From: an uncultured Eubacteriales bacterium
GTDB lineage: Bacteria > Bacillota > Clostridia > Oscillospirales > Oscillospiraceae
NCBI GenBank assembly: GCA_900316255.1
Contig: ONCI01000035.1
Span: 1-36,698, forward strand
Reading direction: 5' to 3'
DNA: 36,698 bases
Below are positions 1 through 36,698 of the stretch, in pieces; position 1 is the stretch's first letter, and each line of letters starts with the position of its first letter. The notes under the pieces were generated by a model, which saw only the letters and a program-made list of their open reading frames with translations, was not told the origin of the DNA and searched no databases. A program made the translations under genes and the position numbers.

Positions 1-44
1 TCGTGCCGCGCCTCCCGCGCTGTCATCCTGAGGAGGTGAAACCG
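1..44. repeat. 44-base direct repeat, copy 1 of 2
   Basis: Identical to 309-352. It contains TGTCATCCTGAGGAGG, which resembles a ribosome binding site but is not followed by a gene. The left edge coincides with the window edge, so the unit may be longer. Confidence 0.85.
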
Positions 45-107
45 ACGAAGGATCCCGACGGCGCCAGGCAGGATATATCGCAGTGCATACGGAAAACGAA
101 GATTGCG

Positions 108-172
108 CCGTGGGCGAGATCCTTCGACTCGCTTCGCTCGCTCAGGATGACACCTCATCCGCCCCAGTGTGC
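108..172. repeat. 65-base direct repeat, copy 1 of 2
   Basis: Identical to 354-418. It contains CTTCGACTCGCTTCGCTCG, a run of CGCTTCG-like words able to fold on itself. It has no coding features. Confidence 0.85.
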
Positions 173-308
173 CGCCGAGCAATGCTCGGCGCTACAGGGC
201 ACCTTCTCCTCAAGGAGAAGGCGAAGGGGCGGGCGATTCTTGAATCGCGTCTACGCGGGATGGGAGAATGCGGGCGGCTGACAGCCGCCATTACGACAGA
301 GACGAGCA

Positions 309-352
309 TCGTGCCGCGCCTCCCGCGCTGTCATCCTGAGGAGGTGAAACCG
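309..352. repeat. 44-base direct repeat, copy 2 of 2
   Basis: Exact second copy of positions 1-44. It is followed almost directly by the second copy of the 65-base unit, whereas about 63 bases separate the two units in the first array. The arrays therefore differ by an insertion or a deletion. Confidence 0.85.
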
Positions 353-353
353 G

Positions 354-418
354 CCGTGGGCGAGATCCTTCGACTCGCTTCGCTCGCTCAGGATGACACC
401 TCATCCGCCCCAGTGTGC
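354..418. repeat. 65-base direct repeat, copy 2 of 2
   Basis: Exact copy of 108-172, lying one base after the second 44-base repeat. Confidence 0.85.
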
Positions 419-645
419 GCACTGGGGCACCTTCTCCACAAGGAGAAGGCGAAGGGGCGGGGAAGGCGAAGGGGCGGGCGATTCGTGAATCGCGTATACG
501 AAGGAGATGTAATTGAGACGACACCTCATCCGTCATTCGGCGGACCGTGACACGCCGAATGCCACCTTCTCCTCAAGGAGAAGGCGAAGGGGCGGGGAAG
601 GCGAAGGGGCGGGGAAGGCTTTAGGCGGACGACCAATGGTCGTCC

Positions 646-1326
646 CTACGGGCTTGTGGGGTCGGGGCGCTGCAGGCGGAGGGTGAAGACGGCGCCGCCT
701 TCCGGGCGGTTCGCGGCTTCGATCTCTGTGCCCATCGCTTCGGCGGCCTGTTTGGCGATGGCAAGTCCAATGCCGTGCAGGCCGTCCTTACCTTTATAGA
801 ACAAATCGAAGAGCTGCGAAAAATCCTGGTCAGACAGTCCGTCCCCGTCATCGGCCACGGTAAGAGTGATCCATCGTGGAGAGCGACAGATGGAAACGAG
901 GATCCTGCTGCGGGCATAGCGCACCGCATTGGAGATCAGATTATCCAAAATGAGATCCAGCAGATCCCCGGAAGCCAGCACAAGGTAGTCTTCAACCTGA
1001 TCCGGGCTGAATGAGATGCGTTTTTCTCCGCTGGCGTAGATATAGCGCTCCAGATAGGAGGATACGTGTTTGCCGAGAGAGATCTCCTCCAGTCGGATCG
1101 AGGCGACCTCCTCCATGATCTGACTGAATTCGAGCATTTTGTCTGTCAATGCCGCCATCCTGCGGCATTGATCCAGAATGACGTCAACTCCGTCTTTCAG
1201 TATGACGACCCCTTTTTCTATGCCCTGGGCGTAGCCGGCAATGATCATGATGGGGGTAAGCAGCATGTGGGAGGAATAGCGAAGAAAGCGGCGCTGCCGG
1301 TCTTCCAATGCGTTGCTGTTCGTCAT
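646..1326 (-). CDS. Sensor-less histidine kinase with an atypical H-box
   Basis: A 226-residue HisKA plus HATPase protein, the presumed partner of the response regulator just upstream. It starts almost directly at the dimerisation helix: the presumed phospho-acceptor is His20 in YSSHMLLTP. Most HisKA kinases read SHELRTP, so the acidic residue after the histidine is Met here. The ATP-binding parts look intact: an N-box (DNLISNAVRYA, about residues 127-137), a G1 box (VADDGDGLS) and a G2 box (HGIGLAIAK). There is no transmembrane segment, HAMP or sensor domain, while typical partners of OmpR regulators have about 350-500 residues. The ATG lies 4 bases after the regulator stop, with GAGGAA overlapping the regulator's last codons. 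It may be a naturally soluble kinase or an N-terminally deleted one; the opening residues look like the end of a HAMP linker. Confidence 0.8.
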   Translation of the reverse strand: MTNSNALEDRQRRFLRYSSHMLLTPIMIIAGYAQGIEKGVVILKDGVDVILDQCRRMAALTDKMLEFSQIMEEVASIRLEEISLGKHVSSYLERYIYASGEKRISFSPDQVEDYLVLASGDLLDLILDNLISNAVRYARSRILVSICRSPRWITLTVADDGDGLSDQDFSQLFDLFYKGKDGLHGIGLAIAKQAAEAMGTEIEAANRPEGGAVFTLRLQRPDPTSP

Positions 1327-1330
1327 GGCG

Positions 1331-2041
1331 TCATTCCTCTGCGCTCGGCTCTTCCAGCGAAATCCGGAAGCCGTAACCCCAGACGGTTTCGATCCGTACG
1401 CTGCTCCGGCGCTCCCGGAGCTTCCGGCGCAGACGCTTGACCAGATCGTCGGTGGCGCGGGTGTCGGTGCTCCAGTTCATGTTCCAGATGGTTTTGAGCA
1501 GTTCCTCCCGGCTGACGGCGCTGCTGCTGTGCTGCATGAGATAGAGCAGGAAGTCGTATTCCGAGGGGGTGAGCTGGAAGGGCTCTCCCTTCAGAAGGGC
1601 CTCGCGGCGCTCCGGATAGAGGGTGAGAGGTCCGTAACGGACCGCATCCGCATCGATCTGCGCCGGCGCGGGAGCCGCGGCACGGCGCAGGAGTGCCCGG
1701 ACCCGGGCGACCAGCTCCAGGGGAAGGAAGGGCTTGCTCAAATAATCGTCGCTGCCCAGGGTGAGACCCGCGACACGGTCCAGGGGGCTGTCCTTCACGG
1801 AGATAAGGATGATGGGAAGCTGCGGCAGCTTTTTGCGCAGGAGGGAGCAAATGCTCAGCCCGTCCGTTCCGGGCATAAGGATGTCCAGGATCACCAGATC
1901 CGGAGGACTTTCCAGGACAGCGGACAGGAGCCGGTCCCCATCAGGAAAGACAGAGACCTGAAAACTCTCCTGGGTCAGAAATTCCGTCATGAGAGAACGG
2001 ATCTCAGCCTCATCGTCAGCAAGATAAATACGCTGCGCCAT
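1331..2041 (-). CDS. OmpR/PhoB-family response regulator
   Basis: A 236-residue DNA-binding response regulator. The receiver domain (about 1-120) has the acidic pair Asp9-Asp10, the phospho-acceptor Asp53 in VILDILMPG and the conserved Lys103 in DDYLSKPF. The C-terminal winged helix (about 140-232) ends in the usual WGYGFRI strand. The start at 2041 is chosen because GAGGTG sits 6 bases upstream and the protein then begins at the first receiver strand (MAQRIYLADDE); an upstream in-frame ATG would add a hydrophobic stretch with no ribosome binding site. It is first in a two-gene operon with the kinase. The divergently placed surface-protein gene is an obvious but untested target. Confidence 0.93.
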   Translation of the reverse strand: MAQRIYLADDEAEIRSLMTEFLTQESFQVSVFPDGDRLLSAVLESPPDLVILDILMPGTDGLSICSLLRKKLPQLPIILISVKDSPLDRVAGLTLGSDDYLSKPFLPLELVARVRALLRRAAAPAPAQIDADAVRYGPLTLYPERREALLKGEPFQLTPSEYDFLLYLMQHSSSAVSREELLKTIWNMNWSTDTRATDDLVKRLRRKLRERRSSVRIETVWGYGFRISLEEPSAEE

Positions 2042-2183
2042 AGTATACACCTCAAATCGAAAGCCTGATACGTCGCCTGTATAGTTCGGAAAAATGAGAG
2101 AAATTACCATAATGTATACGAAATATTTGAGCGAGAAAAGCACGAAAATCAGGCAAAAACACGGCTTTGCGTCATTTTACGAC

Positions 2184-2262
2184 TGCTTTTGGAAAAAAGC
2201 AAGAGCAGCCGCAAATTTGCCGCATTTCGGCCGTAGAAACGACTGGGGTGAGAAATTATAAT
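2184..2262 (+). promoter_or_regulatory. Putative promoter and palindromes upstream of the surface-protein gene
   Basis: The 350-base divergent region 2042-2391 is AT-rich. A perfect TATAAT lies at 2257-2262, with TAGAAA (4 of 6 matches to TTGACA) at 2234-2239, a 17-base spacer. Upstream are an inverted repeat TGCTTTT-GGAA-AAAAGCA (2184-2201) and a 10-base palindrome GCAAATTTGC (2211-2220), plausible regulator sites between this gene and the divergent two-component operon. The rest of the region shows no gene. A leader of about 120 bases would precede the start codon at 2392. Confidence 0.5.
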
Positions 2263-2391
2263 ACAGGCAAGAATGGATCTGCTATGGGCGCACTATGCCC
2301 CTATGGTTTTTCCTTCTTTCAGCCCACAAGATATTGTGGAATTATGTAAACAATGGGCGTAAAGAGAGCGTCCTTTAAGGAGGTCATGTGC

Positions 2392-5300
2392 ATGAGCAAG
2401 AGATTGACGAAAGTCCTCTCCCTGGTCCTGACCCTGGTCATGTTTCTGTCTGTTTCCACCCCGGCCTTTGCAATCGGCGGCGGCGACATGGGCAGAGGCT
2501 TTGGCCGTGACATCGGAGAGAACGAGATCCGCGATTTTGAGCCCGCAGGGGAGATCGCGGAGGAAGAAGAGCTGGACTATTTCCAGACCACGGTGGAAGC
2601 CAATGGCTCCCAGGTAACGGTGGAGGCCCCGATGGGCGCTCTGCCCACGCTGGCTGAGCTGCGGGCCGAGCCTGTGGAGATCGAAGACGTCCGTGCTGCC
2701 GTAGAGTCTGTTCTGGAAGGTGAAGCCAACATCCTTCTGGCGATGGATATCTCTTTCTGGCTGAACGGGATCGAGATCGAGCCCGAAGAGCCCGTCCGCG
2801 TGAAGATCAGCGCCCCTGAGCTGGAGGGCAAGAGCTATCTTACCCTGGTTCATATTCCCGACGCGGCCGAGCCAGAGACGGTGGATCTGATCGATGAAGA
2901 GAACCTGAGTTTTGCTTTAGGCACCAACGAGATCGCTTTTGAGGCAGACAGCTTCTCCACCTATGTTGTCACTTGGGACGGCGCGAAGTCTGCTACGATC
3001 CACTGGGGATATCTGACGGACGGGGAGTTCACGGAGTTTGATGATACCGCATCTCTGGACTCCGGTGCCGGCAGCATGAACCTGAACCTCATCTTTGACG
3101 GTTATCTGTACAGCAGCGCTTACTATGAGTTTGATGAAAACGTCTACAGTCTGTCTTCTTCGATCCTGACAAAGGTGACGGATAACGGATCGACTTCTTG
3201 GACGTTTAAGGCGCTCGTCCCTGTCGAGGGGGGTGAGGAAGGAGAGACCCAGGAGCAGACTCTGACCGTCGCAAACGGCTCGGATATTTATGCTGTTTAC
3301 GTAGAGAAGTCCGCCGGATATACGCCGCCCGATCCCTCCGGTGAGGATGTCAAAGGTCCTATTACACGGAAGAATGTCACAGACAACCATGACGGTACTT
3401 ATACCATCCGTCTGGACATCACCGGGCAGCAGGATCACAGTGTGAACCGCATCGGGGCCAATGTCATCGTTATCATGGACCGTACCTCGAGTATGGAAAG
3501 CACGATTTCCGGCAACACTTCCCGTATGGACGCGGCCAAGACGGCTCTGTCTACCCTGATCGATACGCTCAATCCCGGAACGGGGGAACAGCAGAATCTG
3601 ATCAACTTCACCGCGCTGGAGTTTTACAACAGCCCGAACTATCGCAACGGTCTGTCCTGGACGCAGTCCAGGACGGCGATGGACGACTACGCCGATGACC
3701 TTGATGTGATCTCGGGCTATGAAGGATCGGGATTTAACCGGAGAAACCTTGCCAACGGTACCTGCTGGCAGGCTGGTCTGTACGGCGGCATTGTTCGCGC
3801 TAATGAAGCGTCGACGAATGACAATCTCAAGACCAATAAGACTTATGTCATCTTCGTTACCGACGGTAACCCGAACGGCTGGTATACTGCGAATAACAGC
3901 GGTGCCCCTGCTACCAACCCCAATTATCAGCAGAGCGGCACAGGCCAGTTCATTGAGCAAGCCTACAACGCAGCGCTCCCGAATGCGATCAACCTTTCTG
4001 CGCTGTGCAGCAACAGATTCTACGGTATCTACTGCGGTGGTTCGGAAGACGACGGCATGGGCCATCTGGAAGACCTGATGAATTATACCGATGCAAACGG
4101 CCACGCGGTCAACGGTACTTTCATCGACGGCAGCAGTGAGACCGCTATCGTCAATGCCTTCAAGGGTATTGCCCAGACGATCGTCAATGATTTGGGCGCC
4201 AGTGAAGTCGTTGTGGACGACGGCATCCCCACCCTGGCCAATGTCAGCGCCGCGGTCAGCGGCAGCGCCGGCGGCTTTAAGTATTACATCAAGCCTGCTA
4301 ACGGCGAAGAGACCGTTTGGACGGATGCCCCCAGCGCGGGCTATACCAGCGGCAACGGCGTGACCTGGGACCTGTCCAAGGCCGGCGTTCTGGCTGACGG
4401 CACCACCTACTCTCTGGAGTTTACAGTCTGGCCAACTCAGGCGGCATACGATATGCTGGCCAACCTGAGCAACCAGCTCCCCGGCTGGAAGCTGGATGAG
4501 CTGGATGACAAAACCTTGGAGCAGCTTGTCGTTACTGTGGATAATGTGGATTACGAATACACGCCCGGAGAAACGGAGGGAAGCGGCAAGTGGGCTCCCA
4601 GCGGTTCCACCAGCGGCGGTATGTCTACAGCAGATTTCCTTGCCCTGATTGAGACAGCTACTACTGTGGAATACAATATTCTGACCAATACCCACCTGAC
4701 GACGACCTATAAGTACGGGGAAGACACCTATACCGATCCTCCGGTAGGCGGCACGAATTCCGGCGCCATGATCCTCGATACCACCTACTTCGGCGTGCAC
4801 AAGGTATGGAACAACGGCATGGACTTCCGCACTGCCAATGCTCTCACCAAAGAAGTAGACGAGAAGAGATATATCGTCGATCCGGATGACAACTTTATCC
4901 TCGACGACGGCGGCAACAGGATCGAATACAACAGCAGCAATCCGGATTCGAGGACCTGGTTCAAAATCGATCTGATCATTACGGAGGACGGCGAGAAGTA
5001 CACAGAGATCACGCTCTACAGCAAAGAGTATAACGGAAACAGCGCCTGGTCCTGGAACAAGATGTATATCGCCCCCGGCGTTCTTACTCACGATAAGAAT
5101 GCGGCTTCCGGCGAACTTACGATCCTGGAGGCCGGCAGAGATTATTCTGTGAAAGAACAGCCCGGCGAGTCCTATTACTGGAACCTGAGCGCCGAGATCT
5201 ATCACCCGATGGTCATCAACGGCACCGCGTATGTGCTGCAGCTGGTGAAAGACAACCCGCCCGAGATGGACAACAACACCTTTGATGGCGATTACTACAA

Positions 5301-6753
5301 CATCGACGGCAAGGTATACAAGAAGCTCGGTACCGCCGACAGCGCTCTGATCACCGCCGTCAACGACCGTCGAAGCATGCTGTATGTGACGAAGAAAGTT
5401 GAGGCAGCGCAGGGCACCACTGCTCCCGAGGATGCGCTGTTCACCTTTGAGATCAAGATGGACTGCCTCACCGATCCGCATCCCAATGACGCGGATTACG
5501 ACGATTACTACAACACCTTCTGGTTCGCGATCCAGACGGATCCCAAGGACCGTGCTACGATCATCATCCCCGAAGAGAATGACGATCCTGTCGTGGACGG
5601 AGCCGAAGCCGAAGTTAAAAATGGTAATCTGACGGGCTTCTACTGGTTCGACAACGGCGGCACCGTGAAAGTCTCCATCAAGGCCGGTCAGTACATCGTC
5701 TTCACGAACCTGCCCCTGAACACCAAGTACGATATCAAAGAGATCATCGACGGCAAGATCCCTGAAGGATTTGTCTTCACAAAGGCAGAGACTGCCGCAG
5801 TCGGAAATAACGTGGATGGTGTGACCTACAATCCCACGCCCGGTACCGTGGATGCGGAACTGGTCTCCGGCACCATCGACGAGTCCAACTCCGACTACTC
5901 CGCCACCTACACCAACACGTACCTGGGATACTTCTACGTGTATCACTCCAGCGATCTGAGTGTGGAGCGCTTCCCGATGGCTGTGAACGGCGTCGCTTAT
6001 AAGGCGGCTTCCGGAGATGATCCCGCTGTCACCTTTGACATCTTCGCGTTGAAGAAGGCTGATACTCTTTACGGCGGCTACTATAGCGATTATGCCGGCA
6101 AGAGCGCGAGCTTCGACGCGGCTACTCTGGATTACAGCGGCGAGAACGATCCTGTGGATGCCGGCGGTCAGGCCTATACCTATGCCGCGATCAAGGGCGA
6201 TGATACGACTCCCGCTATTACCTGGGATTGGGAGCAAGCTTATAAGGTCAAAGGCACGGAGATGATCCCTGAAGCCGGCCTGGTGTATTACCTGAAGGAA
6301 GTTCCCACCGGCTACATGCTGCCTTATACGCATTACTCCTATTTCAAGGATGAGTCCAAGGCGCTCGGCAATGTTTGGGCTATTTCCGCAACGGATGACC
6401 TGAACTATCAGGAAGCCGGCTTCGTGGTAATCGAAGAAAACATGAAAGCCACGATGCTGAAGAGCATGACGATCAACACCGTCCATGGCGGTACTTCCGT
6501 CACGCTTACTCCGAACAAGGTTTTCAAGGCCAAGGGCGTTCTGGAAGGCTACCTGGGCTATGTTGACATCACCAGCTTCAAGGCAAATAACGCCAAGATC
6601 ATGATCCGTCAGTACTGGGTTTCTCCCGATGGAATCTATGATTTCGGTATCACGATGCGTGAGCTGAGCTTTGGCGACTGCACCATCCTCAGCACCGGCA
6701 TCAAGAAGACGGATATGGATTATAAGCCTTTGGCTCCTGCTGCGGAGCCTTGA
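2392..6753 (+). CDS. Secreted VWA/Cna-B-like surface adhesin or pilin-like protein
   Basis: A 1453-residue exported protein. The ATG at 2392 is chosen because AAGGAGG ends 8 bases upstream and the product then opens with a classic signal peptide (MSKRLTK, hydrophobic core, cleavage after TPAFA). About residues 60-205 form a beta-rich domain ending in SFSTYVVTW. A von Willebrand A domain spans about 355-600: the metal site reads DRTSS (Asp363) rather than the usual DxSxS, with a second acidic site in FVTDGNPNG (Asp491). A Cna-B/SpaA-like beta-sandwich region follows (about 795-1175, for example YVTKKVEA and TYTNTY). The C-terminal part begins GYFYVYHSSD and ends in ordinary soluble sequence. 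No LPxTG motif, C-terminal hydrophobic helix or basic tail is present, so sortase anchoring is not evident. The next gene starts 23 bases on, probably in the same transcript. A role in adhesion is inferred from domain type. Confidence 0.85.
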   Translation: MSKRLTKVLSLVLTLVMFLSVSTPAFAIGGGDMGRGFGRDIGENEIRDFEPAGEIAEEEELDYFQTTVEANGSQVTVEAPMGALPTLAELRAEPVEIEDVRAAVESVLEGEANILLAMDISFWLNGIEIEPEEPVRVKISAPELEGKSYLTLVHIPDAAEPETVDLIDEENLSFALGTNEIAFEADSFSTYVVTWDGAKSATIHWGYLTDGEFTEFDDTASLDSGAGSMNLNLIFDGYLYSSAYYEFDENVYSLSSSILTKVTDNGSTSWTFKALVPVEGGEEGETQEQTLTVANGSDIYAVYVEKSAGYTPPDPSGEDVKGPITRKNVTDNHDGTYTIRLDITGQQDHSVNRIGANVIVIMDRTSSMESTISGNTSRMDAAKTALSTLIDTLNPGTGEQQNLINFTALEFYNSPNYRNGLSWTQSRTAMDDYADDLDVISGYEGSGFNRRNLANGTCWQAGLYGGIVRANEASTNDNLKTNKTYVIFVTDGNPNGWYTANNSGAPATNPNYQQSGTGQFIEQAYNAALPNAINLSALCSNRFYGIYCGGSEDDGMGHLEDLMNYTDANGHAVNGTFIDGSSETAIVNAFKGIAQTIVNDLGASEVVVDDGIPTLANVSAAVSGSAGGFKYYIKPANGEETVWTDAPSAGYTSGNGVTWDLSKAGVLADGTTYSLEFTVWPTQAAYDMLANLSNQLPGWKLDELDDKTLEQLVVTVDNVDYEYTPGETEGSGKWAPSGSTSGGMSTADFLALIETATTVEYNILTNTHLTTTYKYGEDTYTDPPVGGTNSGAMILDTTYFGVHKVWNNGMDFRTANALTKEVDEKRYIVDPDDNFILDDGGNRIEYNSSNPDSRTWFKIDLIITEDGEKYTEITLYSKEYNGNSAWSWNKMYIAPGVLTHDKNAASGELTILEAGRDYSVKEQPGESYYWNLSAEIYHPMVINGTAYVLQLVKDNPPEMDNNTFDGDYYNIDGKVYKKLGTADSALITAVNDRRSMLYVTKKVEAAQGTTAPEDALFTFEIKMDCLTDPHPNDADYDDYYNTFWFAIQTDPKDRATIIIPEENDDPVVDGAEAEVKNGNLTGFYWFDNGGTVKVSIKAGQYIVFTNLPLNTKYDIKEIIDGKIPEGFVFTKAETAAVGNNVDGVTYNPTPGTVDAELVSGTIDESNSDYSATYTNTYLGYFYVYHSSDLSVERFPMAVNGVAYKAASGDDPAVTFDIFALKKADTLYGGYYSDYAGKSASFDAATLDYSGENDPVDAGGQAYTYAAIKGDDTTPAITWDWEQAYKVKGTEMIPEAGLVYYLKEVPTGYMLPYTHYSYFKDESKALGNVWAISATDDLNYQEAGFVVIEENMKATMLKSMTINTVHGGTSVTLTPNKVFKAKGVLEGYLGYVDITSFKANNAKIMIRQYWVSPDGIYDFGITMRELSFGDCTILSTGIKKTDMDYKPLAPAAEP

Positions 6754-6776
6754 ACAAGGGAAGGAGCTTTGCTGTT

Positions 6777-7046
6777 ATGAAAAAGAAAAAGTTTACGCTT
6801 CCTTTTGTGCTGCTGGAAGAAGGCGGCCCGATCGATCCCGGTGAAGGGCCCGGCGTGGCCATTGGCACCGGTCAGAGCACAGTTGACGTGGAACCCTTTG
6901 ATTGGGAGATGTGGTCGGTTATGTTCGATGAGGACGATTCCGACGGCGACGGTACTCCCGGCACATGGGGCGACTATGTCGCATGGATGACGAACAACGG
7001 CTTTGAAGACCTTATTGACTGGTCTCAGCAGCCCGAAGAGCCGTAA
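6777..7046 (+). CDS. 89-residue acidic peptide with a leader-like N-terminus
   Basis: I do not recognise this family. The ATG at 6777 follows AAGGAG by 10 bases; an in-frame ATG at 6750 overlaps the previous stop and lacks a site. The product has a Lys-rich start (MKKKKFTLPFVLLEEGG) with a double glycine at residues 14-15 after the hydrophobic/acidic stretch, then a Gly/Pro-rich segment (DPGEGPG, GTGQS), then a very acidic half with FDEDDSDGDGTPG, three Asp in alternate positions as in EF-hand or thrombospondin-3 calcium loops, and several Trp. It has no cysteines, no clear signal peptide and no membrane helix. It sits between the surface-protein gene and two HPr-kinase-like genes and is followed directly by a terminator. 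It could be a modified-peptide precursor, a chaperone-like partner of the surface protein or a small calcium-binding protein. Confidence 0.75.
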   Translation: MKKKKFTLPFVLLEEGGPIDPGEGPGVAIGTGQSTVDVEPFDWEMWSVMFDEDDSDGDGTPGTWGDYVAWMTNNGFEDLIDWSQQPEEP

Positions 7047-7060
7047 ACAAAAGAAGAAAA

Positions 7061-7094
7061 GAATAGCGTGGGGTTATCTCCACGCTATTCTTTT
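7061..7094 (+). terminator. Intrinsic terminator after the peptide gene
   Basis: A perfect 11-base stem GAATAGCGTGG / CCACGCTATTC with an 8-base loop, followed by TTTT and preceded by an A-rich tract. It should end the surface protein-peptide transcript, so the following gene needs its own promoter or read-through. Confidence 0.9.
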
Positions 7095-7125
7095 ATGAGA
7101 GAGCTGGATCTGATGATAGAATGCA

Positions 7126-7860
7126 ATGAATTCCACTGTATTTCAATTGACATTTGCTGATCTTACGTTCAACGTTTCTTTCCTGAATCGGGAAACGGTC
7201 TTCTATTTTCGGCCGCGGATGACCCATACGCATGCAATCGCAGGGAACCTGTCCGCATCCCGCGAGGACATGGAATCCTTTCGTTCCTATTTCCCGCCCG
7301 ACACGCCGGAACCGTATTTGGAATACCGATGTCTCATGTTTCTGTTTGCGCGTGAGCTGCTTCGGTTAGGCTGTTTTATGTTTCATGCCTTTGCTTTCCG
7401 TTGGCAGGATCGTGCATGGCTTTTGACGGCGCCTCCAGGCACGGGGAAGACAACGCAGTTCCTGAACTGGATCTCGATGTTCCCCGGGGAGATCCAGGCG
7501 ATCTCCGGCGATATGCCGATCCTCCATGTGGGCGCCGACGGCATGATCCGGGTCCACCCGAGCGCTTGGAACGGGAAAGAGGACCTCCGCGGTGCGCAGG
7601 CCGCTCCTTTGGCCGGACTGGTCCTGCTGCAGCAGGGAAAGGAAAACCAGATCGCAAAATTAGGTGTTCAGGATGCCTTGATCCCGCTTCTCAGACAGTT
7701 TATCGCCATTCCGGAGACGGAAGGGGAATGTCTTTCCGTTTCCGGCATTCTGGATCAGATGCTCTCGACCTCTCCTTGCTGGAAGATGATCAATACCGGT
7801 GATTTGGAATCTACCCGTCTTCTGCGGGAAACGCTGAAAAGCGATCCGTCCTTTCGATGA
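7126..7860 (+). CDS. HPr-kinase-like P-loop protein, paralogue A
   Basis: A 244-residue protein with the layout of the HprK/PEPCK-like nucleotide-binding fold. The Walker A motif APPGTGKTT has Lys108, preceded by FAFRWQDRAWLLT, the strand pattern of HprK-like ATPases. A candidate metal/catalytic acid is Asp129 in ISGDMPIL, and a conserved VHPSAWNGKE (about 143-152) follows. The N-terminal 70 residues are variable and beta-rich, like the small domain preceding HprK-like cores in peptide-modification clusters. It has no membrane segment or DNA-binding motif. True HPr kinases are longer (about 310 residues) and carry a different P-loop (GxSGxGKS), so this is a relative rather than hprK itself. 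The start has only a weak upstream site. The next gene is a clear paralogue. Action on the upstream peptide is a guess from context. Confidence 0.75.
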   Translation: MNSTVFQLTFADLTFNVSFLNRETVFYFRPRMTHTHAIAGNLSASREDMESFRSYFPPDTPEPYLEYRCLMFLFARELLRLGCFMFHAFAFRWQDRAWLLTAPPGTGKTTQFLNWISMFPGEIQAISGDMPILHVGADGMIRVHPSAWNGKEDLRGAQAAPLAGLVLLQQGKENQIAKLGVQDALIPLLRQFIAIPETEGECLSVSGILDQMLSTSPCWKMINTGDLESTRLLRETLKSDPSFR

Positions 7861-7998
7861 GCAAGGGCGATTGCCCTGTCAGATACTTCCGCTTTGCTTC
7901 ACTTTTTCCGTCGCCGAGCAGATCGATCACGATCTCTTCTGCGTTCAATCTATTTCGATAATTTTGAACCAAAATTCAGAAATTGAAGGGTGCAGCCA

Positions 7999-8736
7999 GT
8001 GCAGAAACAAGTTTTTGAATGGGATCTTGCCGGGCATACTGTTACTTTGACGTTTCTTGATCCGCATACGAGATACCGTCTTTTCCCTCCTCCGAGACCC
8101 GCTGCGGATCAAGCTCCGCAAATCGCCGTAACGCCGGAAATGTTGGAGCAGGTGCGTCCTTTTCTTCCGGAAGACGCCACGGATTCCTTTGCTGAGTACC
8201 GGTGTCTCATCCTTCTTTCCGCGCGTTTGCTGCTTCGGTATCGTTGCTGCATCTTCCATGCGGCCGCTTTTCGCTGGCGGGACCGGGCCTGGCTGCTGAC
8301 CGCACCGCCGGGGACGGGGAAGACGACCCAGTATCTCAACTGGCAGCGCCTGTTTCCCGGGGAGATCCAAATGATCTCTGGGGATATGCCCATCCTGGAA
8401 TCCCGGGAGGACGGCAGCGTGTGGGTCCATCCCAGCTCCTGGAACGGGAAGGAGAAGCTCCGCGGCGCGGAGAGCGCACCGCTTGGCGGACTTGTGCTGC
8501 TGGAGCAGGGGAAGGATGACCGGATCGTCTCGCTCTCCGCGCAGGAGGGGCTTGTGCCGCTGCTGCAGCAGTTCATGGTTTTCCCGGAAACGGAGGAGGA
8601 GATCCTGCGTATCGCGGGACTTCTGGAACGGATGTTGCTGATGGCGCCGCACTGGAAAATGGTCAACCGCGGCGGGGACGCGTCCACAAGGCTGCTGCGG
8701 GAGACGCTGGAGCAGAGCATTCAGGAAGCAGAATAA
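7999..8736 (+). CDS. HPr-kinase-like P-loop protein, paralogue B
   Basis: A 245-residue paralogue of the preceding gene, more than half identical by eye around the nucleotide-binding core: the same APPGTGKTTQ P-loop, ISGDMPIL acid motif, VHPSSWNGKE segment and the closing STRLLRETL. The GTG at 7999 is chosen over the GTG at 7990 because GAAGGG lies 8 bases upstream and the two paralogues then align from residue 1 (MNSTVF against MQKQVF). A 138-base gap with a small hairpin (AGGGC-GATT-GCCCT near 7864) separates the copies. Two diverged copies side by side suggest two substrates or a heterodimer. Its stop codon lies inside the large palindromic terminator. The family assignment rests on motif pattern; the substrate is unknown. 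Confidence 0.75.
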   Translation: MQKQVFEWDLAGHTVTLTFLDPHTRYRLFPPPRPAADQAPQIAVTPEMLEQVRPFLPEDATDSFAEYRCLILLSARLLLRYRCCIFHAAAFRWRDRAWLLTAPPGTGKTTQYLNWQRLFPGEIQMISGDMPILESREDGSVWVHPSSWNGKEKLRGAESAPLGGLVLLEQGKDDRIVSLSAQEGLVPLLQQFMVFPETEEEILRIAGLLERMLLMAPHWKMVNRGGDASTRLLRETLEQSIQEAE

Positions 8737-8778
8737 AGAAAGAGCTTGACGTCACGTGACGTCAAGCTCTTTCTTTAT
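8733..8778. terminator. Perfect 46-bp palindrome, bidirectional terminator
   Basis: Two 23-base arms meet with no loop: positions 8733-8755 are the exact reverse complement of 8756-8778, centred on GACGTCAC/GTGACGTC. The outer arms are A/T-rich (ATAAAGAAAG / CTTTCTTTAT) and supply U-rich ends in both directions. It separates two convergent genes and overlaps the stop codon of the upstream one. Terminator function fits the position; the unusually perfect symmetry is noted as a finding. Confidence 0.85.
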
Positions 8779-8788
8779 GTAGGAGGGA

Positions 8789-9808
8789 TCAGCCCTGCCA
8801 GATCTTGCTGCGGTCGATGTCTTTGAGGGTGGCGGCACCGCACATGGTCATGGTGGACTTGAGTTCGCCCACGATCTTATCCATGTAGACCTTGAAGCCC
8901 TCTTCGCCGGCACCGTAAATGGCGGTAAGGATGGGGCGGCCGATGAGCACGCCGTCAGCACCCAGAGCCAGGGCACGGAACACGTCCACGCCGGAACGGA
9001 TGCCGCCGTCCACCAGGATGGTGATGCGGTCCTTCACCGCGTCGGCAATGGCGGGGAGAACCTCCGCCGTGGAGGGCACGCCGCCCTGCACCCGGCCGCC
9101 GTGATTCGAGACCACGATGGCGTGGGCGCCGGCTTCCACCGCCTTGCGGGCGCCGGCCACGGTCATGATGCCCTTGATGATGAAGGGACGGCCGGCGTAG
9201 TCGATGATCTCACGCATCTCGTCCACAGACTTGCTGCCGGCGTTGGGGTTCATGGCCTTCAGGAAGGGGAGACCCGCTCCGTCCACGTCCATGGCAACGG
9301 CGAACACGTCCGCCTGCTCCACGATGTCCAGCTTCTCAAAGACGAACTCCTTGTTCCAGGGCTTGATGGTGGGGATGCCCATACCGCCGACCTTGACCAT
9401 GTCCTGCACGGCGCTCTTCATCACTTCCGGGTCCACGCCGTCTCCGGTCAGGGCCGCCACGCCGTAGTTGGCGGCGGCGGGGACCAGAATGGAGTTGTAG
9501 GTAAAGTCGGTGTGCTTGTTGCCGTAGTGCAGAGTCAGAGCACCGAGGGGCGCGGCAAAAATGGGGGCGGCAAAGCGATGGCCGAACATCTCAAAGGAGA
9601 CGTCGGGCTCCACATTCTGGCAGAGCGTGTCCATGTTCACGAAGATCTCCTGCCACTTGTCATAGTTGCGGGAGGCGGTGGGCCCGGGGTATTTGCAGCC
9701 GGGGCCGGGGACGGTGTTGCCGCAGGCGCGGCCGTTGCACACGGGACAGGCTTTGCAGTAGGGACCGATGCAGTCTCTGGCGGCGGCCAGAACTTCCGGA
9801 TAGGTCAT
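8789..9808 (-). CDS. FMN-dependent alpha-hydroxy-acid oxidising protein (lactate oxidase/dehydrogenase family)
   Basis: A 339-residue TIM-barrel flavoprotein of the glycolate oxidase/L-lactate dehydrogenase family, expected to oxidise a 2-hydroxy acid to the 2-keto acid. The catalytic His and Arg lie in VSNHGGRVQGG, a flavin-contacting Lys in FIIKGIMT, and the FMN phosphate site in DGGIRSGVDV and GADGVLIGRP. The usual Asp of the NHGxRQLD motif is replaced. The N-terminus has six Cys (C-x4-C-x2-C-x2-C-x4-C-x8-C within about residues 13-40), a possible metal or Fe-S site that seems typical of anaerobe versions. The start at 9808 is chosen because AGGAGG lies 8 bases upstream; an earlier in-frame ATG overlaps that site. 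It has its own promoter. The substrate is not determinable here. Confidence 0.85.
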   Translation of the reverse strand: MTYPEVLAAARDCIGPYCKACPVCNGRACGNTVPGPGCKYPGPTASRNYDKWQEIFVNMDTLCQNVEPDVSFEMFGHRFAAPIFAAPLGALTLHYGNKHTDFTYNSILVPAAANYGVAALTGDGVDPEVMKSAVQDMVKVGGMGIPTIKPWNKEFVFEKLDIVEQADVFAVAMDVDGAGLPFLKAMNPNAGSKSVDEMREIIDYAGRPFIIKGIMTVAGARKAVEAGAHAIVVSNHGGRVQGGVPSTAEVLPAIADAVKDRITILVDGGIRSGVDVFRALALGADGVLIGRPILTAIYGAGEEGFKVYMDKIVGELKSTMTMCGAATLKDIDRSKIWQG

Positions 9809-9850
9809 GAGAAAAACCTCCTTCAAGATTGTCGTTTATTTGCTGTTTGT

Positions 9851-9879
9851 ATTATGAAAGCTGCGGAAAGCTTTGTCAA
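9851..9879 (-). promoter_or_regulatory. SigA-type promoter for the hydroxy-acid oxidising gene
   Basis: On the minus strand, TTGACA (9874-9879) and CATAAT (9851-9856) are separated by 17 bases, giving a leader of about 40 bases before the start at 9808. Confidence 0.75.
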
Positions 9880-9908
9880 GTGATACCGGATATCGGCGAG
9901 CCGCGCGT

Positions 9909-10808
9909 CTATTCGGCGGGGTGCAGGCCCGTCCCGTCGAAGGCGGGGATCATCTCGTCCGTGGCGGCCTCGGTATCCTGCCAGTAGCCCTCCAGACCGC
10001 GCTTTTGCAGATAGGCGATCAGGCGCTGGTTGGTCTCCGCGTCCACACGCTGCTGCAGCTCCGGGAAACGCTCCAGGCCAGGCATGGGGGTGTATTGGCT
10101 CATGAGGGAGAAGAGGATGCTGCCGGCGGGGAACTCCTCCGCGGCAAAGTCGATCACGTCCATGGCGTTCAGGTCCTGGCCCGGCAGGATCAGATGGCGG
10201 ATCAGCACCCCGCGGCGAAGCATGCCGTCTTCGTCCAGGATGCAGGGCCCGGTCTGGCGGAACATCTCCCGGATGGCGGCGGCGGCGACGGCGGGGTAGT
10301 CCTCCGCCAGGGAATAACGCTTTGCCAGGGCCGGCTTCCAGTATTTGAAGTCCGGCAGGTAGACCTGGACCAGACCCTCCAGCAGGCGCAGGCTATCCAC
10401 ACTCTCGTAGCCGGAGCTGTTCCAGACCACCGGGATGCCCAGGTCCAGCCCATGCAGCGCCTCCGCGATGGGGCGGATGAAGTGCGCGCCGGTTACCAGG
10501 TTGATGTTATGCACCCCTTGATCCCGCAGCCGGAGCATCAAATCCCGGAGGGCAGGAACGGAGAGAATCTCGCCTGTCCCGCCGCCCCGGCTGATCTCCC
10601 GGTTCTGGCAGAACACGCAGCGGAGATTGCAGCCCGTAAAAAATACGGTGCCGGAGCCTCGGACGCCGCTTATGCAGGGCTCTTCGCCAAAATGGGGCGC
10701 AGCCCGGGAAACCCGGGGAAGAGCGGGGGAGCGGCATACACCACCGGGCTCAATCGGGCCGCGTTTTGCCCCACATTGGCGGGGACAATCGTTACAAAAA
10801 ACATCCAT
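9909..10808 (-). CDS. Radical SAM protein, PflA-like (COG1313 type)
   Basis: A 299-residue radical S-adenosylmethionine enzyme resembling putative pyruvate formate-lyase activating enzymes. The cluster-binding CxxxCxxC is in FTGCNLRCVFCQN (about residues 60-72). An N-terminal Cys group (CNDCPRQC) gives the early Cys pattern common in this subgroup. A middle segment reading NLVTGAHFI and VWNSSGYES is characteristic of these proteins. The start at 10808 has GAGGAA 8 bases upstream; frames extending further run into AT-rich promoter sequence. No glycyl radical enzyme is adjacent, so its partner is unknown. It has its own promoter and diverges from trmL. Confidence 0.85.
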   Translation of the reverse strand: MDVFCNDCPRQCGAKRGPIEPGGVCRSPALPRVSRAAPHFGEEPCISGVRGSGTVFFTGCNLRCVFCQNREISRGGGTGEILSVPALRDLMLRLRDQGVHNINLVTGAHFIRPIAEALHGLDLGIPVVWNSSGYESVDSLRLLEGLVQVYLPDFKYWKPALAKRYSLAEDYPAVAAAAIREMFRQTGPCILDEDGMLRRGVLIRHLILPGQDLNAMDVIDFAAEEFPAGSILFSLMSQYTPMPGLERFPELQQRVDAETNQRLIAYLQKRGLEGYWQDTEAATDEMIPAFDGTGLHPAE

Positions 10809-10877
10809 TCTGATCGTTCCTCGGAATCTTTTCGGCTTTTTGGCAAAATCACCATAAAATTGGAAAATCCGGGAAAG

Positions 10878-10906
10878 ATTATACCCTAAATTTGTGGATA
10901 TTGCAA
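10878..10906 (-). promoter_or_regulatory. SigA-type promoter for the radical SAM gene
   Basis: On the minus strand, TTGCAA (10901-10906), a 17-base spacer and a perfect TATAAT (10878-10883), about 70 bases upstream of the start codon. Confidence 0.8.
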
Positions 10907-10952
10907 GAATCCGAAAAAAATGCAAAAAAGTACATGAATTTTTGGAAAAGTG

Positions 10953-10961
10953 TGCTAAAAT
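10953..10961 (+). promoter_or_regulatory. Possible extended -10 promoter for trmL
   Basis: TGCTAAAAT forms an extended -10 element with no good -35 box upstream. It sits about 45 bases before the chosen trmL start. Confidence 0.4.
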
Positions 10962-11005
10962 GATGCCGATTGAGAGACCTGAATACAGATCCGGGGGTGG
11001 GTGTT

Positions 11006-11491
11006 TTGCTGGATATCGTGCTGGTGGAGCCGGAGATCCCCCACAATACCGGCGCCATCGCCAGAACCTGCGCCTGTACCGGGGCAAGACTGCACCTCAT
11101 CAAGCCTCTTGGCTTTGACATCTCCGACAAATGGGTCAAGCGCTGCGGCCTGGACTACTGGCATCTGGTGGATATCTCCGTTTATGAGAACCTGGACGAG
11201 TATTTTGCCAGGCGGGGCGATGAGAACCTGTGGCTTGCCACCACCAAGGCGCCCCGGGCTTACCATGAGGCAGAGCTCTCCGGGGACGTGACGCTGATGT
11301 TCGGCAAGGAGACCGCCGGGCTGCCCCTGTGGCTGCGGGAGCGCTATCGGGACAGATGCATCCGGATCCCCATGATCTCGGAGGCAAGAAGCCTCAATCT
11401 TTCCAATTCCGTTGCCATTCTGGCCTATGAGGCGCTGCGGCAGCAGGGCTTCCCGGGCCTTATGGAGGCCGGCGAAATGTCGGCTGAATAA
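11006..11491 (+). CDS. trmL: tRNA (cytidine/uridine-34 2'-O)-methyltransferase, TrmL type
   Basis: A 161-residue SPOUT-fold methyltransferase that modifies the wobble ribose of certain leucine tRNAs using SAM. Family motifs are all present: EPEIPHNTGAIART near the start, LMFGKETAGLP (SAM knot) and RSLNLSNSVAILAYE near the end. The start is uncertain. TTG at 11006 gives the family's usual beginning (LLDIVLVEPEIP) and follows a GGGGGTGG stretch by 5 bases; GTG at 10997 or TTG at 10970 are in frame but extend beyond the usual N-terminus. It is the first gene before pgk, 30 bases upstream, perhaps co-transcribed. Confidence 0.88.
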   Translation: MLDIVLVEPEIPHNTGAIARTCACTGARLHLIKPLGFDISDKWVKRCGLDYWHLVDISVYENLDEYFARRGDENLWLATTKAPRAYHEAELSGDVTLMFGKETAGLPLWLRERYRDRCIRIPMISEARSLNLSNSVAILAYEALRQQGFPGLMEAGEMSAE

Positions 11492-11521
11492 ACTGATAAA
11501 CTTTTTTTAGGAGGATAACCC

Positions 11522-12787
11522 ATGAACTACAGCAAGAAGACCATTTACGATGTGGACGTAAAGGGTAAGAAGGTCCTGCTTCGCTGCGACTTCAACGTTC
11601 CCCAGGACAAGAAGACCGGCGAGATCACCAGTGACAAGCGTATCGTTGCGGCCATCCCCACCATCAAGTATCTGCTGGAGCAGGGCGCAGCCGTGATCGC
11701 CTGCTCTCACCTGGGCAAGCCCGCTGCCACCTTCGACAGCTACGTGAAGAAGCAGGTCGAGAAGGGCAAGAACGAGGCCGACATCACCAAGGAAGAGTGG
11801 GAGAAGTCCCTGCGCAAGCTGACCCTGGCTCCCGTTGCCAAGCGCCTCAGCGAGCTGCTGGGCCAGGACGTGATCTTCGCTTCCGACACCATCGGCGAGG
11901 ACGCCAAGACCAAGGCCGCCGCTCTGCAGCCCGGTCAGATCCTGCTGCTGGAGAACCTGCGCTTCGCCAAGGGCGAGACCAAGAACGACCCCGCCTTTGC
12001 CAAGGCTCTGGCTGACATGGCCGAGATCTTCGTCTCCGACGCGTTCGGCACCGTGCACCGCGCCCACGCCTCCACCGCCGGCGTTGCCGCTTACCTGCCC
12101 GCCTACTCCGGCCTGCTGGTGGACAAGGAACTGAGCATTATGGGCAAGGCTCTGGAGAATCCTGCCCGTCCCTTCGTCGCTGTGCTCGGCGGCGCCAAGG
12201 TTTCCGACAAGATCAACGTTATCAACAACCTTCTGGAGAAGGCCGACACCATCATCATCGGCGGCGGCATGGCCTACACCTTCAAGGCGGCTCAGGGCTT
12301 CAAGATCGGTAAGTCCCTGCTGGAGGCCGACCGCATCGACTACGCCAAGGATATGATCGCCAAGGCTGAGGAGAAGGGCGTGAAGTTCCTGCTGCCCATC
12401 GACAACATCTGTGCCAAGGAGTTCTCCGCCGACGCCGAGCCCATTCTGGTGGAAGGCGACATCGCCGACGATCTGATGGGCATGGACATCGGCCCCAAGA
12501 CCCGCGAGATCTTTGCCGAGGCCGTGAAGGGCGCCGGCACCATCGTGTGGAACGGACCCATGGGCGTGTTCGAGTTTGACGCTTTTGCCGAGGGCACCAA
12601 GGCTATGGCCCGCGCTCTGGCCGAGAGCGGCGCTGTCACCATCGTGGGCGGCGGCGACTCCGCCTCTGCGGTGGAAAAGCTTGGCTTTGCCGACAAGATC
12701 ACCCACATCTCCACCGGCGGCGGCGCTTCCCTGGAGTTCCTGGAAGGCAAGGAGCTGCCGGGCGTGGCCTGCCTGCTGGACAAGTAA
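11522..12787 (+). CDS. pgk: Phosphoglycerate kinase
   Basis: A 421-residue cytoplasmic glycolytic enzyme transferring phosphate from 1,3-bisphosphoglycerate to ADP. The N-terminal substrate domain begins [13 protein letters not shown] and contains CSHLGKPA. The C-terminal nucleotide domain carries [20 protein letters not shown] and [11 protein letters not shown] followed by STGGGASLE. It is slightly longer than the approximately 394-residue Bacillus enzyme because of an insertion around residues 75-100 ([18 protein letters not shown]). AGGAGG lies 7 bases before the ATG. Its codon choice is strongly biased toward C-ending codons, as expected for high expression. First of the glycolytic set pgk-tpiA-gpmI. 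Confidence 0.97.
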
Positions 12788-12815
12788 GTTTTCAGTTTTG
12801 AGTTTTTAGTTTTTA
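12788..12815. repeat. TTTTTAG-type short repeats between pgk and tpiA
   Basis: Degenerate heptad-like units (TTTTCAG, TTTTGAG, TTTTTAG, TTTTTAG) fill the gap just before the tpiA ribosome binding site. Matching units flank gpmI at 15042-15068 and 15156-15190. Confidence 0.7.
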
Positions 12816-12833
12816 GAAAACGAGGATTTGACA

Positions 12834-13517
12834 ATGAATAGAAAGTACCGTAAGACCATTATTGCCGGCAACTGGAAGATGAACCAGCTGGCCTCCACCA
12901 TCAAGCCCTTCATGGAAGAGCTGAAAGCCAATATGCCCAAGACCAAGACCTGCGACGTGGTGCTCTGCGCCCCCGCCGTGATGGTCCCCGCCCTGATCCG
13001 TGCCGGTAAGGACTGCAAGGTCGCCGCCGGCGCCCAGGACGTTTCCAAGTTCGAGAAGGGTGCTTACACCGGTGAGATCTCCGCCGCCCAGCTGGCGGAC
13101 ATCGGCGCCAAGTACTGCATCGTCGGCCACAGCGAGCGCCGCCAGTATCACGGCGAGGACGACATGCTGGTCAACGCCAAGGCCAAGGCCCTGCTGGCAA
13201 AGGGCATCGCCCCCATCATCTGCGTTGGCGAGAGCCTGGAGCAGCGTGAGATGGACCTGACCATGGAGTATGTTGCCTACCAGGTCAAGGCTGCCCTCTC
13301 CGGCATCGATGCCACCCAGCTGCGCCGCTGCGTCATCGCCTATGAGCCCATCTGGGCCATCGGCACCGGCAAGACCGCTACCGCCGAGCAGGCGCAGGAA
13401 GTCTGCGAGGGCATCCGTGCCGTGATCCGCAAGATCTACGGCGCCCGTCCCGCCCGTGCTGTCAGCATTCTCTACGGCGGCAGCATGAACGCCAAGAACG
13501 CTACCGCTCAGGACTGA
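12834..13517 (+). CDS. tpiA: Triose-phosphate isomerase, C-terminally truncated
   Basis: A 227-residue version of an enzyme normally about 250 residues long that interconverts DHAP and glyceraldehyde 3-phosphate. The catalytic residues are present: Lys in GNWKMN, His in IVGHSERR and Glu in AYEPIWAIGTGKTAT (loop 6). The sequence follows the family to YGGSMNAKNA and then ends abruptly with TAQD. The final helix and the phosphate-gripping loop (normally DGGLxGGASL) are absent, and no downstream frame supplies them before the terminator at 13530. About 20-28 residues are missing. ATG at 12834 has GAGGA 7 bases upstream. As written the enzyme should be inactive or badly impaired, so an internal deletion or an assembly gap near 13500 is likely. 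Confidence 0.9.
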   Translation: MNRKYRKTIIAGNWKMNQLASTIKPFMEELKANMPKTKTCDVVLCAPAVMVPALIRAGKDCKVAAGAQDVSKFEKGAYTGEISAAQLADIGAKYCIVGHSERRQYHGEDDMLVNAKAKALLAKGIAPIICVGESLEQREMDLTMEYVAYQVKAALSGIDATQLRRCVIAYEPIWAIGTGKTATAEQAQEVCEGIRAVIRKIYGARPARAVSILYGGSMNAKNATAQD

Positions 13518-13529
13518 TCCGGCAAATCA

Positions 13530-13561
13530 GGGGATGCAAGGATAGCTTTGCATCCCCTTTT
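13530..13561 (+). terminator. Intrinsic terminator after tpiA
   Basis: GGGGATGCAA (13530-13539) pairs fully with TTGCATCCCC (13548-13557), extended by a G-T wobble, followed by TTTT. It lies between tpiA and gpmI in the same direction and may cap the pgk-tpiA transcript or tune gpmI. Confidence 0.85.
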
Positions 13562-13592
13562 CCAAATGTATCAGAAAGGAATTTTCTCATTT

Positions 13593-15039
13593 ATGAAAAA
13601 AGCCGTTTTTATCATTCTTGACGGTTTCGGCATTGCGCCCCCCACCGCAGGCAACGCCATTGCCCAGGCCAAGAAGCCCAATCTGGACAAGCTCTTTGCC
13701 GAGTACCCCTGCACCCAGCTGCAGGCTTCCGGCCTTGACGTGGGTCTGCCTGAGGGCCAGATGGGCAACTCCGAGGTGGGTCACACCAACATCGGCGCCG
13801 GCCGCGTGGTGTTCCAGATCCTGCCGAAGATCACCCAGGAGATCCAGACCGGCAAGTTCTTTGAAAACAAGGTCTATATCAAGGCCATCGAGGACGCCAA
13901 GGCCAATGGCAAGGCCCTGCACATCATGGGCCTGCTTTCCAACGGCGGCGTGCACAGCCACATCACCCACATCTTCGGCATCCTGGATATGGCCAAGCAG
14001 CGGGGCGTGGAGAAGGTCTATGTCCACTGCTTCCTGGACGGCCGTGACGTGCCGCCTACCAGCGGCGCCGGCTTTGTGAAGGAACTGCATGAGAAGTGCC
14101 AGTCCCTTGGCAACGCGCAGATCGCCACCATCCAGGGCCGCTTCTGGGGCATGGACCGCGACAAGCGCTGGGACCGCGTGGAGAAGGGTTATCGCGCCAT
14201 CGTCTGCGGTGAGGGCGTGGAGGCTGTGGACCCTGTGAAGGCTGTGGAAGACAGCTATGCTCAGGGCGTGACCGACGAATTTGTGGAGCCCACCGTGGTC
14301 TGCAAGGACGGCGCCATCAACGAGGGCGACAGCGTCATTTTCATGAACTTCCGTCCCGACCGCGCCCGCGAGATGACCTGGGCCCTGAATCTGCCCGATT
14401 TTGACGGATTTCAGCGTCCCAAGACCGTCTATCCTCTCAGCTATGTCTGCACCGCCCAGTATGACGAGGCGCTGCCCCTGCCCATCGCCTATCCCCCCGA
14501 GGTCATCGAGAACACCATCGGCGACATCATCAGCTCCCGCGGTCTCAAGCAGTTCCGCGTGGCGGAGACCGAGAAGTACGCCCACGTCACCTTCTTCTTC
14601 AACGGCGGCGTGGAGAAGCAGTGCGAGGGCGAGGACCGCTGCCTGGTGCCTTCTCCCAAGGAGTTCCCCACCTACGACCTGATCCCCCAGATGAGCGCGG
14701 AGAAGGTGGCCGACAAGGTGGTGGAGGCCATTGCCTCCGAGCAGTACAGCCTGATCGTCTGCAACTTTGCCAACTGCGACATGGTGGGACATACAGGCGT
14801 GATGGAAGCCGCTGTGAAGGCTGTGGAGACCCACCGCCGACCACGGCAACGCCGACGTGATGTTTGACGAGACCGGCAAGGTCAATACCGCCCATACCAC
14901 TAACCCCGTGCCCTTCTGCGTGCGGCAGAAGGGGATCGAGCTGGAGCCGGGCCGTCTGGCCGATATCGCCCCCACGATTCTGAAGCTCATCGGCATCGAG
15001 CAGCCCGCCGACATGACCGGCAAGTGCCTGATCAAGTGA
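13593..15039 (+). pseudogene. gpmI: Cofactor-independent phosphoglycerate mutase, frameshifted by an apparent internal deletion
   Basis: Interconverts 3- and 2-phosphoglycerate through two metal ions. From ATG 13593 (AAGGAA 12 bases upstream) the frame reads VFIILDGFG, the catalytic Ser motif QMGNSEVGHTN and CNFANCDMVGHTG, matching the family closely. At about 14833 it passes into another frame after VKAVET, giving a false tail ending at 14867. The true C-terminus resumes in the +1 frame at [12 protein letters not shown] and runs to 15039 (AHTTNPVPF ... CLIK). Comparison with the E. coli order of residues between these motifs suggests about 62 bases are missing, which also explains the frame change. 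As written no full-length enzyme can be made. A programmed frameshift is excluded because residues are missing. Confidence 0.88.
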
Positions 15040-15041
15040 GT

Positions 15042-15068
15042 TTCTAGTTTTTAGTTCATAGTTTTTAG
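15042..15068. repeat. TTTTTAG-type short repeats after gpmI
   Basis: TTTCTAG, TTTTTAG, TTCATAG and TTTTTAG in succession directly after the gpmI stop, similar to the units before tpiA. Confidence 0.7.
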
Positions 15069-15081
15069 AATTGAAAATCGA

Positions 15082-15116
15082 AAAACCTCCCGGATGTGTA
15101 ATCCGAGAGGTTTTTT
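15082..15116. terminator. Bidirectional intrinsic terminator between convergent genes
   Basis: AAAACCTCCCGGAT pairs with ATCCGAGAGGTTTT (one mismatch) around a 5-base loop, followed by TTTTTT on the plus strand and, on the minus strand, by the T-run opposite 15081-15085. It serves gpmI and probably the convergent fusion gene. Confidence 0.9.
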
Positions 15117-15155
15117 CATTGAAGAAGGGACATTCTGGATATTTTTTAATCAGCA

Positions 15156-15190
15156 TGATACTAGAAACTAAAAACTAAAAACTAAAAACT
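15156..15190. repeat. AAAAACT tandem heptads
   Basis: CTAGAAACT followed by three AAAAACT units, running into the stop of the minus-strand gene at 15189. Read on the minus strand they are AGTTTTT units, the same family as at 12788 and 15042. The unit is far too short for CRISPR. Confidence 0.75.
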
Positions 15191-16229
15191 ATTTCTCATG
15201 GACCCGCTTGCCGGTGATATGCTCCGGCGTGAGGGAAAAACAAAGCACGCGGTGGCCTGCGTGGGCCACTTCCCACTCGATATAGTCCCGGTCGTCGGTG
15301 AACTGATAGGAGAGTATGCGGCTGATTTCCAGTGCCCGGTCATGATCCTCCACGATTTCCAGACGGCCGAAGACGATGACGCTGTGATAATAGAGAGACC
15401 AGCCGTCCCCGTCTGTGTCAGCCTGCTCCAGCACACAGAAGCTTGACTTGTCCGAGCGGCGCATGGCGTCGATCTTGTGGCCGGCCATCCCGCTGTGGAA
15501 GTAGAGCTTTCCGTCCTCCGGGTCATACCAGTGGTTGATGGGAAGCGTATAAGGATAGTTTTCATCCCCCAGAACGGAGAGAAATCCCCGCTTTTCCTGC
15601 CTCAGGATACGAATACAATCCTCCTGTGACAGGGCCTGTTTTGCCCTTGCCACCGGGCGAAAGACGGGAGATGGCTCGTCCAGCTCCTCGGCCAGGATGG
15701 AATACAGAGCCAGATCGCAGCAGGGATCGCTGTTGTTGCTGCCGCTGCGGCGGAGGATCCCTTCCTGCTTCATACCGGCCTTGCGCATGACCTTGCCGGA
15801 GTTGGAATTGTGGATATCATGCACGGCCAAGACTTTTTGAAAGCCGACTTCCCGGATCAAATACTCGATCACGGCGCGCAGCGCTTCCGCGGTGATGCCA
15901 CGGCCCCACCAGGCTTTGCCGATGCAGTATCCGATTTCGGCGCTCGCGTACTTCTCATTTATCCGGACAACGGAAATGCTGCCGATGGGCTCGTTCAGCT
16001 CTTTCGGCACGATGGCCCATTGATAAAAGTCCGGCTTTTCGGAACTCTGCGCCCATGCCTCGGCGATCTGCCGGGAAACGGCGGCATCGGCATGTGGAGG
16101 CCAGGTGAGATAGCGGGTCACCTCCGCATCATGGGCCCAGTTGCGGAACATGGCGTCCCCGTCCCCGGGGGTGAAGGAGCGCAGACGGAGACGCGGCGTC
16201 TCCAAAAGAACGGTTCCCTTGTGCTCCAT
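15189..16229 (-). CDS. GNAT acetyltransferase fused to a PNPOx-like flavin-binding domain
   Basis: A 346-residue two-domain protein. Residues about 1-175 are a RimJ/RimL-type GNAT N-acetyltransferase: TPRLRLRSFTPGD start, acetyl-CoA loop GKAWWGRGITAEA, and NSNSGKVMRKAGM near the end. Residues about 200-346 are a split-barrel of the pyridoxamine-phosphate-oxidase/nitroimidazole-reductase (Nim-like) family: KRGFLSVLGDENYPY, LYFHSGMAGHKIDAMRRS and SSFCVLEQ. Each half exists alone in other bacteria; the fusion suggests acetylation coupled to flavin chemistry, perhaps detoxification (inference). ATG 16229 has AGGAGA 9 bases upstream. Its promoter overlaps a short inverted repeat, and it diverges from the metallophosphoesterase gene. 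The last codons overlap the AAAAACT heptads. Confidence 0.85.
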   Translation of the reverse strand: MEHKGTVLLETPRLRLRSFTPGDGDAMFRNWAHDAEVTRYLTWPPHADAAVSRQIAEAWAQSSEKPDFYQWAIVPKELNEPIGSISVVRINEKYASAEIGYCIGKAWWGRGITAEALRAVIEYLIREVGFQKVLAVHDIHNSNSGKVMRKAGMKQEGILRRSGSNNSDPCCDLALYSILAEELDEPSPVFRPVARAKQALSQEDCIRILRQEKRGFLSVLGDENYPYTLPINHWYDPEDGKLYFHSGMAGHKIDAMRRSDKSSFCVLEQADTDGDGWSLYYHSVIVFGRLEIVEDHDRALEISRILSYQFTDDRDYIEWEVAHAGHRVLCFSLTPEHITGKRVHEK

Positions 16230-16248
16230 ACGATCATCTCCTTTTTCA

Positions 16249-16278
16249 CGAGTATAACATACTCGGATAAAATCGCAA
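16249..16278 (-). promoter_or_regulatory. Promoter with overlapping inverted repeat (possible operator) for the fusion gene
   Basis: On the minus strand TTGCGA (16273-16278), a 16-base spacer and TATACT (16251-16256). The inverted repeat CGAGTA-TAACA-TACTCG (16249-16265) covers the -10 box, a position from which a bound repressor would block transcription. No regulator is identified. Confidence 0.55.
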
Positions 16279-16296
16279 GAAGAGAAATACGCGGTC

Positions 16297-16325
16297 TTGC
16301 ACGGGAATCGTTTATCCGATATAAT
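16297..16325 (+). promoter_or_regulatory. SigA-type promoter for the metallophosphoesterase gene
   Basis: TTGCAC (16297-16302), a 17-base spacer and a perfect TATAAT (16320-16325), placing transcription start just before the ribosome binding site. Confidence 0.75.
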
Positions 16326-16355
16326 TGCACAAAAGAGGGAAGGAGGGGGAAGCCA

Positions 16356-17618
16356 GTGAGAAGACAGGTGCTTGCATGGAGCCTGGTTTTGCTGCTGTGC
16401 CTGGGCTTTGCCGCCTGCGGTGCCGAGGATCAGGGAGAGAAGAACGGAACCTTTCTTGTGACGGCTACGGACCTGCACTATCTTTCACCGGAGCTCACCG
16501 ACCACGGAGAGACTTTTTGGCAAGTCATGAAAAATGGGGACGGCAAGGTGACGGAATACTGCGAGGAGCTGATCGACGCCTTCCTGGCCGAGCTGATCGC
16601 CCAGAAGCCGGACGCGCTCATCCTGACAGGGGACCTGAGCTTCAACGGTGAGAGGGCAAGTCACGAGCGCCTCGCCGCAAAACTCCAACTGGCTGAAGAT
16701 GCGGGGATCCCGGTGTTTGTTCTTCCCGGAAATCACGATGTGTATCGGGGGACCTCGGCCTCGTTCTTTGGGGATGGCTATGAGCTGGTGCCCAGCGTCA
16801 GCGGAGAGGACTTCAGTCGGATCTACGGAGCTTTCGGCTTTGAGGAGGCGCTTTCCCGGGATACGGATTCTCTCAGCTATATGGCGCAGCTGAGCGAGGG
16901 CACAAGGATTCTGATGCTGGATGCGAATACCTTCCATGATTACTGCAGTCTGTCGAAAAAGACCCTGGACTGGGCGGAGGAACAGCTGTCCGCCGCGAAG
17001 GAGGAAGGGGTGGACGTCCTGGCTGCCTGCCATCAGAATCTGTACCAGCATTCAGTCTTTCGGGGCGGCTATATGCTGGAATGCTCGGAAATGCTCCATC
17101 AGCTGCTGGAGGACTATCGGGTGCCTCTGATGCTCAGCGGCCATATGCACATACAGCATATCCTCACGGAAGGAACCGTCACGGAGATCGCCACCTCTCC
17201 GCTGACCATGAGCGCCTGCCGTTACGGCCTGCTGCATCTGAATGGAGATCGGATCCGCTATGAGACCGGGAGCGTGGACCTGGATGCCTGGGCAAAGAAG
17301 CAGGGGATCGATAATCAGGACTTTCAGCATTTCCCGCAGTATGCCCTGGACCGGCTGCGGGAACGCACCAAAATCCAGGCCGAAGGCATGCTGGAAGGGA
17401 AGGACTATGACCCCAACATGGCACAGAAGCTGATCGACTATGCCTGTGAACTGAACCTGGGCTATTTTACAGGGGACTTGCGCGGGATCCCGGAGCTGGA
17501 TCCGGAGGGTGCGCTGCAGGCGGAATGGGAGAACAACCGCAGTTCCTTCAGCGGCTACTTTGCCTCCCTTGCGCCGGAGATCGGAGCAGACTATACCCGG
17601 TGGACCAATGGAAAATAA
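16356..17618 (+). CDS. Metallophosphoesterase lipoprotein (calcineurin-like)
   Basis: A 420-residue exported phosphoesterase. GTG at 16356 is chosen because GGAGG lies just upstream and the product then begins with a lipoprotein signal (RRQVLAWSLVLLLCLGFAAC), Cys20 being the probable lipidated residue. The dimetal site is complete: DLH (VTATDLHYL), GD (ILTGDLS), GNHD (LPGNHDVY), H in AACHQN and GHMH (LSGHMHIQ). These are the standard ligands of class III calcineurin-like phosphatases. The C-terminal 140 residues are helical and lack known motifs. The substrate could be a phosphomonoester, diester or wall-linked phosphate outside the membrane. The stop codon is followed 3 bases later by a long hairpin shared with the convergent gene. 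Confidence 0.88.
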   Translation: MRRQVLAWSLVLLLCLGFAACGAEDQGEKNGTFLVTATDLHYLSPELTDHGETFWQVMKNGDGKVTEYCEELIDAFLAELIAQKPDALILTGDLSFNGERASHERLAAKLQLAEDAGIPVFVLPGNHDVYRGTSASFFGDGYELVPSVSGEDFSRIYGAFGFEEALSRDTDSLSYMAQLSEGTRILMLDANTFHDYCSLSKKTLDWAEEQLSAAKEEGVDVLAACHQNLYQHSVFRGGYMLECSEMLHQLLEDYRVPLMLSGHMHIQHILTEGTVTEIATSPLTMSACRYGLLHLNGDRIRYETGSVDLDAWAKKQGIDNQDFQHFPQYALDRLRERTKIQAEGMLEGKDYDPNMAQKLIDYACELNLGYFTGDLRGIPELDPEGALQAEWENNRSSFSGYFASLAPEIGADYTRWTNGK

Positions 17619-17621
17619 AAT

Positions 17622-17655
17622 CACAGCCGCATCGAATGGATTCGGTGCGGCTGTG
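17622..17655 (-). terminator. Hairpin terminator between convergent genes
   Basis: A 15-base stem (17622-17636 with 17641-17655, one G-T wobble) and a TGGA tetraloop. The minus-strand continuation is T-rich (ATTTTATTTT), so it mainly ends the minus-strand gene. Confidence 0.88.
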
Positions 17656-17658
17656 AAA

Positions 17659-18126
17659 CTATTCCTGTGCCCGGGGCTGTTCCTTTTCGAGCTTCAAGCC
17701 CTGCAGAAAGCCGTTGAGCGCCGTGCTGTGAATATCTCCGGCGATCACCCGGTCGCCCTGTATATACAGCGTAGCCAGCACGGTCTGCTCCTTGTCGGGA
17801 TAATTCAGGACCCGATAAGTAAACTGCTGACAGCTTTCTCCCAAATGCCCGGTCAGATCGTAACCCTGCTTGCGCTGCACCTCGTTATAGTTCAGCAGCA
17901 TGCCCTCCAGCACCTTTGGAAGCTGGACGGTTCGTACATCCTCGCTGGCGGGATCGATCTCCCAGCCGAACTGCTGCAGGAAGGCAGCCCGGCCCTCCGG
18001 CGTGGAGACCCCGTCGGAAGCTTTGTTCCCGCGCAGCAGGATCAGCGCGGTGAGCAGGATCGCCGCAGCGAGCACGATCCGCAGCGCCTTTTTCCGATTG
18101 CTGCCGATACCTGTTTTCTGTTTCAT
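17659..18126 (-). CDS. Small membrane-anchored protein, DUF4830-like
   Basis: A 155-residue protein with one N-terminal membrane helix (about residues 16-33, IVLAAAILLTALILL) and a soluble outside domain. The segment TPEGRAAFLQQFGWEID and the later FTYRVLNYP resemble the DUF4830 family of clostridia, whose function is unknown. ATG 18126 is preceded by GGAGG at 8 bases; an in-frame ATG 15 bases earlier would overlap that site. It stands alone with its own terminator, convergent to the phosphoesterase gene. The family name is from memory of the pattern and moderately certain. Confidence 0.75.
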   Translation of the reverse strand: MKQKTGIGSNRKKALRIVLAAAILLTALILLRGNKASDGVSTPEGRAAFLQQFGWEIDPASEDVRTVQLPKVLEGMLLNYNEVQRKQGYDLTGHLGESCQQFTYRVLNYPDKEQTVLATLYIQGDRVIAGDIHSTALNGFLQGLKLEKEQPRAQE

Positions 18127-18242
18127 GTCTGTCACCTCCACAAAAGCATATTCACAGACCGCCGGAATATGTGTTTGGATGGTTTTTCGCCCATTTTCCG
18201 GGGAGCTTCCTCCACATTCAAAGTCAAAACAGATAAAAATGG

Positions 18243-18271
18243 TTGCAAAAAAGTTAAAAATCTGTTATAGT
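18243..18271 (+). promoter_or_regulatory. SigA-type promoter for rsuA
   Basis: TTGCAA (18243-18248), a 17-base spacer and TATAGT (18266-18271), about 38 bases before the rsuA start. Confidence 0.75.
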
Positions 18272-18309
18272 ATACAAGTCACGAACAGTATGCTGCAGGG
18301 GGAAAGGCT

Positions 18310-19020
18310 ATGCCAAAGCTCAGATTGGATAAGTTTCTTGCCGATCAGGGGCTTGCTTCCCGGAAAGAGCTGCGGGAGATCATCCGCAGCGGCCGCGTAC
18401 GGGTGAACGGGTCGCTAGTAAAAAGCGCCGATCTCAAGGTGGATCCGGAAGTCGATCAGATCTGTTTTGACGGAAGCGTGCTCACTGCTTCTTCGATTCG
18501 TACTTTGATGCTGTATAAACCTCTTGGCGTCGTGAGCGCTACCGAGGACAGGAACGAAAAGACGGTGCTGGACCTGCTCCCGCCGGAATACCGCCGGATG
18601 GGTCTTTCACCGGTGGGCAGGCTGGATAAGGATACCAGCGGTTTACTGCTGCTGTCGAATGACGGAGATTTTCTGCATCGGGTCATTTCTCCAAAGTCTG
18701 CAGTCGAAAAATGCTATTGTGCCACCGTGGAGGGCGAGCCGAACGAAGAGGATGTGAAAGCTTTTCGGGAGGGACTGCTTTTGCGGGATGGGTCAAAGTG
18801 TTTGCCGGCAGAGCTGGAATTACTGGGAGAAGGAAGATGCCTGGTCCGCGTGACGGAAGGGAAGTACCATCAGGTACGCAGGATGCTGGCAAGCCGGGGA
18901 TTCCCGGTAAAAGAGCTGAAGAGACTGTCCATCGGCGATTTGATTTTGGACGAAGATCTTGGCCCGGGAGGCTGGAAAGAATTGGGCCAGGAGGATTTGT
19001 GCAGAGTGTTCAGAAGCTGA
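18310..19020 (+). CDS. rsuA: 16S rRNA pseudouridine synthase, RsuA/RluB family
   Basis: A 236-residue rRNA-modifying enzyme that isomerises uridine to pseudouridine, expected at position 516 of 16S rRNA if it is a true RsuA. An N-terminal S4 RNA-binding domain (about 1-60, RLDKFLADQGLASRKELREI) precedes the catalytic domain, with Asp106 in GRLDKDTSGLLLLSNDG and the RNA-contacting EGKYHQVRRML near residue 185. Length is normal. GGGGGAAAGG lies before the ATG. RluB, which acts on 23S rRNA, is the main alternative because the two share all these motifs. Confidence 0.9.
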   Translation: MPKLRLDKFLADQGLASRKELREIIRSGRVRVNGSLVKSADLKVDPEVDQICFDGSVLTASSIRTLMLYKPLGVVSATEDRNEKTVLDLLPPEYRRMGLSPVGRLDKDTSGLLLLSNDGDFLHRVISPKSAVEKCYCATVEGEPNEEDVKAFREGLLLRDGSKCLPAELELLGEGRCLVRVTEGKYHQVRRMLASRGFPVKELKRLSIGDLILDEDLGPGGWKELGQEDLCRVFRS

Positions 19021-19120
19021 CGTATGGGAAAAATGTCAAAAGTAAAGCCATTTTTTGAAGCTTTTTGAGCGTTCCCACTACAAAAGCAAAAAAATTCACA
19101 AAAAAACAACGCATTTTCTA

Positions 19121-19149
19121 TTGAAAATCACGAGCTTTGGAGTTATTAT
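19121..19149 (+). promoter_or_regulatory. SigA-type promoter for the CdaR-like regulator
   Basis: TTGAAA (19121-19126), a 17-base spacer and TATTAT (19144-19149). The rest of the 203-base gap after rsuA is AT-rich, with a weak AAAGC/GCTTT hairpin near 19045 that may end rsuA. Confidence 0.7.
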
Positions 19150-19201
19150 GGTCAAAGATATTATGCGGGGGTTTGGCAATTTGACCAGATTGGCTTTGAC
19201 C
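19150..19201. promoter_or_regulatory. Three GGTCAAA motifs, possible regulator binding sites
   Basis: GGTCAAAG (19150-19157), then its reverse complement as TTTGACC (19180-19186) and CTTTGACC (19194-19201). They lie just downstream of the -10 box and 22 bases before the regulator start codon, a typical autoregulatory position. Confidence 0.45.
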
Positions 19202-19223
19202 GCTGCTCACAGGAGGAGATAAT

Positions 19224-20321
19224 ATGTCCAGCAGGATTTTCCAGAACGTGATTATTCAGATGAAGGACGCAGTAGATCGGCCCATCGGCGTCGTGGACGA
19301 GCAGGGCTTCGTCGTCGCCGCAAGCGAGCTTGCGATGATCGGTTCCCGCCTGGACGACTTCCACAGCTTTGACCTGGAGCAGGCCCACGGCCTGCCTGTT
19401 TCGGCGGAAAACCGCAGCTTCTGCGCCCTGAATTCCGAGAGCGGCAAGCTGGATTTTGCCGCTTTCGTGGAGGGGACGGACGGCGTGTCCCGCACGGTAT
19501 GCGCGGTTGCGGCAGTGGCCTTCAGCGAAGCCAAGAACAATTTTGAGGAAAAGCACAACAAGGCCGCTTTCATCAAAAACATCATTTCGGACAACATTCT
19601 GCCCGGTGATGTTTATGTTCGCGCCAAGGAATTGCATTTTGTCACGGATGAGCCCCGGATCGTGCTTCTGGTGCGCCAGATGAACAATGCAGACGTGGCT
19701 GCCGTGGAAGTGATCGGGCGTCTCTTTCCGGATAAGCAGAAGGACTTTGTGCTGAACATCAATGAGACTGACGTGGTGGTCGTCAAGTCCCTGCTGAATC
19801 CGGATAATCTGGAGGAAGTCAAAAAGGTGGCCCGCGGCATCGAGAACGCGCTGCACGAGGAGCTTGGCATCCGCTGCGTCATCGGCGTGAGCACCACCGC
19901 CCGTCATCTGCGGGAGCTGGCGGATCGCTACAAGGAGGCGCAGGTCGCCATCGATGTGGGCCGGATCTTTGAAAGCGAGAAGTCCATCATCCACTATGAA
20001 AACCTGGGTCTGGGCCGCATCATCTATCAGCTGCCCACCACCCTCTGCGAAATGTTCCTGAACGAGGTGTTCAAGAAGAACCCCATCGAAACCCTGGATG
20101 AGGACACACTGGAGACCATCAACCGTTTCTTTGAAAACAATCTGAACGTCTCCGAGACCTCCAGAAAACTCTATGTTCACCGCAATACCCTGGTCTACCG
20201 CCTGGAAAAGATCAAAAAGATCACGGGACTTGACCTGAGAGAGTTTGACCACGCCATCGTCTTCAAGGTGGCCATGATGGTCAAAATGTACCTGGATTCG
20301 CTGAATAATTTCAGATACTGA
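19224..20321 (+). CDS. CdaR/PucR-type helix-turn-helix regulator
   Basis: A 365-residue transcription factor. The N-terminal 130 residues form a sugar-diacid-recognition-like sensor (IGVVDEQGFVVAAS). The middle (about 140-260) is GGDEF-like in fold without a cyclase motif. The C-terminus (about 300-355) is the PucR HTH: FFENNLNVSETSRKLYVH then RNTLVYRLEKIKKITGLDL. The ATG at 19224 follows GGAGGAGATAAT. In clostridia such a gene often lies just before ftsEX; here it is 75 bases upstream in the same direction, so it may control that division group. The ligand is unknown. Three GGTCAAA motifs precede it. Confidence 0.85.
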   Translation: MSSRIFQNVIIQMKDAVDRPIGVVDEQGFVVAASELAMIGSRLDDFHSFDLEQAHGLPVSAENRSFCALNSESGKLDFAAFVEGTDGVSRTVCAVAAVAFSEAKNNFEEKHNKAAFIKNIISDNILPGDVYVRAKELHFVTDEPRIVLLVRQMNNADVAAVEVIGRLFPDKQKDFVLNINETDVVVVKSLLNPDNLEEVKKVARGIENALHEELGIRCVIGVSTTARHLRELADRYKEAQVAIDVGRIFESEKSIIHYENLGLGRIIYQLPTTLCEMFLNEVFKKNPIETLDEDTLETINRFFENNLNVSETSRKLYVHRNTLVYRLEKIKKITGLDLREFDHAIVFKVAMMVKMYLDSLNNFRY

Positions 20322-20335
20322 GTGTCGGAGCGGGG

Positions 20336-20361
20336 GAGCCCCAATGCTCCGCATGATCGCA
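20336..20361 (+). promoter_or_regulatory. Hairpin in the regulator-ftsE gap
   Basis: CGGAGC-GGGG pairs with CCCC-(AAT bulge)-GCTCCG. There is no T-run, so this is not a standard terminator; it could be an attenuator or processing site. A second small stem ATGATC-GCA-GATCAT follows at about 20352-20367. Confidence 0.45.
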
Positions 20362-20396
20362 GATCATTCGCAAATCCCACGTAACGGAGGATAACT

Positions 20397-21083
20397 ATGG
20401 TTCGCTTTGAAAAAGTCAAGCTGACCTACGACAACAGCGGCGCAAAAGCCCTGGACGGCGTAGATCTGAAGGTTGATGACGGCGAATTCGTCTTTCTTGT
20501 CGGCCCTTCCGGATCCGGCAAGACAAGTCTGATGAAGCTGATCACCGGCGAGGTCCGGGCCGATGCTGGCCGGGTCATCGTCAACGGCTTTGACATGATG
20601 AAGATCCGGCGCCACAAGCTGCCGAAGATGCGGCGCACCCTGGGCGTGGTGTTCCAGGATTACCGCCTCATCGAAAACATGAACGTGTATGATAACGTGG
20701 CTTTCGCCATGCGCGTGGTGGGTGCTTCCGCCAGGGATATCCGCCGCCGCGTACCCTATGTGCTGGAACTGGTCGGTCTGGAAGGACGGGAAAAACGCCT
20801 GCCCCACGAGCTCTCCGGCGGCGAGCAGCAGCGTGTTGCCATAGCCCGCGCCCTGGTGAACTCTCCCCGGATGCTGGTGGCCGACGAGCCCACCGGCAAC
20901 CTGGACCCGGTGCGCAGCCTGGAGCTGATGCTCCTGTTTGAGAAGATCAATGAGATGGGGACCACTGTTCTGGTGGTTACTCACGAGAAGGAACTGGTCA
21001 ACGCCTTTGCCAAGCGCGTCATCAAGATCGAAGAAGGCCACGTGACCAGTGACGGAAACGACGGGTATTTCAGCTATGAGTAG
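20397..21083 (+). CDS. ftsE: Cell-division ABC transporter ATP-binding protein FtsE
   Basis: A 228-residue cytoplasmic ATPase that partners FtsX to gate peptidoglycan hydrolases at the septum. Motifs: Walker [10 protein letters not shown] (Lys42), Q-loop VFQDYRLI, signature LSGGEQQR, Walker [13 protein letters not shown], switch His in VVTHEKE. GGAGG precedes the ATG by 6 bases. Its stop overlaps the ftsX start by 8 bases, implying translational coupling. Confidence 0.97.
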
Positions 21084-21957
21084 AGGAAGTTATTTGATTC
21101 GTGAGGGCTTCCGGAGCATCAAGACCCACGGGCTCATGTCCTTTGCAACCGTTACGATCATCATGGCCTGCCTGATCATCATGGGCAGCGTTGCGCTCCT
21201 GTCCCTGAACATCAACTATCTGATCAAGGATCTGGAGAAGCAGAATGAGGTCGTCGCCTTTGTGGACGATGAGATCGAGGATGAAGAGGAAGCCAAGGCC
21301 ATCGGCAGTCAGATCCTGGCCGTGGGCAACATCAGCGCCGCCGACTTCGTGTCCCGCAGCGAGGCAATGCAAAACTACATGAGCAAGTACGACAAGTCTT
21401 TGATGGAAGGAATCGACGAGACCGTTTTCCGGCATCGCTTCATCATCCACCTCAATGACATTGAAAAGCTTGCCCAGACCAAGGAAGCGCTGGAGGGAGT
21501 ACCCGGCATCGCAAGAGTGCGTGCCCACCAGGAGTATGCCGATACCTTCGTCAAGATCCGCAACATCGTGAGCGGTGTGGCCCTGGTGCTGATGGCGATC
21601 CTGGTGTTCGTGTCCATGTTCATCATGTCCAACACCATCAAGCTTGCCACCTTCAGCCGCAGGGAAGAGATCGCGATCATGAAGATGGTGGGTGCCAGCA
21701 ACGGCTTTATCCGGCTTCCCTTTGTGGTGGAGGGCCTGGTCCTCGGCCTGTTGGGCGGCGGTCTCGGTTTCCTGGCCCAGTGGGGTCTGTATAACCTGGT
21801 CACCAGGAGCCTGATGGAATCCATCACCGGGGATATTCTGGAGGTCGTGCCCTTCCTGTCCATCGCGCCCCTGATCCTTGCGGTTTACCTGGGGATCGGC
21901 GTTGTGATCGGTGTGTTCGGAGGCGTCAACGCCATCAAGAATTATCTGAAGGTGTAA
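21076..21957 (+). CDS. ftsX: Cell-division protein FtsX
   Basis: A 293-residue membrane partner of FtsE. It has four membrane helices: one near residues 24-50, then a large outside loop (about 55-165) that would touch the PcsB hydrolase, then three C-terminal helices (about 170-195, 220-245, 260-290). REGFRSIKTHGLMS and EIAIMKMVGASNGFI are typical family segments. ATG 21076 lies inside the end of ftsE. The hydrolase gene follows 25 bases later, as in streptococcal and clostridial FtsEX-PcsB systems. Confidence 0.95.
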   Translation: MSRGSYLIREGFRSIKTHGLMSFATVTIIMACLIIMGSVALLSLNINYLIKDLEKQNEVVAFVDDEIEDEEEAKAIGSQILAVGNISAADFVSRSEAMQNYMSKYDKSLMEGIDETVFRHRFIIHLNDIEKLAQTKEALEGVPGIARVRAHQEYADTFVKIRNIVSGVALVLMAILVFVSMFIMSNTIKLATFSRREEIAIMKMVGASNGFIRLPFVVEGLVLGLLGGGLGFLAQWGLYNLVTRSLMESITGDILEVVPFLSIAPLILAVYLGIGVVIGVFGGVNAIKNYLKV

Positions 21958-21982
21958 GCGACGCCCTGTAAAGGAGCATTTT

Positions 21983-23414
21983 ATGGATCGTAAAAAATTG
22001 GTATCAATCCTGGCCTTCGTGATGGCTGTGATCATGATCCTTTCCCTGTTCCTGTCCGTTCTTCCCGCTGCTTTTGCCATTGAGCAGGAGGAGATCGACG
22101 AGCTGGAACAGAAGAAGGAAGAACTTGCCGCTCACGCTGAGGAGGCAAAACAGCGGGTCGATGGCCTGAAGGAGCAGGAAGCCAGCGTCCTGGAGCAAAA
22201 GGTCGCGCTGGAAGAAGAGATGAAGGCCAGAGAGGCCTCTCTGGAGATCCTGGATCAGCAGCTGGCAGCAGCTTCGCCGCTATCGGGCGAGAGTGCGCGC
22301 CATGGAAGAGGACGGCGGCTTCAATATCCTGGTCCTGATCGCCCAGTCTTCCTCCCTGGGAGAGCTTCTCTCCGCCCTGGACGACGCCGGCGACGTGATG
22401 GCCAGCGACAAGGCTCTGGAGCGGCAGTACCGCTCCGCCCGGGAAGAGAGCGAACGGGTCATGGGCGAATTTGAAGAGCTGCGCGATGCCTGCGAGGAAA
22501 AGCAGAAAAAGCTGAATGAGGAAAAGGATGAAATCGCCAAGGATATTCAGGAGGCGGAGAGCAAACTGAGTGATCTGGAGGAGGACATCCAGGTTGCCAC
22601 CGTTCAGTATGAGGCCGCAAGGGATGCAGAAGCTGCTGCTGCCCAGGAGATCCTTGCCTTCATCGCCGCCTATCAGGAGCAGAAGGCCAGAGAAGAGGAA
22701 GAAGCCAGAGCGCGCGAGGAAGAGAACTACGACAATAACGGCGAAGGCGATCTGGGCTGGATCGATATTCCCACTCCGGTACCCACCGAGGCTCCTGCCC
22801 CGGAAACGCCGCAGGATCCCCAGCCTCAGGAGCCCGAAAATCCCCAGCCGCAAGACCCTGCTGAGCCTGATCCCGGCAGTGAGGGAGGAGAACAGCCCGG
22901 CGAGGGCGGCGAAGGCGAGACGCCCGAGCCGACTCCCGCGCCCACCCCTGCACCCACGCCGGTGCCTACGCCTCCGCCTCCTTCCAGCCCCGCTACGGGC
23001 AGCTTTGTCTGGCCGGTACCCTGCAGTATGCGCATCACCAGCCGCTTTGGCAACCGCATCGACCCCTTCACCGGGCAGGTTCGCTACCACAGCGGCATCG
23101 ATATCGACGGCTACAACCATGAGGGTTATCCCATCATCGCGGCCGACGGCGGCACTGTGGTCACCGCCACCTACAACGACGGTTACGGCAACTATGTCAT
23201 CATCGACCACGGCAACGGCTATATGACGCTTTACGGTCATATGTCCGGCCATGCTGTGAGCTACGGCGATGTGGTCAGCCAGGGGCAGACCATCGGCTAT
23301 CTGGGCGCTACCGGACGAGCCACCGGCACCCACTGCCACTTTGAGGTCTTCCTGGACGGAAACCGGATCGATCCCGAACAATTCTTCAGCGGGATGTCTT
23401 ACTGGGGCTGCTGA
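21983..23414 (+). pseudogene. PcsB-like M23 peptidoglycan hydrolase (copy 1), frameshifted by an apparent internal deletion
   Basis: A secreted coiled-coil plus LytM protein expected to be activated by FtsEX. The frame from 21983 has a signal peptide (ending LPAAFA) and a coiled coil, but departs at about 22270 after ILDQQLA and stops at 22474. The true continuation resumes at QLRRYRARVRAMEE (about 22280) and runs to 23414. Alignment with the next gene shows residues equivalent to its 22 coiled-coil positions before KQLERYRARV are missing, about 65 bases. The downstream part has more coiled coil, a 70-residue Pro/Glu linker (PTPAPTPAP) and a complete LytM site: HSGID and HCHFE. As written no full-length hydrolase is made. 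Copy 2 may compensate. Confidence 0.88.
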
Positions 23415-23429
23415 GGAGCGGCATTTACC

Positions 23430-24656
23430 ATGAAAAAGAGATCTGTTTCACGCCTGTTGTGCTTCGCACTTGTATGCACATATCTGCTCCTGCTGCTTCC
23501 GGGAAAAGCCTGGGCTGTTTCGCAGGAGGAGATCGATGAGCTTCGGAAAGAGCGGCTTGCCATCGCCGAGGAGCATGAGGAAAAACAGGCAAAAGTAGAC
23601 GAGCTGGAAGAGCAGAAAGCCAGTGTCGTCGAAAAGAAAAAGGCCATGGACGAGCGCAATGAGTTCGCCCGCAAGGAGATCGAAAGCATCGAGCGCGAGA
23701 TCTCCCTCTATGACCAGATCATCGCCGAGGAAGCGATCAAGGTCGAGCAGGCCAAGGCTGTGGAGGAAAAACAGCTGGAGCGCTACCGTGCCCGCGTGAG
23801 AGCCATGGAGGAATACGGCGAGATGAACTATCTCAGCCTGATCCTGAATGTGAACAGCCTCAGTGAGCTGCTTACCGCCATGGACGACGCCGGGGACATC
23901 ATGAAGAGCGACGTGGAGCTCTATGATGATTACATGCTCGCCAGGCAAAACACCGAGGCTGTCAAGGCAGAATACGAGAACTACAAGTCCGAGCTTAAGG
24001 CGGAGGAGGATGTGCTCCTGGCGCGCAAGGCTGAGCTGGAGAAGGACATCGAAGAAGCGGCTCAGCTGATCCGCGACCTGGAGGAGGACATCGATATACG
24101 CAATGCGGAGCTCCATGATCTGCTCCTTGCGGAGATCGAGGTCGCTGAGCGCATCGACGAACTTGTGGCTGAGCAGGAAAGAGAGCGGATGCAGGCCGCC
24201 ATGCAGAGCGGCGCTTCCGTCGGCGGTTCCGGCTCCTGGGCCTGGCCCTGCCCCAGCTGCAGCTACATCACCAGCCGCTTTGGCAATCGCCTCCACCCCA
24301 TATTAAATGAATGGCGCTATCATTCCGGTCTGGATATCGGCGCCAGCTACGGCTCCGCAGTGACTGCCTCCGATGGCGGCACCGTGATCATGGCCTCCGT
24401 CAACGGCGGCTATGGCAACTGCGTGATGATCAATCACGGAAACGGCTATTATTCGCTTTACGGCCATCTTTCCGGCTACGCGGTTTCGGAGGGAGAGGCT
24501 GTGGGCCAGGGTCAGGTCATCGGATACGTGGGAGACACGGGCTTGGTTACCGGACCCCATCTGCATTTTGAGATCCGGTATGGCAGCGAAAAGCTGGATC
24601 CGGAGGCTGTAGGCGGCTTTTATGGGCTGACTTACGCGCCGGATGCAGGGGAATAA
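23430..24656 (+). CDS. PcsB-like M23 peptidoglycan hydrolase (copy 2)
   Basis: A 408-residue secreted hydrolase, intact paralogue of the previous gene. Signal peptide: KKRSVSRLL with cleavage near GKAWA. A long coiled coil (about 32-260; EEIDELRKERLAIAEEHEEK start) provides the FtsX contact in this family, and a short Gly/Ser hinge follows. The C-terminal LytM domain (about 270-400) has the zinc ligands in YHSGLDIG and GPHLHFEIR, so it should cut peptidoglycan cross-links. It lacks the long proline-rich linker of copy 1. It starts 15 bases after copy 1. Two tandem copies suggest division of labour at the septum or duplication after ftsEX capture. Confidence 0.93.
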   Translation: MKKRSVSRLLCFALVCTYLLLLLPGKAWAVSQEEIDELRKERLAIAEEHEEKQAKVDELEEQKASVVEKKKAMDERNEFARKEIESIEREISLYDQIIAEEAIKVEQAKAVEEKQLERYRARVRAMEEYGEMNYLSLILNVNSLSELLTAMDDAGDIMKSDVELYDDYMLARQNTEAVKAEYENYKSELKAEEDVLLARKAELEKDIEEAAQLIRDLEEDIDIRNAELHDLLLAEIEVAERIDELVAEQERERMQAAMQSGASVGGSGSWAWPCPSCSYITSRFGNRLHPILNEWRYHSGLDIGASYGSAVTASDGGTVIMASVNGGYGNCVMINHGNGYYSLYGHLSGYAVSEGEAVGQGQVIGYVGDTGLVTGPHLHFEIRYGSEKLDPEAVGGFYGLTYAPDAGE

Positions 24657-24660
24657 GCCT

Positions 24661-24708
24661 TTCGGTATTCCGAAATACCGAATGCCGGGCAGTATTCTAC
24701 TGCCCGGC
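24661..24708 (+). promoter_or_regulatory. Two adjacent hairpins between pcsB copy 2 and the S41 gene
   Basis: TTCGGTATT pairs with AATACCGAA (24661-24682), then GCCGGGCAG pairs with CTGCCCGGC (24684-24708). Neither is followed by a T-run. They may stabilise or separate parts of the mRNA or act as a weak terminator. Confidence 0.55.
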
Positions 24709-24769
24709 TGTGCCATGCAAAGGGAAATCTGTTTGTCCCCGGATATTGTTTCGTTACAGGAGGGGTCGT

Positions 24770-26020
24770 GTGAAATATCTGATATTGAGACTTCTGAGGA
24801 AGATCTATTTTTTCTTTAAGCGGCTATTGAACGCCGGGATCCCGCTGAAGTTCGTGGTGATCCTCTGCGCGCTCGTTGGGGCGTTTACCTATCTCGGCAC
24901 CCACAATTCCATGATTCGGGATGTGGGCGGCACGGAGGACTACGCCGAAGCCAAGCGCTATATTGAGATCAAGGACGTACTGGATGAGCATTTCATCGAG
25001 CCGGTGGACCGTTCTGTGATGGCAGACGCGGCTGCGTCTTCCATGGTGCTGGGTCTGGGAGATCCCTGGAGCTACTTCATGACAGCCGACGAGTACAAGG
25101 CCTACCAGCTTTCCACCGCCAATGACTACGCCGATATCGGTCTCTCCATTGTAAAGGATGAGGCAAACGGCGGCTTTCAGGTGATCTCGGTCTATCCCGG
25201 TTCTCCTGCGGCCAACGCTGGCGTCGGCACCGGGATGATCATCACCGCGCTGGATGGCGAGAAGCTTCTGGGTTACACCACGGACGAGGTCCGCACCAAG
25301 ATCCGCGGTAAGCTCAATACCAAGTTCGTCCTGGAGATCGCCAACGGACAGGGCTCCATCGAGGTGGACTGCACCAATGTGAACGCGGAGTCTGTCAATT
25401 TCCGTATGGAGAAAACCGGCGCGGCTTACATCCAGATCCACAACTTTGAGGCAGGCAGCGGCCAGTCCGCTGTCGACGCCATCGAGTATCTGCTGGGTCA
25501 GGGCGCCGACTCTCTGGTGATCGACGTGCGCAACAATCCCGGCGGGCTTGCCACGGAGACAGCTGTGCTGCTGGATTACCTGCTTCCGGCGGGGCGTCTC
25601 TTCTCCGAAGTGGACAAGAAGGGCGTCGTCTCCGTGACGGAGTCTGATTCCATGAATCTGCAGATGCCCACCTGTGTCCTTCTCAATTCCGGGACCTACG
25701 GGGAGGCGGAGCTCTTTGCCGCGGTGATGAAGGAATGGAACTGGGCCACGCTGATGGGCGAGCCCACCTACGGCAACACCCGTTCCCAGGAGACCATTCC
25801 GCTCTCTGACGGAAGTGCCATCCGACTTTCCACCAGAAGCTACCTCACCCCCAGCGGCGTGGACATCTGCGCTACCGGCGGCGTGGTGCCCGATTTCATT
25901 GTGTATAACAGTGATGAATCCGCCACCGGCACCACCGAAGGCACCACCGGCGGCGAAGACGGCACCGCCAGTATTTCTGACGACGACCAGCTGATGGCGG
26001 CGCTGAGACTTTTGAGTTGA
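24770..26020 (+). CDS. S41-family (CtpA-like) protein lacking the catalytic Ser-Lys dyad
   Basis: A 416-residue membrane-anchored protein with the carboxy-terminal-protease layout. One N-terminal helix lies at about 22-39 (FVVILCALVGAFTYLG), a PDZ domain at about 115-205 (VYPGSPAANAGVGTGMI) and the S41 core at about 215-390 (VIDVRNNPGGLATE). In active relatives the nucleophile Ser lies in a YSAAE or SASASE motif and the Lys 25 residues later in TxGKG. Here these positions read TYGEAE (Gly311) and PTYGNTRSQ (Asn336), with spacing and flanking residues kept. It is predicted to be a pseudo-protease, perhaps a scaffold for the PcsB hydrolases encoded next to it. GTG 24770 follows AGGAGG by 6 bases. 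Confidence 0.88.
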   Translation: MKYLILRLLRKIYFFFKRLLNAGIPLKFVVILCALVGAFTYLGTHNSMIRDVGGTEDYAEAKRYIEIKDVLDEHFIEPVDRSVMADAAASSMVLGLGDPWSYFMTADEYKAYQLSTANDYADIGLSIVKDEANGGFQVISVYPGSPAANAGVGTGMIITALDGEKLLGYTTDEVRTKIRGKLNTKFVLEIANGQGSIEVDCTNVNAESVNFRMEKTGAAYIQIHNFEAGSGQSAVDAIEYLLGQGADSLVIDVRNNPGGLATETAVLLDYLLPAGRLFSEVDKKGVVSVTESDSMNLQMPTCVLLNSGTYGEAELFAAVMKEWNWATLMGEPTYGNTRSQETIPLSDGSAIRLSTRSYLTPSGVDICATGGVVPDFIVYNSDESATGTTEGTTGGEDGTASISDDDQLMAALRLLS

Positions 26021-26045
26021 CATCCGCTCTGCGGACCGATATAAT
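26017..26045 (+). promoter_or_regulatory. Consensus promoter for greA-lysS
   Basis: Perfect TTGACA (26017-26022) and perfect TATAAT (26040-26045) with a 17-base spacer. The -35 box overlaps the stop codon of the S41 gene. A hairpin CAGTCGG-loop-CCGACTG (26057-26077) lies in the leader before the greA ribosome binding site. Confidence 0.88.
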
Positions 26046-26105
26046 CAAAATCTGTTCAGTCGGCGGGAAACCGACTGTATGAATCATGAAAAGGAGACCT
26101 GCTTT

Positions 26106-26594
26106 ATGGCCAATGTGAATAAGTTTAAGATGAGTCAGGAACGTCTGGACGCCCTGAAGGAAGAACTGTACTATCTGGAAACCGTTCGGGAAAAGGAAGT
26201 GGCGGAGCTCATCAAGGAAGCCCGCAGCTTCGGCGACCTTTCGGAGAACAGTGAATATGACGAGGCCAAGAGCGAGCAGGGCAAGCTTTACAGCAAGATC
26301 GCAGAGCTGAAGGTGCTGATCGAGAACGCGGAGATCGTGGACAACATCGATCACGACGCCCCCAAGGACGCCGTCACCCTGTCCAGCAAGGTCCGCGTGC
26401 GCGACGTGGAGGACGACCTTGAGGAGCAGTACACCATCGTCGGCTCCCAGGAGGCCAATCCCATGGAAGGCCGGATCTCTGACGACTCCCCTGTGGGCCA
26501 GGGACTGATCGGTCACCGTGCCGGCGAGACCGTGACCATCCACGCGCCTGTTGGCGACCTGGTGTTCGAGATCCTCTCGGTGGAAAACGAATAA
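26106..26594 (+). CDS. greA: Transcription elongation factor GreA
   Basis: A 162-residue factor that rescues backtracked RNA polymerase by stimulating transcript cleavage. The N-terminal coiled coil (about 1-80) has the acidic tip in ARSFGDLSENSEYDEAK, and the C-terminal FKBP-like domain includes ISDDSPVGQGLIGHRAGETV. Length is normal. ATG 26106 has AGGAG 9 bases upstream; an earlier in-frame ATG at 26079 lacks a site. It is 13 bases before lysS and shares its promoter, a pairing common in Firmicutes. Confidence 0.96.
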   Translation: MANVNKFKMSQERLDALKEELYYLETVREKEVAELIKEARSFGDLSENSEYDEAKSEQGKLYSKIAELKVLIENAEIVDNIDHDAPKDAVTLSSKVRVRDVEDDLEEQYTIVGSQEANPMEGRISDDSPVGQGLIGHRAGETVTIHAPVGDLVFEILSVENE

Positions 26595-26607
26595 GCGGGA
26601 GCGCATC

Positions 26608-28605
26608 ATGGGAGAGAACAATCATGTGCAGGCTGAGCCTGTCCAGGAGCTGAGTGAGATCCTGCAGGTAAGGCGGGATAAGCTGGCCGCCCTGCGGGAG
26701 GAGGGGAGAGATCCCTTCCGGCAGACCCGCTTTGCGCGCAGTGCTTATTCCTGCGAGATCCTTGCGGACTATGACGCATTTGAGGGAAAGACCGTTTCCG
26801 TTGCCGGACGCATCATGTCCAAGCGCGGCATGGGCAAGGTCATTTTCTGCCATATCCAGGATGACCGGGGGCAGATCCAGCTCTATACCCGCTCCGACGC
26901 CGTCAGCGAGCAGGAATTCAAGGACTTCCGCAAGTTTGATATCGGCGATATCGTCGGCGCCACGGGCTATGTGTTCAAGACCAAGACGGAGGAGATCTCC
27001 ATTCACGTGGAGAGTGTGGTGCTGCTGGCCAAGTCCCTGCGGCCCCTGCCGGAGAAATTCCACGGCATGACCGATAGGGAGCTGCGCTACCGTCAGCGCT
27101 ATGTGGACCTGATCGTGAATCCCGAGGTGAAGGAAACCTTCGTCAAGCGCAGCCGCATCCTGCGGGAGCTGCGCGCCTTCCTGGACGGACGGGGTTTCCT
27201 GGAGGTGGATACCCCGGTGCTGACGCCCTTTGAGATCGGCGCCGCGGCCAAGCCCTTCTACACTCATCACAATGCCCTGGACATGGATATGGTCCTGCGT
27301 ATCGAGACGGAGCTTTACCTGAAGCGCCTGATCGTGGGCGGCATGGAGCGGGTCTACGAGGTGGGCCGCATCTTCCGCAACGAGGGCATGGACACCAAGC
27401 ACAACCCGGAATTCACCACCATCGAGCTCTATCAGTCCTACACCGATTTCCACGGCATGATGGACCTGGTGGAGGATATGATGAAGGCCGTCACCGAGAA
27501 GGTCTGCGGAAGCCTTGTGATCCCCTATCAGGGGCATGAGATCGACGTGGGCCACTGGGAGCGGCTCACCATGATCGAGGCGGTGAAGAAGTATTCCGGC
27601 GTGGATTACCACGACTGGAAGAGCGATGAGGGCGCCATTGCCTGTGCCAAGGCCTATAATGTGGAGCTGCCCGAGGTCCCCACCCGGGGCGCAATCCTGG
27701 CAGAGTTTTTTGACGCCTTTGTGGAAGAGAAGCTGATCCAGCCCACCTTCATTTATGACTATCCGGTGGAGATCAGCCCCCTTGCCAAGCGCAAGCCGGA
27801 CGACCCCGCCTTTACGGAGCGGTTTGAGTACTTCATCAACGCCACTGAGTTCGGCAACGCCTTCTCCGAACTGAACGACCCCATCGACCAGCGGGAGCGC
27901 TTTGAGCGCCAGGTGGCAGAGCGTCGTGCCCTGAACCCGGACACCAAGGCCCAGGTGGACTATGACTTTGTGAATGCTTTGGAGTATGGCATGCCTCCCA
28001 CGGGCGGCCTGGGCTTCGGCATCGACCGGCTGGTCATGCTGCTGACCAACAGCGATTCCATCCGCGACGTGCTGCTCTTCCCCACCATGAAGCCGGAGAA
28101 GCAGGAGAAGAGGGGAGATAAGGCGGAGGAAAAGCCCGCGGTCGAATGCGCCTGCTTTACCTGTCCCTCTCAGGAGGAATGCAAGGCTGCTCAGGAAGCA
28201 GAGAAAGTGGTTCCTGTCGAAGAGAAAATCGACTTCTCCAAGGTCGTGATCGAGCCTCTGTTCCAGGATCAGGTGGACTTCGAGACCTTCTCCAAGTCTG
28301 ATTTCCGGGCCGTCAAGGTCCTGGCCTGCGAGGCTGTGAAGAAGTCCAAGAAGCTTTTGAAGTTCACCCTGGACGACGGCACCGGGACACCCAGGACCAT
28401 CCTATCCGGCATCCACGCCTACTATGAGCCGGAAGAGCTCATTGGCAAGACCTGCATCGCCATTGTGAACCTGCCGCCCCGGCCCATGATGGGCATGGAG
28501 AGCTGCGGCATGCTGCTCTCCGCCATTCATCACGAGGGCGAAGAAGAGAAGCTCCATCTGCTGATGGTCGATCCCCATATTCCTGCCGGCGCTAAACTGT
28601 ATTAA
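26608..28605 (+). CDS. lysS: Lysyl-tRNA synthetase (class II) with fused C-terminal tRNA-binding domain
   Basis: A 665-residue enzyme charging tRNA-Lys; usual bacterial LysRS has about 490-505 residues. An OB-fold anticodon domain (about 60-165) precedes the class II core: motif 1 FLDGRGFLEVDTPVL, motif 2 RIFRNEGMDTKHNPEFT and motif 3 GGLGFGIDRLVML. After about residue 495 comes a charged linker with a Cys cluster (CACFTCPSQEEC, about 514-525). A second OB-fold (about 545-665; FSKSDFRAVKVLACEAV, LSGIHAYYEPEELIGK) follows, of the type found at the C-terminus of MetRS and in Trbp111. The fusion probably increases tRNA affinity; the Cys group could bind metal. ATG 26608 follows GGGAG. It is terminated by the hairpin at 28656. 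Confidence 0.95.
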   Translation: MGENNHVQAEPVQELSEILQVRRDKLAALREEGRDPFRQTRFARSAYSCEILADYDAFEGKTVSVAGRIMSKRGMGKVIFCHIQDDRGQIQLYTRSDAVSEQEFKDFRKFDIGDIVGATGYVFKTKTEEISIHVESVVLLAKSLRPLPEKFHGMTDRELRYRQRYVDLIVNPEVKETFVKRSRILRELRAFLDGRGFLEVDTPVLTPFEIGAAAKPFYTHHNALDMDMVLRIETELYLKRLIVGGMERVYEVGRIFRNEGMDTKHNPEFTTIELYQSYTDFHGMMDLVEDMMKAVTEKVCGSLVIPYQGHEIDVGHWERLTMIEAVKKYSGVDYHDWKSDEGAIACAKAYNVELPEVPTRGAILAEFFDAFVEEKLIQPTFIYDYPVEISPLAKRKPDDPAFTERFEYFINATEFGNAFSELNDPIDQRERFERQVAERRALNPDTKAQVDYDFVNALEYGMPPTGGLGFGIDRLVMLLTNSDSIRDVLLFPTMKPEKQEKRGDKAEEKPAVECACFTCPSQEECKAAQEAEKVVPVEEKIDFSKVVIEPLFQDQVDFETFSKSDFRAVKVLACEAVKKSKKLLKFTLDDGTGTPRTILSGIHAYYEPEELIGKTCIAIVNLPPRPMMGMESCGMLLSAIHHEGEEEKLHLLMVDPHIPAGAKLY

Positions 28606-28655
28606 GTGCGCCATATGACCGAAAGATCTTACAAGTCCGAATAATCGCTTTTTTC

Positions 28656-28687
28656 AAGAGCTCCGATCGTTCATCGGGGCTCTTTTT
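28656..28687 (+). terminator. Intrinsic terminator of greA-lysS
   Basis: AAGAGCTCCGAT pairs with ATCGGGGCTCTT (one G-T wobble) around CGTTC, followed by a T-run. The remaining sequence of the 311-base gap up to the phosphoketolase start holds only that gene's promoter. Confidence 0.92.
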
Positions 28688-28841
28688 CCCATTGTTTGCC
28701 GTGCAGTTCTTTTCCGCTTGAATCCATTCAGGGCAGCGATGTCTCAGCGGCTTTGGACGGAAGTCCCGAGATTTGACCATGATAACGGGATGACGTCTAT
28801 CGATCAACGGAGGAAAGTGCGAATTGTCCTCCCCGGACGCC

Positions 28842-28870
28842 TTGACGGACTTCAGCGATGCCTTTATAAT
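28842..28870 (+). promoter_or_regulatory. Strong promoter for phosphoketolase
   Basis: TTGACG (28842-28847), a 17-base spacer and a perfect TATAAT (28865-28870), about 40 bases before the start codon. Confidence 0.85.
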
Positions 28871-28916
28871 GATGGACAGTCCAGGAAATGATATGGACAG
28901 AAAAGGAGTACAGTCT

Positions 28917-31307
28917 ATGGATCAAATCACAATACCTGTGTGCGCCGAAAAGGGCCCCATTACCGAGGAACTGCTCGGCAGGATGGACGCCTGGTTCCGC
29001 GCGGCAAACTATCTCTCGGCAGGCCAGCTTTACCTGTTGGAGAACCCGCTGCTGAAAAAGCCGCTGACGCTGAATATGATCAAGAAAAAGATCGTTGGCC
29101 ACTGGGGGACGGTGCCTGGACAGAACTTCGTTTTTGTCCATCTGAACCGTGTCATCAAGCGCTATGATCTGGATCTGATCCTGCTTTCCGGTCCCGGTCA
29201 CGGGGGCAATTTCTATATTGCCAACGACTATATGGACGGCACCTACAGCGAGGTGTATCCCAACATCTCTCAGGATGAGGCCGGCATGCAGAAGCTCTTC
29301 AAGCAGTTTTCTTTCCCCGGCGGCGTTCCCAGCCATTGTGCGCCGGAGACGCCGGGCTCGATCAACGAGGGAGGCGAGCTTGGCTATGGCATAGCGCATG
29401 CCTTTGGCGCTGTGTTTGACAACCCCGGCTTGATCGCGGCGGTTACGGTTGGTGACGGCGAAGCCGAAACCGGACCTCTGGCCACCTCCTGGCAGTGCAA
29501 CAAGTTCCTCAACCCCGCTACCGACGGCGCAGTGCTGCCGATTCTTCACCTGAACGGCTACAAGATCGCGAACCCCACCGTGTTTGCCCGCATGTCCCGG
29601 GAAGAAATCACGGACTTCTTCCATGGCTGCGGCTGGGAGCCCTATTTTGTGGAGGGCGACGATCCCATGCCCATGCACCGGCTGATGGCCGAGACCATGG
29701 ACAAGGTCATCGAGAGCATCCAGAGGATCCAGAAGCACGCCCGGGAGACCGGCGACTGCAGCCGTCCCCGCTGGCCGATGATCGTGCTGCGCACCCCGAA
29801 GGGCTGGACCGGTCCCAAGATGGTTGATGGAAAGCGGATTGAAAACAATTTCCTGGCGCACCAGGTTCCGATCTCCATGGAGAAGGGCGAGGAGCATCTT
29901 GCGCTGCTGGAGAACTGGCTGCGCAGCTATCATCCGGAAGAACTCTTTGACGAGGAGGGACATCTCCTCCCTGAGATCGCTTCTCTCGCTCCGGAGGGCA
30001 ACGCCCGCATCGGCGCCAACCCCCATGGAAACGGCGGCCTGCTGCTGCGGGATCTGCGCATGCCGGACTTCCGTGATTACGCTTTTGAAATCACGGAGCA
30101 CGGCGAGCGGGATGGGCAGGACATGACAGAGCTGGGCAAATTCGTGCGGGATATCCTTGCCCTCAATGCTGAAAGCCGCAACTTCCGCGTGTTCGGTCCG
30201 GATGAGACCAATTCCAACCGTCTCAATGCAGTGTTTGAGGTGGAGAATCGGACCTGGAACGCGGAGCGTTATGACACTGACGATCATCTGGCCGCAGATG
30301 GCCGTATCATGGATTCCATGCTGTCCGAGCATATGTGCGAAGGCTGGCTCGAGGGCTATCTGCTTACCGGCCGCCATGGCTTCTTTGCCACCTATGAGGC
30401 CTTTGCCCGCATCATCGATTCCATGGCTGCCCAGCATGCGAAGTGGCTCAAGGTCTGCAATCAGCTGCCCTGGCGCGAGGAGATCGCCTCCCTGAATTTA
30501 ATCATGTGCTCTACGGTTTGGCAGCAGGACCACAACGGCTTTACGCACCAGGATCCCGGCTTCATGGACCATATTGCAAACAAGAAGGCTGATGTTGTCC
30601 GCCTGTATCTGCCGCCGGACGCCAACTGTCTGTTGAGCTGCTTTGATCACTGCATCCGCAGCCGCAACTATGTCAATGTGATCGTGGCGAGCAAGCATCC
30701 CCGGCCCCAGTGGCTGAGCATGCCGGAAGCGATCAAGCATTGCACCCAGGGCATCGGCATCTGGGACTGGGCCAGCAACGACCAGGGACAGGAGCCGGAT
30801 ATTGTCTTTGCCTGCGCCGGAGAGACGCCCACGCTGGAAGCCTTGGCTGCGGTCTCCATCCTCAATAAGGAGCTTCCCGAGGTGAAGATCCGCTTTATCA
30901 ACGTGGTGGACCTTTTCAAGCTGCAGCCTGCCAACGAGCATCCTCACGGACTTACAGATGCGGAATATGACATCCTCTTCACCCAGGATAAACCCGTTCT
31001 CTTCAATTTCCACGGCTACGCCTCTCTTGTGCATGAGCTGACCTACCGCCGCCACAACAACCGTCTCATGCACGTGCGCGGCTACAAGGAAGAGGGCACC
31101 ATCACGACTCCCTTTGATGTGCGCGTGCAGAATGATGTGGACCGCTTCCACCTGGTTCAGGAGGCTATCAAGTACCTTCCGCAGCTGGGCAATCGCGGTG
31201 CGTATCTGTATCAGAAAATGAGCGACAAGCTGGTGGAGCATAAGCAGTATATCCACCAGTACGGCCAGGATCTGCCGGAAGTAAGCAACTGGAAGTGGGA
31301 GGATTGA
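28917..31307 (+). CDS. xfp: Xylulose-5-phosphate/fructose-6-phosphate phosphoketolase
   Basis: A 796-residue thiamine-diphosphate enzyme cleaving xylulose 5-phosphate (and often fructose 6-phosphate) with phosphate to acetyl phosphate plus an aldose phosphate. Family signatures: [42 protein letters not shown], the ThDP/Mg motif [11 protein letters not shown], and the C-terminal [18 protein letters not shown]. Length is normal (about 790-825). ATG 28917 has AGGAG 8 bases upstream; in-frame ATGs further upstream lie between promoter and ribosome binding site. It is a single-gene unit with its own promoter and terminator, giving a route from pentoses to acetyl phosphate and ATP. Confidence 0.96.
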
Positions 31308-31435
31308 TCCCGCTTTTCCCGACGCTTTCTCAGGAAGAATCCCGGAAAGCATAGGCCGAAACAATAAGCCTAAGATCACCGGTATCAGCGGATACGCAGG
31401 AAATCAAGTGCTTGCGGGTCCACTGGAAACAGAAA

Positions 31436-31469
31436 AACGCAGCCATGGCCTCGGCCCGGCTGCGTTCTT
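31436..31469 (+). terminator. Intrinsic terminator downstream of phosphoketolase
   Basis: AACGCAGCC pairs with GGCTGCGTT around a 13-base loop, followed by CTTCTGCTTCT. It lies 130 bases after the stop; the intervening bases show no gene. The A-rich left flank could also serve the minus strand. Confidence 0.65.
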
Positions 31470-31633
31470 CTGCTTCTGGCGGATCGTCCTCAAAGACGGA
31501 AAATGTTGTAACCCCGAAACAGTGTGGAAAGAGGGGGAGCGCAGCATTGGAAACTTGTGGCATATAGATGCTGTTTCGAAAACAGCTTCCCTAAAAAAGC
31601 AATTGCATCACAATCCTTTGCTGAAAAAGGATA

Positions 31634-31677
31634 ATACCCGGAAAGATGCCTGCTGGCGGCCTTCCGGGTACGCTTTT
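31634..31677. terminator. Hairpin terminator between phosphoketolase and the convergent sigma-factor operon
   Basis: TACCCGGAA pairs with TTCCGGGTA around a GC-rich loop, followed by CGCTTTTT on the plus strand; the minus strand continues TTATCCTTTTTC. It probably ends the minus-strand operon. The gap 31308-31686 holds no convincing gene. Confidence 0.75.
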
Positions 31678-31686
31678 TGCGTGCAG

Positions 31687-32772
31687 TTAAAAGTGTATTT
31701 CGTAGTAATAAAAATGGCCGACTATGGGCTCCACATAATAACTGTTGTCGCCGCGTGGGTCTTGCCATGATTCTCTCCATAGATAGCCTTCGCCGGATTG
31801 CTGAAGTATCTGCTCATATTCTTTTCCGTCCGATGGAGCAGGGCAACGCGCCGTCAGATCGTCAGACTCGGAATAAAAAAAGCCCCAATAGGTAGTATGA
31901 GATCCAAAGCCGCTTCCTCCGCAGAAAAAGTCGATACAGGAGGCATCGAATTTGACTTCCTGGATGATGGGTTGATTTTCGAGAATCGCATCATCCCGCT
32001 TTTTCACATACCGAAGAAGGAGTCCTTCGTGCTGCTTCACATATCGTAGTATTCGCTCTTTCTCGGAGAGGTCTTCTGGGTAGTAATCCACAATTTCGTA
32101 TGCTTTGCCGTTCATGAAGAGAAGTTCTCTGTCTTGCCAGGCAAGGCTTTCAAATTCTCCCCAGGGACCGGAACGGAGCTCTTTTTGTGATTTCCGAAAT
32201 TCGAAGGAGCCGATGCAAAAGCTCTTGTCAAAGCGGTAAACCACAAGTCGGGTCGAGCCGCCAAGCGCGCCTTGATCGTCGTCTATAACTTCGGCGCAAT
32301 AGACGGCATCGGGAGAGAGTTCACAGGCAAGCGTCGTTCTCGCGCCGAAGCCAATGAATGGCAGGAAAAGAAGGATCGGGAGAGTCAGAAAACCGGCCAG
32401 CACATAAAAGGGCACTTTCAGCAGCTTGCGCTCCACATACTCGCTTACGATCACTACAGACAGGACCGTCCAGGGAATGAATAAGAAGACCACGAGGAAG
32501 TCTTCTGTATAAAAGATGGCAAGCAGGACATTGATTTGATTCAAAAAGGGGCACAGGGATAGAAGGACAGCAGCGACTGCGCCGGCGGTCTTCTCTTCCC
32601 GGTGTAAGAGAAGGATTCCCAAGATGCCGTAAAGGAGCGTGGAAAGAACGGCAAAGTGCCTTCCGCTGTGAACCAACAATGTGTAGTCAAGGAGCTTGGA
32701 GATCAGACAGGTCCCGGGGAACAGAAAGGCCAGCAGAAAGAGCAGCGAGGCCGGGAAATCTTTTCGCCTCAT
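31687..32772 (-). CDS. Hypothetical membrane protein in the ECF sigma operon
   Basis: A 361-residue protein I do not recognise. The N-terminal 140 residues contain about five membrane helices (for example LLFLLAFLFPGTCLI, TLLYGILGILLL, VVFLFIPWTVLSVVIV, FLTLPILLFLPFIGFG). The C-terminal 215 residues are soluble, with beta-type sequence and a Cys pair near DASCIDFFCGGSGFGS. It starts 3 bases after the anti-sigma stop, with GGAG a few bases before the ATG, so it is the third gene of the sigma/anti-sigma operon. It may be a sensor, an envelope-stress target or an immunity-like membrane protein; the sequence does not decide. Confidence 0.75.
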   Translation of the reverse strand: MRRKDFPASLLFLLAFLFPGTCLISKLLDYTLLVHSGRHFAVLSTLLYGILGILLLHREEKTAGAVAAVLLSLCPFLNQINVLLAIFYTEDFLVVFLFIPWTVLSVVIVSEYVERKLLKVPFYVLAGFLTLPILLFLPFIGFGARTTLACELSPDAVYCAEVIDDDQGALGGSTRLVVYRFDKSFCIGSFEFRKSQKELRSGPWGEFESLAWQDRELLFMNGKAYEIVDYYPEDLSEKERILRYVKQHEGLLLRYVKKRDDAILENQPIIQEVKFDASCIDFFCGGSGFGSHTTYWGFFYSESDDLTARCPAPSDGKEYEQILQQSGEGYLWRESWQDPRGDNSYYVEPIVGHFYYYEIHF

Positions 32773-32775
32773 GGT

Positions 32776-33381
32776 TCACTCCTTGCCAGAGAGACGGGCG
32801 TAGCGATCCGCAAGGAACGGAGAGAGAATGCAAAGGGCAATGCTCAATGCAATGCCGGCGAGAAATGGAGTTACAGTGTGTGCAGTACCGCGAAATAGTC
32901 CGGAAAGAGCACTTTGATAGTGTATGACAGCCCATAGGTCCCCCAGAAGAATAAAGACACCGGTGAAAAGCAGGGAGAAGCGGGAAAAGGCTTTGCGGCT
33001 GGGATAGAGGCGGAGAAAATACCAGTTCGCAAGGGACAGAAGAAATCCTGTCACAGGAACGAGAAGGGCGAAAGCCCAGAGACCGTTGGTACCGCCCTCC
33101 GGCGTGATACTCTCTCGGAACACGCCGAAAACCAGCAGGGAAAAAGAGCAGTATAGCAGAACAGACTGCAGCAGCGAGGCTTTCCATTGATTGACACGGG
33201 TAAGTGGGGCCGGTGGTGATATTGGCTCTTCCGCAACTGGCGAGACGTCCCGCAATTCTTTCAGGGCTTCTCTGCAGGCCTGACAGCTCTGCAAATGTTC
33301 CTCCACCAGTGCTTTGCTTTCTTTGCTGCAGCAATCATCCGCATACAGGATCAGCAGATCACGGATTACTTCACAATGCAT
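32776..33381 (-). CDS. Zinc-finger (ZAS) anti-sigma factor with membrane helices
   Basis: A 201-residue protein. The N-terminus is a zf-HC2 anti-sigma domain: Cys3 in MHCEVIRDLL plus HLQSCQAC (H-x3-C-x2-C, about residues 29-36), the zinc ligands that hold an ECF sigma factor. It continues with about four membrane helices between residues 70 and 195. It overlaps the sigma gene by 11 bases, a strong sign of co-translation and of sigma/anti-sigma partnership. Release may be redox- or proteolysis-driven as in related systems; that is inference. Confidence 0.87.
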   Translation of the reverse strand: MHCEVIRDLLILYADDCCSKESKALVEEHLQSCQACREALKELRDVSPVAEEPISPPAPLTRVNQWKASLLQSVLLYCSFSLLVFGVFRESITPEGGTNGLWAFALLVPVTGFLLSLANWYFLRLYPSRKAFSRFSLLFTGVFILLGDLWAVIHYQSALSGLFRGTAHTVTPFLAGIALSIALCILSPFLADRYARLSGKE

Positions 33382-33859
33382 GTTTATCCCTCAGCTTTCC
33401 TTTCAATTTTTGCTTGGCGCGGAAGAAGGTGACTCTTGCCCAACTTTCGCTTTTACCGAAAAGCGCACTGATCTCCACAAAGGAGAGATTGGCGAAGACA
33501 GATAGCAGAAAGACTTCCTTATAGGGCTCTTCCAATTCGTGAAGCTTCGCAAAGGTCTCTTTTGACAGCTCCTTTCGGATCAGAGCATCGGTCAAATCGG
33601 GAGAGGAGTCTGCGGCGTCCTCATCCAGGGGTCCATATTTCTGGCTTTCCCGGTACCAGGTATAGAAGGAGTTTTTTGCGATCTGACAGAGCCAGGCAGC
33701 GATGCGCTCCTGGTTATGAAGCTGGCCCAGGTTCATGTAAGCACGAAAAAAGGTCTCTTGCGTCAGTTCGTCCGCAAGGGTTGGGTCCTTGCAGAGCTTT
33801 GTCAGGTACTTGTAGATGAAATCGTAGTTTTCCGAAAACAAATGCTCGAAATCCGCCAC
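33371..33859 (-). CDS. ECF-type RNA polymerase sigma factor
   Basis: A 162-residue extracytoplasmic-function sigma factor. Region 2 (about 5-75) includes ADELTQETFFRAYMNL and WLCQIAKNSFYTWYRE. Region 4 (about 105-155) includes EPYKEVFLLSVFANLSFVE and FGKSESWARVTFFRAKQKL, the HTH that reads the -35 box. The start is GTG at 33859 preceded by GGTGAG, with MADFEHLF as the first residues. It is first in a three-gene operon with its anti-sigma factor and a membrane protein. A candidate self-recognised promoter lies just upstream. Confidence 0.93.
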   Translation of the reverse strand: MADFEHLFSENYDFIYKYLTKLCKDPTLADELTQETFFRAYMNLGQLHNQERIAAWLCQIAKNSFYTWYRESQKYGPLDEDAADSSPDLTDALIRKELSKETFAKLHELEEPYKEVFLLSVFANLSFVEISALFGKSESWARVTFFRAKQKLKGKLRDKHAL

Positions 33860-33879
33860 ATACTCACCACCCTTCGCCT

Positions 33880-33909
33880 ATAAGATCGGAAAAGAAGAAA
33901 AACGTTACA
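33880..33909 (-). promoter_or_regulatory. Candidate ECF-type autoregulated promoter
   Basis: On the minus strand TGTAAC followed by GTTTTT (from 33909) resembles the AAC-containing -35 of ECF promoters, and CGATCTTAT (33880-33888) is a possible -10 about 16 bases on. It lies 20 bases before the sigma start. Confidence 0.4.
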
Positions 33910-34010
33910 ATGATAAAGAAAATTGCTCTAAGAATAGTTTACAACACTTATCTACGCCTTTTCAATAAAAATATCAGATGCAGTGGCAGCGGCGGCGGAG
34001 TAAAAGCGAC

Positions 34011-34038
34011 TTGACGAAATGAAACTGTGTGATAGACT
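34011..34038 (+). promoter_or_regulatory. Promoter for the HAD phosphatase gene
   Basis: TTGACG (34011-34016), a 16-base spacer and TAGACT (34033-34038), with AAGGAG shortly before the start codon at 34084. Confidence 0.6.
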
Positions 34039-34083
34039 GTCAAATAGACCTGATAATCTGCATGACAAGGAGAATCTTTTCGG

Positions 34084-34932
34084 ATGAAGTATGAAAACAC
34101 AGCGATCCTGACGGATCTGGACGGGACGCTCTTTAACAGTCAGGGTTTGGTCTCTGACGAGGATCGGGCGGCGATCGCTGATTATATCGCGCAAGGCGGT
34201 ATTTTCGGCGTGGCGACAGGACGGGAGCCTCATAACGCCCGGCTCCACTTGCCGGAGCTGCCGATGAACGCCCCTTCCATCGTCCTGAACGGAGCGGCGG
34301 TCTATGATTTTCTGGCTGAGCGCTATCTGAATACCGTTTTGATGGACAAGGAGGCCGCCCTGCAGGTGCTGGAGTACTGCGGAAAGCTGCAGCTTCCCTT
34401 GGATGTGCAGATCTACACCACAGAAGGGATCTTCTATGCAACGCCCCTGGAGACGGCTGACCCGGGCTTTCTTCGGATCCACCAGCCCACCAGCTTTCAG
34501 CCTATGGAGGTCCTGGTCCGAAAGGATTGGATGAAGGTAGTGCTGCTGGAACGGGAGAAGGACGCGCTGCAGTCCATGGTCACTTTTCTGCAGACTTCCG
34601 GCCTGGATCGGAGGATCAGCCTGGTGGAGGGGACCACGGATGTGGTGAAGATCGGAAAGTACCAGGAGCTGCTGGCCGCAGACATCAACAAGGGCGTGGG
34701 GATCTCCCTTCTGCACAATCTGCCCGTTTATGAGAACAGAGAGATCTTTGCGGTGGGGGACTACTGGAACGATTATGAGCTCCTTGAAGCTGCGGATCAT
34801 GCCTGCGCGCCGGCGAACGCCATTGAGGAGATCAAGGCGATCAGCAGCGTTCTCTTGCCCTCCCATAACGACAGTGCTATTGCCAGGCTGATCCGGAATG
34901 TGATCCCGAAGATGGGGGAACCCTCTGCCTGA
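34084..34932 (+). CDS. Cof-type HAD-superfamily phosphatase
   Basis: A 282-residue cytoplasmic hydrolase of HAD subfamily IIB. Motif I is LTDLDGTLF (nucleophile and acid Asp), motif II ATGRE, and motif IV VGDYWNDYELLEAAD; the cap domain lies between about residues 85 and 190. Members dephosphorylate sugar phosphates, phosphorylated vitamins or flavin nucleotides, and the substrate cannot be read from sequence. Usually motif IV reads GDxxND; the form here matches. A single-gene unit with its own promoter and hairpin; the closeness of nagB may hint at a sugar phosphate. Confidence 0.9.
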   Translation: MKYENTAILTDLDGTLFNSQGLVSDEDRAAIADYIAQGGIFGVATGREPHNARLHLPELPMNAPSIVLNGAAVYDFLAERYLNTVLMDKEAALQVLEYCGKLQLPLDVQIYTTEGIFYATPLETADPGFLRIHQPTSFQPMEVLVRKDWMKVVLLEREKDALQSMVTFLQTSGLDRRISLVEGTTDVVKIGKYQELLAADINKGVGISLLHNLPVYENREIFAVGDYWNDYELLEAADHACAPANAIEEIKAISSVLLPSHNDSAIARLIRNVIPKMGEPSA

Positions 34933-34943
34933 GCGTACAGAAA

Positions 34944-34976
34944 ACAGCCATGCGGGACTTGAACCTGCATGGCTGT
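34944..34976 (+). terminator. Hairpin downstream of the HAD gene
   Basis: ACAGCCATGCGGG pairs with CCTGCATGGCTGT (one G-T wobble) with a 7-base loop. The following sequence is only moderately T-rich, so it may be an imperfect terminator. Confidence 0.7.
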
Positions 34977-35022
34977 CGCTTTGCTACCTTAAATTCGTGC
35001 GGATTGAACATCGCTGTTTTTC

Positions 35023-35052
35023 TTGACGATAGAGGGGGTCCTGTTATATAAT
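35023..35052 (+). promoter_or_regulatory. Promoter for the ribozyme-nagB transcript
   Basis: TTGACG (35023-35028), an 18-base spacer and a perfect TATAAT (35047-35052). Transcription should start near 35060, about 80 bases before the ribozyme cleavage site. Confidence 0.8.
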
Positions 35053-35102
35053 ACCGGGTGGTTCGTGTGTTCATGCCCTTGAACACCACAACATATAGTA
35101 AA

Positions 35103-35320
35103 ACAGACCAGCTCTGTGCAAGAGGAGCAGAGGGACTGTTAGCGCCAGGCCCGTAAATGGGTGACGAGGAATGGCAGTTGTCGAAAGACTCGGCGGATGC
35201 TGCCACGGCGGCTGCGGCATGGGCCCCCAGTGGGGAGAGATGCTGCGGCGGTGCGTCGTTAGAGAGAAGGAAAAAAGCGGAATCAAAACCGTAACAGAGC
35301 TTCTCTTATCACCAGGAAGA
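35103..35320 (+). ncRNA. glmS-type self-cleaving ribozyme (GlcN6P-responsive)
   Basis: The conserved core of the glmS ribozyme appears in order and spacing: TTAGCGCCAG at 35139-35148 with the expected cut between A35141 and G35142, a short P1-like stem (GCCC-loop-TGGGT), GACGAGGA (35163-35170), a GGCAG/CTGCC stem enclosing TGTCGAAAGACT, then CGGCGGATG (35191-35199), then a long P3-type stem (GCGGCAT 35214-35220 with ATGCTGC 35240-35246, and CCCC/GGGG inside). A hairpin (35103-35139) directly precedes the cut. The 3' boundary (P4 region) is approximate. The known family uses glucosamine 6-phosphate as cofactor to cut the mRNA, leading to its decay, and normally precedes glmS; here nagB follows. 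Confidence 0.88.
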
Positions 35321-35403
35321 GCTTTTTCCGATCTTGTTCACATACGGTCCGCAGGGACCGATTCGGAAAGAATCAGATAAAGTTGATAAGGAGTTAATTT
35401 GAT

Positions 35404-36195
35404 ATGCGTGTTGTTATCCAGGATAATTACGAGAAAATGAGCAAGTGGGCGGCAGATTACATTGCTGCGAAGATCAAGGCTCACAAGGAAGACCGGCCTT
35501 TCGTGCTGGGCCTGCCCACAGGCTCCAGCCCCATCGGCGTGTACAAGGAACTGGCCCGCATGAATCAGGCGGAGGAGCTCTCCTTTGCCAATGTCGTGAC
35601 CTTTAATATGGACGAGTACCTGGGTCTGCCCCGGGAACATGACCAGAGCTACTGGTATTTCATGCACGACAATTTCTTCGATCATCTGGTGGACATGAAG
35701 CCGGAGAACATCAACATCCTCAACGGCATGACCAAGGATCCGGAGGGGGAGTGCGCCCGCTACGAGGAGAAGATCGCCTCTTACGGCGGCATTGATCTCT
35801 TCATGGGCGGTATCGGCGTTGACGGCCACATCGCTTTCAACGAGCCTTATACCTCCCTGCGTTCCCGCACCGGTGTGCGCAATCTGACCACGGACACCCG
35901 GATTGTGAACTCTCGCTTCTTCGGCAATGATCCGGAAGCGGTGCCCAGCCAGGCCCTGTCCGTGGGCGTAGGAACGGTGTTCGATTCCAAGGAGGTCCTG
36001 ATCCTCATCAACGGCCACAACAAGGCGCGCGCCCTGGCTGCCACCGTGGAAGGCTCCGTCAGTCAGAAGTGGACCTGCAGCGCGCTGCAGATGCACAACG
36101 GCGCCATCATCGCCTGCGATGAGGCCGCCTGCGGAGAACTGACCGTGGACACTTACAAGTATTTCCTGGATATCGAGAGGAAGGAGAGACTTTAA
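35404..36195 (+). CDS. nagB: Glucosamine-6-phosphate deaminase
   Basis: A 263-residue enzyme interconverting glucosamine 6-phosphate and fructose 6-phosphate plus ammonia. Close to E. coli NagB (266 residues) throughout: phosphate loop LGLPTGSSPIGVYK, the proton-abstracting Asp in FNMDEYLGLP, the ring-opening DGH triad in GGIGVDGHIAFNEP, and RTGVRNLTTDTRIVNSRFF. ATG 35404 follows AAGGAG by about 10 bases. It is preceded by a glmS-type ribozyme and followed 1 base later by a hexapeptide-repeat gene, so it should be repressed when GlcN6P is high. That logic suits a biosynthetic (aminating) role more than a catabolic one. Confidence 0.95.
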   Translation: MRVVIQDNYEKMSKWAADYIAAKIKAHKEDRPFVLGLPTGSSPIGVYKELARMNQAEELSFANVVTFNMDEYLGLPREHDQSYWYFMHDNFFDHLVDMKPENINILNGMTKDPEGECARYEEKIASYGGIDLFMGGIGVDGHIAFNEPYTSLRSRTGVRNLTTDTRIVNSRFFGNDPEAVPSQALSVGVGTVFDSKEVLILINGHNKARALAATVEGSVSQKWTCSALQMHNGAIIACDEAACGELTVDTYKYFLDIERKERL

Positions 36196-36196
36196 G

Positions 36197-36698
36197 ATGT
36201 TTACGATCGCAGATCTCTATGATCTTGACCATACCCTGGCAGCCGAGCGAGGATTACGAGGAAGTGCAGCCCCATGTTTGGGTCCACAAGACGGCGAAGG
36301 TCTTCCCCTCTGCCTACCTGGGCGCTCCCTGCATCATCGGCCCCAACACCGAAGTGCGCCACTGCGCCTTCATCCGCAGCTCCGCTCTCGTCGGGGCGGA
36401 TTGCGTTGTCGGCAACAGCGTGGAGCTCAAAAACGTGATCCTCTTCGACCATGTGCAGACGCCGCACTATAACTACGTGGGCGACAGTATCCTGGGTTAT
36501 TACAGCCATATGGGCGCTGGCTCCATCACAAGCAACGTGAAGTCTGACAAGAAACTGGTGGTCGTACACAACGGCACCGAGCAGATGGAGACCGGCGTGA
36601 AGAAATTCGGCGCCATGCTGGGGGACTATGTGGAAGTGGGCTGCAATGCCGTCTGCAATCCCGGCACGGTCATCGGCCGCCATTCCAACATCTATCCC
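36197..36698 (+). pseudogene. Left-handed beta-helix nucleotidyltransferase-like protein, frameshifted and cut by the window edge
   Basis: The ATG at 36197 follows GGAGAG and reads MFTIADLYDLDHTLA, the usual start of clostridial proteins annotated as UDP-N-acetylglucosamine pyrophosphorylase-like. At about 36240 the frame is lost; the expected continuation PSEDYEEVQPHVWVHKTAKV starts in another frame (about 36242) and runs to the edge through hexapeptide repeats (AYLGAPCIIGPNTEVRHC, GADCVVGNSVELKNV, MGAGSITSNVKSDKK, GTVIGRHSNIYP). A segment of about 28 residues between the two, from memory of the family, is missing, about 80-85 bases. It starts 1 base after nagB, so both are one operon. Acetyl- or nucleotidyl-transfer in amino-sugar metabolism is the likely role; there is no GlmU pyrophosphorylase domain. 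Confidence 0.8.

Follow-up and report, generated by a model that had tools for sequence, protein, structure and literature searches.

Why would a bacterium place an RNA switch normally found on glmS, the gene for the glutamine-dependent synthase of glucosamine-6-phosphate (GlcN6P), in front of nagB, a gene of the GlcN6P deaminase family? The question is raised by the end of the window analyzed here, which is the whole stretch of 36,698 nucleotides from an uncultured Eubacteriales bacterium. The first-pass annotation of this DNA had proposed that the switch makes sense if NagB runs in reverse as the ammonia-dependent GlcN6P synthase of the cell. According to the 2011 abstract of McCown, 463 ribozymes of this class were reportedly known, all but two of them in glmS mRNAs, and in the titles and abstract openings of the literature that we covered, neither a nagB-linked glmS ribozyme nor a biosynthetic bacterial NagB was found.

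A glmS-class ribozyme in the leader of nagB

The ribozyme core lies, as the first-pass annotation had stated, between a promoter-like site and nagB. A candidate sigma-70-like promoter (TTGACG-18-TATAAT) at 35023..35052 of the plus strand agrees with the consensus at 11/12 positions in a consensus scan; sites of such quality occur 0.5 times on average in the shuffled region. It is followed on the same strand by the glmS-class ribozyme (35138..35314), which ends 89 nt 5′ of nagB, by the ribosome-binding site AAGGAG (35388-35393), and by nagB itself (35404..36195, 263 aa). The core strings can be read in the sequence, with AGCGCC starting at 35141, then GACGAGG, then CGGCGGATG.

The Rfam model RF00234 aligns over its whole length (model positions 1-167) to positions 35130-35294 with 36.3 bits (E 6.3e-7, 601 bases searched), which is 0.7 below its gathering score of 37. 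The window therefore stands just outside RF00234 by that score, and a gathering scan of the whole window was empty because its match is just under 37. By the gathering threshold alone the ribozyme would be called absent, while the window obtains 144 bits with R1, a covariance model of the subgroup built from 33 nagB-type leaders, the window leader included. Across the whole genome of the window, the same match is the only one to RF00234 at E 0.001. The covariance check suggested earlier thus fell marginally short for the window and succeeded for most of its relatives: seven of nine family loci of the nagB type reach the Rfam cut-off, the two below it being the window and L028 (33.6 bits), and 17/19 pass in a second set of loci. 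A long P3 insert probably lowers the Rfam score of the window.

Homology and computed conservation identify the element as a real glmS-class ribozyme, which confirms the proposed link between this class and nagB. With RF00234 and the Bacillus subtilis glmS leader it shares the core sequence, the cleavage-site string, the helix plan, and a 5′-leader position ahead of a GlcN6P-metabolism gene. What stands downstream differs: a place in the glmS mRNA is a usual, not a structural, trait of the class, and here the ribozyme is followed by nagB, often accompanied by glmM and a hexapeptide gene. By homology, cleavage is predicted between A35141 and G35142.

Conserved structure and a variant 5′ helix

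For 40 aligned leaders, RNAalifold (with pseudoknots left out) predicted 31 pairs in six helices, five of which we take to correspond to those named P1, P2, P3, P4, and P4.1. Changes on both sides of the pair were present in at least one sequence for 17 of the 31 pairs, spread over five helices, and the sixth consists of two invariant pairs. The columns of A|GCGCC, GACGAGG, and CGGCGGATG are mostly invariant in these leaders, and the AGCGCC string is kept in 46/46 model matches. The conservation of core and cleavage-site string in every match, together with the covarying stems, makes it highly improbable that the ribozyme is a decayed remnant that has lost cleavage and is merely carried with a gene cassette, a view that could draw on the window score slightly below the Rfam cut-off and on the repeated changes of ribozyme presence on the NagB tree described below.

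Directly 5′ of the predicted cut, a helix that we name P0 (35102..35140, plus strand) encloses an AGAGGAG stretch and ends beside the cleavage site; the fold of 35089-35140 has an energy of −12.7 kcal/mol. In minimum free energy folds, a helix 5′ of the cut that reaches position −2 or −3 was found in 42/46 nagB-type leaders (12.3 expected from shuffles), compared with 2/17 glmS-type leaders of the family (4.0 expected) and 11/96 of the class sample (17.3 expected), the latter set consisting only of the 96 leaders whose start could be located by script. A Shine-Dalgarno-like GGAGG or AGGAG within 45 nt 5′ of the cut is enriched in both ribozyme types, namely in 41/46 nagB-type leaders (8.2 expected) and in 14/17 family (3.4 expected) and 42/96 class (8.9 expected) glmS-type leaders. 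Inspection by eye indicated that a start codon is often missing after this stretch in the nagB-type leaders. One possible reading, which the STAB-SD idea underlies, is that the stretch acts as a stabilizer lost on cleavage. What is new at this locus is thus not the ribozyme class but its context, its target, and the variant form of its 5′ helix.

A switch of the opposite sign, in which GlcN6P binding or cleavage raises the expression of a catabolic nagB, would suit an enzyme that is catabolic in most organisms (PMC4281351, in the part available), and a weak stem noticed by eye after P4 in the window (CTCTT/AAGAG, with CTTTTT) could compete with P4. A terminator scan of 34900-35420 was empty, which weighs little as shuffled sequences average only 0.6 hits, and in relatives such as L015, L019, L056, and L070 only tens of bases separate P4 from the start codon and the T-run is absent. 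Antitermination through P4 and CTCTT/AAGAG was rejected on these two grounds, the empty terminator scan and the missing counterpart of the stretch in several relatives. With the operon partners and the losses of nagA reported below also speaking against it, activation of a catabolic nagB by the element is distinctly unlikely.

Distribution among relatives

In a sample of 200 genomes from the family of the window, 27 have an RF00234 match (E 0.01), and tblastn assigned these loci to glmS (17), to nagB (9), or to neither (L026, where the ribozyme is accompanied by glmM, the hexapeptide gene, and a NagB of a second type, 36% identical). A second set of named loci comprised the best 80 of at least 589 confirmed relatives of the window NagB, mostly gut metagenome-assembled genomes (MAGs) labeled Clostridia or Bacillota; among these best 80, the 33-leader model detected the ribozyme upstream in 38, and 42 were without it, including L068 with only 95 nt of upstream DNA. 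The comparison of nagB upstream regions therefore bears out a recurring arrangement. After one duplicate record was dropped, nine family and 37 named genomes made up a set of 46 ribozyme-nagB genomes, whose named part admits only genomes with a NagB close to the query.

The class sample of 391 genomes yielded a model match at E 1e-4 in 117, of which 110 hold glmS, three hold nagB (the window, G508, and an interrupted copy in G385), one holds glmM with the hexapeptide gene but no nagB (G608), and three hold none of these genes. Since 110 of 117 class loci hold glmS, control of nagB is the minority arrangement. The ribozyme of G608 is of the nagB type and precedes the hexapeptide gene and glmM, with nagB not found in the 8.5 kb read, and in G626 glmS is preceded by a nagB-type ribozyme (138 bits). 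In G385 (L323, G385:C8:84000-100000, positions 7350-8200), the ribozyme is followed by a NagB start of 94% identity that is broken after about 110 codons, and then by an apparent IS transposase gene. Another genome has an orphan on the minus strand (L324, G340:C6:56000-66000, positions 6638-6793): a ribozyme of the glmS class with 82.6 bits precedes an inverted repeat, in a region where glmS, glmM, and nagB were not found.

On the NagB tree, the presence of the ribozyme changes at least 13 times, compared with an average of 32.5 in shuffles, and the carriers do not form one clade. NagBs from records labeled Chloroflexota and Spirochaetota sit among those of Bacillota, so horizontal spread is likely, with the proviso that MAG labels may be wrong. 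The window NagB is 87-92% identical to the NagBs of four other family genomes, and PyrG and type III glutamine synthetase (GSIII) are 76-77% and 69-71% identical to those of the window genome in the two genomes compared; the higher identity of NagB may reflect stronger conservation alone.

Operon partners of the ribozyme-linked nagB

Behind nagB in the window lies a hexapeptide gene resembling the acetyltransferase part of GlmU (36197..36698, plus strand), whose frame is broken near 36244 and which is truncated by the contig end. Its start and its conserved body do not share a reading frame, and near the break, roughly 450 bases before the end of the contig, it lacks about 28 residues of the relative encoded at locus L151 (genome G004); the break may be an assembly error or real. 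At the opposite end of the window (1-550), the peptide string RLPRCHPEEVKP occurs twice in the translations of open reading frames, suggesting an interspersed repeat. The intact L151 protein, to whose residues 23-196 the window product is 83% identical, served as a stand-in for the broken copy. It matches TIGR03992 (archaeal-type GlmU) at profile positions 215-393, that is, the acetyltransferase end, and is thus a counterpart of the C-terminal half of GlmU-type proteins, with 142.9 bits against a full-length cut-off of 292.1. The order at L151 is ribozyme, nagB, hexapeptide gene, and glmM (TIGR01455, 539.7 bits), and consecutive genes abut or are separated by only a few bases.

With the intact L151-type query, the hexapeptide gene was found near nagB in 32 of the 46 loci and glmM in 33 (either in 35, both in 30); in eight loci, by hand count, one or both lie between ribozyme and nagB. 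The suggestion that the hexapeptide neighbor points to a biosynthetic operon is strengthened by this recurrence, and the same 35 loci argue against the ON switch for a catabolic NagB. Eleven loci, that of G131 included, have neither partner. The contig ends soon after nagB in two of them (L025, L058) and the rest have at least 2 kb downstream; because contig ends explain few of the 11 and leave G131 unexplained, our confidence in a biosynthetic operon is slightly lowered.

In L238 and L256, glmS stands behind the ribozyme and before the hexapeptide gene, which is the slot that nagB has in the window. Both synthase candidates also occur together: the order in L075 is ribozyme, hexapeptide gene, nagB, glmM, and glmS, and downstream of the ribozyme glmS directly follows nagB in L090 and lies 1.2 kb past glmM in L052. 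A partial glmS is located immediately 5′ of the ribozyme in L050. Of the 46 genomes, four have a GlmU above the cut-off. Another 12 show partial matches only, of which 11 cover approximately residues 1-243 and one covers 2-293, and the remaining 30 have no match at E 1e-30. The absent half could therefore come from the hexapeptide protein.

GlmS, NagA, and alternative routes to GlcN6P

The genome of the window (G000) encodes a full GlmS (795.8 bits), so NagB as its sole GlcN6P synthase is rejected, and of the earlier proposal it is the role as a candidate synthase that stands. This glmS is separate from the nagB locus, and the ribozyme model gave no match in its region; the nagB ribozyme is not a degenerate copy. 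The glmS gene lies directly behind that of a type III glutamine synthetase and close to those of asparagine synthase and CTP synthase, in a cluster of glutamine-using enzymes that is also found in several relatives (L144, G000:C84:14500-32500, positions 8003-17171). The asparagine synthase (12772-14339) is seemingly split into overlapping frames (12772-13602 and 13491-14339). By hand count, at least one of the three GlmS neighbors is present in 5/6 family and 9/20 named regions of ribozyme-nagB genomes compared with 2/10 regions where glmS itself has the ribozyme, in regions of varying length and with only 20 covered for the named genomes.

GlmS was found in 36 of the 46 ribozyme-nagB genomes, the window genome included (G230 and G234 by partial, sub-cut-off matches only), and in most of the set NagB is therefore not alone as a candidate synthase; in the other ten genomes, GlmS was not found. 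Scoring weak matches as absent, and with 37 named genomes that carry no completeness figure, 23 genomes have GlmS without NagA, 13 have both, seven have NagA alone, and three have neither. NagA is thus absent in 26 of the 46 genomes, a further point against an ON switch for a catabolic enzyme. In the 13 genomes with both, NagB may run in either direction. Within the sample of 200 family genomes, NagB (E 1e-30) was present in 33 of 42 genomes without GlmS (E 1e-60) versus 84 of the 158 in which GlmS was found (Fisher p 0.003), an association that is only suggestive because the genomes are related and vary in completeness. Nine of the 42 also lacked NagB at these thresholds, and some are incomplete MAGs.

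The genomes without GlmS may instead belong to amino-sugar auxotrophs in which NagB deaminates and the ribozyme has some other purpose. Akkermansia muciniphila is a precedent, being like these carriers a gut bacterium with NagB and without GlmS; the portion of the report available states that its NagB forms no GlcN6P at physiological conditions and that the bacterium requires GlcNAc or GalNAc (PMC5902328). Salvage of GlcNAc would be open to seven of the ten GlmS-less ribozyme-nagB genomes, which have NagA. The three with neither enzyme are G004 (94% complete), G131 (100%), and G208 (completeness not given), and a search of 16 genomes for the EIIC domain of PTS transporters gave matches in G004 and G208 and none in five genomes, G131 among them. 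Lacking GlmS, NagA, and an EIIC match, G131 has NagB as the only GlcN6P route recognized by these searches, and its nagB has neither glmM nor the hexapeptide gene as a neighbor. By turning off a deaminase, the switch would also push accumulating GlcN6P higher, and L238 and L256 carry a synthase gene in the same slot, so that salvage is an unlikely explanation of the arrangement.

A NagB clade with Gly at the Arg158 position

The window NagB resembles the usual enzyme in matching TIGR00502 over its full length (377.2 bits, cut-off 236.9), which places it in that family, and in keeping the FNMDEY and DGHIAFNEP motifs. It differs from the usual enzyme at the position of Arg158 (E. coli NagB numbering), which we take to be a residue of the GlcNAc6P-binding allosteric site, and, across the relatives, in having glmM and the acetyltransferase-like gene as neighbors. 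The position is Arg in the five solved NagBs aligned and Gly in the window NagB, in all 47 ribozyme-linked NagBs (the 46 and L322), and in 48 of 50 others; the two of the 97 without Gly are distant and have His. As judged from the alignment, Gly158 is a trait of the entire clade, shared by members that carry the ribozyme and members that do not.

The NagB reaction is described as readily reversible (equilibrium constant 0.2 M), and for eGNPDA, which we take to be the E. coli enzyme, the K_M for NH4+ is given as 31.4 mM (PMC11593775, in the part available). A precedent for the aminating direction is the NagB of Giardia lamblia, which, according to the available part of its description, efficiently makes GlcN6P from Fru6P and ammonia and is not affected by GlcNAc6P (PMC4281351). 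That enzyme is eukaryotic, and for the window NagB the aminating direction is a prediction. The genome context argues against a net catabolic direction of NagB and does not settle it.

A probable feedback-controlled route toward UDP-GlcNAc

We favor, with a probability of roughly 0.8, the reading that the glmS-class ribozyme is an OFF switch on an operon that makes GlcN6P toward UDP-GlcNAc, with NagB in the aminating direction. When GlcN6P is plentiful, the mRNA would cut itself between A35141 and G35142 and the operon would be turned off. NagB would probably convert Fru6P and ammonia to GlcN6P, GlmM in the relatives would form GlcN1P from it, and the hexapeptide protein, by its likeness to the acetyltransferase half of GlmU, may turn GlcN1P into GlcNAc1P. 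In the genome of the window, the glutamine-dependent GlmS beside the type III glutamine synthetase would probably be the low-ammonia alternative. NagB thus probably works in parallel with the glutamine-dependent route as one that uses ammonia, and only in some relatives would it be the single route. Of this scheme, computation shows the homology and conservation of the ribozyme, the gene order among relatives, and the losses of genes; cleavage, the OFF sign, the direction of NagB, the acetyltransferase function, and the split between ammonia and glutamine are inferred.

The OFF switch on a biosynthetic operon is supported by the scores, covariation, and core of the ribozyme, the operon partners, the scarcity of GlmU matches above the cut-off, glmS in the nagB slot or downstream together with nagB, the gene losses, Gly158, the place of GlmS beside the type III glutamine synthetase, the Giardia precedent, and the equilibrium constant; the biosynthetic direction first suggested for NagB gains from the partners, the slot, and the ten genomes in which GlmS was not found. 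Against it count the genomes with GlmS, the partnerless loci, the ribozyme-free loci among the best 80, the clade-wide occurrence of Gly158, the Akkermansia NagB, the NagA and EIIC matches in GlmS-less genomes, the window score under the Rfam cut-off, and the nagB-type ribozyme of G608 without a nagB in the DNA read.

A broader proposal, which we hold only slightly more probable than its negation, is that ribozyme, nagB, glmM, and a stand-alone GlmU-type acetyltransferase gene form a horizontally spread cassette. It would act as an ammonia-dependent replacement of GlmS under direct GlcN6P feedback, building UDP-GlcNAc precursors and constituting the only recognized entry to the peptidoglycan sugars in some genomes. 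The NagB clade would have lost its GlcNAc6P activation site, and the 5′ helix would display a Shine-Dalgarno-like stabilizer that cleavage removes.

The carriers are mostly gut bacteria, in which a switch that normally sits on GlmS stands before NagB; neighboring genes and gene losses suggest that the reverse reaction serves the making of cell-wall sugar from ammonia. If this is true, some bacteria could make GlcN6P from free ammonia, the ribozyme would track a step of the pathway, not a protein family, and an anabolic function of NagB in bacteria would become directly testable.
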